Translations under genes and position numbers: made by a program
In this document: one piece after another, positions 1-64,000 of the stretch
Layout of the letters: each line of letters opens with the position of its first letter
Position numbering within the stretch: the stretch's first letter is position 1
Notes under the pieces: model-generated
Databases searched by the model: none
Seen by the model: only the letters and a program-made list of their open reading frames with translations
What the model was told of the DNA's origin: nothing
NCBI RefSeq assembly: GCF_001590835.1
Contig: NZ_LTAQ01000045.1
Span: forward strand, 10,795-74,794
Length of the DNA: 64,000 nucleotides
Direction of reading: 5' to 3'
Source: Bacillus gaemokensis
GTDB taxonomy: Bacteria > Bacillota > Bacilli > Bacillales > Bacillaceae_G

Positions 1-2
1 GA

Positions 3-34
3 AAAGGCGGAGTCTGCTTGAAGACTTCGCCTTT
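3..34. terminator. hairpin at left edge, probable terminator
   Basis: AAGGCGGAGTCT and AGACTTCGCCTT pair across a 6-base loop with one G:T pair, followed by TTTGTTTG on the + strand. It probably ends a gene lying left of the window; the direction cannot be settled from here. Confidence 0.45.
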
Positions 35-216
35 GTTTGTATAGGGCATGAACGGTTTCGATTCCTTTTCTTACGATTAGTCAACTGTTTTTCAGAGTGC
101 TAATTCATGAAATGTCGGAGATTTTATGTCAATTATACTGCAAACCAAATACCCCTAATATGTATTCATTTTTTTACTAGGGGGGAGAATATGATATGAT
201 GAATGAAACTATGATT

Positions 217-783
217 TCAGGCGGTTAACCGATAATCATAGTACATATTATGTGTAATGAGATAGAAGAGGAGCTTCAATAACTTATTTACACATGCAAT
301 GGACGCAACTTTATGACATTTGTTATAAGGTTGCGTTTTTAGTTTATCGTAATACTCAACAATATGATTTTGTCCGTAACGTCGTTGTTTAATCATGTTC
401 TGGATGATGAGGAACATGAGCTTCCGCAAATGTTTATTTCCACGTTTATTGATTCTATCTTTAAAACAGGTTTTACCTGATTGAAAACGACGTATATCAA
501 TACCAGCAAATGCATTGAGTTGCTTATTACTGGTGAAGCGAGTAATATCTCCTATTTCAGCCATTAAGCGTATGGCAGTATTCGGTCCAACTCCAGGAAG
601 ACTAAGAATGATATTGTATTCTGCACGTTGTCCGGCTATATGCACCATCTTGTTAATACAGCATTCTTTTTGGTGAAGAAGTTCTTGATAACGTCTTGCG
701 TATAATTTGAGTTGATCACACAGAACACAAGTATCATTACTTCCACTATTATGAGTATCTATTTTTATACGCTCATGTCTCAA
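217..783 (-). pseudogene. IS110-family transposase, N-terminally truncated remnant
   Basis: The 188-residue frame matches the C-terminal half of IS110-type transposases: the SLPGVGPNTA segment (a helix-hairpin-helix-like element of the transposase_20 domain), then FAGIDIRRFQSG and KRGNKHLRKLMF, all typical of that family. Full proteins are about 400 residues and begin with a DEDD catalytic domain, which is absent: the frame closes with a stop (TAA) just upstream of the TTG at 783. It should therefore be inactive. No inverted repeats are expected for IS110 ends, so the original boundaries cannot be drawn. The short + strand reading frame at 775-870 may be the gene it disturbed. Confidence 0.75.
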
Positions 784-870
784 TCGTTATTGCATTCCCA
801 TGAAACTAATATTAGAGATATGCTTAACCAGCAATTGGACGTTGTATGGGGAGGCATTAGTAAAGAATAA
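775..870 (+). pseudogene. possible C-terminal remnant of a small gene next to the IS remnant
   Basis: An open stretch of 31 codons, ending NQQLDVVWGGISKE before TAA, lies immediately beyond the truncated IS110 frame. It has gene-like composition but no ribosome-binding site before its ATG codons (775, 820). I read it as the tail of a gene whose 5' part was lost at the insertion boundary. I do not recognise the product, and chance is a real alternative. Confidence 0.25.
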
Positions 871-913
871 ATAGAAACATATTTATGCCTTATACTCCTG
901 TTTCTTCTATAAT

Positions 914-955
914 AAAAAACCCTTTGCCAGAATTTTTTCAGCAAAGGTTTTTTTT
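914..955. terminator. bidirectional intrinsic terminator
   Basis: AAAACCCTTTGC and GCAAAGGTTTTTTTT form the stem, with T runs on both strands. It lies directly after the leftward gene ending at 965 and so ends the XRE operon. Confidence 0.7.
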
Positions 956-964
956 ACATGCTTT

Positions 965-1147
965 TTATAACTTCTGACTCACCAATACAACCAACACTAT
1001 AATCCCAACAAACATCACTGCTAAACACCCGATCAGCTTATAAAAACCTCTTTTCGTTAATGTGTTACCTTGTATATCTTTACGAAGAAAGAGGTACATT
1101 GCTAGAAATAAAACAAGACTTATACCAAACACATAAAGAAATTGCAT
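965..1147 (-). CDS. small two-helix membrane protein, unknown function
   Basis: This 60-residue protein has two hydrophobic helices (about residues 3-20 and 37-57) separated by a basic loop containing RKDIQGNTLTKRG, so a small integral membrane protein. A good AAAGGAG site lies six bases before the ATG at 1147. It is the last gene of a leftward group led by an XRE regulator at 1799, with a 48-base gap to the upstream membrane-protein gene and a terminator just after its stop. I do not recognise the family. Co-transcription with a membrane protein and a short XRE regulator is a common arrangement in Firmicutes, but its purpose here is unknown. Confidence 0.65.
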   Translation of the reverse strand: MQFLYVFGISLVLFLAMYLFLRKDIQGNTLTKRGFYKLIGCLAVMFVGIIVLVVLVSQKL

Positions 1148-1195
1148 CTTTTCTCCTTTCTATATTTGCGACCTAATACACCTATTACTTATCAT

Positions 1196-1573
1196 TTAAT
1201 ATTTTTTAGATAAAATAACAAATGATATAAAAACTGTACTAATTGTTAAAGAGGCTAACACATTTAATAATTCGCTCGCACTCAACGTAATTATATTTAG
1301 ATTTAATCCAATAGAAAAAATAATAAAGTATATAAATAACGCAAAACAGGAATAAAACATCCCTTTCTGCCGTATTAATTTCATCCGCTCATCCTTCTCT
1401 TTAAATTGCGGATGCAAATAGCTTAAACAAAAGCACATAATCATCATTCCTAATAAAGAATAAGTTGGAGCTGGTGGTGCAGAGTGTGTCATAATACCAG
1501 CTAGTACCATAGATCCACTCATAACCAAAAAGATAAGTCCCATAATCAAAAAATATTTTTGTGAGTAATTCAT
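1196..1573 (-). CDS. four-helix membrane protein in XRE operon
   Basis: The 125-residue protein has about four hydrophobic segments (residues 8-28, 36-52, 72-92, 99-120) with a charged loop, HPQFKEKDERMKLIRQK, between the second and third. This layout recalls the DUF2178-like membrane proteins that often accompany short XRE regulators, though I cannot confirm the family. The start at 1573 is supported by AAGGGGG seven bases upstream. The gene lies 22 bases downstream of the regulator gene and is probably co-transcribed with it from the promoter at 1829-1858. Such proteins may sense or mediate a membrane signal for the regulator; that is inference from context only. Confidence 0.7.
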   Translation of the reverse strand: MNYSQKYFLIMGLIFLVMSGSMVLAGIMTHSAPPAPTYSLLGMMIMCFCLSYLHPQFKEKDERMKLIRQKGMFYSCFALFIYFIIFSIGLNLNIITLSASELLNVLASLTISTVFISFVILSKKY

Positions 1574-1595
1574 CTCTATTCCCCCTTATACAAAC

Positions 1596-1799
1596 TTACT
1601 GTTCTTTCCCCTCATAAATAAATACTTCCTCAATTGTTGTCTGAAATGTTTTAGCAATTTCAAATGCTAAAGGAAGTGATGGATCATATTTTCCTTTTTC
1701 AATTGAAATAATCGTTTGCCTGGAAACTCCAAGTTTTTCAGCTAACTTCTCTTGAGATAGTCCATACTTTTTTCGATATTCAATCATTCTATTTTCCAA
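1596..1799 (-). CDS. XRE/Cro-type transcriptional regulator
   Basis: A 67-residue single-domain helix-turn-helix protein: the recognition region LSQEKLAEKLGVSRQTIISI is a textbook XRE motif (about residues 14-33), followed by the conserved EKGKYDPSLPLAFEIA helix. It resembles short regulators of the YozG/YgzD type. TTG at 1799 is chosen as start because GAAGGGAG lies eight bases before it; the internal ATG at residue 5 has no site. It is the first gene of a three-gene leftward operon. A palindrome, TTACATA-N7-TATGTAA, covers the -10 box of its own promoter, so autorepression is likely. Confidence 0.85.
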   Translation of the reverse strand: MENRMIEYRKKYGLSQEKLAEKLGVSRQTIISIEKGKYDPSLPLAFEIAKTFQTTIEEVFIYEGKEQ

Positions 1800-1820
1800 G
1801 GAAAATTCTCCCTTCTCAAC

Positions 1821-1858
1821 TTACATACAGTATATATGTAAAGGAAACTTAACGTCAA
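1821..1858 (-). promoter_or_regulatory. sigma-A promoter with overlapping palindrome (XRE operon)
   Basis: On the - strand TTGACG (1858-1853), an 18-base spacer and TATACT (1834-1829) form a near-consensus promoter. The -10 is embedded in a 21-base palindrome, TTACATA-N7-TATGTAA (1821-1841). A second imperfect palindrome, AACTT-N6-AAGTT, covers the -35. Both are candidate operators for the adjacent regulator. Confidence 0.6.
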
Positions 1859-1859
1859 G

Positions 1860-2742
1860 TTCACTTTACATAATACGGAAAATAATTTCCTAACATGCTA
1901 TTAAAAAACTTCCTAATCCGTACACTAAAGGTGAAGATTAAGAAGAAGGTTGAATCATTCCCTTCACATATAAAAATCATTGTTTCTATTAATCTTTTCT
2001 TTTTATCGCTAATGATTCCATAATCCCCCTGCACTTTTTCCGTTTATCACCACCACCAGATCGAACGTACCCAAATTCAATTTTTTTGTTATAGCAATCA
2101 TTCCCCTCAAAGAAAAATTAATATCGTTATATGAATTTTAATGATAAGCAAACTGAATGTCTTACCTTAATCCCACAAAATGAACACTCAAATTAGCGTA
2201 TTTTCCTGCTAAATTTGTAAAAACTAATGCCTTAGTGTGATTTTTTATAAATAATCATCACTTATAAGCAAATACTTCATTTTTCCTTTCAATATTTAAC
2301 ACTATCGAAATAAAATTTACGATAAATTCACAATTTTTTATTTTTTATACTATATTCTGTTATATTGTTGTATAATAATCTTGAAAGCGCTTATTATTTC
2401 AATATACATAATTCAAATTAAGTTTTGACTAAAAATTCTAACAATTATCCTTATACTTTCATCAGGCGATCCCCTATCAATTACGGATGTACCAGATGAA
2501 ATCACCATTTTTTCCTTAAACTTACTTTATAACATGAAAGATTAATCTGGGTGATAAGTAATTGTGAATGTTTTTTTACAAAACGGATAAGTAATAATGT
2601 TTGGTATTATGTAAATTATTGTAATAACATAAGAGTAAAGATAATTATTTACATTCATTACTGGTTCATCAATTATGAAAAGAGCGAAATGCATCCTTTT
2701 CACATTAAAAAAAGGAATATATGCATTGGGAGGTTTAAACAA
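1860..2742. other. long intergenic region upstream of odhA
   Basis: About 880 bases hold no convincing gene. There is an AT-rich stretch with a TATAAT at 2371-2376 and a partial catabolite-responsive element at 2381-2396, then a leader of roughly 340 bases before odhA. A short - strand frame near 2000-2090 (GGGDKRKKCRGIMESLAI) may be gene debris, but it has no start signal and I do not call it. Confidence 0.4.
2371..2396 (+). promoter_or_regulatory. candidate -10 box and cre-like CcpA site for odhAB
   Basis: TATAAT (2371-2376) is followed four bases later by TTGAAAGCGCTTATTA. That matches the left half and centre of the cre consensus WTGNAANCGNWWNCAW but fails its CA near the right end. A CcpA site just after the -10 would suit glucose repression of the 2-oxoglutarate dehydrogenase genes; this is inference. 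Confidence 0.35.
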
Positions 2743-5628
2743 ATGACGAGGAAGAATACAACGACAAACCCTTGGGCCAAATTCCATGGTCCGAACCTTG
2801 GCTATGTTATTGAACAGTATGATCGTTACGTGACTAATGAAGGTTCTGTTGATCCGGAATTACAAGAGCTTTTTGAAACTTTTGGAGCTCCGACGTTCCA
2901 AGCAGATGTCGTAACAGGGGACAACAAAGAAACAAATTTTTCTCCTCAAAACACAGGAAACATTGAAAAGATTCTTAAAGTCGTTCAACTTGTTGAGCAT
3001 ATCCGTTCATTCGGTCATACATCGGCTCATATTAATCCAATGGAAGAGCCTGCTGATGGGCAATCTCTCATCGAGAAAGCAATGAACGAATTGAGCGATG
3101 CAGATTTGAAAGCGATTCCAGCTAAAACAGTATGGACAAATGCACCAGAGGGTATTCACACAGCATTTGATGTAATTCATAGATTAAAAGAGGTTTATAC
3201 AAAATCTTTAGCTTATGAATTCTCACATATACAAGATAGTGAAGAACGCGCGTGGTTGCATCGAATGGTGGAATCAAATTCCCTGCGTCAACCATTAACA
3301 AATAAAAAACGAACTGCTCTCTTAAAACGCTTAACAGCTGTTGAAAGTTTCGAGCAATTCTTGCATAAAACATTCGTTGGTCAAAAACGTTTCTCCATCG
3401 AAGGCGTTGATATGCTTGTACCTGTACTAGATGAAATTATTCTAGAAGGTGCTAAAGGCGGCGTAAACGATGTCATGATTGGTATGGCTCACCGTGGTCG
3501 TCTAAGCGTACTCGCTCATGTATTAGAAAAACCATATAGTCACATGTTCGCAGAATTCAAACATGCGACTATTGAATCTGATAAATCACAAGATGTAATA
3601 AATAGTAGTGTTGGCTGGACTGGCGATGTGAAATACCATTTAGGTAGAGAACAAGTTGTCGGATCTGAAGAAGCTAGTACACGTGTTACATTAGCAAATA
3701 ACCCGAGTCACCTGGAGTTTGTTAATCCAGTTGTTGAAGGTTATGCACGTGCTGCTCAAGAAGATCGTAAAAAAGCTGGTTATCCTGAACAAGACGTTTC
3801 AAAATCATTCGTAATTTTAGTTCATGGTGATGCTGCATTCCCTGGTCAAGGTATTGTATCTGAAACATTGAACTTAAGCAGATTGAATGCATACCAAACT
3901 GGTGGAACAATTCATGTTATCGCAAATAATGCAATCGGCTTTACAACAGATAGCTATGATTCTCGTTCTACAAAATATTCAAGCGACCTTGCGAAAGGGT
4001 TCGATATTCCGATCGTTCACGTGAACGCTGATGATCCTGAAGCTTGTCTTGCTGCTGCTAACCTTGCAATTCAATATCGTATGCTGTTCAAAAAAGACTT
4101 CTTAATCGATTTAATCGGTTACCGTCGTTACGGTCATAACGAAATGGATGACCCAGCAGTTACGCAACCACAAGTTTACAAAAAAATTAAAAACCACCCA
4201 ACTGTAAGAGCCTTATATGCAAGCCAATTACAAGCTGCAGGCGTCCTAAATACAGATGAGGTTGAAACAATTACTCAGTTTATACAAGAACAATTAAAAG
4301 CTGAATATGCACAAGTACCACCAGCAGATACAAGTGAAGCGGCAATTCACGTTAAAGTTCCAGACGTTGTTGCGAAAGGAATTCAACCAATCGATACCGG
4401 TCTTCCGCTTGAAACACTTCGCGCAATTAACGAAGGACTTTTATCTTGGCCAGAAGGCTTTAACGTATACCCTAAAGTGAAGAAAATTCTTGAGCGCCGT
4501 AAAGATGCTCTTGAAGATAACGGTAAAATTGAATGGGCACTTGCTGAATCTTTAGCATTCGCTTCTATTTTACAAGAAGGTACTCCAATTCGTTTAACTG
4601 GTCAAGATTCACAACGCGGTACGTTCGCACACCGTCATATCGTATTACATGATACAGAAACAAACGAAACCTATTCACCATTGCACCGATTACCACATAC
4701 ACGTGCATCATTCTCTGTTCATAACAGTCCGTTATCAGAGGCTGCTGTTGTCGGTTATGAATATGGTTATAATGTATTCGCTCCAGAAACTCTTGTTATG
4801 TGGGAAGCACAATACGGTGACTTCTCAAATACTGCACAAGCATTATTTGATCAATATGTTTCAGCAGGAAGAGCAAAATGGGGACAAAAATCAGGCCTAG
4901 TTCTTCTATTACCTCACGGTTACGAAGGTCAAGGACCAGAACACTCTAGCGCGCGCCCAGAACGTTTCTTGCAACTAGCTGCGGAAAATAACTGGACTGT
5001 TGCAAACTTAACAAGCGCGGCACAGTATTTCCATATCTTGCGCCGTCAAGCATCTATTCTTGGTACAGATGCTGTTCGACCATTAGTCATTATGACACCA
5101 AAAAGCTTACTGCGTCACCCACTTACAGCTTCATCGGGTAGCCAGTTAAGTGAAGAACGTTTCCACCCTGCTTTAGAACAAGAAAACCTTGGTATAAAAC
5201 CAAACAAGGTGAAACGTCTTGTTTTAACAACAGGTAAAATGGCAATTGATTTAGCAGCAGAGGTTGAATCTGGTAAACATCAGTATAATTTAGATGAAGT
5301 TCATATTGTTCGTATTGAGCAATTGTACCCATTCCCTGCTGAAAAAGTTCAATCTATTATGAAACGCTTTAAAAATTTAGAAGAAATCATCTGGGTGCAA
5401 GAAGAACCACGAAATATGGGTGCATGGCATTACATGGCTCCAATTCTGTTTGAACTTGCTGGCGATAAAGTAAAAACTGGATACATTGGACGTCCAGATC
5501 GTTCTAGCCCATCAGGTGGCGATCCATTTGCACACCGAGCTGAGCAGGAACTAATTGTTTCACATGCTTTAGACGTGAAATACAACTTCCGTCAAGATAA
5601 ACAAGAAATCGAAGTTTATAGCAACTAA
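2743..5628 (+). CDS. sucA: 2-oxoglutarate dehydrogenase E1 component
   Basis: OdhA/SucA, the thiamine-diphosphate E1 subunit of the TCA-cycle 2-oxoglutarate dehydrogenase complex, decarboxylates 2-oxoglutarate and passes the succinyl group to lipoyl-E2. The frame is open back to 2551, but ATG 2743 is the start: GGGAGG lies nine bases before it, and the protein then begins with the family N-terminus [14 protein letters not shown]. That gives 961 residues, close to other Bacillus OdhA proteins. The GDAAFPGQG segment (about residue 362) and [10 protein letters not shown] (about 395) are the thiamine-diphosphate/Mg region; [12 protein letters not shown] is also typical. The gene is followed after 153 bases by odhB, with a long hairpin between them. 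Confidence 0.97.
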
Positions 5629-5655
5629 ACGAAAAAATGATTCACCCTAGCTCAC

Positions 5656-5701
5656 TTGGGCAGAATTCCGTGACTTTAAGTTTCAAGGAACTTCTGCCCA
5701 A
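5656..5701 (+). repeat. long imperfect hairpin between odhA and odhB
   Basis: TTGGGCAGAATTCC and GGAACTTCTGCCCAA pair around a 17-base loop, with one bulged base. There is no T run, so it is not a normal terminator. It may be an RNA-processing or stability element in the odhA-odhB message, or a REP-like interspersed repeat. Confidence 0.55.
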
Positions 5702-5781
5702 TCAGGCTGGAAACTTTGAGATTACCGAAGAAAAAAGAAGACAAAACACACCGTTAGGCAAATAAGGGGAGGACATTTAAA

Positions 5782-7041
5782 ATGATCGAAATTAAAGTAC
5801 CTGAGCTTGCAGAATCTATTTCAGAAGGAACTATCTCACAATGGCTTATCAATGTAGGCGACAAAGTTGAGAAAGGTGGCAGCGTTGTTGAGCTTGAAAC
5901 TGATAAAGTCAATGTAGAAATCATTGCAGAAGATTCAGGTATTGTATCAAAACTACTAGGCGAACCTGGGGATACAGTTGAAGTTGGCGACATCATTGCA
6001 ATCTTAGATGCAAACGGTGCTGCAGTAAGCACACCTGCTCCCGCAGCAGCTCCAGAACAACCAAAACAAGAAATTGCAGAAGCTCCAAAAGCTGAGGCTC
6101 CAAGTGCTGCACCAGCTAAAACAGCTTTACAAGGTCTTCCAAATACAGATCGTCCTATCGCATCACCTGCCGCTAGAAAAATGGCACGCGAATTAGGAAT
6201 TGACTTAAATGAAGTACGTAGCACTGATCCACTTGGCCGTGTAAGACCACACGATGTACAAGCACATGCTGCTGCACCAAAAGAACAACCAAAACAAGAA
6301 AAAACTAGTCCAAAACCAGCTGCAACTACTGAATTTGAAAAACCAGTTGAACGCGTGAAAATGTCTCGTCGTCGCCAAACAATTGCAAAACGTCTTGTAG
6401 AAGTTCAACAAACATCTGCAATGTTAACAACATTTAATGAAGTTGATATGACTGCTATCATGGAACTACGTAAAGAGCGTAAAGATGCATTCGAAAAGAA
6501 ACATGATGTTCGTCTTGGCTTTATGTCATTCTTCACAAAAGCAGTTGTTGCAGCATTAAAACAATTCCCATTGTTAAATGCTGAAATTCAAGGTGATGAG
6601 CTTATCATTAAGAAATTCTATGATATCGGCATCGCTGTAGCAGCTCCAGATGGACTAGTTGTTCCTGTTGTGCGTGATGCAAACCAATTAAACTTTGCTG
6701 AAATCGAAAGTGAAATTCGTAATCTAGGTAAAAAAGCACGTGACAACAAACTTACATTAAAAGAACTACAAGGTGGCACATTTACAATTACAAACGGAGG
6801 CGTGTTCGGTTCCCTTATGTCAACACCAATCCTAAACAGCCCACAAGTAGGTATTCTCGGTATGCATAAAATCCAAGTAAGACCAGTTGCAATTGATGCA
6901 GAACGTATGGAAAACCGTCCGATGATGTACATTGCTTTATCTTACGATCACCGTATTGTAGATGGAAAAGAAGCAGTAAGCTTCCTTGTTGCAGTGAAAG
7001 AAATGCTTGAAGATCCAAAATCATTATTATTAGAAGGTTGA
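5782..7041 (+). CDS. sucB: dihydrolipoamide succinyltransferase (E2 of 2-oxoglutarate dehydrogenase)
   Basis: OdhB/SucB transfers the succinyl group from E1 to CoA. Its 419 residues show the standard order: one N-terminal lipoyl domain with the lipoyl lysine in ETDKVNVE (Lys42), an Ala/Pro/Lys-rich linker (about 78-110), a peripheral subunit-binding domain around 125-160 ([13 protein letters not shown]), a second Ala/Pro linker, and the CAT-type catalytic domain ending with SYDHRIVDG (His390, Asp394). AGGGGAGGA precedes the ATG. The gene forms an operon with odhA and is closed by the terminator at 7054-7090. E3 (lipoamide dehydrogenase) is not encoded here, as is usual because it is shared with other complexes. 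Confidence 0.97.
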
Positions 7042-7053
7042 TAGACCTAAAAT

Positions 7054-7090
7054 AAAAAGAGACTGTAGAAAATTCTACAGTCTCTTTTTA
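7054..7090 (+). terminator. intrinsic terminator of odhAB
   Basis: AAAGAGACTGTAG-AAAATT-CTACAGTCTCTTTTTATTT is a perfect stem with a T run, 13 bases after the odhB stop codon. Confidence 0.9.
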
Positions 7091-7464
7091 TTTAAAAAAC
7101 TAGCGCCCTCCTCTTCTCTATTTCAAACAGATCACTTAGTGAACTTATTCATCCTTACAATTAAGGCTTTTACGAACGTCACATAACACACTTTATCTCT
7201 TTGTTTTATATGAATTTAAAGATAAGAATATTACTAACCTTAAATAACAAGATACAAAACATAGAATACAAATGATATCCTATTGATTCCCCTCCTTTAT
7301 TCATTAACCAAGAAAAATTGATATAAGCAAATAGGCATTGAAATTAGAACACCCACACAAATGCGTTCATAGTTTGATGAGGAGAGTAACGAAGATTTTT
7401 ATGAATACTTTTTATTATTGAACTCTCCAATTCTTTTTATAACTGAAAAATACTCTATATAACT
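7091..7464. other. intergenic region before the TOMM precursor
   Basis: About 375 AT-rich bases with no gene that I can support. A GAGGAGAG run at 7379-7386 resembles a ribosome-binding site but leads to no open frame of useful length. The promoter of the bacteriocin-type locus should lie here; I see no near-consensus sigma-A boxes. Confidence 0.4.
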
Positions 7465-7476
7465 AGGAGGTTGAAA

Positions 7477-7662
7477 ATGTATAATTTTCAACCTGATATT
7501 CAATCATTGGGCTTAAACGATTTTCAAACAGGTGAAGTCACAGTTTGGGATCCACAAACTCAATCTTATTATGTTACTTATGATAGTCGTCAATATGGCG
7601 GTGGATGTTGGAGCGGGTGGCGGTGTTGGGGTGGATGGCATCGTTGCGGCGGCAGGCACTAA
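7477..7662 (+). CDS. TOMM bacteriocin precursor, heterocycloanthracin/sonorensin type
   Basis: This 61-residue peptide starts at ATG 7477, six bases after a perfect AGGAGG; the in-frame TTG at 7471 is too close to that site. The leader (residues 1-40, with DIQSLGLNDFQTGEVTVWD) is of the heterocycloanthracin/sonorensin precursor type. The core is GGGCWSGWRC then WGGWHRCGGRH: cysteines at 44, 50 and 57 in two near-repeats, CWSGWR and CWGGWHR, plus one serine that could also be cyclised. The cyclodehydratase genes directly downstream (7820-13280) would convert Cys/Ser to azoles. Known relatives have many Cys-Xaa-Xaa units and are usually unlinked to the maturation operon, so both core and position are atypical. 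Activity is unknown. Confidence 0.8.
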   Translation: MYNFQPDIQSLGLNDFQTGEVTVWDPQTQSYYVTYDSRQYGGGCWSGWRCWGGWHRCGGRH

Positions 7663-7698
7663 AACTAGTAATCACCAAATTAAACAGAACCGTTACAG

Positions 7699-7740
7699 AA
7701 AAAGGATTGTCTCTATATTTCATTGTAGGGGCAATCTTTT
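7699..7740 (+). promoter_or_regulatory. possible attenuator hairpin between precursor and maturation genes
   Basis: AAAAAGGATTGTCTC can pair with GGGGCAATCTTTT, with a bulge and G:U pairs, leaving a TTTT end. A leaky stop here would give more precursor than enzyme mRNA, a usual arrangement in peptide loci. The stem is imperfect and the call tentative. Confidence 0.35.
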
Positions 7741-7819
7741 AGGTTTCATAAAGGACAAATTACAGTACATACACTAATAATGTGCGCCTAGAACAAATTT
7801 ACTGATAAGGAGGAATAAA

Positions 7820-9739
7820 ATGAGTAATCTGCCGGCTTCTACAAAGCTAAAGATGAACAAAGATACCTTTTTCCTCCCCGATTCAAACGGGGGTGTCTAT
7901 TTTAGAAATAACTCTAGTTCATTTCGGATGCAAGGGGATGGTATCTACCAATGGATTGAAAAATTAATGCCTATGTTTAATGGAGATCACACTTTAGAAG
8001 AATTAACAACTGGACTCCCCCTCCCTTATCAAAATAGAGTATTTGAAATTGGAGACATTTTGTACCAAAATGGCTTTGTTCGAGATATAAGTCAAGATTC
8101 TCCGCACCAATTAGAAGATATCTTACTAGATAGATATGCATCACAAATCGAATTTTTAGAAGCTTCCTCTCACTCGGGTGCTCTGCAATTTCAAATGTAC
8201 AGAGAAGCTAAAGTCTTAGCAATTGGATCTGGAGCCATTTTCACTTCATTAGTTTCTTCTTTACTTGAATCTGGTTTACCCGAGTTTCACTATCTGATTA
8301 CCGACTCTGCAGGAACAAATCACGAACGGCTGAACGAACTTGTACAAAAAGCCCACGCTACCGATCCAAATGTACTTGTTCAAGAAATAGATACAACTAT
8401 AGATTGTTCTTTACAGGAAATATTTCAGCCTTTTGATTGGATTCTATATGTATCTCAAAATGGTAATATTGAAAAATTAAGAGCTATACATGCAATTTGT
8501 AGAGAAGAAAAGAAAAACTTCCTCCCTGCCATATGCTTGCAACAAATAGGTTTAGCTGGTCCCGTAGTTACTTCAGATGCTGAGGAATGCTGGGAATCGG
8601 CATGGCGCCGCATACATGAGACCACTCTTCAACACGATCAAGCACTAGAGCCCTTCTCTCCAATGGCTGGAGCTATGTTAGCAAACATTATTGTTTTTGA
8701 ATTATTTAAAAATATTACAGGCGCCTCAAATAGAGAAAAAAACAAACAATTTTTTTTACTAAATCCGAAAACACTAGAAGGCAATTGGCATACTTTCATT
8801 AAACATCCGCTTATAGCCACCAAAAATTTCACAATAGAACTGATACAAGACATTGGTAACACTCTCAAACGACATTCAAATCAAAACCAATCAAATGAAC
8901 TATTTTACTTTTTCGATCAACTAACCTCAAATTCATCTGGAATTTTTCATACTTGGGAGGAACAAGATCTAAAGCAATTGCCTTTATCTCAGTGCCGTAT
9001 TCAAGTTGTAAATCCATTATCAGATGGTCCCGCTGAACTTCTCCCGGTCATAACTTGCGGAGGCTTAACTCATGACGAAGCGCGCCGCGAAGCTGGTTTA
9101 ATCGGTATTGAAACCTATGTCACACAAATCGCTAATTTCCTTATTCCTGAACAAAATGAATATATGGGAATCGGGGCTGGAGAAACAATGTTAGAGAGCG
9201 TACATCGGGCGATCAAAAATCATTTAACAAACTCATTTCACAAAAGACAATTAAATAAAACAGAAGAAATTACAGAACTACAATTAACAGAAATTCACGA
9301 CAAACACTGCCGGTTCTATTTACATGCACTCTCCACAATACAGGAAACACCTAAAATCGGAATTGGAGAAGACGTACTAGGCTTTCCTGTTGTCTGGGTT
9401 GGTGTGCACAATCAGTGGTATGGTAGTACTGATATAAATGTAACATTAGCTCTAAGAAACTCATTACAAAACGCACTACTTCATGTACAAAATCAAAAAG
9501 CACCCCATAACTCTTATGTATTATGGGATTCATCTGTTCATTTACAAGAAACTCAATCATTTCGAACTGACATACAAGCAGAAGAAGCAACTCCGCAATT
9601 AGAGACCTTACAATCTGTCTTACAACATTTAAAAGAAAATAACCTTCATCCCTACGTCTTTGATTTAGCAATTGAACCCTTTTTAAAAGAAGGATTAGGC
9701 AACGTACTCGGTGTGTTAATTGAAGAGGAGGTAGACTGA
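7820..9739 (+). CDS. ThiF-like thiazole bacteriocin maturation protein
   Basis: The 639-residue protein matches the family described as putative thiazole-containing bacteriocin maturation protein (ocin_ThiF_like, TIGR03693), found in a three-gene operon of B. anthracis and relatives. The N-terminal half resembles ThiF/E1-like proteins (KVLAIGSGAIFTSLVSSLLESGL, about residues 130-155, like a degenerate nucleotide-binding loop). The C-terminal half includes the HDEARREAGLIGIE segment seen in SagD/YcaO-neighbouring proteins. AAGGAGG lies six bases before ATG 7820. Its stop overlaps the next start (TGATG at 9737-9741), implying translational coupling to the YcaO protein. Likely role: help present the precursor to the cyclodehydratase. 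Confidence 0.85.
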   Translation: MSNLPASTKLKMNKDTFFLPDSNGGVYFRNNSSSFRMQGDGIYQWIEKLMPMFNGDHTLEELTTGLPLPYQNRVFEIGDILYQNGFVRDISQDSPHQLEDILLDRYASQIEFLEASSHSGALQFQMYREAKVLAIGSGAIFTSLVSSLLESGLPEFHYLITDSAGTNHERLNELVQKAHATDPNVLVQEIDTTIDCSLQEIFQPFDWILYVSQNGNIEKLRAIHAICREEKKNFLPAICLQQIGLAGPVVTSDAEECWESAWRRIHETTLQHDQALEPFSPMAGAMLANIIVFELFKNITGASNREKNKQFFLLNPKTLEGNWHTFIKHPLIATKNFTIELIQDIGNTLKRHSNQNQSNELFYFFDQLTSNSSGIFHTWEEQDLKQLPLSQCRIQVVNPLSDGPAELLPVITCGGLTHDEARREAGLIGIETYVTQIANFLIPEQNEYMGIGAGETMLESVHRAIKNHLTNSFHKRQLNKTEEITELQLTEIHDKHCRFYLHALSTIQETPKIGIGEDVLGFPVVWVGVHNQWYGSTDINVTLALRNSLQNALLHVQNQKAPHNSYVLWDSSVHLQETQSFRTDIQAEEATPQLETLQSVLQHLKENNLHPYVFDLAIEPFLKEGLGNVLGVLIEEEVD

Positions 9740-11688
9740 TGGATCGTAAAATATTGATCGTAGGGGATGGCATACTCGCAGACTATGTAAATCAACAATT
9801 GTCTGTTCACTATCCAATCATTCATCAAAATACTCTTGAAGAAAACCTTCCTGAAAATATTCGTATCGCTCTCGTATTACACGATGGCTCTTCTCCCTCT
9901 ATACATCATAGAGCAGAACAAGTATTTCGATCCTCTAACATTCCATGGCTTCGGGGCTTTACTTCATTCGGCGAGGGTATTATTGGCCCTTACGTTCAAC
10001 CAGATAAAGTAGGATGTTCTCAATGTGCCGACGCACGGCGTTTTATAGCCGGTTTTGACCAAAAAGAAATGTGGGAATTACAACGAAGACATTCTTTAAA
10101 AACTGATGAGGTCATAAAGCGAGATATTTGCGCAACACAAACTGGTTTGTTACAAATGTCTCAGATTATTCACGCTGAAACAGAAAAAATAGTAACAGGA
10201 GGTCACACCTCTTTACAAGAAGAACTCATTTTACTTAACTTGCAAACATTTCAATGTTCACGGCATTCATTTCTTCCTGATCCTCTATGTCCAATATGTA
10301 GCACATTACCTGATGACACTGCAGCTGCTGCTTGTATTTCACTACAGCCAAGCTTGAAAACAAGCGATGCAAGTTATCGATGTCGTTCTATCAAAGATTT
10401 TAATACTTTTTTAACTAAAGATTATTTCGATTATCGAACTGGACTTTTAAATGGAAAAATGCAGCACCCCTTATTACCATTTGCTGATGTCATTGTAAAT
10501 ATGCCTTTACTTTTAGGTAATGAAGGCGTTGCGGGTCGAACACACTCATTCACAATTAGCGAATCAACAGCTATTTTAGAAGGATTAGAGCGATACTGCG
10601 GAATTGCCCCTCGTGGCAAAAAGACGAATGTTCATGGAAGCTATCGAGAGTTAGAAGATACAGCCCTTAATCCCCTCACAATTGGTGTACATACGGATGA
10701 ACATTATACCCAAACAGATTTCCCATTCAATCCATTTCACCCTGATTCCCCACAAGACTGGGTATGGGGGTATTCTTTATTACAAGATCGGCCACTTTTA
10801 GTACCAGAATCACTCGCTTATTATAGCTTAGGACACCGAGATGCTTTTGTTTATGAAACTTCAAATGGCTGCGCGATCGGAGGTAGTTTAGAAGAAGCCA
10901 TTTTCCATGGTATTTTAGAAATAGTCGAACGCGATGCCTTCTTGCTAACTTGGTATGCACAATTACCACTTCCCCGCCTTGATCTAGCTTCTGCACATGA
11001 TACCGAATTACAATTGATGATTGAACGAATGCGTACCATTACAGGCTATGATTTACATGTTTTTAATGCAACGATGGAGCATGGCATTCCGAGTATATGG
11101 GCAATTGCCAAAAATACAAAACCAGATGGGCTGAATCTCATCTGTGCAGGCGGGGCTCATATGGAACCACTGCGTGCTGTTAAAAATGCCATTCATGAAT
11201 TAGCAGGCATGCTGCTTACAATGGATGAAAAATTTGATACAAACAGACAAAAATACGAACAATGCTTACATGATCCATATCTTGTCACACAAATGGATGA
11301 TCATTGTATGCTTTATGGTTTACCTGAGGCTGAAGACCGTCTTCATTTTTTATTACATGATAATCGGCCCATACAAACATTTGAAGAAATGAATCATCTT
11401 AAATCTATTAATATAGATTTAACTGTAGATCTTCAACATCTTTTAGATAGATTACATCGCTTAGGTCTTGAAGTAATAGTCATTGATCAAACTGCTCCTA
11501 TCATAGAGCGTAACGGATTATATTGTGTAAAAGTATTAATCCCTGGCATGCTGCCAATGACATTCGGTCATCACTTTACTCGTGTAAAAGGATTGCAACG
11601 AGCACTTACTGTACCAATGAAACTTGGCTATACAAATGAACCACTGACGTTTGAACAGCTTAATCCACATCCGCATCCGTTTCCATAA
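9739..11688 (+). CDS. fused leader-binding / YcaO cyclodehydratase (TOMM)
   Basis: This 649-residue protein combines a SagC-like leader-peptide-binding part with a YcaO (SagD-like) domain, the ATP-dependent enzyme that turns Cys/Ser/Thr of the core peptide into azolines. A Zn-binding pair is visible: CSQCADARR near residue 94 and CPICSTLPDD near 184. The YcaO part runs from about 215 to the end, with GRTHSFTISESTAILEGLERYCG, NGCAIGGSLEEAIFHGILEIVERDAF (nucleotide/Mg-binding acidic residues) and the Pro-rich tail NPHPHPFP, a conserved end important in azoline-forming YcaO proteins. It is coupled to the upstream ThiF-like gene by a one-base overlap and followed after 23 bases by the dehydrogenase gene. 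Confidence 0.9.
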   Translation: MDRKILIVGDGILADYVNQQLSVHYPIIHQNTLEENLPENIRIALVLHDGSSPSIHHRAEQVFRSSNIPWLRGFTSFGEGIIGPYVQPDKVGCSQCADARRFIAGFDQKEMWELQRRHSLKTDEVIKRDICATQTGLLQMSQIIHAETEKIVTGGHTSLQEELILLNLQTFQCSRHSFLPDPLCPICSTLPDDTAAAACISLQPSLKTSDASYRCRSIKDFNTFLTKDYFDYRTGLLNGKMQHPLLPFADVIVNMPLLLGNEGVAGRTHSFTISESTAILEGLERYCGIAPRGKKTNVHGSYRELEDTALNPLTIGVHTDEHYTQTDFPFNPFHPDSPQDWVWGYSLLQDRPLLVPESLAYYSLGHRDAFVYETSNGCAIGGSLEEAIFHGILEIVERDAFLLTWYAQLPLPRLDLASAHDTELQLMIERMRTITGYDLHVFNATMEHGIPSIWAIAKNTKPDGLNLICAGGAHMEPLRAVKNAIHELAGMLLTMDEKFDTNRQKYEQCLHDPYLVTQMDDHCMLYGLPEAEDRLHFLLHDNRPIQTFEEMNHLKSINIDLTVDLQHLLDRLHRLGLEVIVIDQTAPIIERNGLYCVKVLIPGMLPMTFGHHFTRVKGLQRALTVPMKLGYTNEPLTFEQLNPHPHPFP

Positions 11689-11711
11689 GCCATGATAAGG
11701 AGGCAAGATTG

Positions 11712-13280
11712 ATGCAACTAGAAACATTTTTACACCATTTACAGTTTTCTATCGATGAAATTATGAACCAAAATACAGAAGTTAGCTGGGACGATGCACC
11801 GCTTCCCTATAAATTATATCGTGATCTACCTATCATTCCTCTTTCTCTAGAGGTCCCCTTAACACTACGAGATCAAAATCTGTCTACTGAACCAACTTTA
11901 GAAACAGTCGGGCATTTTCTTTGGTATACATTCGGCCTAACTCAATTTTGTCAGCCTACCTTCAATTTAGAAGAGCAAAAAACAACAAATATATGCAGGA
12001 GATTTATTCCATCAGGAGGGGCTTTATATCCAAACGAATTATATTTATATTTAAAAATCAACAATTATCCACATGGAATATATCATTACGATGTAGCACA
12101 TCATCGACTCATATTACTACGTGAAGGAGATTTTGATACTTATCTCTCTCAAGCACTTGGAAATCGATGCAACCTATCCGCTTGTTTCGGGACTGTTTTC
12201 GTATCAACAATGTTCTGGAAAAACTTCTTTAAATATAATAATTTTTCTTATCGTCTCCAAGGTCTAGATACTGGTGTTCTCATTGGTCAACTACTAGAAG
12301 TCTCTAAACAATTTGGTTATACATCTGGTGTATACTTTCAATTTCTTGATAGGGCCATCAATCATTTACTTGGACTATCTGAACAAGAAGAAAGCGTGTA
12401 TGCAGTTATTCCGTTATCTAGCCATCTTGCAAACGAATGGTTTCACCATGAGAATACATCTGGAGCAACCTTCACATCTCATGAACTATTACAGGATCTC
12501 CCGCTCTTGCAACACGAACACTTTATTCGTTCAAAGAACATTACCGAGTACCCTATGATAACAAAAATGAATACAGCATCTATGTTAGAATCGACAGAAT
12601 CATTTCGCACTATGTCTGAAGAAGCTGACATAGTGCATAGCAAACAAACTTTAGCACTCCCTCAGGTGAAACAATTGTCATACGATTTCGCGGCCGTTTG
12701 TCAAAAACGTCATTCACCTGATATAGATTTTGTCTTAAGAAAAATAAGAAGTACACAACTAGCTACTTTACTTCAAGAAGCAAGTCTTTCTTTTCCCTAT
12801 CAAAATGATTTAGATGGAAAACAACTGAAAATGAAATCACGCGTTTCGCTGTATGGCTGCTTTTATAACATAGACGGTATACCAAATGGTGCCTATTCCT
12901 ATAACAATAGTACACATACATTAGAACAGATTCAATTAGGTGACCTCCGCTATCCACTATACTCAGGCATGACAATGGATAATGTGAACCTCTTCCAAGT
13001 ACCGCTCTGTCTACACGTAATAGGTAACAAAGATTATTTCAAACACAAATTGGGATATAGAGGCTATCGCATTCAACAAATGGAAGCCGGGATACTTGTG
13101 CAGAAGCTCGTTATAGCTGCCTCTGCCATGGATATGGGGGGGCATCCTCTCTTAGGGTTTGATGCAAACCTATGTGACAAACTATATGAAATCGATACAA
13201 CAAGAAAAACAACGCTCATTCAAATCCCTGTTGGCCCTTATCGCCCTCGCACCTGGCTAAAAGGATATTTGCATAGTTAA
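11712..13280 (+). CDS. SagB-type FMN dehydrogenase (TOMM), two nitroreductase-like halves
   Basis: SagB-type dehydrogenases oxidise azolines to azoles. The 522-residue protein contains two related nitroreductase-like halves. The first has PSGGALYPNELYLYL (about residue 99) and YRLQGLDTGVLIGQLLEVSKQFG. The second has YRGYRIQQMEAGILVQKLVIAA and DMGGHPLLGFDANL near the C-terminus. ATG 11712 is preferred over the TTG one codon earlier: AAGGAGG (11697-11703) then lies eight bases upstream. It is the last gene of the maturation operon and is followed by a terminator. No dedicated transporter, protease or immunity gene is visible in the locus, so these functions must be elsewhere or absent. Confidence 0.88.
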   Translation: MQLETFLHHLQFSIDEIMNQNTEVSWDDAPLPYKLYRDLPIIPLSLEVPLTLRDQNLSTEPTLETVGHFLWYTFGLTQFCQPTFNLEEQKTTNICRRFIPSGGALYPNELYLYLKINNYPHGIYHYDVAHHRLILLREGDFDTYLSQALGNRCNLSACFGTVFVSTMFWKNFFKYNNFSYRLQGLDTGVLIGQLLEVSKQFGYTSGVYFQFLDRAINHLLGLSEQEESVYAVIPLSSHLANEWFHHENTSGATFTSHELLQDLPLLQHEHFIRSKNITEYPMITKMNTASMLESTESFRTMSEEADIVHSKQTLALPQVKQLSYDFAAVCQKRHSPDIDFVLRKIRSTQLATLLQEASLSFPYQNDLDGKQLKMKSRVSLYGCFYNIDGIPNGAYSYNNSTHTLEQIQLGDLRYPLYSGMTMDNVNLFQVPLCLHVIGNKDYFKHKLGYRGYRIQQMEAGILVQKLVIAASAMDMGGHPLLGFDANLCDKLYEIDTTRKTTLIQIPVGPYRPRTWLKGYLHS

Positions 13281-13331
13281 AAATCTGCCCTATGCTCCGT
13301 ACATCGTTACTGGCAAAGGGCGGATTTTTTT
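13281..13331 (+). terminator. terminator of the TOMM operon
   Basis: AAATCTGCCCT pairs with AGGGCGGATTTTTTT (one T:G pair) across a 28-base loop, directly after the dehydrogenase stop. Confidence 0.6.
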
Positions 13332-13400
13332 AAAGGGATTTGAATTATCCAAAACGAATATACAAATTTAGGGATTTCATATATAAAAGGAGGGATAAGG

Positions 13401-13565
13401 TTGAGCGTATTACAAAAATTAATTGAACAGGCTAAAAATCCTAGAGGTTCTATTGATTCTTCCATGCTTTATATTATGAATACTGTACATACAAGATTAA
13501 CAAATTGGGCTCTGCAAATATTAAAAAGCAGACCTTCCAAGGCCTGCTTTTCACTACTAAATTAA
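13401..13565 (+). pseudogene. N-terminal stub of a class I methyltransferase
   Basis: Beginning at TTG 13401, seven bases after AAAGGAGGG, a 54-codon frame reads LSVLQKLIEQAKNPRG and then SMLYIMNTVHTRLTNWALQIL. This is the conserved start of a B. cereus group SAM-dependent methyltransferase of about 200 residues, whose SAM-binding motifs should follow but are missing. The frame instead runs into the hairpin at 13524-13551 and the 3' end of the next gene. It reads as a deletion remnant with an intact translation start, so a short useless peptide may still be made. Confidence 0.6.
13524..13551 (-). terminator. terminator of the 13967-13557 gene
   Basis: AAAAGCAGACCTT-CC-AAGGCCTGCTTTT forms a near-perfect stem just past the stop of the leftward gene and inside the methyltransferase stub. 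Confidence 0.75.
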
Positions 13566-13967
13566 TTTAAAGATACTCTTAATTTGTCTTGCGAATAACC
13601 AGTTTTTCGTGCCACAGTTATCATTTAAACTGTCCAACATAATGGAATTTCCATTAGAGAACTTCAACTGTAATGTTGTATTTTTATCATTTGTTTTTAG
13701 ACTTATATCTGTAATGTCTTCATACTTTAATTTTTCAACTTGAATATACTCTTCTTGCGACTGTCCCATGACAACATGGTCTTGAAAGAAGAAAAATACT
13801 TCCACTTTCTTACCAAAACAAAACACATTTTTCGTATAAATTAATGTCGCATTATCAAGTCCAACACATAATTCTTTCATTTCTTGAACAACTTGTCCAA
13901 AATCTTCTTCGTGTCTTGCGTTTGAATCAGCAATCCACTCTTCTATTGTTTTCATATTTATTGCCAT
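13557..13967 (-). CDS. hypothetical protein, possible PH-like fold
   Basis: This 136-residue soluble protein is not one I recognise with confidence. The N-terminal third is helical and acidic (MKTIEEWIADSNARHEEDFG). The rest alternates short strands (VEVFFFFQDHVVMGQ, YEDITDISLKT, TTLQLKFSNGNSIMLDSL), which resembles a small PH-like or YvbH-type beta domain. It could belong to one of the Bacillus-only DUF families such as DUF3908; that is a guess. GGGGGAGCAAC precedes the ATG at 13967. The gene stands alone, with its own terminator on the left. Confidence 0.6.
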   Translation of the reverse strand: MAINMKTIEEWIADSNARHEEDFGQVVQEMKELCVGLDNATLIYTKNVFCFGKKVEVFFFFQDHVVMGQSQEEYIQVEKLKYEDITDISLKTNDKNTTLQLKFSNGNSIMLDSLNDNCGTKNWLFARQIKSIFKLI

Positions 13968-14127
13968 GTTGCTCCCCCTGCTTCATTCATTACTTTGTTT
14001 ATAATGTACAATCCTACTTCTTATGTATGAAAAAATAAATACTATATGAAAATATAATCTATAAGTACTATATTTTTCAAGGCTAAATATTATACCATAT
14101 ATTTTTCGCACGATCTGTTTTTACATC

Positions 14128-14160
14128 ATGAAAAAAATAGTACTCCTTAAAGAAGTACTA
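14128..14160 (-). terminator. terminator of the CoA-disulfide reductase gene
   Basis: On the - strand AATAGTACTTC-TTTAAG-GAGTACTATTTTTTTC overlaps the stop codon of the gene at 14158, giving a stem with a T run. Confidence 0.8.
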
Positions 14161-15492
14161 TTCCGCTCGCCTTGCCGCTTGTTGAATGGGATCCCAAACG
14201 CTATTATATGGCGGTGCATAACTTAAATCCACATCTTCTAAATCATGAATACTCATTTTATGAAAAAGTGCCATTGCAATGACATCAATTCGTTTGTCCA
14301 CGCCTTCTTCCCCAATAACTTGTCCGCCTAATAATTGTTTTGTATCAGAACGATACAGTAATTTAACATAGAGCGGCGTTGCCTCTGGATAATAGCCAGC
14401 CACACTTGTTGAATCTACCTTCACTGTTTTATATGGTACTTTTAATCCATTCGCCTCTTTTTCATTTAATCCCGTTCTTGCTAATGTAAGCCCCATAAAT
14501 TTAATAATACCCGTACCGAGAGTTCCTTTAAATGCTCTTCGCTTATCTACCATATTGAGTCCAGCCAGTCGCCCTTGTTTATTCGCAGTAGTGCCGAGCG
14601 GGATATGATCTTGTATTGCTTTTATCACATGATAGTGTGTTGCACAATCTCCAGCTGCATACACATCTTCCACATTTGTTTGCATGTACGCATTTACCTC
14701 TATGGCTCCTTTTTTATTGGTACGCACATTTGTCCCGGTAAGAAACTCTGTATTTGGCTGCACACCAACTGAAACTAAAACGAGATCCGTTTCATATGTT
14801 CCCTTGTCTGTTTCAATCCATTCGACTTTTTCATTGCCTTTAAAAGCTTTTACATTTTCGCTTGTTACAATCTCAATATTGTGCTTTTCAGCTTCTTCAT
14901 GTATGTAATTTGCCATATCAGCATCATAAATTGTACCAATATGCTCATTTCGTTCAATCATTCGCACCTTTTTCCCAAGCTCGACAAATGTTTCGGCCAT
15001 CTCAAGACCAATTGCTCCACCACCAATAATCGTCACTTGCTCGACATGGTTCGTTTTCAATGTCTCTAATATTTCATGCGCATGTGGAATTGTTTTCAAA
15101 AGATGAATCCCTCGTAAATTTGATCCTTCCCAATCCGGCATAACTGGTCTAACTCCTGTCGCAATTAATAAGCGATCGTATTTATATTGAAATGTATCGT
15201 TCGTATTTATATGTATCCCATGTACAATTTTGTTTTCAGTATCAATCCGCGTCACTTCATGATGTACTTTTGCATCAATTCCATATTTATCGCGGAACGT
15301 CTTAACATCTCGTGCAATGAGCTTTTCCGTTGAAGAAATTACACCGCTAATCACATAAGGAAGACCACACTGTGCGTATGAGTATATTTCTCCCTTTTCT
15401 AATGTAACAACTTTCGCATTCTTATCATTTCTAACAATCTGCATCGCTGCACTCATACCAGCTGCATCTCCGCCAATAATTACATAGTTCAC
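14158..15492 (-). CDS. cdr: CoA-disulfide reductase / FAD-dependent NAD(P)H oxidoreductase
   Basis: The 444-residue flavoprotein belongs to the single-cysteine pyridine nucleotide-disulfide oxidoreductases. The FAD-binding start is [15 protein letters not shown]. The redox residue Cys42 lies in [10 protein letters not shown], not a CxxxxC pair, which is diagnostic of CoA-disulfide reductase and NADH oxidase. The NAD(P)H motif is [15 protein letters not shown], and the second FAD motif is [11 protein letters not shown]. The C-terminal dimerisation region with two tyrosines (Tyr near 367 and Tyr in [12 protein letters not shown]) completes the CoADR signature known from B. anthracis and S. aureus. 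It keeps CoA, a major thiol alongside bacillithiol in these bacteria, reduced. Monocistronic, leftward. Confidence 0.9.
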
Positions 15493-15611
15493 TCTACCAC
15501 TCCTTTGTTACTTCTCTATTGTTTACATTCTCCAAAAGCTACACAAATAAATCTTTTTTCTTTATGAGTTTCTTATACACAAGATACATTCTTCCCTCTT
15601 TTTTCACAAAC

Positions 15612-15650
15612 AAAAAGGTACATCGGTCTAATCCATGATGCACCTTCTTT
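15612..15650 (-). terminator. terminator downstream of the zinc-ribbon genes
   Basis: On the - strand AAGGTGCATC pairs with GATGTACCTTTTTGTTTG across a 12-base loop, about 20 bases beyond the end of the zinc-ribbon fragment at 15671. Confidence 0.6.
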
Positions 15651-15670
15651 GAAAAAGCTCTCACATATAG

Positions 15671-15760
15671 CTATTCTTTCGACTTTATAAAAGTTTCTCG
15701 TTTATTTACTATCTGCTGATTTTCTTCTTTTCTCGCCCCACACTTTGTACAAACATTCAT
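15671..15760 (-). pseudogene. 29-residue zinc-ribbon fragment
   Basis: From ATG 15760 the frame reads MNVCTKCGARKEENQQIVNK and ends at TAG 15671. It has the first CxxC knuckle of a zinc ribbon, but the second knuckle appears mutated (VNKR where CNKC would be expected). AAAGG lies eleven bases upstream. It lies just below a gene encoding an intact zinc-ribbon membrane protein (15792-16571). I read it as decayed remains of a second zinc-ribbon gene; a real micropeptide is less likely. Confidence 0.4.
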
Positions 15761-15791
15761 CTATTTAGCTACCTTTTCATTAGAAGTTTGC

Positions 15792-16571
15792 TCAACCTCT
15801 AGCTAAGGTATCAAATATTGTTTTGATATAAGACCAAAGTACAATCCAACTTACAATTGAAATGCAAATATTTGCGATAATAAGTGTATAAACTGGATCT
15901 AATCCACCTCGATCTAACTTTGATATTGAAACAATTGTACAAATAGTCATCCACGTCACAGCAAAACCTAAAAATATTGGCGCTAGAAAACTTAACAAAA
16001 AGCTAAATAGCAGCGCAATAATGAGTATAGCGACAACTGGTGTTGAAACTGTTCCCCATACTCCTAATGCTTCTAAAAAGGAAAAAGATGATTTCATCAA
16101 CTTACCACTTACAAAGACAATAAATCCAATAAAGAGAAATAAAATTAATAAAAAGAAAAAGACCTTAACTGATTCTCCAAAAAAAGAGGGTGTTTCTTCA
16201 GGTACAAATCCAGTACGACTTATCATACTCGTTGCAATCGATGCGGCCCCGCTCATTATTCGGTAAAAAACACAAGCTAAAAAAAAGCAAATGAGAACAA
16301 GACTTGTAATCCCATTTCTTACCTCGATATGTCCACTTTTCATAATTGCCGACGGAGATTTTAATGCATTCTTACAAAACTGAAAGTAGCCACTTGCAAA
16401 TTGTTTGGCCTGCTCTACCGTTTCATTCAAACGACTCGCCTGAACTGATGATGATGATTGAGACAATTGCTGTTCATCTTGTTCTACAACTGGCTCCGCT
16501 ATCTGATGCCCACAATTACCACAAAATTTCGCTTCATCTGTATTCTCCACGTTGCACTTTGGACATGTCAT
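15792..16571 (-). CDS. zinc-ribbon, YIP1-like integral membrane protein
   Basis: Start ATG 16571 is chosen because AAGGGGATG precedes it and the protein then opens with a zinc ribbon, CPKC (3-6) and CGNC (17-20). That leaves 259 residues. After a Gln/Ser-rich linker and an amphipathic segment come five to six hydrophobic helices from about residue 95 to the end, including GFIVFVSGKLMKSSFSFLEAL, which recalls the Yip1/DUF1282 membrane family. Its role is unknown; such proteins are often called zinc-ribbon domain proteins in Bacillus. It is divergent from the M50-like gene at 16754. Confidence 0.75.
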   Translation of the reverse strand: MTCPKCNVENTDEAKFCGNCGHQIAEPVVEQDEQQLSQSSSSVQASRLNETVEQAKQFASGYFQFCKNALKSPSAIMKSGHIEVRNGITSLVLICFFLACVFYRIMSGAASIATSMISRTGFVPEETPSFFGESVKVFFFLLILFLFIGFIVFVSGKLMKSSFSFLEALGVWGTVSTPVVAILIIALLFSFLLSFLAPIFLGFAVTWMTICTIVSISKLDRGGLDPVYTLIIANICISIVSWIVLWSYIKTIFDTLARG

Positions 16572-16768
16572 TCTCTCATCCCCTTTAGCATGTATCTTGT
16601 AGGCTATTACAGATTCAATATATGTACGAGGAGGCAAAACATGACTCCAAGAGAGGGATCATATATTTCTTATCTTTCCAATAACTAAATTTTTATTCAC
16701 CGTTGACAAAATGCTATTATATAGAGAACACTTTATTTTATTACAACAAATAGATGGGACGAAAAATT

Positions 16769-17602
16769 ATGGAGCTAGCATACTCACTTTTTCATATATT
16801 CATTACAAGTTTGGTACAATTATTTTCTTTAATCGGTATCATTATTTTGGTTGGTTTTTTATTAGGATATTTAGAAACTCTTACACGAACATATTGGACG
16901 AGAGCTTTTGGTAGAAAAGGCTTCCTTTTATCAGCATGGATCGGCGTTCCCATTCATGAATTGGGACATGCTGTTATGTGCGTATTATTCCGGCATCAAA
17001 TTGTAGCAATTCAATTGTTCCCAACCAATACAAATAACGGTTATTTAGGCTATGTAAAACATCAATATAACCCCAAAAGTATCTATCAAAGAATAGGAAA
17101 TTTCTTCATTGGGATTGCTCCTATTTTCTCAGGAATGATCGTATTAATACTGTCAATGTATTATTTTGTTCCGCAATCCTTCTCATTATTTATAAACAAT
17201 CTTGAGATAAACACCCAATCTCCTTCTATAAATATAGAAGTGATACAAAATATTTTTTTATCATCCATGCTCTTAGTAAAAAGTCTTTTTACCATTAGCA
17301 ACTTATCCACTCCTTCTTTTTGGCTTTTTCTTTTTATTGCAATTTGCATCTCTACACATATCGCCTTGAGTAAACCAGATATTGAAGGTTCATTAGATGG
17401 ATTGATTACGATATTCATATTCCTTTTTCTTTTTAATACAATAGCAGGATTTTTTCACTATGATAGTAACCAGCTAATCGGAAATCTAGTGAAATACAAT
17501 ACGTACTTACTCGCTTTCTCTAGCGTAGCTCTACTATTTTCATGTATCGCTGTATTCATTAGCTTTATTTGTTATCAAATAAAAACAGCTAGTTCAAAAT
17601 GA
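16769..17602 (+). CDS. M50-like membrane metallopeptidase
   Basis: A multi-pass membrane protein (about six helices) carrying HELGHAVMCVLF, the HExxH zinc motif of site-2/M50 proteases, placed at the end of a hydrophobic segment as in that family. GNFFIGIAPIFSG, about 50 residues on, may be the partner membrane segment, though the classical NxxPxxxxDG motif is not evident. ATG 16769 is chosen over 16754: a weak GGGA lies ahead of it and the protein then begins with a hydrophobic helix; 16754 has no ribosome-binding site. Length is 277 residues. Substrate unknown. It converges on the DUF2278 gene through a shared terminator. Confidence 0.7.
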   Translation: MELAYSLFHIFITSLVQLFSLIGIIILVGFLLGYLETLTRTYWTRAFGRKGFLLSAWIGVPIHELGHAVMCVLFRHQIVAIQLFPTNTNNGYLGYVKHQYNPKSIYQRIGNFFIGIAPIFSGMIVLILSMYYFVPQSFSLFINNLEINTQSPSINIEVIQNIFLSSMLLVKSLFTISNLSTPSFWLFLFIAICISTHIALSKPDIEGSLDGLITIFIFLFLFNTIAGFFHYDSNQLIGNLVKYNTYLLAFSSVALLFSCIAVFISFICYQIKTASSK

Positions 17603-17617
17603 ACTAGCTGTTTTTAT
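17581..17617. terminator. bidirectional terminator shared by convergent genes
   Basis: AAAAACAGCTAGTTCA-AAA-TGAACTAGCTGTTTTT is a perfect 16-base stem containing the + strand stop codon and abutting the stop of the leftward gene at 17617. Confidence 0.92.
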
Positions 17618-18297
17618 TAATCCTTCTTATAATTACACTGCTCCACAGGAACACGAGCATGTCCCTCTTCATCTGTACACCAAGACTGCGATTGAAACGC
17701 GAGGAAAATTCCAATCCATTGCTGTTTTTTCTCAAAGTGAATGAATATCCCGCCATCTTGCCACACACCATCATCATTTTCCCACTTCTCCACATTCCCT
17801 TGATTCATGTGAATATCATGTATACCATTACCCGGTTTAAAATGAAAATATCGATCTGGTGTATTATTCTCTGGACCCCATCGTTCTCCAAATGCATAAA
17901 TAATTGCCTTTTCCTCTATTGCCCGTTTTATATAATATTCTATTTTTTCATTTAAATCATTGTTAGCTCCCGATTTTTCTGGTGGCAAAGGAATCATCTG
18001 TTTCGAATCAAATAAATTTCCCCTCACATAATCTAAAGCCACCCTTGGTTCATTATTTTTCACTTCCGTAAAACCAAAAGGTAATGTTGATAAAATCGTA
18101 ATGGCTTCCGACCCAATGTTCTCACTTGCAAAATATAATACTTCTGATGGATAACTTTGTGACTTTACATTAACTGCAATGCGGTAGTCTACTCCCGCTT
18201 CATCTTGCAAATGAACTTGATAATGAGGTGTTTTCCCTTTTCCAATCATAGATTGTATTGCTGTGCCTTTTAAGACGCCGTAGTTTTTTAAGGGCAT
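17617..18297 (-). CDS. DUF2278 family protein (YukJ-like)
   Basis: The protein opens with PLKNYGVLKGTAIQ and contains VALDYVRGNLFD and the HFKPGNGIHDIHMNQGN segment, all characteristic of the YukJ/DUF2278 family, whose function is unknown. WQDGGIFIHF and WIGIFLAFQSQSW near the C-terminus are also conserved there. Start ATG 18297 gives 226 residues: AGGAG lies nine bases upstream, whereas the alternative ATG three codons earlier lies almost on that site. The protein is soluble, with no signal peptide. Monocistronic, with a shared terminator downstream. Confidence 0.85.
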   Translation of the reverse strand: MPLKNYGVLKGTAIQSMIGKGKTPHYQVHLQDEAGVDYRIAVNVKSQSYPSEVLYFASENIGSEAITILSTLPFGFTEVKNNEPRVALDYVRGNLFDSKQMIPLPPEKSGANNDLNEKIEYYIKRAIEEKAIIYAFGERWGPENNTPDRYFHFKPGNGIHDIHMNQGNVEKWENDDGVWQDGGIFIHFEKKQQWIGIFLAFQSQSWCTDEEGHARVPVEQCNYKKD

Positions 18298-18361
18298 ACA
18301 GTTCATCTCCTATTCATTTAATCGAAGCTTCTACTCCATTATAAATTATCCAGTGACAAAC

Positions 18362-18388
18362 AAAAATCCTCCTAACGCAGAGGATTCT
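18362..18388 (-). terminator. terminator of the lactate permease gene
   Basis: On the - strand AATCCTC-TGCGTTAG-GAGGATTTTTGTTTG follows the permease stop by about ten bases. Confidence 0.8.
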
Positions 18389-18398
18389 CTCAAATATT

Positions 18399-19895
18399 TC
18401 ATTGCAATACATACCACACAACTACCTCCACAACTACAATCAACACCGCTCCAAAAATCATAAGCGTCGTCTTCTTTAACAATTCATTCTCCCGAAACGG
18501 AATGTTACATAAATAGGCACCTAGTGTAATCCGTGATGGGCAGGCAATCGTCGCTACAGAAGACGCTGTATTTTGAAGGGTTGTAACATATTGCCACGGA
18601 AGCCCTACATTCTGTGCTGTTTGCATTTGAAGTTTAATAAACATGGCATTCGACCCTGCATTACTTCCCGTTAAAAAACCACCAATTGCACCAATGAATG
18701 GGGCAACAAAGACAAATAGCATTCCAAATGTTTGCCCAGCTGCTTCAGCTAATAATGTATGCATCCCTGCAGCACCCATTAATTCTGAAATGGCAATGAA
18801 CATTGTTGTTGTAATAGCAAATGGTATCCATTGTTTTATCGTTTGAGATAAAGATTGTTTCATAATAGTAGAAGGAACACGGAAGAAAATAATAGTAAAT
18901 AGACATGTGATACCTAGCCAAAAACCTGGTGAATACAATAATTCTAGTTTGTAAGAGTATGCCTTTAAATCAAGAACAGCATAAGATTGCAACATATTAT
19001 GTAACGATGGAATTAAACGAGAGAGCAAAATACAAACAGTTAAAAATAAGTAGGGACTTATAATTTTCATAATGGGAACTTCTCTCTCTACAGTTGCGGC
19101 ATGTTCCGATAAAACTTCCTTGCCTTGCCTCGCTGTCATTTTAATGATGAGAAATCCAAATGTAATTGTAACGATTGAACTTAAAATCCCAGCCAATTCA
19201 ACACTTACATATGCATTAGAAAGATAGATTGATAAAGAGAATAAGAGAAAGAAGCCGACTGCTTCCTTCCATTTTTTCTTAACCGCTTGCCAACCACCAA
19301 CTACATACAAAGAGAGTATGACAAAGTATGCGAATATAGGAACACTCAATAGCGCTGTACTGGAACCTAAATTTACTAACGGCATATTGATAAGCTGCGA
19401 ACCAATAATTGTTCCGGTTGCCATCGCTCCCCATGAACTCGCTAATAATCCAATAAACGACAGTAAAACAGCTTGAAACGATTTATAACCGAGCGAAAGA
19501 AAAATAGGAGCTGCCACCATAAAACCGATTCCAAATCCACTTACTGATTCAATAAGTGGACAAATCCCAAAGCACATGAAAAGCATTTGCAATAACCGAT
19601 CATGTGTAACCTGTTCCATAAACCTGGCAACTTGATCAATGTACCCCATTTTATTCATGAGGTGAAATAATAGGATACCAAAGAACAAAACATATCCAAC
19701 AATAAAACAAATTAAACCGCCTTTAATGGTTGCATGTACTACCTCCCCGATTTGCAAGCGAAACATTGGCGTTAGTAAAACGATTCCACTACATACAACA
19801 TAGGAAATCAATGAAGCTTTCAAAGATGTTTGCTTAAACACAAATAAACAGATAAAAATCATCATAATCGGAATAAGAGCCAACAATATTGCCAT
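18399..19895 (-). CDS. lctP: L-lactate permease (LctP family)
   Basis: This 498-residue integral membrane protein has about twelve to thirteen hydrophobic helices and family signatures such as FGICPLIESVSGFGIGFMVAAP, LIGLLASSWGAMATGT and GGFLTGSNAGSNAMFIKLQ, typical of LctP/LldP proton-coupled lactate uptake. Length (about 500-560 in the family) fits. It stands alone with its own terminator; no lactate oxidation genes (lutABC) lie beside it, so its exact substrate (lactate, glycolate or a related monocarboxylate) is inferred from the family only. Confidence 0.9.
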   Translation of the reverse strand: MAILLALIPIMMIFICLFVFKQTSLKASLISYVVCSGIVLLTPMFRLQIGEVVHATIKGGLICFIVGYVLFFGILLFHLMNKMGYIDQVARFMEQVTHDRLLQMLFMCFGICPLIESVSGFGIGFMVAAPIFLSLGYKSFQAVLLSFIGLLASSWGAMATGTIIGSQLINMPLVNLGSSTALLSVPIFAYFVILSLYVVGGWQAVKKKWKEAVGFFLLFSLSIYLSNAYVSVELAGILSSIVTITFGFLIIKMTARQGKEVLSEHAATVEREVPIMKIISPYLFLTVCILLSRLIPSLHNMLQSYAVLDLKAYSYKLELLYSPGFWLGITCLFTIIFFRVPSTIMKQSLSQTIKQWIPFAITTTMFIAISELMGAAGMHTLLAEAAGQTFGMLFVFVAPFIGAIGGFLTGSNAGSNAMFIKLQMQTAQNVGLPWQYVTTLQNTASSVATIACPSRITLGAYLCNIPFRENELLKKTTLMIFGAVLIVVVEVVVWYVLQ

Positions 19896-20058
19896 ACCAT
19901 CATCTCATTTCTAAAAAGATACAATTGCATCTATTATATAACAGATAGCGAAATATTCAATTAATTTTATAACAGTTTTTTAACTATTCTTTATCTGATG
20001 AACTATTAAAAAAATGCTACACTACTAAAAACTACCTATCTTAAAAGGAGCGATACAA

Positions 20059-20622
20059 ATAAACAAAGAACAATTTTGGCAACTTATTTCAGAAATGAAG
20101 GAAAAAGACGAAACGAGTGAATGGCTAGTTGAGCAATTAGCTTCACGATCCGCAAGCGAAATTGCAGACTATGAAATTCATTTCCAAACTGCGTTGGAAC
20201 AGTCTTATACATCCTCTCTATGGGCAGCTGCTTATATTATTTTAGGTGGTTGTTCTGATGATTCATTTGATTATTTTAGGGGTTGGCTCATTGCATGTGG
20301 ACAAGAAGTGTTTGAATCCGCTGTGCAAAATCCGGACAATCTAGCAAACTTAATTCCTTCTTATTATGAAGAAGAAGAAATTATTCCAGAATTTGAAGAA
20401 CTGTTAAATACCGGGCTTGAAGCTTTCACTTTAAAAGAAACAGGAGATATAGAATGGGACGACAAGGTGTGGGACAAATTTTCATCATTACTCGATGAAA
20501 AAGGGTATGAACCATTTGAACAAGAACTAGAATTTGATTGGGAAGAAGATGATGAGGATGGATTAGCAGAACGTTTCCCAAAACTCTGGGAACGTTTTGG
20601 TGAAAATCCTCTATTTTATTAA
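20059..20622 (+). CDS. DUF4240-type protein, apparent ATA start
   Basis: The coding frame extends upstream of the first ATG (20095) to ATA at 20059, eight bases after a perfect AAAGGAG (20044-20050). The twelve added residues, (M)NKEQFWQLISE, fit the usual DUF4240 opening (M..xFWxLI). ATG 20095 has no ribosome-binding site. From ATA the protein has 187 residues, very acidic (many Asp/Glu towards the C-terminus: FDWEEDDEDGLAERFP), soluble, function unknown. The sequence is either a rare ATA initiation or a start codon damaged by ATG to ATA. Confidence 0.75.
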   Translation: MNKEQFWQLISEMKEKDETSEWLVEQLASRSASEIADYEIHFQTALEQSYTSSLWAAAYIILGGCSDDSFDYFRGWLIACGQEVFESAVQNPDNLANLIPSYYEEEEIIPEFEELLNTGLEAFTLKETGDIEWDDKVWDKFSSLLDEKGYEPFEQELEFDWEEDDEDGLAERFPKLWERFGENPLFY

Positions 20623-20628
20623 CTGAAA

Positions 20629-20694
20629 AAAGAGGCTCATCCTCTTTCCAGAGTGCTGGGAAACAGGAGCTAGCAGACCTCTTTTTGTCGTTAT
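20629..20694 (+). terminator. terminator-like structure after the DUF4240-type gene
   Basis: AAAAGAGG near 20630 pairs with CCTCTTTTTG near 20690, enclosing a smaller TGCTGG/CTAGCA stem. It would end the rightward gene at 20622. The large structured loop is unusual. Confidence 0.45.
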
Positions 20695-20703
20695 TTGTCG
20701 GAA

Positions 20704-20778
20704 CGCCGATATATTCAAAAAATCGCCGATATATTTGAAGAAACGGTCGATATATTTAAATTTTCGCCGATATAATTT
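20704..20778. repeat. four spaced copies of GCCGATATATT
   Basis: CGCCGATATATT or close variants begin at 20704, 20724, 20745 (GGTCGATATATT) and 20765 (CGCCGATATAATT), so the period is 20-21 bases, two turns of DNA. The cluster sits between the convergent DUF4240-type gene and trpA. Function unknown. Confidence 0.7.
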
Positions 20779-20834
20779 CATTTACTATTTTTCTATCAAT
20801 CTACTCTATTGCTAATTCTTTTTTTAACAACATC

Positions 20835-20866
20835 AAGAAAAGCTGCCTGAACAGGCAGCCTTTCTT
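20835..20866 (-). terminator. terminator of the trp operon
   Basis: On the - strand AAGAAAGGCTGCCTG-TT-CAGGCAGCTTTTCTT begins at the trpA stop codon and forms a strong stem with a T-rich end. Confidence 0.85.
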
Positions 20867-21626
20867 ATTTCACCGCAGCAATTAACTCACAAATTTCCTC
20901 TTGCTTTTCTTTTTCTAACAGCTCAATTACTTTACTTCCTACAACAACCCCATCGCATACAGTAATCATGTCTTCTATTTGTTCTACCCTTGATATTCCA
21001 AATCCAGCAACAACCGGAAGATGAACATGTGCCTTTACCTTTTCTAAATAGCTATGCAATTCTTGCTTAAAGTCCTGTCTAACACCAGTAACACCCGCTA
21101 CTGTTACCGCGTATACAAAGCCTTGTGATTCACTCGTAATCTTTTCAATTCTTTCAATCGGACTCGTTACTGTAACAAGCGGAATCAGAGCGATATTTGC
21201 ATCACGAAGAAGCGGCGCAATGATGTCTTGTTCTTCATATGGTAAATCAGGAACGATAATTCCATCCACACCAGCTTCAAGACAGCTTCTGGTAAAACGT
21301 TCTTTTCCAAATGCTAACACGGGGTTTAAATAAGTCATAAGTACAAATGGAATCTTTACTTCTTGCCTTACTTCCGCTAATGCTCCAAAGATTCCTTCGA
21401 GCGTTATTCTATTTTCTAATGCCCGCTTTCCTGCCCTTTGAATTGTGGGACCATCTGCAACTGGATCAGAAAAAGGGATACCAATTTCCACAATGCTTGC
21501 TCCCGCTTCATCTAAGAAACGAATTTGTTGCTTTAATTTTTGCAAACCGCCATCTCCGCCCATTACATAAGGGATGAATGCTTTTTTCCCATTTTGAAAT
21601 GCTGCCGTAATTCTTTCTACTCCCAT
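20865..21626 (-). CDS. trpA: tryptophan synthase alpha subunit
   Basis: TrpA cleaves indole-3-glycerol phosphate to indole and glyceraldehyde-3-phosphate, feeding indole to TrpB. The 253-residue TIM-barrel protein carries the catalytic region [17 protein letters not shown] (Glu and the following Asp region) and the phosphate-binding GFGISRVEQ and [13 protein letters not shown] segments. It is the last gene of the operon; the start lies three bases after the trpB stop. Its stop codon falls inside the operon terminator. Confidence 0.97.
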
Positions 21627-21629
21627 TCC

Positions 21630-22823
21630 TTACACCTCTTCCATATAACGTTTTATACTTTCAACATCTTTATCACCGCGTCCTGATAAACAAATGACAA
21701 GCCCTTCATCTTGTGTCATTGTAGGCGCTAATTTTAGTGCATACGCTACAGCATGCGAGCTTTCTAATGCCGGGATAATTCCTTCTTTTTTCGTTAGCAA
21801 TTGAAAAGCATGTAGTGCTTCGTCATCTGTAATTGAGTGATAAGAAACACGGCCAATATCTTTTAGTAAACTATGTTCCGGCCCAACCCCTGGATAATCT
21901 AGTCCTGCTGAAATAGAATGTGCCTCCTGAATTTGCCCCTCCTCATTTTGAAGTAAATACATCATCGAACCGTGCAGAACGCCAACACTTCCTTTCGTTA
22001 ACGTTGCTGCATGTTTCTCTGTGTGAACCCCTTTACCTGCGGCTTCCACACCGTAAAGGGCAACTTCTTCATCATGTACAAACGGATAAAACATTCCCAT
22101 CGCATTACTACCACCGCCAATACAGGCAACAACTGCTTCTGGTAATTTTCCTTCTAATGCTTTATATTGCTTCTTCGTTTCATTCCCGATTACACTTTGG
22201 AAATCACGTACAATTTGCGGAAATGGATGCGGTCCAAGAACAGATCCCATAATATAGTGCGTATCATGCACGTGTGCAACCCAGTAACGAAGCGCCTCGT
22301 TTACTGCATCTTTTAACGTTCCACTCCCTGCTGCCACGCTTTCCACTTTTGCTCCTAGCAGCTCCATTCGGAAGACATTTAACTTTTGACGTTTTACATC
22401 CTCTTCTCCCATAAAAATGACACATTCTAAACCGAGCAGGGCACATACCGTCGCTGTCGCTACCCCGTGTTGTCCCGCTCCTGTTTCAGCTACAACCTTC
22501 TTCTTACCCATTCGTACTGCAAGAAGTGCCTGCCCAATTGTATTATTAATTTTATGGGCTCCCGTATGATTCAAATCTTCACGTTTTAAATAAATTTTTG
22601 CTCCCCCGCAATACTTTGTCAGGTTTTCTGCAAAATACAGTGGTGTCTCTCTTCCAACGTACGTTTGTAAATAATGTTCTAATTCTTGCTGGAACGATTC
22701 ATCTTGCATTGCTTCTTTATATGCTTCTTCTAATTCTAAAACAGATTGCATGAGCGTTTCTGGAACATAACGCCCTCCGTATATCCCGTAGTGACCTTTT
22801 TCATCTGGGTATGCGTACTTCAT
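21630..22823 (-). CDS. trpB: tryptophan synthase beta subunit
   Basis: TrpB joins indole and L-serine using pyridoxal phosphate. The PLP lysine is in [15 protein letters not shown], and the phosphate-binding loop is [18 protein letters not shown] 22823 is chosen (AAGGAG eight bases upstream) rather than the GTG three codons earlier, giving 397 residues, the normal length. The start overlaps the trpF stop as ATGA, so translation is coupled, and trpA follows after three bases. Confidence 0.97.
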
Positions 22824-23434
22824 ATTGAACACTCCTTCGCTTTTATAATAAATTGCTTGATTTTCTCAGCATCTTTCTTTCCGTCTGTTTCCACCCCACT
22901 ACTAACATCCACCATATACGGTCGAACCATTTTGATTGCTTTTTCCACGTTTCCAATGTGTAAACCACCAGCCAATATACTTTTTTTCCGTAAATCTTCA
23001 GGCATATGTTTAAGTAACTTCCATGAAAATGTTTTCCCATTCCCGCCCTGGAATTTACCTTTCGGACTATCAAATAAAATATAATTCGTTTCATAACCTA
23101 CCATTTGTGGTATATCTTGCTCTGAATTTACTCCTACCGCCTTTATAGATGGAATATTCAATCTTCTGATATGATGATTCTCTTCCTCCCCATGCAATTG
23201 CACATGTGTTAGACCACATTCTTCTGCAATTTTCTGAATCACTTCAACTGATTCATTTACAAAAACACCAATTTTCATGACGTCCATTGGGAGCTTGGCA
23301 ATGATTTTTCTTGCTTGCTCTGGAGCAATTTCTCTTTTACTTTTTGCAAATACAAATCCGATGGCATCTGCACCATATTCACAAGCTTTCTTTGCTGTTT
23401 CTAAATCGGTAATACCACAAATCTTCACTTTCAT
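22820..23434 (-). CDS. trpF: phosphoribosylanthranilate isomerase
   Basis: TrpF catalyses the Amadori rearrangement of phosphoribosylanthranilate to CdRP. The 204-residue TIM barrel begins [29 protein letters not shown], with the catalytic cysteine in [19 protein letters not shown] and [14 protein letters not shown] are the C-terminal phosphate-binding signatures. It overlaps both neighbours by four bases (trpC upstream, trpB downstream), the tight packing expected of this operon. Confidence 0.97.
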
Positions 23435-24192
23435 GATGTCACCTTCAGTGAATGAAAGAAATCTCCGATAGAATCTGCTGTCATAAGTGCTTCTCCAACA
23501 AGGATTCCTTTTGCCCCCGCCCCTCTCACACGTACGATATCTTCTTTCGTATGAATGCCACTCTCACTAATCCAAAGTACGTTCTCTTCATTTAATCGTT
23601 TCCCAAGCTTTTCTGTTATGCTTAAATCCACTTCAAATGTTTTGAGATTCCGATTGTTTATCCCGATGACATGTGGCTTTAACTCCATCGCTACTTCTAA
23701 TTCAGCCTCATTATGCACTTCGACAATTGCTTCTAAGCCAATCTCATTTACATATTTGTATAATTCTCTTAATTTTTGCTCTGGCAATGCAGCAACGATA
23801 AGTAAAATAAGATCCGCTCCTGCTTCATACGCACGGTCAATTTGAATTTTATCGATCATAAAATCTTTACATAACAGTGGAATATTACTATGTGCTCGTG
23901 CTGTTTCTAAATCATGAAAGGCCCCTTTAAAAAACTGACCATCTGTTAAAATCGAAATAGCCCCTGCCCCGCACTCTTCATACGTTTGTACCTGCTTTGT
24001 CACATCCACATGTAGATTAATATCTCCTTTAGACGGAGAAGCGCGTTTTACTTCTGCAATGACTGTAAAATGATCTAATGCCTCTACAAGAGAATATGGT
24101 TTACGATTTGACTTCACCGGTGTATATGTTTTATACAACTCTTCTACTTCTATTTTCTTCTGCTGTACAATTGTTTCTAGAATTGTCCCCAT
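23431..24192 (-). CDS. trpC: indole-3-glycerol phosphate synthase
   Basis: TrpC closes the indole ring from CdRP with loss of CO2. The 253-residue protein contains the signature [15 protein letters not shown] (catalytic Lys and phosphate contacts), the [13 protein letters not shown] segment with the second catalytic lysine, and [13 protein letters not shown] and [12 protein letters not shown] near the end. It abuts trpD (24193) without a gap and overlaps trpF by four bases. Confidence 0.97.
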
Positions 24193-25218
24193 TTAGTTCA
24201 CCCTCTCTAATTTCTTATTACTAGCTACAATTAATAAGTTCAGTTTCGCTAACGCTTTTCCAGAATCAATACTATGAGCAGCCAAATGAATTCCATCTTC
24301 AATTGACTCTGCTTTTCCATTTGCAAAAAGGGCAAGGCCTGCATTTAATAGAACCGTATCACGATAGACACTCTTTTCTCCTTTCAATACTTGCATTGTA
24401 ATATGTGCGTTTTCTTTTGCGTCTCCGCCTCTAATCTCTTCATTTCTCACACGTGAAAAGCCATACGTTTCCGGGGCAATACTTGCTTCTGTAATTTTGT
24501 TATCTTTCAAAATCACAACATGATTTTCCCCTTGTAGAGATGCCTCATCCAAAAATCCACTTCCATTTACAACAAGTGCTTGTTTTCTACCAAGCTTTTG
24601 CAGTACTTCTGCTACTGGCAACAACATATCTCGTTTGTATATCCCAACAAACTGGGTTTCTAAATCAATTGGATTTGTGAGAGGGCCAATTAAATTAAAG
24701 ATAGTCGGTACATTTAATTCTTTTCTTATTTTCATAATCCGTCTCAGTGCAGGATGCATAGCTGGCGCAAATAGGAATGCAATTCCTACATTCTCTAACA
24801 AATAATCAATCTCTCTTGGCGTACATCCGATGTTAACACCTAGCTCTTCTAGTAGATCTGCGCTCCCTGTTTTACTAGAAACAGCGCGATTTCCGTGTTT
24901 TGCGACCTTTACACCAGCCCCTGCAAGTACGAAAGCTGATGTTGTACTAATGTTAAAAGTTTGTGCTCCATCACCGCCCGTTCCGCAATTATCCATCGCT
25001 CCTCTGATATGATTTGAAAATGGTAATGCCTTTTCACGAAGAGCACGAACGAGCCCATATATTTCTTCTGCTGTTTCACCTTTTGCCTTTAACAATGCTA
25101 AAAAGGCAGCAATTTCACTTTCTAATATATCTTCACTTAATAATAGAAGGCCTGCTTCATGCATTTCCTGTTCCGTTAAGTTTTGCCCATCAACTAATTT
25201 ACGAAGGTACTTGTTCAT
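24193..25218 (-). CDS. trpD: anthranilate phosphoribosyltransferase
   Basis: TrpD transfers phosphoribosyl from PRPP to anthranilate. The 341-residue protein shows the PRPP-binding [17 protein letters not shown] motif, [18 protein letters not shown] (anthranilate/PRPP site), and [21 protein letters not shown] with its basic residues. It overlaps trpG by four bases and abuts trpC. Confidence 0.97.
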
Positions 25219-25802
25219 ACTCTCTCCACCTCTTTCACATTGGATAAAAATGCACGTATTAATTTTCCGCCCTCTTCAGTCGCAATTGATTCTGGATGAA
25301 ACTGTAATCCAAAGAGCGGATAATAGTTATGGCGAACTGCCATAATTTCTCCGTCATCCATCGCTGTTGCCAATACATCAAAACACTGGGGTAACGTATG
25401 CTGCTCCGCTACAAGTGAATGATAACGCATAGCTGTTAATGGCTGCGTAACATATGAAAATATCGATGTCCCATTATGTTTGACACGTGATGTTTTTCCG
25501 TGCTTAATGTGTTTCGCCTGCACAATTTCTCCACCAAACGCTGAAACAATCGCCTGATGCCCTAGGCAAATCCCAAGGATGGGAATTGTTTTATAAAAAC
25601 GTTGAATGACCTGAATGCAAATTCCAGCATCCTCTGGTTTTCCAGGTCCTGGAGAAAGAATAATTGCTTCTGGTTTCATCTCCTCAATCTCTTGAATCGT
25701 CACTTTATCATTACGTAAAACAACAATCTCTTCTACATATGCCCCTAACAGTTGATACAAGTTATAGGTGAATGAATCATAGTTATCAATCAGTACAATC
25801 AT
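25215..25802 (-). CDS. trpG: anthranilate synthase glutamine amidotransferase subunit
   Basis: TrpG releases ammonia from glutamine for TrpE. The class I amidotransferase triad is visible: the nucleophile Cys in [11 protein letters not shown], and His/Glu in [23 protein letters not shown] forms the oxyanion region. At 195 residues it is of normal size. Having trpG inside the operon contrasts with B. subtilis, where the shared pabA copy lies in the folate operon. A folate (PabA) role in addition is possible. It overlaps trpE and trpD by four bases each. Confidence 0.95.
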
Positions 25803-27217
25803 TTCATTACCTCCAAAAGTGCTTTCGCTTTATTTAGCGTTTCCTCGTATTCAGAAATCGGATTCGAATCGTATACAATACCTGCTCCTGCCTGCACATA
25901 AGCTTTTTCATCCTTTACAACCATCGTCCGGATCGCAAGTGCCATATCAAGATTTCCAGAAAAGGCAATGTAACCAATCGCTCCAGCATATACATTTCTT
26001 TTTTCACTTTCTAATCCATTTATAATTTCCATCGCTCTAATTTTCGGTGCCCCAGATACCGTCCCAGCTGGCAAACAATAGGCTAATGCATCGAAACAAC
26101 TCATTTGTTTTCGTAATAGTCCGGAAACTTCAGATACAATATGCATTACATGTGAGTATTTCTCTACTTTCATATACTTATCTAATCCAACAGAACCAAC
26201 TTCGCTCACCCGTCCAATATCATTTCGCCCTAAGTCTACAAGCATCATATGTTCTGCCCGCTCTTTCTCATTCGCCAGTAGCTCCTTCGCTATTTCCTCA
26301 TCCTCCGACCTAGTCTTTCCGCGTGGTCTTGTTCCTGCAATTGGGTTTGTCATCACCTTTTCATCTCGTACAGAAAGTAAACTTTCTGGTGAGGAACCAA
26401 GTACGACATAATCTTGAAAATCAATATAAAACATGTATGGAGATGGATTCGCTATGCGAAGTTTACGATAGAGCGCAAATGCTTCACCTGTAAATTCACT
26501 TTGCAAGCGCTGTGACAATACAACTTGAAAAATATCCCCTGCCCGAATATACTCCTTTGCTTTCTCCACCATTTTGCAAAATTGTTCTTCTGTAACAGAG
26601 GATGTAAATGCTAAAGTGGACTCCGCTTCTATTACTTGCTCTTCCAATCCGTTTAACACATCATTTTTATATGCTTGTAATCTTTCATATACTTCTTCAT
26701 AAGAGCTCGCATCCTCTTCCCTGCATACATATACAAACGATAATTTTTGCCTTACATGATCATACACAATAAACTCGCGGTACAGTAACATATGAACTTC
26801 TGGAATATTTACCGAATCAAGCAGTTCCTCCCCAATATCCTCATATTGCCGAATGACATCATAACCAATATATCCAATTGCTCCCCCGCAAAATGGGAAT
26901 GGACTTTCTACCTCTGATGGCGCAAGCACCCTTTCTAATACTTGTAATACATTTTCTTCTATCTTTTCAGTCCTACCATTTACCGTAATTTCTATCGCCG
27001 TTCCGATACTTTTAACTTCCCCGTAAGGATCAAATCCTAAATAAGAATAGCGCCCCTTATCTTGATGAAGCTGCGAGCTTTCAAGCAAGAATTTCTTGTT
27101 TCCTTTCATACGACGGTATAACGCGATTGGCGTCACACTATCTCCTTCTTCTTCATCAATTACTAAAAATGTTTTCCCTTGTCTCTTTTGTATCATAAAC
27201 TCTTCTTTTGTTATCAT
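25799..27217 (-). CDS. trpE: anthranilate synthase large subunit
   Basis: TrpE makes anthranilate from chorismate and ammonia. The start is ATG 27217, after GAGTGAGGTG; the frame is open further upstream but that part runs into the T-box terminator. Of 472 residues, the N-terminal LLESSQL (the LLES element that binds feedback-inhibiting tryptophan) and C-terminal chorismate-binding signatures PYMFYIDF, IAGTRPRGKT, HMMLVDLGRNDIGRVS and PAGTVSGAPKIRAMEII are present. It is the first gene of trpEGDCFBA, behind two tryptophan T-boxes. Confidence 0.97.
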   Translation of the reverse strand: MITKEEFMIQKRQGKTFLVIDEEEGDSVTPIALYRRMKGNKKFLLESSQLHQDKGRYSYLGFDPYGEVKSIGTAIEITVNGRTEKIEENVLQVLERVLAPSEVESPFPFCGGAIGYIGYDVIRQYEDIGEELLDSVNIPEVHMLLYREFIVYDHVRQKLSFVYVCREEDASSYEEVYERLQAYKNDVLNGLEEQVIEAESTLAFTSSVTEEQFCKMVEKAKEYIRAGDIFQVVLSQRLQSEFTGEAFALYRKLRIANPSPYMFYIDFQDYVVLGSSPESLLSVRDEKVMTNPIAGTRPRGKTRSEDEEIAKELLANEKERAEHMMLVDLGRNDIGRVSEVGSVGLDKYMKVEKYSHVMHIVSEVSGLLRKQMSCFDALAYCLPAGTVSGAPKIRAMEIINGLESEKRNVYAGAIGYIAFSGNLDMALAIRTMVVKDEKAYVQAGAGIVYDSNPISEYEETLNKAKALLEVMK

Positions 27218-27240
27218 GCCTTTCACCTCACTCTGAAAAA

Positions 27241-27510
27241 TAAAAAAGTCCTCTACATATCGAAATATGTAGAGGACGATAAATTTACCGTGGTACCACC
27301 TCATGTTGGATGCAAAAGCATCCCGCTTTATTCAGGTACAAATCATATACCTTATCCTTTTAACGGCGGAACCCGGGTTGCCTACTTATAATTGTTCAGC
27401 ATACCTCTCGTAAGCCCATTCCGCATACGGCACCGCACCGGGTTCTCACCTATCCCCGGCTCTCTGTAACGTCTCCAATATACGTACTCTTCTTACTTAA
27501 ACGATTTTAC
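27241..27510 (-). promoter_or_regulatory. T-box riboswitch, promoter-distal copy (Trp), adjacent to trpE
   Basis: The leader on the - strand has an AGAAGAGTACGTA stem I base, an AGAGAGCCGGGGAUAGGUG loop, and a specifier loop GAATGGGC with UGG (Trp) at 27418-27416. The T-box sequence GGTGGTACCACGG is at 27300-27288, and the terminator GTCCTCTACATAT/ATATGTAGAGGAC with a T run is at 27277-27241. Uncharged tRNA-Trp would stabilise the antiterminator and switch trp on. The terminator ends about 24 bases before the trpE ATG. Confidence 0.92.
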
Positions 27511-27526
27511 TTATTTATTTTTTATA

Positions 27527-27607
27527 TAAGATGTTCAAAAAGTCCGGTAAAGATCGCCGTCCGATTTCTTCGCCTGCGTCGCCAATCCGATACTCCTGTA
27601 GTTCTAT
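27527..27607. other. 81-base spacer between the two T-boxes, flanked by direct repeats
   Basis: The segment between T-boxes is bracketed by ACTTATTTATTTTT(T)ATA copies at 27509-27526 and 27608-27624, which differ by one T. It contains a GC-richer stretch (TCGCCGTCC, TTCGCCTGCGTCGCC) unlike the surrounding leader. It may be a small insertion or a scar of the duplication that made the tandem leader. Confidence 0.5.
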
Positions 27608-27625
27608 ACTTATTTATTTTTATAC

Positions 27626-27895
27626 ACAAAAAGGGAGTACTCATCCTATAGAAAGGACGGGTACTCCCGTGGTGCCACCTTAATTCGTTACACACGTAAC
27701 GCACTTTAACGTATCAAAAATTAATACGTGTCTCTTATATCGATGAGATCATGTCGCCAAAGCCTACTTCTTTCGGTTCGGTTTGGAAGCTCCGAAGGCC
27801 ATTCCATATTAATTCCATACTGATTCGCACCAACCATCAGCTCTCTGACATGTTCATAATATGTACTCTTCTTCATCAACGCTTGCATTTTTTTA
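27626..27895 (-). promoter_or_regulatory. T-box riboswitch, promoter-proximal copy (Trp)
   Basis: This is the first T-box transcribed. GAAGAAGAGTACATATT opens stem I, the specifier loop GAATGGCC carries UGG (Trp) at 27801-27799, and the T-box GGTGGCACCACGG is at 27679-27668. The terminator, GGGAGTACCCGTCC pairing with GGATGAGTACTCCC and followed by TTTTTGTG, is at about 27671-27626. It has the same amino-acid specificity as the second copy but the stems are well diverged, so this is not a recent exact duplication. Confidence 0.92.
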
Positions 27896-27905
27896 AGTTG
27901 AACTC

Positions 27906-27935
27906 ATTATAATCCCTTCTTTTTTCATAAGTCAA
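27906..27935 (-). promoter_or_regulatory. sigma-A promoter of the trp operon
   Basis: On the - strand TTGACT (27935-27930), an 18-base spacer and TATAAT (27911-27906) are nearly consensus and lie just upstream of the first T-box. Confidence 0.8.
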
Positions 27936-28036
27936 TACTTTTTGAAAATTTTTATTTATCTCTTCATTCATTATTATATTGACAAAACAACCTATTTCTA
28001 TGTAAATATAATAAATACTCTATTAAAATTAATGTT

Positions 28037-28103
28037 TTTTGTCAGAAAATTATATATTCTAAAAATGATTTACTGTCAAAAAACGCTTACATTTCAGAAA
28101 ATT
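28037..28103 (+). promoter_or_regulatory. two candidate CodY boxes upstream of putP
   Basis: ACATTTCAGAAAATT (28089-28103) differs at two positions from the CodY consensus AATTTTCWGAAAATT, and TTTTGTCAGAAAATT (28037-28051) at three. Both share the TCAGAAAATT half. CodY control of proline uptake is known in B. subtilis, so repression in rich medium is a reasonable inference. Confidence 0.5.
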
Positions 28104-28194
28104 CGTATTTGTATATGGATTTTCCGAAATAATCATGATAGATTATAATTATGCAAAGTTCATCAAAAGACACTACAAAAGGAAGGGGAACTAC

Positions 28195-29661
28195 ATGAGT
28201 ACGCAGATATTAATTTTAACTTCTATCTCTATTTACATGCTCGGGATGCTAGTCATTGGCTATTTTGCCTATAAACGAACATCCAACTTAACAGATTACA
28301 TGCTTGGCGGGCGTACACTAGGCCCCGCAGTAACCGCATTAAGTGCTGGAGCAGCCGATATGAGCGGCTGGCTATTAATGGGGTTACCCGGTGCAATGTT
28401 TAGCGTTGGATTAAGTAGTAGCTGGATTGCGATTGGCTTAACACTCGGCGCCTACGCAAACTGGATCTATGTCGCTCCTCGCTTACGTACCTACTCAGAA
28501 ATTGCAAACAACTCTATTACTATTCCAGAATTTTTAGAGCATCGTTTCCATGATGCTTCTCATATGCTACGTCTTGTTTCTGGACTTGTTATTATGATCT
28601 TTTTCACATTTTATGTAGCTTCTGGATTCGTCTCAGGTGCTGTATTATTCGAAAATTCATTTGGCCTAAATTATCATGTCGGATTACTCATTGTTGGAGG
28701 CGTTGTTGTCGCCTACACATTATTTGGAGGCTTCTTAGCTGTAAGTTGGACAGACTTCGTTCAAGGAATCATCATGGTAGTTGCTCTTGTGCTTGTTCCG
28801 ATTGTAACAATTATGAATGTAAATGGCCTTGGCCCAGCATTCGATACAATTAAATCTATTGACCCAGCACTATTAAATATTTTTAAAGGAACATCCGTAT
28901 TAGGCATTATTTCATTATTTGCATGGGGTCTTGGTTACGTTGGACAACCCCATATTATTGTTCGCTTTATGGCCATTTCATCTGTAAAAGAGATTAAAAG
29001 TGCACGTCGAATTGGTATGGGCTGGATGATTTTTTCTGTAGCAGGAGCTATGTTTACTGGTCTTATCGGTATCGCTTACTATTCAAAAGCGGGATTAAAG
29101 CTCTCTGATCCAGAAACAATTTTCGTTGAACTAGGTAGCATTTTATTCCACCCACTGATTACTGGATTTTTATTAGCAGCTATTTTAGCAGCTATTATGA
29201 GCACAATCTCTTCTCAGCTTCTTGTTACTTCAAGCGCCATAACTGAAGACTTGTATAGAACATTCTTCAAACGTTCTGCTTCTGATCGCGAGCTTGTATT
29301 TGTCGGCCGCATGGCAGTTCTTGGCATTGCACTTATTGGATGTGCATTAGCATTTAAACAAAATGATACAATTTTAGCACTTGTTGGATATGCTTGGGCT
29401 GGATTCGGTTCTTCATTTGGACCAGTCATTTTACTAAGTTTATACTGGAAACGCATGACAAAATGGGGTGCGCTTGCTGGAATGATTGCTGGAGCTGCAA
29501 CTGTTATTACGTGGACACAATTTAAATTTTTAACAAAATTCCTATACGAAATGATTCCTGGTTTCACTGTAAGTTTACTAGCGATTATCATCGTTAGTTT
29601 ACTAACAAAACCTTCAAAAGAAGTTGAGAAACAGTTCGAGGAATTTGAGAAAACTGCATAA
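28195..29661 (+). CDS. putP: sodium/proline symporter
   Basis: PutP, a solute:sodium symporter, imports proline. ATG 28195 follows AAGGAAGGGGA and gives 488 residues with about thirteen helices; the frame is open 20 codons upstream without a ribosome-binding site. Typical signatures are MLGGRTLGPAVTALSAGAADMSGWLLMGLPG (Na+/proline site near the N-terminus), YVASGFVSGAVLFE, WTDFVQGIIM and AAILAAIMSTISSQLLVTSSAITED. The gene is monocistronic, with candidate CodY boxes upstream and a terminator downstream. Confidence 0.95.
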   Translation: MSTQILILTSISIYMLGMLVIGYFAYKRTSNLTDYMLGGRTLGPAVTALSAGAADMSGWLLMGLPGAMFSVGLSSSWIAIGLTLGAYANWIYVAPRLRTYSEIANNSITIPEFLEHRFHDASHMLRLVSGLVIMIFFTFYVASGFVSGAVLFENSFGLNYHVGLLIVGGVVVAYTLFGGFLAVSWTDFVQGIIMVVALVLVPIVTIMNVNGLGPAFDTIKSIDPALLNIFKGTSVLGIISLFAWGLGYVGQPHIIVRFMAISSVKEIKSARRIGMGWMIFSVAGAMFTGLIGIAYYSKAGLKLSDPETIFVELGSILFHPLITGFLLAAILAAIMSTISSQLLVTSSAITEDLYRTFFKRSASDRELVFVGRMAVLGIALIGCALAFKQNDTILALVGYAWAGFGSSFGPVILLSLYWKRMTKWGALAGMIAGAATVITWTQFKFLTKFLYEMIPGFTVSLLAIIIVSLLTKPSKEVEKQFEEFEKTA

Positions 29662-29676
29662 CATTTTTAGAAACGA

Positions 29677-29718
29677 GAACCTCCGCCTTCATAATGAAAG
29701 CGGAGGTTCCTTTCTTTT
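29677..29718 (+). terminator. terminator of putP
   Basis: GAACCTCCGCCTTC-ATAAT-GAAAGCGGAGGTTCC followed by TTTCTTTT. Confidence 0.9.
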
Positions 29719-29839
29719 AATCATTGTTCGACAATTTTCTCCTTGAAATTAACAAATTCTTTATGTTTCTTTAAATTTATCATAACACTATGCAGTTATA
29801 GTATGAGTATCGACACTTATACAGAAAGGGGACTCCAAC

Positions 29840-30238
29840 ATGTTAGCATCTTTACAACAACAAAATATAAGAAAATTTTCACCTATCACAAACACTTCTA
29901 CTTCTTGTCTAAACATACAACCAAACCTACCTAAAATTTCAATTGCTCCTTCTGTTGTTTCAGTAATCGGTGTTCATATGCAAAAAAATAAATTAAAAAT
30001 AAAAGTAGGACAACATGCGGAACTATCTGCATTTGTTCTACCAGTTCAAGCAACAAACCAAGAACTTATATGGACAAACATGAATCCTAACGTTGTAACA
30101 ATCTGTCCAAACCAAAATAAAGTTATCCTAGCTGGAAAAAGCGCCGGACGGGCCGTTATCATCGTAACAACTGCCGAAGGAAAATTCCGCGATTTATGTA
30201 TCGTTCATGTACAATCTTATATGACAAATCCAAAGTAA
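29840..30238 (+). CDS. small single Ig-like (BIG2-type) domain protein
   Basis: The 132-residue protein consists of a disordered N-terminal segment and one bacterial Ig-like domain of the BIG2 type from about residue 45: [60 protein letters not shown]. No signal peptide, sortase motif or transmembrane helix is visible, so it is apparently cytoplasmic or deposited on the spore from the mother cell. AAAGGGGAC lies before ATG 29840. Single-domain BIG2 proteins without export signals are unusual, and the function is unknown. Confidence 0.75.
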
Positions 30239-30270
30239 AAAGAGTGGTTTTATAGCTACTCTTTTTACTT
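30233..30270. terminator. bidirectional terminator
   Basis: AGTAAAAAGAGT and ACTCTTTTTACTT pair around a loop and contain both the + strand stop (30236-30238) and the - strand stop (30265). Confidence 0.85.
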
Positions 30271-30705
30271 TTCTATATTTTTTTCTATTTCAATTTGAGG
30301 ATTTTTACTTTTTAACAAAGAGATGCATTGTAGTTTATTTTTAGGAGAAATGAGTTCTGTTTCGTATGACCCGTAAAGAATTTCAAGCCGATCAAATGAT
30401 AGTGCATAAGCTACTAACGGATTTCTTGTTTTAGAAATTTTCTTTATATCTTTTATGAAAATGTGCTTTTTTACCAGACCTGATTTAATAATAATTTGTT
30501 CTTCTGTCACGATATACTTCGTTGTAAACCAGCTCCAAATGAAAAGAGCTGCGAAAGGCACAGTAAGGAATAAAAAAAAATAGTCGCTTCCTACAATGAT
30601 TGGAGCAAAACATGCACCTACAACTACTATAAAGATTGGATATAACCATGCATCTTTGTAATCAAAAACTTATGATTTAATTCCACTATATATCATCTTT
30701 TTCAT
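30265..30705 (-). pseudogene. PH-domain membrane protein gene with an in-frame stop
   Basis: Reading from ATG 30705, the frame is MKKMIYSGIKS, then TAA (30672-30670), then VFDYKDAWLYPIFIVVVGACFAP and onward without a break to 30265. After two membrane helices (VGACFAPIIV and the stretch ending FAALFIWSWF) it carries a bacterial PH/YdbS-like domain (KYIVTEEQIIIKSGLVKKHIFIKDIKKISKTRN). The sense of both sides and the Lys-like codon context (TAA for AAA) point to one nonsense mutation. Only a shortened product (from GTG 30561 or nearby, 98 residues) could still be made, and it lacks a clear ribosome-binding site. Confidence 0.75.
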
Positions 30706-30800
30706 CGTATACACTCATAAAAAAAGTGATTCATTACACCAAATATTTAGGTATAACGAATCACCAACTCGATTACATTATTTTATTATGGGTGCAAACT

Positions 30801-31712
30801 TTATAATTCTTGCGTATACACCGCTTGATTCACCGAATCTTTTGAACTCCGTTTTTGCTGTTGTAATAAGAAAATAAATACACCGAACAATACGAGAATA
30901 CTACCGAGGATTTGCATCATATTTAACTTTTCTCCAAGTAAGAAGAATGCGAGTATAGATGCCCCAACTGGTTCTCCTAAAATACTCATTGAAATTGTTG
31001 TCGCATTTACATAATTTAAAAGCCAATTATTGATGACGTGTGAAACTGTTGGCACGATCGCAAGTAAAAGAAAAATGCTCCAATCCCACTTCGTATAGCC
31101 CGTAAATGGCACGCGGAGTATTACGTTATAAATCGCTATAAATATACCCGCAAACGCAAACACAGTGAAACTATAAATCCAATGAGATACTTTCTTCACT
31201 GTCGTTTGACCAATAAATAAATACCCGACAACAGCAATGACACTTAAAAAGGATAATATATCTCCAAAGATTGCTTGTTCACTCAGTCCTAAATCACCCC
31301 AGCCAATACACATTACGCCTAAGATAGCAATGCCCATCGTAGCGATTGCTGAGTATGTCGTTCTTTCTTTAAACAGAAAAAAACCTCCAACTAAAGATAC
31401 AATAGGCTGGAGCGCTAAAATAATCGTCGAACTTGCAACCGTTGTATATTTTAAAGATGCAAACCATAAAAGAAAATGAAGTGCTAAAAAGAAGCCAGAT
31501 CCTATTAAAAATCCCCAATCCTTTATTTGAATCTTACTAAACTCTTCCCGCTTTTTCCAAACGATTGGCAGCATAATAAGTACGATAATCCATAAACGAT
31601 ACATACTTAAAATGGAAGACGGTGCCGAGGACATCTTTACGAAAACAGCTGCGAATGAAATAGCTATAATAGAAACGGCTAATGGTAGTGCAATTGATTT
31701 TTCTTGTTTCAA
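30801..31712 (-). CDS. EamA/DMT-family transporter
   Basis: The 303-residue membrane protein has ten predicted helices in two EamA repeats: the first ends near SIVSLVGGFFLFKERTTYSA and the second near LGEPVGASILAFFLLGEKLNMMQILGSILVLFGVF. Both E-rich loops after a Pro/Gly helix are typical of drug/metabolite transporters, which export amino acids or other metabolites. The substrate cannot be told. GGGAGAGGGGGAACTC precedes ATG 31712. Monocistronic. Confidence 0.88.
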   Translation of the reverse strand: MKQEKSIALPLAVSIIAISFAAVFVKMSSAPSSILSMYRLWIIVLIMLPIVWKKREEFSKIQIKDWGFLIGSGFFLALHFLLWFASLKYTTVASSTIILALQPIVSLVGGFFLFKERTTYSAIATMGIAILGVMCIGWGDLGLSEQAIFGDILSFLSVIAVVGYLFIGQTTVKKVSHWIYSFTVFAFAGIFIAIYNVILRVPFTGYTKWDWSIFLLLAIVPTVSHVINNWLLNYVNATTISMSILGEPVGASILAFFLLGEKLNMMQILGSILVLFGVFIFLLQQQKRSSKDSVNQAVYTQEL

Positions 31713-31916
31713 ATCGAGTTCCCCCTCTCCCTGTCAAAAATCCCACTTCATTATAGCTTTTTTCTTTCATAACTTAAATACTAATTTTTTAGATTCTTCG
31801 TACCATTATGTTAAAATAGAAAGCAAAGCACCTATTAGTGAATGTTCCTTTCATTTTCACTACAGGCATCGCTCTTACAAATCAATACAGCATATTTTTA
31901 TTTAGGGGGATCATAC

Positions 31917-32648
31917 ATGAATCAAGCAATAGGGAGAATTGAAGAAGTTTCATTTTATAGTACATCACTTCAAGAAGAGATTACACTTCTCGTCTATTTA
32001 CCAGCCAATTACACGCCTTTGCACAAGCATTCTGTTGTAATTGCACAAGATGGAAGAGATTATTTTCAACTTGGGAAAGCGCACCGCGTAATTGAACGTC
32101 TTCGTGAAAATGAAGAGATTGACCGAACAATTATTGTCGGTATTCCATATAAAAATGTACATGATCGTAAAGAAAAATACTTTCCAAACGATGTAAAGAA
32201 CGCAGCATACATTCGTTTCCTTGCCCACGAACTCGTTCCATACATTGATGAAAATTATCCAACCTATCAAATGGGAAAAGGGCGTGTATTAATTGGAGAT
32301 TCCCTAGGCGGCACAGTATCTTATATGACAGCACTTCTGTATCCGCATACATTTGGTAAAGTTGTTATGCAATCACCATTTGTTGATGAAACGGTACTTC
32401 GCCTTACAAAAGACTTTACAGAACCACAAGCATTAGACATTTACCATGTGATTGGTACAGAAGAAACAAATGTGAAGAGAACAGACGGACAAACTTCTGA
32501 TTTCGTAGGACCAAACCGTGAACTACATGCATTACTTATTGAAAGGAATTTCATAACACATTACGAAGAGTTTGAAGGCAATCACACTTGGAAATATTGG
32601 CAAATAGATTTACCAAAAGCATTTTCTCATATTCTATCAATTAAATAA
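31917..32648 (+). CDS. alpha/beta-hydrolase esterase (esterase D/Fes-like)
   Basis: The 243-residue cytoplasmic protein has the esterase fold: YLPANYTPLHKHSVVIAQDGRDYF early strand, nucleophile serine in GDSLGGTVSYMTALLYP, and a catalytic histidine in FEGNHTWKYWQIDLPKAF near the end. It resembles the putative esterases grouped with enterochelin esterase and S-formylglutathione hydrolase, but here the substrate is unknown. ATG 31917 follows TTAGGGGGATC; the upstream in-frame extension to 31842 has no ribosome-binding site. Confidence 0.82.
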   Translation: MNQAIGRIEEVSFYSTSLQEEITLLVYLPANYTPLHKHSVVIAQDGRDYFQLGKAHRVIERLRENEEIDRTIIVGIPYKNVHDRKEKYFPNDVKNAAYIRFLAHELVPYIDENYPTYQMGKGRVLIGDSLGGTVSYMTALLYPHTFGKVVMQSPFVDETVLRLTKDFTEPQALDIYHVIGTEETNVKRTDGQTSDFVGPNRELHALLIERNFITHYEEFEGNHTWKYWQIDLPKAFSHILSIK

Positions 32649-32740
32649 TAGGAAGCAGTATTCAGAATTATTTGATATAATAGAAAAAGAGAATTGTTTT
32701 CTCGAAATCTAACTAGACTTACAAAGGGAGGAATTGAAAC

Positions 32741-33259
32741 ATGAAACTAGGCATTGTAATTTTTCCATCAAAAATGATTCAAGATAAAGCGAACGGATTA
32801 CGTAAGCGTTATGACCCACATTATGCACTGGTCCCGCCGCACATCACATTAAAAGCACCCTTTGAGGCACCAGATGAACAATTAGAAACGATTGTAAAAG
32901 AATTACATACAATCGCAAACAAAACAAATCCGTTCACCCTTCACGTTGGAAAGGTGAGCTCATTCGCACCTGTTAATAATGTTATTTATTTTAAAGTAGA
33001 AAAAACTCCTGAACTTACATTCTTAAATGAAGAGATGCATTGTGGATTCTTCAAGCAAGAGCGTGAGTACTCATTCGTACCACACTTAACAATTGGACAA
33101 AGTTTATCCGATGCAGAACATGCTGATATATTAGGCCGATTACGTATGAAAGACTTTTATTATGAGCAACCAATTGACCGTTTCCATCTTCTATACCAAT
33201 TAGAAAATGAAACATGGACAGTACATGAAACATTCCATCTTGGAAAGGAGAACAACTAA
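32741..33259 (+). CDS. yjcG: YjcG-type 2H phosphoesterase (2'-5' RNA ligase family)
   Basis: The 172-residue protein contains two HxT motifs, PPHITLKAPF and PHLTIGQSL, the catalytic pair of 2H phosphoesterases, separated by about 80 residues as in B. subtilis YjcG (171 residues). RFHLLYQLENETWTVHETFHLG is the typical C-terminus. AAAGGGAGG precedes ATG 32741. It is followed after one base by yjcF, whose ribosome-binding site lies inside this gene, so the two form an operon. The physiological substrate is unknown. Confidence 0.92.
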   Translation: MKLGIVIFPSKMIQDKANGLRKRYDPHYALVPPHITLKAPFEAPDEQLETIVKELHTIANKTNPFTLHVGKVSSFAPVNNVIYFKVEKTPELTFLNEEMHCGFFKQEREYSFVPHLTIGQSLSDAEHADILGRLRMKDFYYEQPIDRFHLLYQLENETWTVHETFHLGKENN

Positions 33260-33260
33260 T

Positions 33261-33683
33261 TTGCAAGCACAAATCGTACAAACAGATCAGCAACTAAGAG
33301 ATGCATTCTCTGTACGCAAACAAGTATTTGTTGAAGAACAACATGTATCTTCTGAAGAAGAATACGATGAATTTGAAGAAATCGCAAAGCATGTTGTCAT
33401 ATACGATGAAGATCTTCCTGTTGGAGCAGGACGCTTTCGCATCGTGGATGGAATCGGTAAAATGGAACGTATATGCGTTCTCGCTTCCCATCGTAAAAAA
33501 GGACTTGGAAAAATCATTATGGATGCACTCGAAGCATATGCCAGAGAAGAATCTCTATCCAAATTGAAACTCCACGCCCAAACACATGCCAAATCCTTTT
33601 ATAAAAAACTTGGATATCAAACTGTTTCCGCTGTATTTATAGAAGCTGATATACCACATGTTGTTATGATAAAAGAATTATGA
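33261..33683 (+). CDS. yjcF: YjcF-type GNAT N-acetyltransferase, TTG start
   Basis: GNAT acetyltransferase of 140 residues, the same length as B. subtilis YjcF. The acetyl-CoA loop appears as RICVLASHRKKGLGKIIMDALE, and the N-terminal FSVRKQVFVEEQHVSSEEEYDEFE is typical of the ElaA/YjcF subgroup. TTG 33261 is the start: AAAGGAG (33244-33250) lies ten bases before it, and no ATG is available in frame nearby that keeps the family N-terminus. It lies one base after the yjcG stop. Confidence 0.9.
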   Translation: MQAQIVQTDQQLRDAFSVRKQVFVEEQHVSSEEEYDEFEEIAKHVVIYDEDLPVGAGRFRIVDGIGKMERICVLASHRKKGLGKIIMDALEAYAREESLSKLKLHAQTHAKSFYKKLGYQTVSAVFIEADIPHVVMIKEL

Positions 33684-33689
33684 TTTTCT

Positions 33690-33718
33690 AAACAGGAGGT
33701 AGCCCCCTCCTGTTTTTT
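33690..33718 (+). terminator. terminator of yjcG-yjcF
   Basis: AAACAGGAGG-TAGCCC-CCTCCTGTTTTTT directly after the yjcF stop. Confidence 0.9.
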
Positions 33719-33784
33719 ACATTGCTATTTTCTTTTTCTTCCGCTAAAGTTAAATGTTGATGCTATAATTTTGAAGGTGAATAT

Positions 33785-35848
33785 ATGACTCAAGAAAAGT
33801 TTTCACAAAAATCATTAACACACGCTGGCATTCCGCAAGCGACATATCATATTCCAAAGACATCATCCCATTTAATTATGGAGAAAGATGCAGATGCAGC
33901 TTATTTCCGCGCTTTAGAACAACAAGGCGTTTATTTAAATGAAAAACAACTAGAAGCAGTGCGAACGACAGAAGGGCCCGTCCTTACATTAGCGGGAGCT
34001 GGAAGTGGAAAAACATCTGTTTTAACTACTCGCGTTGGTTATTTAGTGAACGTGAAAAAGGTTCATCCACGCAACATTTTACTGCTGACGTTTACACAAA
34101 AGGCTGCTGAAGAAATTCGCAGTCGTGTAGCGAATTTGCCTGGTATGAATCATGCTGCAAGCAGCTACGTTGTTGCGGGTACATTTCATTCCGTCTTTTT
34201 AAAGCTACTTCGTAGTCAAGGATATAATCAGCAAATTTTAGCAAATGAAAAACATAAACAAATTATGATAAAGAAAATTTTGAAAGAATTACGGTTAAAA
34301 GACGATTATGATGCTGAAACAATGTTAGCCATGATTTCGCTCGAGAAAAACAAATTAAATCGTCCAAAAGATGTACAAGCTAAAACACCGGTTGAACAAG
34401 AATTCCGTGAAGTGTACGAACGTTTCGAAGAGGTAAAGCAAAGATATAATTATATCGATTTTGACGACATTTTATTAGAAACCTTTTATATGTTAGAAAA
34501 TAACGCTCCTCTATTAACACAATTACAAGAGCGTTTCCATTATATTGAAGTAGATGAGTTTCAAGACACATCGTATGCACAATATGAAATTGTAAAACTG
34601 TTATCTTCGCCAAGAAATAATTTATTTATCGCAGGTGATGATGATCAAGCTATATACGGTTGGCGTGGTGCGAGTCACCAAATCATCTTATCTTTCCCAA
34701 AAGAATTCGATAATACAACGATTATCGCTCTGAATACAAATTATCGCTCCAATCCATTTATCGTTGGTCTTGGAAACGAAGTCATTAAACTAAATCAAGA
34801 ACGTTTTAATAAAGAGTTATATTCTGTGCATGAAGAAGGAATGCAGCCTTTTTATGCACGTCCTGCAACAACTCTTGATGAAGCAAATCAAATTTTACAA
34901 CTCATTCAAGATAAAGTAACAAGCGGTGAACGAGCATATAAAGATTTTTGTTTACTGTACCGTACACACTCTGTAAGTCGTTCCTTACTTGATCAGCTTA
35001 CGATTCATAAAGTTCCGTTTATTAAACACGGAGCAAGTCAGTCATTCTATGAACATTCTTTAATTAAGCCAGTGTTAGATCATTTACGTTTAGTATGCGA
35101 ACCGTTTCGAATTGAATCTCTTTCAAACATATTGCCAACGATGTATATTGGCCGTGATGAATGCATTTCATTTATTGAACGTGAGCAATGGAAATACGGT
35201 GAAGGCCGATTCCCTTCCCTCCTCCATTTTCTATTACTGAACCCTAGCTTAAAACCATTTCAAGTAAAAAAAATCAATGAGCGCATTGATTTTATTAAAT
35301 TTATAAAAGAACTAGAACCGAAAAAGGCACTAAAAGAGATTATCCACGGCAAAGGGAAATATTTAGAATACTTACAAAGCAATGATCGTTCTTCCTTTAC
35401 GATGCATAAAGACATACAAGAAGAAATGCTTGAAGAACTAATGGAATCTGCAACTCGTTTTACGGATATTCCGGCCTACTTAGAATTTATTAGTAGTGCT
35501 ATTCAAGGTCAAAAAGAAATGGAAGCATTAAAAACAATGCCTCAAAAGGATGCTGTTTCACTTATGTCAATTCACAATGCAAAAGGCCTTGAGTTTCCAT
35601 GTGTTTTCTTACTTGGAGCAAGTGATGGCATATTACCCCATTCGTCTTCTTTAAAAGATGCGAATGACCGCGTAACAGATACTTCTGAAGCGTTAGAAGA
35701 AGAGCGACGTTTAATGTACGTCGCGATCACTCGCGCAAAAGAAGAACTGTACATTTCCTCTCCGCAATTTTTCAGAGGGAAAAAATTAGATATATCGCGC
35801 TTTTTATATATCACGCGAAAAGACTTACCTAAAAAGACATCCTCTTAA
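33785..35848 (+). CDS. yjcD: UvrD/Rep-type ATP-dependent DNA helicase (YjcD-like)
   Basis: Superfamily 1A helicase of 687 residues. Motif I is LAGAGSGKTSVLTTR (about 70), Ia LLTFTQKAAEEIRSR, II IEVDEFQDT, III AGDDDQAIYGWRGAS, IV LNTNYRSN, V MSIHNAKGLEFPCVFLLGAS and VI EERRLMYVAITRAKEELY. It is shorter than PcrA (about 740) and sits where B. subtilis carries yjcD, next to yjcF-yjcG, so it is the YjcD type and not PcrA. No nuclease domain is visible. Role presumably in repair or recombination. Confidence 0.92.
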   Translation: MTQEKFSQKSLTHAGIPQATYHIPKTSSHLIMEKDADAAYFRALEQQGVYLNEKQLEAVRTTEGPVLTLAGAGSGKTSVLTTRVGYLVNVKKVHPRNILLLTFTQKAAEEIRSRVANLPGMNHAASSYVVAGTFHSVFLKLLRSQGYNQQILANEKHKQIMIKKILKELRLKDDYDAETMLAMISLEKNKLNRPKDVQAKTPVEQEFREVYERFEEVKQRYNYIDFDDILLETFYMLENNAPLLTQLQERFHYIEVDEFQDTSYAQYEIVKLLSSPRNNLFIAGDDDQAIYGWRGASHQIILSFPKEFDNTTIIALNTNYRSNPFIVGLGNEVIKLNQERFNKELYSVHEEGMQPFYARPATTLDEANQILQLIQDKVTSGERAYKDFCLLYRTHSVSRSLLDQLTIHKVPFIKHGASQSFYEHSLIKPVLDHLRLVCEPFRIESLSNILPTMYIGRDECISFIEREQWKYGEGRFPSLLHFLLLNPSLKPFQVKKINERIDFIKFIKELEPKKALKEIIHGKGKYLEYLQSNDRSSFTMHKDIQEEMLEELMESATRFTDIPAYLEFISSAIQGQKEMEALKTMPQKDAVSLMSIHNAKGLEFPCVFLLGASDGILPHSSSLKDANDRVTDTSEALEEERRLMYVAITRAKEELYISSPQFFRGKKLDISRFLYITRKDLPKKTSS

Positions 35849-35863
35849 TTTGGATGTCTTTTT
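35831..35863 (+). terminator. terminator of the helicase gene
   Basis: AAAAAGACATCC and GGATGTCTTTTT, overlapping the 3' end of the gene. Confidence 0.9.
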
Positions 35864-36011
35864 ACTTCACCTATTATGCCCCCCTCCTCATCTTAGCGTT
35901 ATACGCAAATTAAAATTTCATGGTTTTATCATGAGAATTAACGTAATATCACCCATATCCCACTCATATTGTAATAGTGTATGTCAGAACTCACGATAAG
36001 GAGTGAATACA

Positions 36012-36479
36012 ATGAGCTGCAACTGCAACGAGGATCATCATCACCATGATTTTGACTTTAACTGTGTATGTAATGTCGTTCGATTTATACATGAATTACA
36101 AGAATGCGCAACAACAACATGTGCATCCGGTTGTGAAGTTCCGTTCTTAGGAGCACACAGTGATGCAAGAGTAGCAAATACACGTCCCTTTATTTTATTC
36201 ACAAAATCAGGAGATCCTTTTCAGGCATTTGCCCCTTCAGGATCTACCACTTTCTGCCAATCACCTATTTTCCGTGTAGAGAGTATAGATGATGATTGCT
36301 GCGCTGTATTACGTGTATTAACTGTATTTATTGGAGGTGAACCAGCACCACCAGGCGATAATCCCATTTGTGATTTTTTAAATGTTCCTAATGCTACATT
36401 ACGTGCAACATCTTCTTGCATCACAGTTGATTTAAATTGCTTTTGTGCTATTCAATGCTTACGCGATGTATCTGTTTAA
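36012..36479 (+). CDS. cotY: exosporium basal-layer protein CotY (CotY/ExsY/CotZ family)
   Basis: Cysteine-rich spore protein of 155 residues with the family core CATTTCASGCEVPFLGAHSD, RVANTRPFILFTKSG, SPIFRVESIDDDCCAVLRVL and CITVDLNCFCAIQCLRDVSV. A His-rich start (EDHHHHDF) is present. It self-assembles by disulfides into the hexagonal exosporium lattice. Start ATG 36012 follows AAGGAG; the GTG three codons earlier lies on that site. The paralogue at 38111 is nearly identical in its middle. The names cotY here and exsY there rest on B. anthracis gene order (cotY beside bxpB, exsY beside cotO), so a swap is possible. Confidence 0.88.
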   Translation: MSCNCNEDHHHHDFDFNCVCNVVRFIHELQECATTTCASGCEVPFLGAHSDARVANTRPFILFTKSGDPFQAFAPSGSTTFCQSPIFRVESIDDDCCAVLRVLTVFIGGEPAPPGDNPICDFLNVPNATLRATSSCITVDLNCFCAIQCLRDVSV

Positions 36480-36493
36480 AATGACACAACTTT

Positions 36494-36547
36494 CTTTAAG
36501 CAACAATTGGGTGGCAGAAAACTCTGCCACCCAATTGTTGCTTAAAG
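36494..36547 (+). terminator. very long perfect hairpin after cotY
   Basis: A 25-base perfect inverted repeat, CTTTAAGCAACAATTGGG... with loop AAAC, follows the cotY stop. It has no clear T run; it may terminate or protect the mRNA 3' end. A related but shorter stem follows exsY (38586-38609), with the same GGGTGG(C/T)AGAA core. Confidence 0.7.
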
Positions 36548-36592
36548 AACATTAATCTTTATTTTTTTTATAAAATTAGGAACTTGTCTAGA

Positions 36593-36620
36593 ACAAAGAA
36601 CTTGTCCTTTACATTTAATA
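36593..36620 (+). promoter_or_regulatory. sigma-K-like promoter of bxpB
   Basis: AC (36593-36594), 17 bases, then CATTTAATA (36612-36620) fits the sigma-K pattern AC-N16/17-CATANNNTA with one mismatch. Late mother-cell expression would suit an exosporium gene. Confidence 0.4.
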
Positions 36621-36649
36621 AAAGTAGAACAAATAAAGGAGTGAAAAAC

Positions 36650-37153
36650 ATGTTCTCTTCTCATTGTGATTTTGTTAAAATATGCTGTGAGCCCAAAAAA
36701 GTTACTCAACTACCTGCTTTTGGTTTTGCATTCAACGCTACTGGACCTCAATTTGCAACATTAGGAGTACCACTATTACTACCTAGCACCAATCCTAATC
36801 CAAATATTCCTGTTCCTGTAATAAATGATACTACTAGCACAGGAACTGGTATTAGAATTGAAAAAGCTGGTATTTATCAAATCAGTTATACATTAACTAT
36901 CAGCCTTGATAACTTTCCTGCTGCACCAGAAGCTGCTCGTTTCTTCTTAACATTAAATACGCCAGATAATATTATTCCAGGGTCAGGAACTGCAGTCCGC
37001 TCTAACGTCATTGGTACTGGTGAAGTCGATGTTTCCAGCGGTGTAATCCTCATTAACTTAAATCCTGGTAACCTTATTCAAATTGTCCCAGTTGAAGTAA
37101 TTGGCACTGTAGATGTTCGTGCTGCAGCATTAACTGTTGCACAAATTGCTTAA
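36650..37153 (+). CDS. bxpB: exosporium protein BxpB/ExsFA
   Basis: BxpB (ExsFA) is the basal-layer protein to which BclA nap filaments are anchored. The 167-residue protein has the short start MFSSHCDFVKICCEPKKV and a C1q/TNF-like beta domain: QLPAFGFAFNATGPQFATLG, GIRIEKAGIYQISYTLTISLD, and the GNLIQIVPVEVIGTVDVRAAALTVAQIA end. ATG 36650 lies after AAAGGAGTG. It lies between cotY and exsY as in B. anthracis. BclA itself is encoded 10 kb to the right in this window. Confidence 0.92.
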   Translation: MFSSHCDFVKICCEPKKVTQLPAFGFAFNATGPQFATLGVPLLLPSTNPNPNIPVPVINDTTSTGTGIRIEKAGIYQISYTLTISLDNFPAAPEAARFFLTLNTPDNIIPGSGTAVRSNVIGTGEVDVSSGVILINLNPGNLIQIVPVEVIGTVDVRAAALTVAQIA

Positions 37154-37154
37154 T

Positions 37155-37202
37155 AAAAAAGCGGTTTTCGAAAAGAATTCTTTTTCGAAATACCGCTTTT
37201 TT
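37155..37202 (+). terminator. terminator of bxpB
   Basis: AAAAAAGCGGT(T)TTTCGAAAA and TTTTTCGAAATACCGCTTTTTT form a long stem right after the stop codon. Confidence 0.88.
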
Positions 37203-37304
37203 ATTTTTTACACTCAGCCACTATGTCACCTTTTCTAAATTCTAAAAGATGCCTCCAGCGTTACGTCCTTTCTTGCTATTTGTTTCTGTTTTACACTGCA
37301 TAGT

Positions 37305-37337
37305 GAAAAAACACTCACGGTAACATGAGTGTTTTAA
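37305..37337 (-). terminator. terminator of the Gln-rich small gene
   Basis: On the - strand AAAACACTCATG-TTAC-CGTGAGTGTTTTTTC overlaps the stop codon at 37334. Confidence 0.85.
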
Positions 37338-37519
37338 CTTTCATATTTTTTTCCAACGTTTTTCTTTTTTCCACAGTTACATCCCTTTTTTTTTACAAAA
37401 CCTTGTTGATTTAATTGTTCCTGTTGTTGTTGATACTCTTGTTGCTTCTGATATGCTTGTTGCTGTATTTGATACCATTGCTGAAGGTTATAAGAACTTT
37501 GTTGTGAATTGTTTCTCAC
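37334..37519 (-). CDS. small Gln-rich, Lys/Cys-tailed protein, probable spore protein
   Basis: From GTG 37519 (nine bases after GAGGAG) the protein has 61 residues; an ATG directly on the ribosome-binding site (37528) is less likely. It is low-complexity: residues 8-45 are mostly Gln, Tyr and Ser (YQIQQQAYQKQQEYQQQQEQ), followed by the basic tail VKKKGCNCGKKKNVGKK with a CxC. The composition and the position between bxpB and exsY suggest a spore coat or exosporium cross-linking substrate (Gln/Lys for transglutaminase, Tyr for dityrosine). The function itself is not shown. Confidence 0.6.
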   Translation of the reverse strand: MRNNSQQSSYNLQQWYQIQQQAYQKQQEYQQQQEQLNQQGFVKKKGCNCGKKKNVGKKYES

Positions 37520-37628
37520 AGCAAACATCTCCTCTACTGTCAATTCTGTCTATTTACTATATGAACAACTTCTTCTTTCTGTTCCCTTATCCCCCTAAAC
37601 TCCGCTTTTTATAGCATAAAAACACCCT

Positions 37629-37988
37629 TTATTCTTCAATAAAATAACCTATTATTGTTTCAATAATTGCTGCCGCCCCTGCAATAGCCAGTAATGCTAA
37701 TATAGGTTCTGCTACCTTTGGAATCCAATTATATAAAATTAGCAAAAAGGCGCTGATCCACACACCAATACACCAATAACAACTTAATAATTCTCCAATC
37801 CACTTTTGCAGTCCTGTTCCTTTCACTTTCGTATAAGTTGATACGGTTCCATCTGGCTCAGTAATTTCTAATTCTTCAATAAACGGTTTACGTAAAAAAG
37901 CAGTAATTTTATCATATGCAATAAGGCGAGTTAATCTAAATGTAGCTAGAGCGAAAATGAAAAACAAAAGCCAACTTGTAAATAACAT
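37629..37988 (-). CDS. DUF1360 membrane protein (YjcA-like, sporulation-associated)
   Basis: The 119-residue protein has an N-terminal helix (LFTSWLLFFIFALATFRLTRLIAYD), a polar middle and two C-terminal helices around a conserved ELLSCYWCIGVWISA segment; CxxC within a membrane-proximal helix is typical of DUF1360. B. subtilis YjcA, a sporulation gene product of this family, is the best comparison I can recall. It lies inside the exosporium cluster but on the opposite strand. GGGAAGGTGGAAGG precedes ATG 37988. Role unknown. Confidence 0.8.
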   Translation of the reverse strand: MLFTSWLLFFIFALATFRLTRLIAYDKITAFLRKPFIEELEITEPDGTVSTYTKVKGTGLQKWIGELLSCYWCIGVWISAFLLILYNWIPKVAEPILALLAIAGAAAIIETIIGYFIEE

Positions 37989-38110
37989 CCTTCCACCTTC
38001 CCTTATTCGTAGCCTATTTGAAAAAAAACAGCTTCAGAGAGTGACCAATTCACCCGTGCTCCAATATCTTATTAATGTAAAATAAAAACAAAAGATAAGG
38101 AGTGACATTA

Positions 38111-38563
38111 ATGGGTTGTGATGAAAACAAACACCATAGTTCTTCTCGTTGTGTATGCGATGTCGTAAAATTTATAAATGAATTACAAGACTGCGCAACA
38201 ACAACATGTGCATCCGGTTGTGAAGTTCCGTTCTTAGGAGCACACAGTGATGTAAGAGTAGCAAATACACGTCCCTTTATTTTATTCACAAAATCTGGAG
38301 TTCCTTTCCAGGCATTTGCCCCTTCAGGATCTACCACTTCCTGCCAATCACCTATTTTCCGTGTTGAGAGTGTAGATGATGATTGCTGCGCTGTATTACG
38401 TGTATTAGCTGTATTTGTGGGAGGTGAACCAGCACCAGACGGTGATCCAATTTGTACGTTTTTAAATGTACCAAACGCTACACTACGAGCAACAAATTCC
38501 TGTATCACTGTTGATTTAAATTGTTTCTGCGCTATTCAATGTTTGCGCGATGTTTCTATTTAA
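38111..38563 (+). CDS. exsY: exosporium basal-layer protein ExsY
   Basis: CotY-family protein of 150 residues, nearly identical to the 36012 product over the core CATTTCASGCEVPFLGAHSD to NCFCAIQCLRDVS, but with a different N-terminus (MGCDENKHHSSSRC). ExsY is required to complete the exosporium shell. ATG 38111 lies eight bases after AAGGAG. Adjacent cotO on the other side supports the name exsY by comparison with B. anthracis. The strong DNA identity to cotY leaves room for gene conversion between the two copies. Confidence 0.88.
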   Translation: MGCDENKHHSSSRCVCDVVKFINELQDCATTTCASGCEVPFLGAHSDVRVANTRPFILFTKSGVPFQAFAPSGSTTSCQSPIFRVESVDDDCCAVLRVLAVFVGGEPAPDGDPICTFLNVPNATLRATNSCITVDLNCFCAIQCLRDVSI

Positions 38564-38585
38564 TAAGTAAACCTAAAAACTATTG

Positions 38586-38609
38586 GGTGGTAGAAAATCT
38601 TCTACCACC
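38586..38609 (+). terminator. hairpin after exsY
   Basis: GGTGGTAGAA-AATC-TTCTACCACC followed by TTTATC; related in core sequence to the longer hairpin after cotY. Confidence 0.65.
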
Positions 38610-38618
38610 TTTATCTAT

Positions 38619-39101
38619 TCAAAAGCCTAGCATATGAATAGATATTATATCTTGTATTGGTAATCTAATATCTTTCATACCATTAGGTGGCATTATAAGA
38701 ACGAATCCATCTTGAGATGATACAATGGACCCCAAATAAGAAACTGTTTCCGTTTTTATCCTGCACCTTACTTTCGGAATATAATGCGGACGATTTAATA
38801 AAAACTGTATTTTCTCTTCATTATTCATCTCTTTAAAAGACTTATTTTGCGGCATTGTAGACGGTTGTTCTTCTTGCTCTATATGCTCAGGTTCATTTAT
38901 TATATCTGGCTCATTTACTACATCCTGCTCCTTCACGTGACTTACAATATTTTGACTGCTATGAATTTCTTCTTGTTCGCTATGTTTCTCAAGCTTTGTG
39001 ATGATTATTTGTTGCATGTGACGTGAAATATTATTAGAACCTGCCCGACCGATATATAACAACGGTTTCCCCTCTGTTGAACCTTTATTTTTATCTTTCA
39101 T
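38619..39101 (-). CDS. cotO: spore coat morphogenetic protein CotO
   Basis: The C-terminal half (IQFLLNRPHYIPKVRCRIKT to the MLGF end) is the Spore_CotO domain known from B. subtilis CotO (YjbX); the N-terminal half is charged and rich in Glu/Gln/Pro, probably disordered. ATG 39101 follows GGAGGG by seven bases, giving 160 residues. Gene order cotO next to fabI and next to the exsY/cotY-type genes matches both B. subtilis (yjbW-yjbX-cotZ) and B. anthracis. It helps encase the coat and attach the exosporium. Confidence 0.88.
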   Translation of the reverse strand: MKDKNKGSTEGKPLLYIGRAGSNNISRHMQQIIITKLEKHSEQEEIHSSQNIVSHVKEQDVVNEPDIINEPEHIEQEEQPSTMPQNKSFKEMNNEEKIQFLLNRPHYIPKVRCRIKTETVSYLGSIVSSQDGFVLIMPPNGMKDIRLPIQDIISIHMLGF

Positions 39102-39346
39102 ACTTGTCCCTCCACTTCCATAAATCATGTACTATTACAGTTATATTCATCACGCCCCAAGAACTTTCGTTAAAAATCTTTTCTTTGTTACATAGGATAC
39201 ATTGCTCATAAATGACAGAACAAAATAATTAAAAATAAAACTTTAATGAATACCTCTTTACATACTAAAAAAGGATAATCCCAGTATTATACTGAGATTA
39301 TCCTCTATGCTTAAGCCATATATTTCTCTTTTAAAATACACATTCT
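39102..39346. other. intergenic region between cotO and fabI
   Basis: It carries the cotO upstream region and the fabI terminator, then leads into an interspersed repeat. I see no further gene. Confidence 0.5.
39270..39304 (-). terminator. terminator of fabI
   Basis: On the - strand AGGATAATCTCAGTA and TACTGGGATTATCCTTTTTT pair; it lies about 105 bases beyond the fabI stop, the gap being filled by the repeat at 39347-39412. Confidence 0.8.
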
Positions 39347-39412
39347 ATAAAGTGAAACTTTAATCAATGGGGGTTTTCTTCATCCCCCCACTGACTACGA
39401 GCCGTTTACCTA
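39347..39412 (+). repeat. interspersed repeat copy A (bcr-like), at the fabI 3' end
   Basis: ATAAAGTGAAACTTTAATCA, then TGGGGG-N10-CCCCCCA hairpin and ACTGACTACGAGC. It belongs with copies at 53201, 58383 and 60282. Here it lies antisense to fabI, whose stop codon (39412-39410) is at the distal edge of the repeat. Confidence 0.7.
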
Positions 39413-40180
39413 TCCTAAAATATGATATCCTGAATCAACATGAATGTTTTCACCCGTTACACCACGTGCTAAATCACTAAATAAGAATACTGCTGTATCT
39501 CCAACTTCTTCTGGTGTTGTTGTGCGGCGAAGAGGAGCACGTTCTTCAATTTCTCTTAAGATAGAGTTAAAGTCTCCAACACCTTTTGCAGACAATGTAC
39601 GAATCGGTCCTGCAGAAATTGCGTTAACACGAATACCATGTTGTCCTAAATCGTTCGCTAAGTATTTTACACTCGCTTCTAATGAAGCCTTTGCAACACC
39701 CATAACGTTATAGTTTTTCACAACACGTTCTCCGCCAAGGTATGTTAAAGTTAAAATATTTCCGCCTTCTGTCATAACCTTCTTCGCTTCTCTTGCTACA
39801 GCTGTTAAAGAGAAAGAGCTAATATTTTGCGCAAGTAAAAATCCATCGCGAGATGTATCCACAAACTCGCCCTTTAGATCATCGCGATTCGCGAAAGCAA
39901 TACAATGTGCAACTCCATGGATTGTACCCACTTCTTTTTGAATTGTTTCGAAGCAAGTTGTAAGTTCTTCATCATTTGTTACATCACATGGTAATACAAG
40001 TGATTCTTGTCCTTCTAATGTCGCTGCTAGATCACGAACATTCTTTTCTAAACGTTCTCCCGCATACGTGAATATTAATTTTGCCCCTGCATTATGCAAA
40101 GAGCGTGCTATTCCCCATGCAATACTTCTTTGGTTGGCAACGCCCATAACAACAAATGTTTTCCCTTGTAATAGTTTCAT
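39410..40180 (-). CDS. fabI: enoyl-[acyl-carrier-protein] reductase I
   Basis: FabI performs the last reduction of each fatty-acid elongation cycle. This 256-residue short-chain dehydrogenase family protein has the divergent FabI cofactor motif VVMGVANQRSIAWGIA and the YNVMGVAK catalytic Tyr/Lys pair, plus NAISAGPIRTLSAKG. ATG 40180 follows GGGAGG by seven bases. A FapR operator lies 33 bases upstream, so it belongs to the malonyl-CoA-controlled lipid regulon. Monocistronic. Confidence 0.96.
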   Translation of the reverse strand: MKLLQGKTFVVMGVANQRSIAWGIARSLHNAGAKLIFTYAGERLEKNVRDLAATLEGQESLVLPCDVTNDEELTTCFETIQKEVGTIHGVAHCIAFANRDDLKGEFVDTSRDGFLLAQNISSFSLTAVAREAKKVMTEGGNILTLTYLGGERVVKNYNVMGVAKASLEASVKYLANDLGQHGIRVNAISAGPIRTLSAKGVGDFNSILREIEERAPLRRTTTPEEVGDTAVFLFSDLARGVTGENIHVDSGYHILG

Positions 40181-40212
40181 GATATATCCTCCCAAACATT
40201 ATTATACTTGTT

Positions 40213-40230
40213 ATTAGTACCTGATACTAT
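40213..40230 (-). promoter_or_regulatory. FapR operator upstream of fabI
   Basis: ATTAGTACCTGATACTAT is close to the FapR consensus built on TTAGTAC-N3-GTACTAA type half-sites. Another TAGTACC half follows at 40235. FapR represses fab genes until malonyl-CoA rises, and fabI is a known member of the regulon. Confidence 0.75.
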
Positions 40231-40262
40231 ATTTATAGTACCATAAAATGGTCTAAAGGCAA

Positions 40263-40300
40263 ACAAAAAATCACTAGCTCAAATTCACTAGTGACTTTTT
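40263..40300 (-). terminator. terminator of the rfb operon
   Basis: On the - strand AGTCACTAG-TGAATTTGAG-CTAGTGATTTTTTG, overlapping the rfbD stop. Confidence 0.8.
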
Positions 40301-41142
40301 GTTTCTATAAAGAAACGCTCTAATCCTTCTTCCCAAGATGGCATCTTTGAAAAACCATTTAATTGCAACATTTTATGCTGAAATATTGAGTACTTGGGCC
40401 TAGGCGCCTTCGCCCCGAATTCTTCTGTAGATACAGGCAAAATTTTTACTTGTTTGTTGGATTGAGAAAAAATTTCCTTAGCAAACTCATACCAAGAACA
40501 CGATCCACTATTCGATACATGATACGTGCCGTATAATGATGTAACAATGAGCTTTTTTATTACAGTAATCAAATCTGTCACATACGTAGGAGATCCAATT
40601 TGATCAGCTACAACAGACACGCTTTCTCTCTCTTCCCCTAGTCGCATCATAGTTTTCACAAAATTGTTTCCATATTTCCCATAAAGCCATGACGTACGAA
40701 TAATAAAATATTGATTGTGTAAATCTTTTACAAACTGCTCTCCTGCATATTTTGAAGCACCGTATATATTTATGGGCGCTGGTTGATGAAATTCATGATA
40801 ACCATTCACCTTATCACCAGGAAATACATAATCTGTACTTATATAAACGAATTTCGCTCCCAGATTTTGCGCCACCGCTGCTACATTTCTCGTGCCAATT
40901 GCATTTACTAAATAAGCTAAGTCCTCTTCTTCCTCTGCTGCATCTACTTTTGTATAGGCAGCGCAATGAATGATAACGTGAGGATGTATATGTTTCATGA
41001 TATGCATGACTTGAGACATATTCGTAATATCTAATGCATTTTTATCAAATGGATACACTTCATACAAATCTGGACTTAACTCTTCCACCATTTGTTTTCC
41101 CAATTGACCATTTGCTCCTGTTACAATAATCCGTTCTTTCAT
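40288..41142 (-). CDS. rfbD: dTDP-4-dehydrorhamnose reductase
   Basis: RfbD/RmlD makes the final NADPH reduction to dTDP-L-rhamnose. The 284-residue SDR protein has ERIIVTGANGQLGKQMVEEL at the start (cofactor loop), STDYVFPGDKVNGYHE and the catalytic YxxxK in NIYGASKYAGEQF. ATG 41142 follows AAGGGG; the longer frame would overlap rfbB. It is the last gene of a leftward operon; rhamnose is the base sugar of the BclA glycan in the B. cereus group. Confidence 0.95.
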   Translation of the reverse strand: MKERIIVTGANGQLGKQMVEELSPDLYEVYPFDKNALDITNMSQVMHIMKHIHPHVIIHCAAYTKVDAAEEEEDLAYLVNAIGTRNVAAVAQNLGAKFVYISTDYVFPGDKVNGYHEFHQPAPINIYGASKYAGEQFVKDLHNQYFIIRTSWLYGKYGNNFVKTMMRLGEERESVSVVADQIGSPTYVTDLITVIKKLIVTSLYGTYHVSNSGSCSWYEFAKEIFSQSNKQVKILPVSTEEFGAKAPRPKYSIFQHKMLQLNGFSKMPSWEEGLERFFIETKSH

Positions 41143-41153
41143 CTGCGAACCCC

Positions 41154-42125
41154 TTATTGTTCCTTTAATGGCTTCCACCACTGCCTATTCTCTTTATACC
41201 ACTTAACCGTTTCTTCTAGCCCTTGCTCAAACGTATACTGCGGTTCCCATCCTAACTCTTCTTTCATTTTTGTTGCGTCAATCGCATAGCGACGATCATG
41301 CCCTAATCTATCTGCAACAAACCGAAGGTCTTGTTTTGTTTTTCCCAGTAAATTCATAATCTGTTCAACTACATCTATATTTGTTTTTTCATTATTCCCG
41401 CCAATGTTGTATACTTCTCCAAAATTCCCTTTATGCAGTACAATATCAATTGCACTACAATGATCATTCACATGAAGCCAATCTCGTATATTCAATCCAT
41501 CTCCGTATAATGGGAGTTTTTTTCCTTCAAGTGCATTCGTAATCATGAGCGGAATCAACTTCTCAGGATATTGATATGGTCCATAGTTGTTGGAACAACG
41601 CGTAACAATAATCGGCAATTGATACGTTTTATAATAGGATAAAGCAATCATATCGGCACTTGCCTTACTAGAAGAGTATGGACTACTTGGATCTAAAGAA
41701 GTATGTTCTGTAAATTTCCCTTCGTCCCCTAAAGAACCGTATACCTCATCCGTTGATACTTGCACCAATTTAATATGAGGATATTTTTTTACTAATTCCA
41801 ATAATGTTACTGTACCAATTACATTTGTATTATAGAAAGGTATCGGATTTTCAATACTGCGATCCACATGTGATTCCGCTGCGAAATTTATAATAGCTTG
41901 CACTTGATATTGCTGAATAACATATTCTACAAGTTCACGATTTTGAATGTCCCCTTTTATAAAAGAATAGCGGGAATCTTGATCAACAGAATATAAGTTT
42001 TCAAGATTTCCACTATAGGTTAAAGCATCATAATTTATGATACGATATGTTTCATGTGTTCGTAACATATAATGCACAAAGTTACTACCAATAAATCCAG
42101 CTCCACCGGTTACTAATATGTTCAT
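41154..42125 (-). CDS. rfbB: dTDP-glucose 4,6-dehydratase
   Basis: RfbB/RmlB oxidises and dehydrates dTDP-glucose to dTDP-4-keto-6-deoxyglucose, second in the rhamnose pathway. The 323-residue extended SDR has NILVTGGAGFIGSNFVHYML, VSTDEVYGSL (Asp/Glu dehydratase pair), and YSSSKASADM containing the catalytic region YxxxK. ATG 42125 lies eight bases after AGGAG. It is spaced 11 bases from each neighbouring gene (rfbC upstream, rfbD downstream). Confidence 0.96.
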   Translation of the reverse strand: MNILVTGGAGFIGSNFVHYMLRTHETYRIINYDALTYSGNLENLYSVDQDSRYSFIKGDIQNRELVEYVIQQYQVQAIINFAAESHVDRSIENPIPFYNTNVIGTVTLLELVKKYPHIKLVQVSTDEVYGSLGDEGKFTEHTSLDPSSPYSSSKASADMIALSYYKTYQLPIIVTRCSNNYGPYQYPEKLIPLMITNALEGKKLPLYGDGLNIRDWLHVNDHCSAIDIVLHKGNFGEVYNIGGNNEKTNIDVVEQIMNLLGKTKQDLRFVADRLGHDRRYAIDATKMKEELGWEPQYTFEQGLEETVKWYKENRQWWKPLKEQ

Positions 42126-42136
42126 GTACAACTCTC

Positions 42137-42682
42137 CTACTTAATATCTTCACATTCATTCAATTTTGGGAGCACTCGATCTTTTTCTGACAAAATCGGC
42201 TCCTTTACTGGCCAAGGAATTGCTAATTGTTCATCATTCCAATGAATCCCGCTATCATGCATAGGACTATAATACTCATCAACTTTATACATAACAATTG
42301 TTTCCGGAACAAGCGTGCAAAAACCATGAGCAAACCCTTTTGGAACAAGCAGTTGCCGGCGATTATCCGCGCTTAAAATATACCCTTGCCACTGTCTATA
42401 GCTGGGTGATGCCGTACGTAAGTCGACAATTACATCATAAATTGCACCTTGTAATACTTGAACAAGTTTTGTTTGTGCTTTAGGTTCTTTTTGAAAATGC
42501 AGCCCTCGAATTGTACCTGCTTTAACAGAATAGGAAATATTATCTTGAATAAATGTATGCGTAACACCAAGCCGTTCTAATATTTTCTTATTATAGCTTT
42601 CTGAAAAAAAACCACGGTCATCTTGAAACAATTGTGGTTCCAACAATTTCACATCATTAAAATACGTTTCAATGACTTCCAT
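42137..42682 (-). CDS. rfbC: dTDP-4-dehydrorhamnose 3,5-epimerase
   Basis: RfbC/RmlC inverts C3 and C5 of the keto-sugar. The 181-residue cupin protein contains FSESYNKKILERLGV, QDNISYSVKAGTIRGLHFQ (catalytic His in RGLHFQ) and LLVPKGFAHGFCTL, all conserved. GGTGAGAAT precedes ATG 42682. The order rfbA-rfbC-rfbB-rfbD gives the complete dTDP-L-rhamnose pathway. Confidence 0.96.
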   Translation of the reverse strand: MEVIETYFNDVKLLEPQLFQDDRGFFSESYNKKILERLGVTHTFIQDNISYSVKAGTIRGLHFQKEPKAQTKLVQVLQGAIYDVIVDLRTASPSYRQWQGYILSADNRRQLLVPKGFAHGFCTLVPETIVMYKVDEYYSPMHDSGIHWNDEQLAIPWPVKEPILSEKDRVLPKLNECEDIK

Positions 42683-42690
42683 ATTCTCAC

Positions 42691-43428
42691 CTATTCTCCA
42701 TTAAACTGCTTCCCAAAGTCTATATCTCGTGCCAATGTATTTGCTGTTTGAAGAGAAGTATGAGTTCCAGCATCCGTCCACCAGCCGCTCATCTCATTAT
42801 AAGTAAGTACTTCTCTTTTTAAATACCAATTGTTGATATCTGTAATTTCAAGTTCTCCCCTTGCTGATGGTTTTAAATGCTTAATATATGAAAATACTTG
42901 TGCATCATACATATAAATTCCTGTAACTGCATATGAACTTTTTGGTTCTTTCGGCTTTTCCTCAATCTCGGTAATCTTTCCATTTTCGATAGATGGTACA
43001 CCAAATCTTGCTGGATCTTCCACCTTTTGTAGCAATACTTTTGCTCCTTGCTCTTGCTCCATATATTCTTCTACATATGGACGCAGCTCATCTGAAAAAA
43101 TATTGTCCCCAAGTATAACTAGCATTCGATCGTCACCAACGAAATGTTCGCATAACCCTAAGGCCTCTGCAATCCCTCCCGCGCGGTCTTGCACACGATA
43201 GGTAAACGATACCCCAAAATCATAGCCGCTCCCTAAAAAATTAACAACATCTCCCATATGTTCTTTTCCAGTAACCACCATAATATCAGTAATTTCGCAC
43301 TGTTTTAATTTGTATACTGCATGATAAATCATCGGATAACGTCCAACTGGAAGTAGATGCTTATTTGTCACTTTCGTAATTGGATATAGTCTTGATCCTG
43401 TTCCACCCGCTAAAATAATCCCCTTCAT
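42691..43428 (-). CDS. rfbA: glucose-1-phosphate thymidylyltransferase
   Basis: RfbA/RmlA makes dTDP-glucose from dTTP and glucose-1-phosphate. MKGIILAGGTGSRLYPITKVTNKHLLPVG is the nucleotidyltransferase signature, LVILGDNIFSDEL carries a metal-binding Asp, and EEKPKEPKSSYAVTGIYMYD is typical of the short (about 245-residue) RmlA form. AGGAGAGATTGCG precedes ATG 43428. First enzyme of the rhamnose branch, directly downstream of two glycosyltransferase genes. Confidence 0.96.
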   Translation of the reverse strand: MKGIILAGGTGSRLYPITKVTNKHLLPVGRYPMIYHAVYKLKQCEITDIMVVTGKEHMGDVVNFLGSGYDFGVSFTYRVQDRAGGIAEALGLCEHFVGDDRMLVILGDNIFSDELRPYVEEYMEQEQGAKVLLQKVEDPARFGVPSIENGKITEIEEKPKEPKSSYAVTGIYMYDAQVFSYIKHLKPSARGELEITDINNWYLKREVLTYNEMSGWWTDAGTHTSLQTANTLARDIDFGKQFNGE

Positions 43429-43441
43429 CGCAATCTCTCCT

Positions 43442-44125
43442 TTATGTTGGAGATGTAGAATCCATATAATGCTTCACGAAAACTTGGCGATATTTTTCAT
43501 AAGTAATAGGATCAAATTCATCCCCATTATAATGAATACACCATATCCTTGTTTGGTCAAGAATACCAACTAAATAACCTGCTTTTCTAAATTCTAGTGA
43601 CTGAGAAACATCGTAGAAATGAAATCCATCAAATAAATCTTCACGCCACGGTAAATCATATTGCGTCGCCATTAATAATCCATCAATCGCTTGCACTGAA
43701 GTAAAGGTTTTGGATTCGTAAAATTCTTTTTCCAAACTTAATAGCTGATAATTTTTTCTTCTATATTCAATCACTTGCCCAACCAAATTCTTCCCTTCCC
43801 ACCATATACCATTCTGAGGTAAGTACTGACACCCAGCTACTCCAATCAAACCAAGTTTTTCATTAGATGCAAAAATGGAAATTAAATCTATAAATAAGTT
43901 ACGATTGATAATAAACGTATCTTGATGCAAATACACTTTATATTTTGCTGGATATGAAAGTGCTTGATTATATGCACTTGTCATGCTTTTTGCATGATAT
44001 ACCGGAAATATCCGAACTTGAAATTCAGGTGGGACAATGACATTTTTAATTTGCCACTCACATTGTTCAAAAAGCTCTTCATTATTCACACAAACGACTA
44101 CCAAAATCGTCTTTTCTTTCATCAT
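43442..44125 (-). CDS. glycosyltransferase (StrF-like family), paralogue 1
   Basis: The 227-residue protein belongs to the Glyco_tranf_2_5/StrF-like group: ILVVVCVNNEELFEQCEWQI, YKVYLHQDTFIINRNLFIDLI (acidic residue after the His for metal/nucleotide), VAGCQYLPQNGIWWEGKNLVGQV, VQAIDGLLMATQYDLPWREDLFDGFHFYDVSQSLEFRKAGY. It is a clear tandem paralogue of the next gene upstream. ATG 44125 is chosen, with AAAGGATTAC ahead. Context (between a second copy and rfbA) suggests it adds a sugar, plausibly rhamnose or its successor, to exosporium glycoprotein. Confidence 0.85.
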   Translation of the reverse strand: MMKEKTILVVVCVNNEELFEQCEWQIKNVIVPPEFQVRIFPVYHAKSMTSAYNQALSYPAKYKVYLHQDTFIINRNLFIDLISIFASNEKLGLIGVAGCQYLPQNGIWWEGKNLVGQVIEYRRKNYQLLSLEKEFYESKTFTSVQAIDGLLMATQYDLPWREDLFDGFHFYDVSQSLEFRKAGYLVGILDQTRIWCIHYNGDEFDPITYEKYRQVFVKHYMDSTSPT

Positions 44126-44145
44126 TGTAATCCTTTCTTTCACGT

Positions 44146-44826
44146 TTACGGATTTGAATCCGACATGTAATGCTCTACAAAAATTTGACGATATTTCTCA
44201 TAATATTCCATATTTAAACCAACATGATAATGAATACACCAAGCATCACGCTGAACAGGAACCCCCACTGTATACCCCGCTTTACGAAATTCAAATGATT
44301 GCGACAAATCATAAAAATGAAATCCATCCAAAAGATCATCGCGCCACGGCACATCATACTGTGTGGCCATTAACAATCCATCGATTGCTTCCACAGGGAT
44401 AAATGTTTTAGCTTCATGATACGCCTTCTCTTGTGTAGCCATATAAAATAGATCATTCATATATCCAACTACCTTACCGACAACGCCTTTTCCTTCATGC
44501 CATAATCCATTCGGCGGAACATACTGTGCTCCAATCATACCAATCATTCCTAAATGTTCATGAGAGTTAAACAATTGAAGCATTTCATATAAAAATGCAT
44601 GATTTACAATGAATACATCTTGGTGTAAATACACTTTATATTTTGCTGGATGTGAAACTGCTTTGTTATACCCACTTGTCATGCTCGCTGCTTTTTGAAT
44701 AGGAAAAAATTCTACTTTGTACGACTCTGGTACTGCCAAATTTAAAATATGCTTCACACATTGCGCATACATTTTCTGATCGTTTACACAAGTGACAAAT
44801 AAAATTGTTTTTTCACCCGTCTCCAT
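44146..44826 (-). CDS. glycosyltransferase (StrF-like family), paralogue 2
   Basis: The 226-residue protein shares nearly every motif with its neighbour: ILFVTCVNDQKMYAQCVKHIL, YKVYLHQDVFIVNHAFLYEML, IGAQYVPPNGLWHEGKGVVG, AIDGLLMATQYDVPWRDDLLDGFHFYDLSQSFEFRKAGY. The pair arose by tandem duplication and has diverged, presumably to different acceptors or sugars. It lies 20 bases before the paralogue and only two bases after the upstream methyltransferase gene. Confidence 0.85.
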   Translation of the reverse strand: METGEKTILFVTCVNDQKMYAQCVKHILNLAVPESYKVEFFPIQKAASMTSGYNKAVSHPAKYKVYLHQDVFIVNHAFLYEMLQLFNSHEHLGMIGMIGAQYVPPNGLWHEGKGVVGKVVGYMNDLFYMATQEKAYHEAKTFIPVEAIDGLLMATQYDVPWRDDLLDGFHFYDLSQSFEFRKAGYTVGVPVQRDAWCIHYHVGLNMEYYEKYRQIFVEHYMSDSNP

Positions 44827-44828
44827 AC

Positions 44829-45512
44829 TTACAATTTCTCCGCTTCAATAATATATTGAAATACAACTGTTTCAGCCATAAACCCACCTCCGATGTTATA
44901 TTTTTTACAAACCTCACTTAAATCTTCAATAAGTGGAAGATATCTATCATGGTCAACACATACATGATCAACTTTACTAATAGTAAAACCTGACTTAAAA
45001 AACAAACGTAACATTTCATTGAATGTAAAAAAGCGAATATGCGTTTTATCCATTAAACCATAGTCTGTATACGTCCAATTTCCAGCAAGTAAAGACGTTA
45101 ATACTGAAATGTGTGCGACATTTGGTATACTCGCTAAAATGACACCACCCTGCTTTAAATACGGTTTTACTTTTTCCAGAACTGCCCATGGATCAAATAA
45201 ATGCTCTAGTACATCTCCAAAAATGATACAATCAAATTGTTCCGGCTTATATGGTAACTCCATCGTTTCAATATTACCTTGAACGACGTGATCAAGCTTT
45301 TCTCTTGCTTTTTGCGCAGCATCTGAAAAAGCTTCAATCCCAGAGACACGTGCTCCCTTTGCTTTTATTATTGCTCCTAAACCACCTTCAGCACACCCAA
45401 TATCAAGCACTTCTTTCCACTCATCTTTTATATGTTTTAATAATTCAGGATTTGCACCACCATAATAAAAATCAGGCTTTTCTTGATATAAAGAAGATTC
45501 TTCTTTACTCAT
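44829..45512 (-). CDS. class I SAM-dependent methyltransferase
   Basis: The 228-residue protein contains the SAM-binding loop EVLDIGCAEGGLGAIIKAKG, then SGIEAF (motif II region) and FDCIIFGDVLEHLFDPW, followed by GGVILASIPNVAHISVL. This fits methyltransferases found with glycosyltransferases in sugar-modifying clusters. ATG 45512 is chosen because AAGGAGGGGG lies just upstream; the frame is open further left only by chance. In B. anthracis anthrose and O-methyl-rhamnose occur on BclA, so sugar O-methylation is a sensible but unproved role. Confidence 0.85.
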   Translation of the reverse strand: MSKEESSLYQEKPDFYYGGANPELLKHIKDEWKEVLDIGCAEGGLGAIIKAKGARVSGIEAFSDAAQKAREKLDHVVQGNIETMELPYKPEQFDCIIFGDVLEHLFDPWAVLEKVKPYLKQGGVILASIPNVAHISVLTSLLAGNWTYTDYGLMDKTHIRFFTFNEMLRLFFKSGFTISKVDHVCVDHDRYLPLIEDLSEVCKKYNIGGGFMAETVVFQYIIEAEKL

Positions 45513-45586
45513 TGCGTTCCCCCTCCTTATCCGTAATGAATTTTGTATATAACAAATTACAATGCGAGGCATAACATTCATTTCTT

Positions 45587-45970
45587 CTAAACTATATCTC
45601 TTTTGGTCTTCCTTGTTATTTTCTCCATTATGAAAGAATCGTTGTTCAACTCGACTGGAATCATGAATCTTTGAAAACAAATATTAAAAACACCATCTTG
45701 TTTCACTAAATGAGCAATTTCTTTTATTACAGCCTGCATATTTTCACAGTGAGCAAGACTTGAAAGTAGAATAATAGCAAACATATTGACTAGAAATGTT
45801 TTATGTAAATCATAAAGAGTCATATGCGTTGTCAGAACAACTTGCTTAGCAATCCGTACTGCTTCCTGATTCTCTTCAACGCCTTTCACTTTCTTCATTC
45901 CTTCATTACAGCCGCGAGGAAACCCAACATTAATTGAATTTTGTTTATGAGTTAAAATAACAATATTCAT
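45587..45970 (-). pseudogene. decayed methyltransferase-like gene
   Basis: The 127-codon frame from ATG 45970 (GTG 45988 possible) retains pieces of the same fold as its downstream neighbour: KVKGVEENQEAVRIAKQ (motif II region), LYDLHKTF and ENMQAVIKEIAHLVKQDGV. The SAM loop is wrecked (VGFPRGCNEG instead of DxGxGxG), the DVLEH motif reads SSLAHCEN, and the C-terminal third is missing. It is most likely a nonfunctional relic inside the glycan operon. If expressed, its stop lies about 75 bases before the next start. Confidence 0.55.
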
Positions 45971-46100
45971 TAACACATAGGTCCTCACCCTCGCATATTA
46001 TAATGCGTGCTTATAGTATTATAATTTGGCAAGGTGTGTTCTATAACCCAAATTTCAAATTCTCCCTTTTTCCTGTCTCTACCTGCGTAATTACGTACTC

Positions 46101-47186
46101 TCATTCTTTTTGAAACAAATCCCTAAAATATTTACGGTTGTATTCAATAGCAGCATCATTGGGCACATATGCTGCTGCTAATTCATTATAATAATAAGCC
46201 CTTTCATGCTCTCCTAGGCGGCTATAACATATGCACATTTGCAAATACGGAATCCAAGTATAGCTTGCAGGACTATGGAAAGGAGACTCTGTTGGCACAG
46301 GAACTTCCGTCGCTAATTTATACCAAAAGATTGCTTCATTATATCTTTGTAGCTCCCTATATATATTTCCTAACCGTGTACAAATTTCACCCCTTGGAAT
46401 ATCATACAGAAAAGATTTTACACATGCATCAATTGCCTTCTCCCATTCTGCAAGGTGGACGTAACAATCCCCTAACTTACCACAAGCATAAATGTTATCT
46501 TCCTTCCATCCTTTTCCATCTCCTAAAAACATTTCGTATAAAGGAATGGCTTCACGATACTTTTGGTGATCCGTACATTCATTCGCATAATAGAAAATAT
46601 CTCTTGGCGTTAATTCTTCTCCATTCTTCATTATATTTTGAAAAATTTTGAAATTCCGATCCGTCGGCTTCTTTTCCTTTCTATGCGTAATTGCCACGTT
46701 ACTCTTGAAAATCTCTCCAGATACAGCTAAATATTCATGTACTTTTCCAAACCACTGAAATTGCCTTTCTCGTTTCACAAGCCGGTGACGTCTTGAAGCA
46801 TATAAAGGTTTGCCATTCGAATCCATAACAAGATGATAAGGCATCGATACCGCATCGACCTTTTCCTCTAGCTCTCGTTTTAATATTTTAAATTCCTCTT
46901 GTGCCTCTTCCGTCAAAATATCGTCAGCATCCAGCCAAAAGATATAATCTTGCGTAGCCTTAGAAAATGAAAAATTTCTAGCCGCTGCAAAGTCATCAAT
47001 CCACTGAAATTCATATATATGGGCTGTGTAGTCTGCTACAATTTCTTTCGTTCGATCTATCGACCCTGTATCAACAATGATGATTTCATCAACAAGTTGC
47101 TGAACAGATTCCAAACATCTTCCAATCGTGAGTTCTTCATCTCGAACAATCATACATAAACTAATTGTAATCTCCTTTTCTCTCAC
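46101..47186 (-). CDS. GT2 glycosyltransferase with C-terminal TPR repeats
   Basis: The N-terminal GT2 (family 2) domain has ISLCMIVRDEELTIGRCLES, IIIVDTGSIDRTKEI and the DxD-like FWLDADD. The C-terminal part, from about residue 190, has helical repeats of TPR type (REAIPLYEMFLG, DCYVHLAEWEKAIDACVKS, YNEAIFWYKLAT). GTG 47186, six bases after GAGGGTG, gives 361 residues. It is the first gene of the leftward glycan operon and faces bclA across a 170-base divergent promoter region. It probably starts or extends the protein-linked glycan. Confidence 0.88.
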   Translation of the reverse strand: MREKEITISLCMIVRDEELTIGRCLESVQQLVDEIIIVDTGSIDRTKEIVADYTAHIYEFQWIDDFAAARNFSFSKATQDYIFWLDADDILTEEAQEEFKILKRELEEKVDAVSMPYHLVMDSNGKPLYASRRHRLVKRERQFQWFGKVHEYLAVSGEIFKSNVAITHRKEKKPTDRNFKIFQNIMKNGEELTPRDIFYYANECTDHQKYREAIPLYEMFLGDGKGWKEDNIYACGKLGDCYVHLAEWEKAIDACVKSFLYDIPRGEICTRLGNIYRELQRYNEAIFWYKLATEVPVPTESPFHSPASYTWIPYLQMCICYSRLGEHERAYYYNELAAAYVPNDAAIEYNRKYFRDLFQKE

Positions 47187-47342
47187 AGTTATCACCCTCT
47201 TCAAACTCAATCATATGTGGAAGAGCACAAAAACTTTCCAAAAAAATTGATAATGTTCAAGCTTTATATAATTCTTTTAAATAATTCATCTGTCCGTGTC
47301 ATTTTCTTCTGCTTTTGCATCTACTATATAATGAAAGCTTTA

Positions 47343-48156
<814 letters not shown>

Positions 48157-48167
48157 CCTGTTTTATT

Positions 48168-48204
48168 GGCAGTAAAACTTTTTCTAAGTTTTACTGCCTT
48201 TTCT
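48168..48204 (+). terminator. terminator of bclA
   Basis: GGCAGTAAAACTT-TTTCT-AAGTTTTACTGCC then TTTTCT. Confidence 0.92.
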
Positions 48205-48280
48205 ATACGCGTTTCATTCATGAATTCAACTTTTTTCACATACTCATACTATTGTATGGAATTTCTTAGGAGGGAATCTT

Positions 48281-49126
48281 ATGCAAAACGAAACAGCTAT
48301 TCAGTTATACCTTGAATTGTTAAAGAAAACGATTTTATTTGAAATTTGGTTAGAGTATGAAGCATATTTACCAGCATCACTACATATCACAAACGACTTA
48401 CATTACGAACCTATCACCGTTCCCGTCCCACTGTTCTTTAAACAATACGCTGAGGCACACAATTTAAAAATTGTTAAATCTCATATTTCAAAAGACGAAC
48501 GAAAAGATGGTAACGATTGGCCACGAGCTGCCCATAGTATGATTGGTCGCAGTCGCATGAATCAACTTCAACAAGCAATGGAAACTGTTGTACGTGAAAA
48601 TATAGAAGGAGACTTTATTGAAACTGGTGTATGGCGTGGTGGTTCCTGTATTTTCATGCGTGGATTTTTAAAAGCTCATAATATAACCAATCGAAATGTA
48701 TGGGTCGCTGATTCATTTGAAGGACTTCCTGCTCCAAACATTGAAGCATATCCAAAAGATTTTGGCGACTATTTACATACATTTGATTATTTACGTGTTT
48801 CATTAGAACAAGTTCAACAAAACTTTGAAAAATATGATTTACTTGACGACCAAGTACACTTTCTTAAAGGATGGTTTAAAGATACATTACCAACAGCACC
48901 CGTTGAAAAATTAGCCATCGCTCGGCTTGATGGTGATATGTATGAATCGACAATGGATGGATTAGTCAATTTATATGACAAAGTTTCAAAAGGCGGTTAT
49001 ATTATCATTGATGATTACGGCTTACCAGTATGTGCAGAAGCTGTAACAGATTTTCGAAAGCAAAGAGGGATTGAAACACCTATTACAACAATTGACCAAT
49101 TTGGTGTCTATTGGCGTAAAGAATAA
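48281..49126 (+). CDS. TylF/MycF-type sugar O-methyltransferase
   Basis: The 281-residue protein resembles macrocin O-methyltransferase TylF: RSRMNQLQQAMETVV, DFIETGVWRGGSCIFMRGFLKA (SAM loop region), VWVADSFEGLPAP, LAIARLDGDMYESTMDGLVNLYDKVSKGGYIIIDDYG (metal-binding Asp residues). TylF enzymes methylate deoxyhexoses, so a role in making O-methyl-rhamnose or a similar capping sugar on BclA is likely by context. AGGAGGGAATCTT precedes ATG 48281. It begins the rightward glycan genes downstream of bclA. Confidence 0.9.
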   Translation: MQNETAIQLYLELLKKTILFEIWLEYEAYLPASLHITNDLHYEPITVPVPLFFKQYAEAHNLKIVKSHISKDERKDGNDWPRAAHSMIGRSRMNQLQQAMETVVRENIEGDFIETGVWRGGSCIFMRGFLKAHNITNRNVWVADSFEGLPAPNIEAYPKDFGDYLHTFDYLRVSLEQVQQNFEKYDLLDDQVHFLKGWFKDTLPTAPVEKLAIARLDGDMYESTMDGLVNLYDKVSKGGYIIIDDYGLPVCAEAVTDFRKQRGIETPITTIDQFGVYWRKE

Positions 49127-49215
49127 ACACGCTTTTTTCCTTTATATGAGCATAAAACCCACAATCATCGGTAAATCATTGTGAGAAATACCAATCGAGC
49201 TTTTCAAGACATTTC

Positions 49216-49268
49216 ACCTCCCCCTACTATTTTTCATCTAAATGGAAAAATGCAGGGGGAAACTTTTT
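49216..49268 (+). terminator. hairpin after the TylF-type gene
   Basis: CCCCCT, ATTTTTCAT-CTAA-ATGGAAAAAT and AGGGGG form a nested stem followed by AAACTTTTTG; it probably ends the methyltransferase transcript. Confidence 0.6.
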
Positions 49269-49305
49269 GAGATTACAAGCGAAATATATATAGGAGAGTG
49301 CATAT

Positions 49306-50088
49306 ATGGATCAAAATGTAAGCAATCAAAATGAAGAGTTGCTACCACCTCCTGAACTCGTTCACTATGTAGGGGGGAATTTCCGCGAAGTTGGCGAAGA
49401 ATTTCTTCGTCATTTTATTGAAATTGGGAATTTAAAACGCGATGAGCATGTATTAGATGTTGGATGCGGCGTTGGTAGAATAGCTGTTCCACTAACAACA
49501 TACTTAAATAAGCAAGGTAGTTATCATGGGTTCGATATTTTTCAGCAGGGCATTTCCTGGTGTCAAACTCATATTTCTCCAAAATATAGTAATTTCCATT
49601 TCCAACATGCGAATATACGTAATCAATTTTACAACCCAAAAGGAACGATTACAGCATCTCAATTCCGTTTTCCATATGAAGACGAAACATTCGATTTTGT
49701 TTTTTTAACTTCCGTATTTACTCATTTACTGCCAGTAGAATTGGAGCATTATTTTTCTGAAGTTTTACGTGTTATGAAAAATAATGGAAGATGTTTCGTT
49801 ACTTTTTTCCTTGTCAATCCAGAATCGATATACTATCTCAATGCTGGACTAAGTACGCTCCCTTTTCGACATAACATCGGTGATTGTTATGTGGTAAATA
49901 AAGATATGCCTGAGTTTGCAGTTGCATACCCTGAAGAGTGGCTTCGTAACTTATTCATAAAACATAATACAGAAATTATAGAACCTATTCATTTCGGCTC
50001 TTGGTGCGGACGAACAAAATTTACAAGCTATCAAGATATAATGATATTTCAGAAGAAAAAAAATAAAACGGACTTTTCATCGTTATGA
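49306..50088 (+). CDS. class I SAM-dependent methyltransferase
   Basis: The 260-residue protein contains VLDVGCGVGRIAVPLTTYL (SAM loop), GFDIFQQGISWCQTH, and FDFVFLTSVFTHLLPVELEHYFSEVLRVMKNNGRCFVTFFLV, a normal Methyltransf_11/25 arrangement. AGGAGAGTG precedes ATG 49306. It overlaps the following glycosyltransferase start by four bases (ATGA), so the two are translationally coupled and probably act on the same glycan. The substrate is not determined. Confidence 0.87.
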   Translation: MDQNVSNQNEELLPPPELVHYVGGNFREVGEEFLRHFIEIGNLKRDEHVLDVGCGVGRIAVPLTTYLNKQGSYHGFDIFQQGISWCQTHISPKYSNFHFQHANIRNQFYNPKGTITASQFRFPYEDETFDFVFLTSVFTHLLPVELEHYFSEVLRVMKNNGRCFVTFFLVNPESIYYLNAGLSTLPFRHNIGDCYVVNKDMPEFAVAYPEEWLRNLFIKHNTEIIEPIHFGSWCGRTKFTSYQDIMIFQKKKNKTDFSSL

Positions 50089-51023
50089 ATTCACCAACAC
50101 ACACGCCACTTGTGTCCATTTTAATTCCAACTTTCAATCGTCCACATTATTTGCAAATCGCATTAGAAAGTGCTCTCGCCCAAACATATTCAAACATAGA
50201 AATTATTATTGGAGATGATAGTACAAACGATGAAACAGAAACATTATTACGTACACAATACTTACCAAACTACGATAATATCACTTACATTCGCAACGCA
50301 TCTACATTAGGGCAGTTTCATAATGACCTTATGTTATTAGAACGTGCAAATGGTGTATACGTAAACTATTTAATGGATGATGACCTCTTCCATCATGAAA
50401 AAATAGAAAAAATGATGGTCTATTTTCAGCAAGATGTAGAAAATGAAATTGTACTTGTTACTTCCTACCGGAAACTAATCAATGAAGAAGGAACTATCAT
50501 AGAAGATGCTCCCCCTACAGTTCAACTTTTTCAAATAGATACAATAATCGATGGCATACAACTCGGAAATACCATGTTGCAAACAAGCACTAATATAATT
50601 GGAGAACCTACAACTGTATTATTTAATAAATTATTCTTAACTGAAACATTCGGCACATTAAATAACAGAACATATAATTGTTCCATTGATATGGCTTCAT
50701 GGGTGCATTTACTATCAAAAGGAAAAGCAGTATATATTGCCGAACCACTCAGCAGTTTTCGTTATCACAGCGGTCAGCAACTTCATCAAAAATTGTTAGA
50801 AGGAACAGAAGATTTTACTCATCTCATTCTTACTTCACGAAAGTACGGTTTTTTACAAAACCGTGAAGATTACCTCTCTGGAATAAGTTGCGCCTTGCAG
50901 TGGATTTCAGGATCACTTCAATACTACAAGGCTAATCCAGACTTAGCGCCAGATGCACAACCGCGACTGCTTTATTGCCTTCAATCCATTCAAAACGAAT
51001 TACAAATTCATTCTCCTCATTAG
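50085..51023 (+). CDS. GT2 family glycosyltransferase
   Basis: The 312-residue GT-A protein opens with PLVSILIPTFNRPHYLQIALESALAQTYSNIEIIIGDDST and contains YVNYLMDDDLFHHEK (DxD-like metal site), then a longer substrate domain with SLSSFRYHSGQQLHQ near the end. No transmembrane helix, so cytoplasmic. It follows the methyltransferase gene by overlap and ends at a terminator. Its acceptor is presumably an exosporium glycan, from the location only. Confidence 0.9.
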   Translation: MNSPTHTPLVSILIPTFNRPHYLQIALESALAQTYSNIEIIIGDDSTNDETETLLRTQYLPNYDNITYIRNASTLGQFHNDLMLLERANGVYVNYLMDDDLFHHEKIEKMMVYFQQDVENEIVLVTSYRKLINEEGTIIEDAPPTVQLFQIDTIIDGIQLGNTMLQTSTNIIGEPTTVLFNKLFLTETFGTLNNRTYNCSIDMASWVHLLSKGKAVYIAEPLSSFRYHSGQQLHQKLLEGTEDFTHLILTSRKYGFLQNREDYLSGISCALQWISGSLQYYKANPDLAPDAQPRLLYCLQSIQNELQIHSPH

Positions 51024-51056
51024 CAAGGTTGAAACAATTTCAACCTTGCTTTTTTC
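51022..51056 (+). terminator. terminator of the rightward glycan genes
   Basis: GCAAGGTTGAAA-CAA-TTTCAACCTTGCTTTTTT directly after the stop codon. Confidence 0.93.
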
Positions 51057-51223
51057 CTAACAAAATTCTTTCCAGTTTGTCATCTGACATAACCTATAAA
51101 GTGAAGACTGTTACGAGCAAGATAAAAAACGAAACAACTTATTTGCAAACAACTTAAAATCCGCTAATATGATAATAGCGTCTTTTTTTTATTACACGAA
51201 GAGAATAGAAAGGACTACGTACG

Positions 51224-52384
51224 GTGAAAGACAAAAATTCTCAATATCGAATAGATTACATATTGATACTAATTTTACTTGCAATTGGGACTGTTAGTTG
51301 TTTTGCTATTGCAAGCGCACAGCCATCGTTACCACCGCTTTTACAAAATGTAAATTTTGTACTGAAACAAATTCAATGGTATATCATTGGAACGATAGCA
51401 ATCATCGCCATTATGATTATTGACTTTGATCGTTATAAACAAATCGCATGGTATTTGTATGGAGCTGCAATGTTACTTCTCATTGGACTAGAACTCAAAA
51501 TCCCAGGAGCTGTAACAATTAAAGGTGCTACCGCTTGGTACCGATTACCAGGTATCGGTAACTTCCAACCTTCCGAGATCATGAAATTATTTTTAATTAT
51601 TGTCGTTGGGCGAATTATTGTAAATCATAATGAAAAATATCCTTTTCGCTCGCCGCGTGAAGATTTGATTTTACTCGGGAAAATATTTGGTGCTAGTTTA
51701 CCACCGTTACTTCTCATTGCGAAAGAACCAGACTTAGGAAATACAATGGTTATTTCAGCGATGCTTGCAGCAATGATTTTAGTTTCTGGTATACGCTGGC
51801 GTTTTATTTTAGGTTTAACCACCCTTGTTATCGCAGCTGGTTCTGCGTTAACATACATTTATTTTGCACATACAGCTTTCTTTAAAGAACATATTTTAAA
51901 GGAGTACCAATTGGATAGGTTCTATGGTTGGTTAGCACCTTACGAATATGAAACACAGGGATATCAATTAAGACAAGCTGTTTTAGCTACCGGATCTGGT
52001 GAACTTCATGGAAAAGGATGGGAAAATGGACAAGTATACTTTCCAGAACCTCATACAGATTTTATTTTCACAAATATCGCTGAACAATTTGGTTTTTTAG
52101 GAGCAAGTGTTGTTATTTCACTTTTCTTCTTACTTATTTACCGTATGATTCATATCGCTTTAGAAAGCAATGATCCATTTGGTAGCTATCTATGCGCGGG
52201 AACAATCGGAATGTTTACCTTCCAGGTATTCCAAAATATCGGAATGACAATTGGACTTCTTCCAATTACAGGGATTACTCTTCCGCTTATGAGTTATGGT
52301 GGCAGTTCCTTACTGACCTATATGATTGCAATTGGCTTCATACTCAACGTAAGATCCCGAACAAAGACATTTATGTTCGATTAA
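51224..52384 (+). CDS. RodA/FtsW/SpoVE-family peptidoglycan polymerase
   Basis: SEDS-family protein of 386 residues with about ten helices. Signatures include KGATAWYRLPGIGNFQPSEIMKLF, EPDLGNTMVISAML, QLRQAVLATGSGELHGKGW, PEPHTDFIFTNIAEQFGFLGA (catalytic region) and TGITLPLMSYGGSSLLTYMIAIGF at the end. These are conserved in RodA-type glycan-strand polymerases for cell elongation; FtsW and SpoVE are the alternatives, but the length and absence of division genes nearby favour the RodA group. GTG 51224 is the start, with AAAGGAC upstream. B. cereus group genomes have several such paralogues. Confidence 0.9.
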   Translation: MKDKNSQYRIDYILILILLAIGTVSCFAIASAQPSLPPLLQNVNFVLKQIQWYIIGTIAIIAIMIIDFDRYKQIAWYLYGAAMLLLIGLELKIPGAVTIKGATAWYRLPGIGNFQPSEIMKLFLIIVVGRIIVNHNEKYPFRSPREDLILLGKIFGASLPPLLLIAKEPDLGNTMVISAMLAAMILVSGIRWRFILGLTTLVIAAGSALTYIYFAHTAFFKEHILKEYQLDRFYGWLAPYEYETQGYQLRQAVLATGSGELHGKGWENGQVYFPEPHTDFIFTNIAEQFGFLGASVVISLFFLLIYRMIHIALESNDPFGSYLCAGTIGMFTFQVFQNIGMTIGLLPITGITLPLMSYGGSSLLTYMIAIGFILNVRSRTKTFMFD

Positions 52385-52411
52385 ACCATATCCAGCTGGA
52401 TATGGTTTTTT
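52383..52411 (+). terminator. terminator of the RodA-like gene
   Basis: AAACCATATCCAGCTGGATATGGTTTTTTT, a perfect palindrome starting at the stop codon. Confidence 0.92.
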
Positions 52412-52462
52412 TCTATATCTACTTTAGGTATACTAATACAAAACTAAGATGGGGGTTATAAA

Positions 52463-53203
52463 ATGAGATACGATATTATCGGGGATATTCATGGCTGCTT
52501 ACAAGAGTTCCAAGCATTAACAACTAAATTAGGCTATAGTTGGGATAGCGGCCTTCCTATTCACAAAGAAAAACGCCAACTTGCATTTGTCGGAGATATT
52601 ACTGATCGTGGACCCGAATCACTACGCATGATTGAAATTGTTTGGGAACTTGTTATAAACAGACAAGAGGCTTACTATGCCCCAGGAAATCATTGCAATA
52701 AACTATATCGTTTTTTTCTTGGACGCAATGTTACGATTGCCCACGGCCTAGAAACAACAGTTGCAGAATATGAGGCTTTATCACCTAATAAGCAAGAAAT
52801 AATAAAGAAAAAATTTATCGAGCTTTATGAGAAATCTCCACTCTATCACATACTTGATGATAAAAAACTTATTATCTGTCACGCTGGTATTCCAGAAAAT
52901 TATATAGGAAGACAAGATAAGAAAGTTCAGACATTCGTATTATATGGTGATATTACCGGTGAAAAACACCCTGATGGTTCGCCCGTTCGCCGCGACTGGG
53001 CACAGCATTATAATGGAGAGGCTTGGATTATATATGGACATACACCTGTAAATGAGCCACGCTTTGTTAAGCGTACAGTAAATATTGATACAGGTGCTGT
53101 TTTTGGAGGTAAGCTTACTGGATTTCGTTATCCCGAAATAGAAGTTCTTTCTGTCCCTTCTTCCTTACCTTTGGTTCCTGAAAAATTCCGTCCGATTTCA
53201 TAA
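52463..53203 (+). CDS. prpE: bis(5'-nucleosyl)-tetraphosphatase PrpE
   Basis: PrpE is a metallophosphatase of the PPP family that hydrolyses Ap4A-type dinucleotides and is known in B. subtilis for effects on spore germination. The 246-residue protein has [30 protein letters not shown] and ICHAGIP, the conserved metal-binding motifs, and [10 protein letters not shown] with a further histidine. GATGGGGGT precedes ATG 52463. The stop codon TAA (53201-53203) is formed by the first bases of an interspersed repeat. In B. subtilis it lies in the yjbMNOP region, as here. Confidence 0.94.
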
Positions 53204-53282
53204 AGTAAAACTTTAATCAGTGGAGGGCTTCTTCATCCCCCACTGATTATTAGCCTTCACCAATCGGGCTTTTACAGGCAGT
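53201..53282 (+). repeat. interspersed repeat copy B (bcr-like), supplying the prpE stop
   Basis: TAAAGTAAAACTTTAATCAG, a GTGGAGGGC/CCCCCAC hairpin, ACTGATTATTAGCC and TTCACCAATCGGGC then TTTTACAGGCAGT. It is the fullest of the four copies. The repeat begins with the three bases that serve as the prpE stop codon. Confidence 0.75.
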
Positions 53283-53341
53283 AATACTCCCTCAAATAGC
53301 TGGATAAATGTATTCTCCCACCAAGCAATTCCCTATCAAAT

Positions 53342-53369
53342 ACTAATTTTCTATTTTTCACATACGATA
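53342..53369 (+). promoter_or_regulatory. sigma-K-like promoter of the YadA/Peptidase_G2 gene
   Basis: AC (53342-53343), 17 bases, then CATACGATA (53361-53369), an exact match to the sigma-K -10 pattern CATANNNTA. It would place the downstream gene in late mother-cell sporulation. Confidence 0.55.
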
Positions 53370-53446
53370 AAGCACTGTAAAAAAAGATACACTTTGTTGC
53401 ATCTTTTATTATTTATGGAGCATATACTGTCGCAGGAGGTGACAAT

Positions 53447-54790
53447 ATGAAGAGAAATTCTTCTAAACAAAAAAGAAATTTCTGCCCCTTATATCAGCCT
53501 ATGTATGGAATTAATAACTGGTGTAGCATACGCGCCGCAGCCATGGAAGTAAAAGAAGAAACCGATACATTCAAAAAAAGTGATATACTTAAACGCCTCA
53601 TAGATAGAAAACCATTAAAATCTAAAAGAAAAAAAGAACATTCATCCAAAAGAAATATATATATATCCGAATCAAAAAACAAGAGAAATAAAGAAAGTGA
53701 AATCATTGCAGTAAAGAAAGAAGAACCAGCACAAATAGAGAATGTAAGTACCCTTAAAAATCAAATTAAGATAACGAAAGAATTAGTACCACCCGAAAAA
53801 ACGATTCCTCCAAAAACACCTTTAAATAAAGCACAGAAATCCACTGGACGGCACGCACACTCAGAAGGTCTTCAAACCAAAGCAGACGGTATTGCATCAC
53901 ATGCTGAAGGACTTCTTACCCAGGCAACGAGCGCTTTTGCGCACGCGGAAGGATCACAAACAAAAGCACTTGGACATAGTTCGCATAGTGAGGGAAGTAA
54001 AACAACAGCAAGCGGGCATTATTCTCATGCCGAAGGAAAAAGTACAATTGCCCTAGGCGATTCTGCACATGCCGAAGGAACAGCAACTGTCGCTGATGGT
54101 TTTTCCTCACATGCCGAAGGAATTCATACATCAACAGCTAGCTTTGCAGGTACTCACATTATGGGACGATTTGGTTCCGCAGAACAACCTTATTCATGGT
54201 TTATCGCTAATGGCACAAATCAATTCATGCCTGGTTTAGGTGCAAAATGGCTTGCACATAATGGGGAAATGTATATTGATGGTGCTTGTTATAACGCAAG
54301 CGGAACTGATTATGCTCAAATGTTTGAAACCGTAGATCGTAAAACTATCGATATCGGGTATTTTGTTACCTTTGATACAGAAGAAAAGATCCGCAAAGCA
54401 AATGCTAATGATTCATTTATATTGGGAGTTTCCAGCGCTACGCCTCTAATTATCGGGAACAGTGCTGCATTAAGTTGGAATAATCGCTATGTAACAGATG
54501 AATGGGGGCAACGTAAATATACGAATTTGAACGTTTCTGCAAAAACAGCAGAGACACAGCCCATCATAAATTCAGCATGGGATCCAAATTGCAAATATAC
54601 ACCGAGACGAGAACGTCCTGAATGGCTTCCTGTCGGATTAGTTGGACAAATATTAGTACGTGATGATGGTACTTGCGAAACACATGGATATTGCCGCCCT
54701 AATGATGAAGGTATCGCTACCAAAACAACAGATGGGTATTTCGTCATCAAACGCAACAGCCCAAACCAAATTTTGATATTATTTCGCTAA
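53447..54790 (+). CDS. YadA-head-repeat / Peptidase_G2 protein, candidate spore-surface protein
   Basis: The 447-residue protein has three parts. Residues 1-135 are basic, Lys-rich and unstructured with no signal peptide. Residues 136 to about 235 are seven 14-residue YadA-type head repeats (HAEGxxTxAxGxxS, starting HAHSEG), a trimeric beta-roll. The rest (about 240-447: FAGTHIMGRFGSAEQPYSW to GYFVIKRNSPNQ) matches Peptidase_G2, the autoproteolytic chaperone domain of phage tail spikes: AQMFETVDRKTIDIGYFV, RRERPEWLPVGLVGQ, VRDDGTCETHGYC. AGGAGGTG precedes ATG 53447. With the sigma-K-like promoter, I infer a trimeric spore appendage or coat protein; phage ancestry of the C-terminus is likely. 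Confidence 0.8.
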   Translation: MKRNSSKQKRNFCPLYQPMYGINNWCSIRAAAMEVKEETDTFKKSDILKRLIDRKPLKSKRKKEHSSKRNIYISESKNKRNKESEIIAVKKEEPAQIENVSTLKNQIKITKELVPPEKTIPPKTPLNKAQKSTGRHAHSEGLQTKADGIASHAEGLLTQATSAFAHAEGSQTKALGHSSHSEGSKTTASGHYSHAEGKSTIALGDSAHAEGTATVADGFSSHAEGIHTSTASFAGTHIMGRFGSAEQPYSWFIANGTNQFMPGLGAKWLAHNGEMYIDGACYNASGTDYAQMFETVDRKTIDIGYFVTFDTEEKIRKANANDSFILGVSSATPLIIGNSAALSWNNRYVTDEWGQRKYTNLNVSAKTAETQPIINSAWDPNCKYTPRRERPEWLPVGLVGQILVRDDGTCETHGYCRPNDEGIATKTTDGYFVIKRNSPNQILILFR

Positions 54791-54827
54791 AAAAACTGTC
54801 CTCTGTAAAAAGAGGACAGTTTTTTTA
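54789..54827 (+). terminator. terminator of the YadA/Peptidase_G2 gene
   Basis: AAAAAACTGTCCTC-TGTAAAAA-GAGGACAGTTTTTTT immediately after the stop codon. Confidence 0.93.
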
Positions 54828-54897
54828 ATTCTAATTTAAATTGAAGAGAGCCTTACTATTCATCTAACTCTGTAACAAGGTACGGATATGACCTCCA

Positions 54898-55797
54898 TTA
54901 ATTCTTAGATAAAACCGCTCTCATGTCATTTGGTATGTCGACAGAAAAGGACATCTGTTTTTCAAAAGTAGGATGATAAAAAGTCAAAGATGCGCTGTGA
55001 AGCGCCTGCCGTTTTATCAAATCTCTTTGACCACCATACAAATCATCCCCAAGCAACGGATGACCTATATGCGCCATATGTACACGAATTTGATGTGTTC
55101 TTCCTGTATCTAGCTGAAGAGCCACACGCGTCTTATTAGGCAACCTATCTATAACCTGAAAATATGTAACTGCCTTTTGACCATCCACACACACAACTCG
55201 TTCAATAATACTATCGCCTTTTCTTCCAATTGGCGCATCAACAGTCCCTGACATTTCTAATAGTTCTCCATGAACAATTGCCTCGTATGTTCGTTTTACT
55301 TGCTTTTGTTGATGCTGCTTTGATAAAAGATGATGAATAAAGCGATTTTTCGCAATCAACATGAGTCCTGAAGTATCACGGTCTAATCTTGTTACAATAT
55401 GTACTGTACTCGCAAGATTTTGTTTATCATAGTGATATAGAAGTGCATTTGCGACACTACCAGTTGGATGTTCCCTCGACGGAATCGTTGACATGTACGG
55501 TTCCTTATTTATTACAAGCACCGCATCATCTTCATATACAATAGACAGTGGAATATTTTCCGGATGGATCCCTTCGCTTCTCTCCTCAATCGGAAAGAAC
55601 ACTCGCAGCTCTTCCTCGGCCTGTAACATGTGCCGAACGTTTGCATGTTCACCATCTACTTCAATTGCTCCGCCATGAAACTTTATATCAGTTAAAGCAG
55701 CTTTAGAAATCCCTTTCGTTTTTAAAAACTCTCGAATAAGCATTCCTTCTTCTGCTTTTGTCATATTCCATATTAATGAAAATCTTTTCAAATCCAT
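54898..55797 (-). CDS. RluA/RluD-type pseudouridine synthase (YjbO-like)
   Basis: The 299-residue protein has an S4-like N-terminus (LIREFLKTKGISKAALTDIKFHGGAIEVDG) and the RluA-family catalytic region HIVTRLDRDTSGLMLIAKN with its catalytic Asp, followed by TGRTHQIRVHMAHIGHPLLGDDLYGG. It isomerises uridines in rRNA or tRNA; the exact site cannot be read from the sequence. It lies nine bases downstream of nadK, as yjbO follows yjbN in B. subtilis, and they are probably co-transcribed. Confidence 0.94.
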   Translation of the reverse strand: MDLKRFSLIWNMTKAEEGMLIREFLKTKGISKAALTDIKFHGGAIEVDGEHANVRHMLQAEEELRVFFPIEERSEGIHPENIPLSIVYEDDAVLVINKEPYMSTIPSREHPTGSVANALLYHYDKQNLASTVHIVTRLDRDTSGLMLIAKNRFIHHLLSKQHQQKQVKRTYEAIVHGELLEMSGTVDAPIGRKGDSIIERVVCVDGQKAVTYFQVIDRLPNKTRVALQLDTGRTHQIRVHMAHIGHPLLGDDLYGGQRDLIKRQALHSASLTFYHPTFEKQMSFSVDIPNDMRAVLSKN

Positions 55798-55806
55798 AAA
55801 CCCTCT

Positions 55807-56604
55807 CTATTCATCCGCAACAAACGAATCGCGAACACGTTTCCAGAATGGGAAAGGACGAAAACGAACGAATCGTACTTTCTCATGTGCAACACGGTAC
55901 TGAATTGATTTCACATCTTGATGAACCATCGTTAAATGATCCACTGTAATTTGCAAATTCATTCCTGCGGTTGGCTTTAAAACACATGTATGGTGCTTTG
56001 GTAAAACGAGCGGTGAACCCACTGTACGGAACACACGGTTATTAATTGATGCCATTTCTGCAATTTGAATCGCTTCAATAGAAGGGTGAATAATCGCCCC
56101 GCCTAGCGCCTTGTTATAAGCTGTACTTCCCGAAGGCGTAGAAATACAAAGACCATCCCCGCGAAATGTTTCAAAATACTCCCCGCGAATTTCCACTTCC
56201 GTTACTAATGTACCTTCCGCGCTTTTTACGGTTGCTTCATTCAATGCTAAGTACTGTGATTCTTTGCTACCATTTACATAGCGGATAATAACTTCTAAAA
56301 GTGGGTATTCCACCACTTGAAACGGTGTCTTAGCAATCGCTATTACAAGTTTTTCGACTTCTGTTGGCAACCAATCTGCATAGAAACCTAAATGCCCAGT
56401 ATGCACACCAACAAATGCCGTCTCATCTAATCGATTATAGTAGCGATGAAACGCATGTAAGAGCGTACCATCTCCTCCAACAGAAATGACAATATCCGGC
56501 TCCATTTCACTCATTGTAAAGCCAAAATCCTGCAAGTACTCCGTCATCGTACTCGCAAGTGCGTTTGATGATTGATCTCCCTTTGACATAATTGCAAATT
56601 TCAT
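55807..56604 (-). CDS. nadK: NAD kinase
   Basis: NadK (YjbN/PpnKA) phosphorylates NAD to NADP. The 265-residue protein has [14 protein letters not shown] (GGDGT at 43-47), [31 protein letters not shown] and [13 protein letters not shown], the standard motifs. Position between the (p)ppGpp synthetase gene and the pseudouridine synthase gene mirrors B. subtilis yjbM-yjbN-yjbO. AAGGGTGTTGGGCG precedes ATG 56604. Confidence 0.96.
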
Positions 56605-56622
56605 CGCCCAACACCCTTTAGT

Positions 56623-57261
56623 TTATGATTCGGATTCTTTCGCTTCTTGTTTGCGCGAAAAAATCTTTTGTGCTTCTTGAATTTCCAAACGAATGGAAGA
56701 CATCTCTTCATCTAATAAAAATGCCGCTTCTGCTGCACGCTGTAAGCGCACTTTAATATCTTCTGGAAAACGCCCACTATATTTGTAATTTAAAGAATGC
56801 TCAATTGTTGCCCAAAAATTCATCGCTAACGTCCGAATTTGAATTTCAACTAAAACTTTTTTCTCTCCGCGAATTGTTTGAACGGGATAACTAACTACAA
56901 CATGATACGAACGATAGCCGCTCTCTTTCTTTTGCGTTACATAATCCCGCTCTTCTACAATTTCAAAGTCATTCCGTTTCCGAAGATATTCTACAACAGG
57001 TTTAATCTCATCAACGAATTGACACATCATCCGAAGGCCAGCGATATCTTGCATTTCTTCTCCTAGCCGATCTAGCGGTACATTTCGTTTTTCTGCTTTA
57101 TCAATAATACTCGCAACTGATTTTACCCTACCAGTTACAAATTCAATCGGAGAGTGTTCTGTTAACATTGCAAACTGAGCACGCATTCCTTTTAATTTCA
57201 CTTTTAGCTCTGCCACCGCTTGGTGGTACGGCGCTAAAAATTCTTCCCAATTACGATTCAT
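56623..57261 (-). CDS. relQ: small alarmone synthetase RelQ/SasB (YjbM)
   Basis: A single-domain (p)ppGpp synthetase of 212 residues without hydrolase, TGS or ACT domains. HSPIEFVTGRVKSVASIIDKAEKR, DIAGLRMMCQFVDEI (metal-binding), GYRSYHVVVSYPV and EIQIRTLAMNFWATIEHSLNYKY are the RelA/SpoT synthetase signatures. RelQ forms tetramers and raises (p)ppGpp under envelope or other stress. It begins the leftward unit relQ-nadK-yjbO; the gap to nadK is 18 bases. Confidence 0.94.
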   Translation of the reverse strand: MNRNWEEFLAPYHQAVAELKVKLKGMRAQFAMLTEHSPIEFVTGRVKSVASIIDKAEKRNVPLDRLGEEMQDIAGLRMMCQFVDEIKPVVEYLRKRNDFEIVEERDYVTQKKESGYRSYHVVVSYPVQTIRGEKKVLVEIQIRTLAMNFWATIEHSLNYKYSGRFPEDIKVRLQRAAEAAFLLDEEMSSIRLEIQEAQKIFSRKQEAKESES

Positions 57262-57291
57262 TTAAACCACCACCAAAATCAATCCATTTGC

Positions 57292-57663
57292 TTATAGAAA
57301 TACTTTTTCTACAGCTGTCACAAGTTCTTCTCCGTAATTTGCATTACCTTCAATATTCTCAATTAAATACTCTACTTCTTCCTTCAATTGTTCTAACTCA
57401 ATTTCATTATTATTTACACGAACGAACATCGCTTTATCATTCTTCATCGCATCGTGCATTCCTTCCCAGCATGTATGCGGAATACTTACATAAATGAAAG
57501 CTGATTCGTTCTCTAAAATATATAAAAATGATAAATGATCTGAGTCTACAAGTACGTGATTACGTGCTGTTAACTCCTCCACTTGTATTTCAGTATTTTC
57601 CGCACAAAAAATAAGAGCATTTTCTCTTTCTTCTACGCTCTTAACTTGAATTTTATTTTGCAT
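57292..57663 (-). CDS. UPF0738 family protein (YjbL-like)
   Basis: The 123-residue acidic protein has IQVKSVEERENALIFCAENT, HLSFLYILENESAFIYVSIPHTCWEGM and a C-terminal ELEQLKEEVEYLIENIEGNANYG, as in B. subtilis YjbL (UPF0738), function unknown. It lies between relQ and the divergent yjbK gene, in the same relative place as yjbL. GGAGGAGTTAGAGC precedes ATG 57663. Soluble, no signal peptide. Confidence 0.85.
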   Translation of the reverse strand: MQNKIQVKSVEERENALIFCAENTEIQVEELTARNHVLVDSDHLSFLYILENESAFIYVSIPHTCWEGMHDAMKNDKAMFVRVNNNEIELEQLKEEVEYLIENIEGNANYGEELVTAVEKVFL

Positions 57664-57806
57664 GCTCTAACTCCTCCATATCGACTTCCTGTCTTACTTA
57701 GCACTATTATTGTATCATAACATGGACACAAACAAATAAAACATTGAACCAAATTTGTGAAAAAGCGATAATGTCTAAAGAATTATTAAAAAAGGAGACT
57801 CTATTC

Positions 57807-58385
57807 ATGACACAAGAAATTGAAATTGAATTTAAAAATATGGTAACAGAAAAAGAATTTCAAGCATTATGTAATGTATTTTCTATTCAATCATTTGTCA
57901 AACAAGTAAATCATTATTTTGAAACATCTCAGTTCTCTTTAAAAACGGCAGGCTCTGCTCTTCGTATTCGGCATAAAGCTGGAACTTATACATTAACATT
58001 AAAACAACCGGCTACAATTGGATTGCTTGAAACCCATCAATCTTTGACAGAGAAAGAAGCTCTCTTCATGATGGAAACAAATCAGATTATTCCGGGTGCT
58101 GTAGCAAAGCAACTAGATGAATTGCAAATCCCTGTTTCTAATCTAGCTTATATGGGAAGCTTAACAACAGAAAGAGCAGAGACTCCATTTGAAGGCGGCA
58201 TACTTGTATTTGACCATAGCTTCTATTACAATCACAATGATTATGAACTTGAATATGAAGTACAAGATGAACCGGCGGGTAAAGCAGCCTTTACTAAATT
58301 ATTAAACCAACACCACATACCTGTTCGCCATACCCAAAATAAAGTACAGCGCTTTTTCCTTGCCAAACAAAAAGAAGCGAGGTAA
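57807..58385 (+). CDS. CYTH-domain protein (YjbK-like triphosphate phosphatase)
   Basis: CYTH/triphosphate tunnel metalloenzyme family: the EIEIEFK start carries the ExExK motif (Glu6, Glu8, Lys10), and a run of basic residues follows on alternating strands (ALRIRHKAGTYTLTLKQP, NKVQRFFLAKQ). ATG 57807 with AAAAAAGGAGAC is the start; the open frame upstream lacks a ribosome-binding site. The 192-residue product resembles B. subtilis YjbK; inorganic triphosphate is the usual substrate. Its stop codon TAA (58383-58385) comes from an interspersed repeat. Confidence 0.88.
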   Translation: MTQEIEIEFKNMVTEKEFQALCNVFSIQSFVKQVNHYFETSQFSLKTAGSALRIRHKAGTYTLTLKQPATIGLLETHQSLTEKEALFMMETNQIIPGAVAKQLDELQIPVSNLAYMGSLTTERAETPFEGGILVFDHSFYYNHNDYELEYEVQDEPAGKAAFTKLLNQHHIPVRHTQNKVQRFFLAKQKEAR

Positions 58386-58452
58386 AGTGAAACTTCCATC
58401 AGGGAGCGCTTTTCTCGCTGATGGTTAGTTTCACCAATCGGGCACTTACGAA
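58383..58452 (+). repeat. interspersed repeat copy C (bcr-like), supplying the yjbK stop
   Basis: TAAAGTGAAACTTCCATCAG, a shortened GGAGCG/CGCT middle, CTGATGGTTAG and TTTCACCAATCGGGC then ACTTACG. It shares both ends with copy B (53201) while the central hairpin differs. Confidence 0.7.
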
Positions 58453-58586
58453 TCCTTTGTCTTTTTTGAATAAGGATTTGTTCAATACAATAAACAAAAG
58501 ATTGCACGAGAACTATTTAGTTGCTCTTCGTGACAATCCATTGCTACAATAGATATACATTTGATGGAAAAAGGAGTTTATAAAGG

Positions 58587-58985
58587 ATGAGCAAGCAACC
58601 GATGACACCATTTGAAGCAATTGGCGGTGAACAAGGCATTGCAACATTAGTCGATACATTTTATTCCTATGTCAGTAGGCACCCTGACTTGTCTCCCATC
58701 TTCCCTGACGATTTAACAGAAACAGCCAGGAAACAGAAACAATTTCTAACACAGTATTTAGGTGGACCAAATTTATATACAGAAGAACATGGTCACCCTA
58801 TGCTAAGAGCACGCCATCTCCCTTTTGAAATTACACCAAAGCGAGCGAAAGCCTGGTTAGCATGCATGGAGCAAGCTATGGAAGATACAGAAGTACACGG
58901 GCATGTTCGAGAATTTGTTTTTGAACGTTTAGCATTAACTGCACAGCATATGGTTAACACTCCAAATGAAACAGGTGAAGCATAA
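58587..58985 (+). CDS. truncated hemoglobin (group II, trHbO, YjbI)
   Basis: A 132-residue 2-over-2 globin: [48 protein letters not shown] (the proximal-heme His region) and [12 protein letters not shown] are the standard group II signatures. It binds oxygen or nitric oxide with high affinity. The start ATG 58587 follows AAAGGAG; the stop overlaps the next ATG by one base (TAATG), coupling it to spxH as in B. subtilis yjbI-yjbH. Confidence 0.93.
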
Positions 58986-59878
58986 TGGATAAACAAGAAG
59001 CAAAGCATATGCGCATGCCTTCTCTTTCCAAGTGTGAACATAAATCTGTAGAAGCCTATTTGTTTATCGATCCGCTTTGCAAAGAATGCTGGGAAATCGA
59101 GCCAGTAATCATAAAATTATGGCTTGAATATGGAAAGTATTTTTCAATTCGGCATATATTAACCGGCAAAGTGGAAGGGGCAATCGCCTCCTCACACAAA
59201 TGGAATAAACCTGCTAATATTCGATTTGTGTGGGAAAAAACAACGAGTTTGCACGGATTTTCATGCGATGGCAAAGTACATATGCAAGATGCCTCGTCTA
59301 TACCATATTTGGTTTCTATTGCGATCAAAGCAGCTGAGTTGCAAGGTCGAAAAGCAGGTTCGAAGTTTTTACGAAAACTCCAAGAGTACATTTTTCTTGA
59401 AAATGTATCGAAGCCAAGTGCGGAATTATTACTTAAATGTGCACAGCAAAGTGGTATTGATGTAGAGGAATTTCAAAAAGATTTACATTCGACTAGTGCA
59501 AAAAAAGCATTCCAATGTGATTTGAAATTTACAAACGAAATGCATATTACAGAAATCCCTTCTCTCGTATTCTTTCATGCAAATTCAGATGAAGAAGGCA
59601 TTAAGATTGCAAGAATTTATTCCTATGATGTGTACGTACAACTCTTAAAAGAAATTGTAAAATGTGATATTGATCCAGCACCTTTACCACCACTGGAACA
59701 CTTACTAGAAACGGTCCAATTTATGTCATCAAAGGAAATTGCATTTATCTACGACCGTCCGCAGCAAGAAATAGAATGCGAGCTAAAAAAATTGTCATTA
59801 AAAAGAAAAGTACGAATGATTGAAGTGAAATGTGAACGCTATTGGAAATGGATTGAAAAAGAAAAAGACCTGGTGTAA
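58985..59878 (+). CDS. spxH: ClpXP adaptor SpxH (YjbH)
   Basis: SpxH (YjbH) delivers the disulfide-stress regulator Spx to ClpXP. The 297-residue protein is thioredoxin/DsbA-like with CKEC (Cys32-Cys35) in [13 protein letters not shown], and a C-terminal region for Spx binding. It is coupled to the truncated-hemoglobin gene. [19 protein letters not shown] carries the cis-Pro-like position of the fold. A terminator starts within its last codons. Confidence 0.94.
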
Positions 59879-59894
59879 ACACCAGGTCTTTTTC
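59862..59894 (+). terminator. terminator of yjbI-spxH
   Basis: AAAAAGACCTGGTG-TAAAC-ACCAGGTCTTTTTC; the spxH stop codon lies in its loop. Confidence 0.93.
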
Positions 59895-60107
59895 TTTACG
59901 GCTTATAAAAATATTAAAGGGGATGGGAGAAATTTTCACGTTCAAACAAAGGGGTATATGTTTGTATGTGAATTCGTTCACGCTTATTATATTACAAGAT
60001 TCGACGTCAGATGACAACCCTTTTTGTCGAATTTCACACTTTTGTCACATTCTAAACGTTTTCATTCCTGAATAAGCTATAAAAAAAGCTTTTTTAGGAG
60101 GTTTTTT

Positions 60108-60281
60108 ATGAAAAAAACATATATTTTACTTCTTTTTTTTAGTATTTTTATTTCCTTTTTCTTATACGTTCTTTCACTATTACAAGCATTCCCAAAAATT
60201 ATCGCCCTACCGCTTTTATTTATAACCATTTTAATTAGCCTCTCATCTTTCAATCGTAGGAAACGATTCCAAGGCTTCTGA
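60108..60281 (+). CDS. 57-residue two-helix membrane protein
   Basis: A perfect AGGAGG (60096-60101) six bases before ATG 60108 leads a 57-codon frame ending at TGA 60279-60281. The product has two hydrophobic helices (about residues 4-25 and 32-47) and a basic tail, FNRRKRFQGF. It is too short for usual gene calling but has all the marks of a translated gene. It stands alone between spxH and pepF. Function unknown. Confidence 0.7.
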   Translation: MKKTYILLLFFSIFISFFLYVLSLLQAFPKIIALPLLFITILISLSSFNRRKRFQGF

Positions 60282-60313
60282 AATAAAGTGAAAATTCCAT
60301 CAGTAGGGGATGA
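60282..60313 (+). repeat. interspersed repeat copy D (bcr-like), partial
   Basis: AATAAAGTGAAAATTCCATC then AGTAGGGGATG, starting directly after the stop codon of the 57-residue gene. Only the left third of the element is recognisable; the right part has been replaced by the pepF terminator. Confidence 0.5.
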
Positions 60314-60315
60314 AA

Positions 60316-60341
60316 AAGACGAGAATTTTCATTCTCGTCTT
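60316..60341 (-). terminator. terminator of pepF
   Basis: On the - strand AAGACGAGAATGAAAATTCTCGTCTTTTTC, about a dozen bases after the pepF stop. Confidence 0.88.
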
Positions 60342-60352
60342 CTCTTTCCCTA

Positions 60353-62179
60353 CTATTTACCTTCAAACAATAGCGCTTCTAGTTCATTTAACTTCTCTTC
60401 AAATACTTGCAATGCCTCTTTAACAGGTTCCGGTGATGCCATATCTACGCCTGCTTTTTTCAGTACTTCAATTGGATAATCAGAACTTCCAGCTTTTAAG
60501 AATTCATTAATGTAACGTTCTACTGCTGGTTTGCCTTCTTCTAAAATTTGTTTTGATAAAGCAGTTGCCGCACTAAATCCTGTTGCATATTGATATACAT
60601 AATAATTGTAATAGAAATGCGGAATACGAGACCACTCTAAACCAATTTCTTTATCGATTACTAAAGCATCTCCAAAGTATTTTTTATTTAGATCATAGTA
60701 AGTTTCTGTTAACATATCCGGCGTTACTGCATGACCTTCTTGTGCCCTTTGATGAATGATATGTTCAAATTCCGCAAACATTGTTTGACGGAATACAGTC
60801 CCACGGAACCCTTCTAAATAATGGTTCAATAAATATAAGCGCTCTTTTTTATCTTCCGTTGTTTTTAATAAGTAATCATTTAAAATTGCTTCGTTGCACG
60901 TAGATGCAACTTCTGCAACAAATATTGAATAGTCACCGTATACATGTGGCTGTGTTTTTCTTGTATAGTAGCTATGTACAGAATGACCGAACTCGTGTGC
61001 AAGTGTAAATAGATTATTCACATCATCATGCCAGTTCATTAATATATACGGATTTGTTCCGTATGTACCAGATGAATACGCACCGCTTCGTTTTCCTTTG
61101 TTTTCATACACATCTACCCAACGATTCTCGTATGCTTCTTTCAAAATCTCCACATACTCGTCACCAAGAACATTTAAAGATTTTAATAAAATGTCTTGTG
61201 CTTCGTCATACTTCACAGACATTTTCACTTCAGGTACAAGCGGTGTATATAAATCATACATATGTAATTCATCAAGTCCCAGTGCACGTTTGCGAATATC
61301 AATATAACGATGCAATAAATGTAAATTATCATTTACCGTCTCAACAAGTTGGTCATACACCGTTTCAGGAATATTATTATTACTTAACGCAGCTTGACGT
61401 GCAGAATCATATTTACGAACACGTGCATAGAAATTATTCCGTTTCACTGCACCATTTAATGTGCTTGCAAATGTATTTTTATACTTTCCATATGTTTCAA
61501 AAACAGCGTGAAATGCGTCATGACGCACACGATGATCATTGCTTTCTAAAAATTGACTATAACGACCATGTGTTACTTCTACTTCCTCACCATCTTCATC
61601 TTTAATGGATGGGAATTTTAAATCTGCATTATTAAGCATGCCAAACGTACTACTTGATGCACTCATTACTTCAGATGCTTCTGCTAACAACGATTCTTCA
61701 GCTTCTGACAGTACATGTGGGCGCTGACGTGTAATTTCTTCTAACGCATGTTCATATACGCTTAATTCTTTATTTTCTTGTAAAAATGATTGTAATTCTT
61801 CTTCTGAAATTGTTAAAATTTCAGGAACGATATAGGCCATACTACTTGAAGCTTGAGAATACAAGTTTGTTGCGCGATCATTTAGCGCCTGATAAACAGA
61901 ATTTGTCGTATCTTGGTCATAACGCATATGTGCATATGTATATAGTTTTCCTAATCGCATAGAAACTTCGTCTTCATATTGCAATGCCGCTAATAATGCA
62001 TCAGCAGATTCACCGAGTTTCCCTCTAAATTCACTTAATTTAGGTAGCAATCCCTTTATTGCTTGAAATTCTTTTTCCCATTCTTCATCAGTTTGGAAAA
62101 TATCCTCTAATCGCCATGTGTTCATTTCTTCAATCTCACTGCGGTCTGGTAATGTTTTTGCTGCTTTTTGATCCGACAT
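60353..62179 (-). CDS. pepF: oligoendopeptidase F
   Basis: A 608-residue M3-family zinc peptidase with the HExxH motif in TLAHEFGHSVHSYY and the downstream glutamate in YSIFVAEVASTCNEAILN. It hydrolyses peptides of about 7-17 residues in the cytoplasm. Full length, with FRQTMFAEFEHIIHQRAQEGHAVT and YYVYQYATGFSAATALS also conserved. AAAAGGAGGG precedes ATG 62179. In B. subtilis yjbG (pepF) lies between yjbF (coiA) and spxH, as here. Confidence 0.96.
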   Translation of the reverse strand: MSDQKAAKTLPDRSEIEEMNTWRLEDIFQTDEEWEKEFQAIKGLLPKLSEFRGKLGESADALLAALQYEDEVSMRLGKLYTYAHMRYDQDTTNSVYQALNDRATNLYSQASSSMAYIVPEILTISEEELQSFLQENKELSVYEHALEEITRQRPHVLSEAEESLLAEASEVMSASSSTFGMLNNADLKFPSIKDEDGEEVEVTHGRYSQFLESNDHRVRHDAFHAVFETYGKYKNTFASTLNGAVKRNNFYARVRKYDSARQAALSNNNIPETVYDQLVETVNDNLHLLHRYIDIRKRALGLDELHMYDLYTPLVPEVKMSVKYDEAQDILLKSLNVLGDEYVEILKEAYENRWVDVYENKGKRSGAYSSGTYGTNPYILMNWHDDVNNLFTLAHEFGHSVHSYYTRKTQPHVYGDYSIFVAEVASTCNEAILNDYLLKTTEDKKERLYLLNHYLEGFRGTVFRQTMFAEFEHIIHQRAQEGHAVTPDMLTETYYDLNKKYFGDALVIDKEIGLEWSRIPHFYYNYYVYQYATGFSAATALSKQILEEGKPAVERYINEFLKAGSSDYPIEVLKKAGVDMASPEPVKEALQVFEEKLNELEALLFEGK

Positions 62180-62227
62180 AAAATAAACCCTCCTTTTAAT
62201 CTCTACTCAATTACAATTCGCTTCTTC

Positions 62228-63469
62228 TTATGTAATCCCTTCAGGGTACCCCTTTATTATATCCGCTTTTTCCTCTCTCATGTTGTACTTTGCTTCAAAC
62301 AAAGCTAGTGCATGTGACAAACAAATTGCATCATATTCTTTTACTTCTGCTTCCGTTTTTGGCATCGCAAATTGCCTCGTTTTTCGATACTTATGCATAT
62401 CCACTTTTTCAATCATCCCTACTTTACATAAAAACGTTACATACTCTACGGTTGCCAATTGCCATACATTTTGCGGAAAATACGGTAACGTGCGCCTCTG
62501 AATACTACGCTTTTTATTTACATAGTAAAAAACAGCATGCAATGAAAAATAATCTCCAATTTTAAATTTGCCAATGAAATCTATACAAAGAAAAGCTTGC
62601 CATACAAAAGGATGTGTTTGAAATGCAAATGCAGATGGAAGAGGAACACCAATTTCAGATGGAAAACAAGAAGGTGAAAGGTGGTATTGATATAAAAGGT
62701 GCAACAGTGATTTATGGCTATAATTCCATATGGGAAGGACATTCATTCGAAAGTAGTTCTTTTTATTCTGCCATTCCCGCTCCAATCGTTTTTTCGTAAC
62801 TGGGACCTGGCAAAAGAGTTCCTCAAAAGTAACGGTACGCACCGGGAAATAAGTGATATGCGAGAAAGAAACATTTGTAGAAAACGGGGTAATAAGCTCA
62901 CATTTCATAAATGATTTTTCATTTGGGCAAAAAAAGAGAAGTGAAGGCTGAGGATAAGATTGTATGCAGAGAAAATGAAACGAGGATAATGAGATCCAAT
63001 AAGCAGAGTGCCTTTTCAGCTGATTCCCCCCTAATATCCAGAGAATTTGTATCCCTGCTTTCCAATATGAACGAGTTCGTTTTAATAAATGTTCGGTGGA
63101 TAAAGATGCACATTGATATTCAATTGCAATCTGTCTCCCGTTCATTTCAATAAAGAGGTCGGGTCTTTGCCGAATTGCTGGGAGGTAATGTTCAATTTCT
63201 ACATGGAATCCTTGCTCCCTAAACCATCTATACAGTTGTTCCTTTCCATGCATATGGTAAGCTGATTCATGTTCGGCTGAAACGAGGTACTGATTTGTTT
63301 TTTTATGGGCAAAATGCCATCTCTTTTGCTTTCCTAACTTAAGCTGCACTTCTCGCCCACATATCGGACAAAAAAAGCGCTCCTTCTTTCGCATTGCAAG
63401 TAACGCCCTTTCATCTTGGTTGTGCAGAAGATGAATCTTTTCACCATTTTCTCTCCTTGCGACAAACAT
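62228..63469 (-). CDS. coiA: competence protein CoiA
   Basis: CoiA assists transformation by joining RecA loading on incoming DNA. The 413-residue protein opens with a zinc-finger-like RFFCPICGREVQLKLGKQKRWHFAH (CPIC, then His) and has a nuclease-like core with DLFIEMNGRQIAIEYQCASLS (acidic residues and E/Q-rich strand) and SYWKAGIQILWILGG, as in CoiA proteins. A K-rich basic C-terminal portion follows. AAAGGTTGTG precedes ATG 63469. Same neighbours as B. subtilis yjbF. Confidence 0.93.
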   Translation of the reverse strand: MFVARRENGEKIHLLHNQDERALLAMRKKERFFCPICGREVQLKLGKQKRWHFAHKKTNQYLVSAEHESAYHMHGKEQLYRWFREQGFHVEIEHYLPAIRQRPDLFIEMNGRQIAIEYQCASLSTEHLLKRTRSYWKAGIQILWILGGNQLKRHSAYWISLSSFHFLCIQSYPQPSLLFFCPNEKSFMKCELITPFSTNVSFSHITYFPVRTVTFEELFCQVPVTKKRLEREWQNKKNYFRMNVLPIWNYSHKSLLHLLYQYHLSPSCFPSEIGVPLPSAFAFQTHPFVWQAFLCIDFIGKFKIGDYFSLHAVFYYVNKKRSIQRRTLPYFPQNVWQLATVEYVTFLCKVGMIEKVDMHKYRKTRQFAMPKTEAEVKEYDAICLSHALALFEAKYNMREEKADIIKGYPEGIT

Positions 63470-63532
63470 AATATCACAACCTTTCTATACTGCTTTGTAT
63501 TCTACAATTTGTTACAAATTCCTTTCTAAGTA

Positions 63533-63565
63533 AAAGAGGATGTCCTTGTAAGAACATCCTCTTTC
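63533..63565 (-). terminator. terminator of the cardiolipin synthase gene
   Basis: On the - strand GAAAGAGGATGTTC-TTACAA-GGACATCCTCTTTTAC, overlapping the end of the partial gene. Confidence 0.85.
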
Positions 63566-64000
63566 CTATAATAAAGGTGATAATAAACGATATGTTGATT
63601 CAACAATGCGCTTATGCAGGCGCCTTCTATGAAAGTGATCTACATGAATTTCACTTGATACTTGTAAATCCTCTTTAAAATCTTGTACAAGCTTTCGAAT
63701 ACTGTTTGTATCATATAAAAAGGCATTTACTTCAAAATTCAAATGAAAACTCCTCATATCCATATTAGCTGTCCCAATCGATGCTAAATCAGAATCAACA
63801 ATGACAATCTTACTATGCAAGAAGCCTTTTTCATACTCATATATCTTTACTCCTGCATCTAACAACTCTGGAAAATAAGATCTCGATGCATAAAAGACCG
63901 TCCTTTTATCCGGCTTACTTGGCATTAATAGACGAACATCAATACCAGCAAGAGCTGCTACTTTTAACGCAGATAAAATATCATCATCTGGAATGAAGTA
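63566..64000 (-). CDS. cls: cardiolipin synthase, 3' part (cut by window edge)
   Basis: The frame is open to the right edge (64000), so only the C-terminal 144 residues are seen: YFIPDDDILSALKVAALAGIDVRLLM, YEKGFLHSKIVIVDSDLASIGTANMDMRSFHLNFEVNAF and a basic tail. The HSKxxxxD element is the second phospholipase-D (HKD) motif. Cardiolipin synthase joins two phosphatidylglycerols in the membrane. The N-terminal membrane helices and the first HKD motif must lie right of the window. The ATG at 63925 is internal. Confidence 0.9.
   Translation of the reverse strand, partial: YFIPDDDILSALKVAALAGIDVRLLMPSKPDKRTVFYASRSYFPELLDAGVKIYEYEKGFLHSKIVIVDSDLASIGTANMDMRSFHLNFEVNAFLYDTNSIRKLVQDFKEDLQVSSEIHVDHFHRRRLHKRIVESTYRLLSPLL

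Follow-up and report, generated by a model that had tools for sequence, protein, structure and literature searches.

Which peptide do heterocycloanthracin-type enzymes modify if the precursor encoded next to them carries only three cysteines? This question is raised by a locus of Bacillus gaemokensis, a member of the Bacillus cereus group, that lies within NZ_LTAQ01000045.1, positions 10,795-74,794 (+). The window, as we call this whole 64 kb stretch, contains four genes in the order A-F-D-B, and all four match curated models above their cut-offs. Judged by these matches, the locus is a complete TOMM/LAP set of the HCA (heterocycloanthracin/sonorensin) type. Ring-forming cysteines usually number eight or more in such peptides. 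With three of them and an abundance of tryptophan, the encoded peptide represents either a new product reduced to a minimum or a precursor that is being lost. We favour, with a probability of about 0.58, the reading that A is the cognate, ancestrally placed precursor of this locus, whose core has contracted and become Trp-rich. The features discussed below, in coordinates of the window, are the following.

7050..7093 (+): terminator-like inverted repeat after sucB, perfect 21-nt arms, 2-nt loop
7465..7470 (+): Shine-Dalgarno sequence AGGAGG of the precursor gene, read in the sequence 6 nt before the ATG
7477..7662 (+): precursor peptide gene A, 61 aa; TIGR03601 through its leader, 56 bits, E 4.5e-15, cut-off 35
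7477..7605 (+): leader, residues 1-43 (putative boundary), aligned with 119 other leaders
7606..7659 (+): core CWSGWRCWGGWHRCGGRH, 3 Cys, 4 Trp, two near-repeats
7701..7740 (+): predicted hairpin, 17 pairs (some G-U), 3' arm ending in TTTT; z -5.2 in the best 56-nt window
7820..9739 (+): F protein, ocin-ThiF-like, predicted to bind the leader; TIGR03693, 998 bits
9739..11688 (+): D protein, fused E1-like/YcaO cyclodehydratase; TIGR03604, 455 bits, TIGR03882, 157 bits
11712..13280 (+): B protein, SagB-type dehydrogenase; TIGR03605, 225 bits, Pfam PF00881

The precursor gene and its core

The initial annotation had described an HCA-type leader, cysteines at positions 44, 50 and 57, and the near-repeats CWSGWR and CWGGWHR, and the TIGR03601 match together with a reading of the sequence bears this out. 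The ORF 7477-7662 passes the curated cut-off, the cysteines are spaced 6 and 7 residues apart, the near-repeats occupy residues 44-49 and 50-56, and the peptide ends in RCGGRH. F, fused YcaO and SagB proteins are encoded alongside it. Could such a short ORF, with a low-complexity core end of 69% G+C (38% across 2500-15500), be intergenic DNA with chance similarity to a precursor? This explanation is refuted in substance by the E-value of the TIGR03601 match, by a leader shared with linked leaders of other genomes (see below) and by a position equal to that in 110 of 119 other loci, and we give it practically no credence.

Four or more tryptophans in the 18 codons of the core have a chance of 1.8e-4 at 1/61 per codon and of 0.011 at 0.05 per codon. 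Between the near-repeats there are three synonymous changes and one non-synonymous change, a count biased by the fact that the amino acid sequence is what drew attention to the repeat. Neither a stop nor a frameshift was found inside the ORF. Nor can the core be explained simply as a frameshifted Cys-rich one, an origin that we rejected because neither of the other two frames is Cys-rich. A search of the 64-kb window with the family profile (ORFs of 35-200 aa, both strands, E < 1e-4) found no second precursor, and a literature search with the exact string CWSGWRCWGG gave no match.

Linkage and cysteine content among HCA-type loci

Linkage of precursor and operon, which had been presented as remarkable, is ordinary and the rule among the loci read. 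Each of the 119 other HCA-type loci in the detailed set has a precursor ahead of F on the same strand, in 110 cases within about 415 nt and in nine at 3.9-10 kb, and the order F-D-B is found in 117 of 121 stretches, the other four being partial or not followed up. Linked precursors have also been described in B. licheniformis (PMC2674419), in a four-gene Parageobacillus locus (excerpt of PMC11270796, compared by description), and within 10 kb for 14 HCA precursors (Cox 2015, excerpt of PMC4603692). The gap in the window, given earlier as about 160 bases, measures 157 nt (7663-7819), and all three maturation genes are intact. The initial statement that precursors of B. anthracis and B. cereus are distal and rich in Cys-Xaa-Xaa units agrees with Haft 2009 (PMC2674419); the window precursor departs from that arrangement. 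Given this linkage in all 119 of the other loci, the far-off precursors known from the B. cereus group are probably a derived arrangement and the linked one, as had been suggested, is probably ancestral. Precursors seem to have become unlinked independently in genome G522 as well: the 2.7 kb read upstream of its operon contain no precursor, and its other contigs hold three dispersed Cys-rich TIGR03601 matches, two of them over the cut-off.

TIGR03601 alone found matches in 94 of 397 genomes of the order (81 over cut-off) and in none of 14 controls; an iterated family profile raised the 94 to 110. G334 (partial F match, 29%) was left out as not HCA, G170 is represented by L158 in place of L125, and the precursors of L069 and L132 were seen only in the longer stretches L170 and L169, respectively, that of L170 by a weak profile score (E 0.011) and its likeness to L073. 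G284 has a weak TIGR03601 match and no F match. A further set of 53 loci, five of them from genomes already counted (G177, G051, G084, G153, G002), was drawn from listings of 30 places each and is a lower bound; L211-L213, from genomes already read, were excluded. The profile was passed by 37 of the 53, and of the remaining 16, 15 were accepted by eye because a Cys-rich ORF lies upstream. Only L216 gave no precursor by profile or eye, so that linkage is true of all other loci read except one. An F protein like that of the cereus group was found neither in genome contigs (four loci, best segment 55%) nor in the order sample (best 60%), F identities in tblastn of the further loci reached at most 59%, and we take the searched sets to be without the cereus group. 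Plasmids gave no precursor and only distant or partial F matches, and viral contigs gave no F match; one precursor match on a viral contig was set aside as it spans 9 residues only.

The core itself is atypical in one respect and familiar in another. Counted after 28 leader residues (the rows of L112 and L099 are not anchored), each of the other 120 precursors of the detailed set has at least eight cysteines and those of the further set at least nine, so that the claim of an atypical core stands for the cysteine number; the repeated Cys-Xaa-Xaa units of a Cys-rich core are likewise missing. It does not stand for the Cys-Trp units, which occur in B. licheniformis and in the CWGGG or CWGGW C-termini of L049, L173-L176 and L083.

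The lowest cysteine count of all precursors read would fit a recent relic, a linked precursor that became redundant once dispersed Cys-rich precursors were served in trans, as described for the B. cereus group, and whose repeats collapsed so that it yields nothing of use, while the enzymes went on to serve a distal precursor. The findings in G522 point the same way. However, the core is regular and Trp-rich, the reading frame is uninterrupted, the gene has kept its leader, its Shine-Dalgarno sequence and the spacing undamaged, and a hairpin is predicted behind it. We regard this main rival to the cognate reading as possible and on balance doubtful.

Conservation of the leader

The leader carries F4-Q-P-D-I8, a putative RRE-binding motif of the FXXXB type (as defined in an excerpt of PMC10634744); in the corresponding columns 99 of the 119 other leaders have F and all 119 have L or I at the second position. 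Residues 2-30 are 62-72% identical to the leaders of L048, L049, L052 and L171-L177; between these loci and the window, F identity is 54-59%. The segment WDPQTQ is shared with these loci only (10 of 119). In the band of F identity from 0.55 to 0.62, leader identity averages 0.59 for pairs with the window and 0.57 for other pairs; in this closest band the leader has thus not diverged out of proportion to F, which argues against a decaying gene. In the bands from 0.35 to 0.55 the leader identities of the window are 0.4-1.1 sd below the mean of the others, and its mean residual against F identity is the 24th lowest of 119. L050, L051 and L053-L055 have F identities of 0.55-0.57, yet their leaders are only 35-41% like that of the window. 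In addition, Pro6, inside the FXXXB motif, and Asn14 are found in none of the 119 other leaders, and the unique Pro6 counts for a relic.

A leader that is conserved while the core contracted could also mean that the ORF encodes a small RRE ligand or decoy, which tunes F for distal precursors and for which the core is dispensable. An HCA precursor does bind HcaF through its leader and the RRE, according to an excerpt of PMC12325987. Such a role is not known to have a precedent, however, and it leaves the regular Trp/Cys repeats unexplained; it appears very improbable to us.

The maturation enzymes

The operon encodes an RRE-bearing F protein, a fused C/D cyclodehydratase and a dehydrogenase, the composition of an HCA maturation operon (the length of the C-domain truncation aside). 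Residues 12-90 of F match the PbtF structure 8t19 (E 3e-9). The D protein ends in NPHPHPFP and matches LynD, TruD and MusD, and B, with two nitroreductase stretches and an alternative TTG start at 11709, matches 3eo7 and McbC. At near-invariant columns F has no departure (0/61) and B a single one (1/82). D has seven substitutions at such columns, the joint highest of 119, and in a separate count that includes one gap it has eight departures at 159 columns (others: mean 1.0, maximum 17). Its conservation is 0.8-1.5 sd below the prediction based on F, and the seven unusual substitutions are a further point for a relic.

In the F and D trees the window clusters with the WDPQTQ loci or with L052, the pairing with L052 having low support (0.33 and 0.57, respectively). 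The B tree resolves its position no further than a basal place in a clade of 83 members (0.48). Because the WDPQTQ loci are the tree partners of the window for both F and D, precursor and enzymes look co-inherited on these comparisons.

Surroundings of the locus and the precursor-F gap

The repeat at 7050-7093 sets sucAB apart from the HCA locus. A scan for promoters and consensus terminators gave no more signals than shuffled sequence and listed neither this repeat nor the hairpin at 7701-7740, and an Rfam scan of 7000-14000 found no match. For a 54-aa ORF downstream of the operon the family search was empty, with weak matches only (best E 0.46 and 0.25).

The whole precursor-F gap folds with z -2.1, and 3 of 200 shuffles were equally stable. 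An inverted-repeat search did not recover the hairpin at 7701-7740. A hairpin between A and F with z below -2 is predicted in 92 of 111 loci, the window included, and that of the window is a possible partial terminator or attenuator.

A model for the locus and its relation to known systems

We weighed for the cognate reading the curated matches, the F-D-B order, the linkage, the A-F hairpin, the agreement of leader and F, WDPQTQ, the conserved residues of F and B, the synonymous bias of the near-repeats, the Trp excess and the HCA literature. Against it we counted the three cysteines, Pro6 and Asn14, the mismatch to leaders of the L050 type, the D substitutions and the low tree support. If the cognate reading holds, A would have a promoter of its own behind the sucB terminator, and enzyme transcripts could be held below those of the precursor by the predicted hairpin. 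The N-terminal RRE of F would bind the leader around F4-I8 and F would hand the peptide to D, which might cyclise Cys44, Cys50, Cys57 and perhaps Ser46. B would then oxidise the rings to thiazoles, and a protease and an exporter encoded elsewhere would free a small basic Trp/thiazole peptide. The calculated [M+H]+ of full-length A is 7136.14 unmodified and 7076.06 with three thiazoles. Formation of thiazolines by Hca enzymes has been reconstituted (excerpt of PMC4603692).

The window shares leader family and F-D-B operon with the cereus-group heterocycloanthracins (Haft 2009, PMC2674419; TIGR03601), and also the sucAB neighbourhood (Pfam), described by Cox 2015 as succinyltransferase and 2-oxoglutarate dehydrogenase (excerpt of PMC4603692). 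In contrast, the precursors of that group lie far from the operon; they carry Cys-Xaa-Xaa repeats and terminate in WNWWII or [FY]EY (PMC2674419). A second substrate for one operon has precedent, because two protoxins occur in 8 of 16 strains and two maturation sets in only one of those (Haft 2009, PMC2674419). With some reserve we suggest that a cereus-group lineage may have kept the ancestral linked precursor as a minimal substrate, short, basic, Trp-flanked and giving at most three thiazoles, for the same enzymes that serve long distal Cys-rich precursors elsewhere in the group. If so, the locus would be the switch of HCA precursors from cis to trans caught mid-course, and the role or target of the product could differ from those of the long polythiazole peptides. 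Such a locus would tell us how small a number of heterocyclisable residues, and how wide a spacing between them, F-dependent YcaO systems accept in nature, and offer a handle on why cereus-group precursors left the operon.

The Priestia locus L052 and L048, L049 and L171-L177 agree with the window in gene order, spacing, WDPQTQ and nearest F proteins, whereas their cores contain 8-16 Cys and no more than one Trp. Within the type formed by sonorensin and the B. licheniformis protoxin, the B. licheniformis precursor is likewise linked to the scaffold and cyclodehydratase genes and contains Cys-Trp-Ser triplets, but it resembles BA_2677 in cysteine content and spacing and is thus Cys-rich (PMC2674419). 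Thiopeptide pathways (PbtF, TclI) have the RRE-bearing F in common with the window, and the further thiopeptide-type enzymes are absent among its scanned neighbouring ORFs. The genes BC1248-50 of B. cereus are presumably orthologues of the window operon. In biofilm cells of B. cereus a 'putative bacteriocin (BC1248-50)' and a member of the HCA family are up-regulated, according to an excerpt of PMC6962202.

The HCA locus and its neighbourhood

The initial annotation had described a linked, Trp-rich precursor with only three cysteines and a leader of the heterocycloanthracin/sonorensin (HCA) type, and the curated protein models agree with this: the precursor gene matches the family model and is followed, after a gap of 157 nt, by the three maturation genes.

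Features of the HCA locus in the window
7050-7093: perfect inverted repeat 3' of sucB, dividing sucA/sucB from the HCA locus
7477-7662: precursor gene A, 61 aa; TIGR03601 at 56 bits (cut-off 35); good Shine-Dalgarno sequence
directly after the gap following A: gene F, ocin-ThiF-like protein; TIGR03693, above the curated cut-off
third gene, after A and F: gene D, fused E1-like/YcaO cyclodehydratase; above the curated cut-off
last of the F-D-B genes: gene B, SagB-type dehydrogenase; above the curated cut-off

F aligns over residues 12-90 with the PbtF structure 8t19; the matches of D are LynD, TruD, and MusD, and those of B 3eo7 and McbC. According to the Hca and thiopeptide literature, the leader is bound by F via the RRE, D, which depends on F, makes azolines, and B oxidises these (PMC4603692, PMC7470986, PMC12325987, PMC10634744). 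Because F, D, and B have these roles there, the RRE of the window F would be expected to bind the leader, D to form azolines, and B to oxidise them, by which the core CWSGWRCWGGWHRCGGRH could obtain up to three thiazoles. The initially suggested oxazole, which would be at Ser46, is no more than a possibility.

The 5' neighbours, assigned by Pfam, are 2-oxoglutarate dehydrogenase E1 (sucA) and a 2-oxoacid dehydrogenase acyltransferase (sucB). Transporter, protease, and immunity families were not found among the scanned ORFs of 2551-18306, which included few ORFs shorter than 150 aa. The CoA-disulfide reductase of the window is identical to PDB chain 3cgb_A, a B. anthracis protein, at 379 of 444 residues (85.4%). 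Together with the operon and its surroundings, which have been described for the cereus group (Haft 2009, PMC2674419; Cox 2015, PMC4603692), this identity suggests a divergent member of that group other than B. anthracis. Directly after the dehydrogenase gene there is a 54-aa ORF (13401-13565, + strand) with a good Shine-Dalgarno sequence, for which the family search gave no match and which we take to resemble the N-terminal part of class I SAM methyltransferases. A gene of this class is among those given for cereus-group HCA clusters (Cox 2015). The ORF is possibly the remnant of a truncated methyltransferase.

The gap between A and F contains a predicted 17-pair hairpin (7701-7740, z -5.2), and z is below -2 for this gap in 92 of 111 loci (best-56-nt-window statistic, 20 shuffles per locus). 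The whole gap of the window folds at z -2.1, and the hairpin was absent from the inverted-repeat search and the terminator scan of the window. In several loci the stem is of the GCCCCTGCA...TGCAGGGGC type. The predicted hairpins look like attenuators of HCA operons, and that of the window might act as a partial terminator setting the ratio of precursor to enzymes.

Linkage of precursor and maturation genes

The main sample, drawn from the order to which the Priestia relative belongs, comprised 397 genomes. F matched in 111 of these; 110 were kept, leaving out one partial match of 29%, and together with a Brevibacillus and a Neobacillus genome and seven more genomes of the nearest relative's family they provide 119 loci. 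No genome of the comparison collections was recognised as cereus-group. An HCA-type precursor is encoded 5' of F on the same strand in all 119 loci, at a distance of about 100-415 nt in 110 and of 3.9-10 kb in nine, each from another genome (L128, L130, L135-L138, L140, L158, L169). The curated TIGR03601 model alone matched in 94 of the 397 genomes and in none of 14 controls, and precursor calls beyond these 94 depend on an iterated profile built in this analysis. The order F-D-B is found in 117 of 121 stretches, with stretches cut short among the remaining four. An extra set of 53 loci (48 from new genomes) combined the order of Brevibacillus with a sample of the class; 37 have an upstream profile match, and in 15 a Cys-rich upstream ORF was accepted by eye. 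The sole case without a linked precursor, within the 2.7 kb read upstream, is genome G522 (L216/L237), which has three TIGR03601 matches, each with 12-13 Cys, on other contigs (L238, L241, L242; two above the cut-off, the third at 31 bits). This is apparently an independent dispersed, multi-precursor arrangement, in a draft assembly that might be contaminated.

Linked loci have been published for B. licheniformis (PMC2674419), for Parageobacillus (four genes, PMC11270796) and for 14 precursors within 10 kb of the operon (PMC4603692). The linked arrangement is thus the common one among the loci read, and linkage as such, which had been regarded as remarkable, is ordinary. The suggestion that it is ancestral is probably right: because linkage is so common, we infer by parsimony, without formal reconstruction, that it came first and that dispersal in the cereus group is derived, with G522 as an apparent parallel.

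Tandem precursor pairs with differing Cys-rich cores precede a single F gene in L057 (genome G326), L223, and L229. The linked precursor of L124 (genome G398; 2081-2398 of the stretch turned with F on the + strand) ends in WPWWFI, and cereus-group precursors ending in WNWWII are known (Haft 2009, PMC2674419); given this likeness, it may be connected with how the distal precursor type arose.

The unusual core

By leader and locus the window precursor belongs to the HCA family, and the atypical core noted initially stands, with three Cys and four Trp and without the Cys-Xaa-Xaa repeats characteristic of the family. Once 28 residues of leader are set aside, each of the other 120 precursors in the detailed set retains 8-19 Cys (median 14), and their cores contain no Trp in 104 cases, one in 14, and two and three in one case each. 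Over the whole ORF only the window and L172 (8 Cys) have fewer than nine Cys, and nine is the minimum in the extra set. Trp adjoining Cys is not foreign to the family, as CWGGG or CWGGW is found close to the C-terminus in L049, L173-L176, and L083, and Cys-Trp-Ser triplets in B. licheniformis (Haft 2009, PMC2674419). Because precursor length differs through Cys-Xaa-Xaa indels (Haft 2009), a contraction of the repeats sparing both ends would be a natural route to the window core.

Working precursor or relic

The question is whether the window precursor yields a working minimal product or is a recent relic, and the sequences speak on both sides. In favour of function, residues 2-30 of the leader share 62-72% identity with the leaders in ten loci that have the leader segment WDPQTQ and F proteins 54-59% identical to that of the window, and in the F and D trees the window joins these loci or the Priestia relative L052. 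Support for the pair with L052 is 0.33 (F) and 0.57 (D), that for the 26-member F clade 0.998 and for the 10-member D clade 0.54; the B tree does not resolve the placement. Almost all near-invariant residues are kept in F and B. The hairpin predicted between A and F, with counterparts in most loci, also counts on this side. The two near-repeats of the core differ by three synonymous changes and one non-synonymous change (Fisher p 0.005, rounded sites), a weak sign of function because the repeat was chosen for its amino-acid likeness. Against function, the leader has a Pro6 and an Asn14 that are absent from all 119 other leaders. In five loci whose F identity is 0.55-0.57 the leader is just 35-41% like that of the window, and at lower F identities the leader identity of the window is under average (24th lowest of 119). 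In addition, D carries seven substitutions at near-invariant columns, the joint highest of 119, and its conservation is 0.8-1.5 sd under the F-based prediction, while that of B is slightly over. These departures in the leader and D could reflect relaxed constraint or adaptation to an altered substrate.
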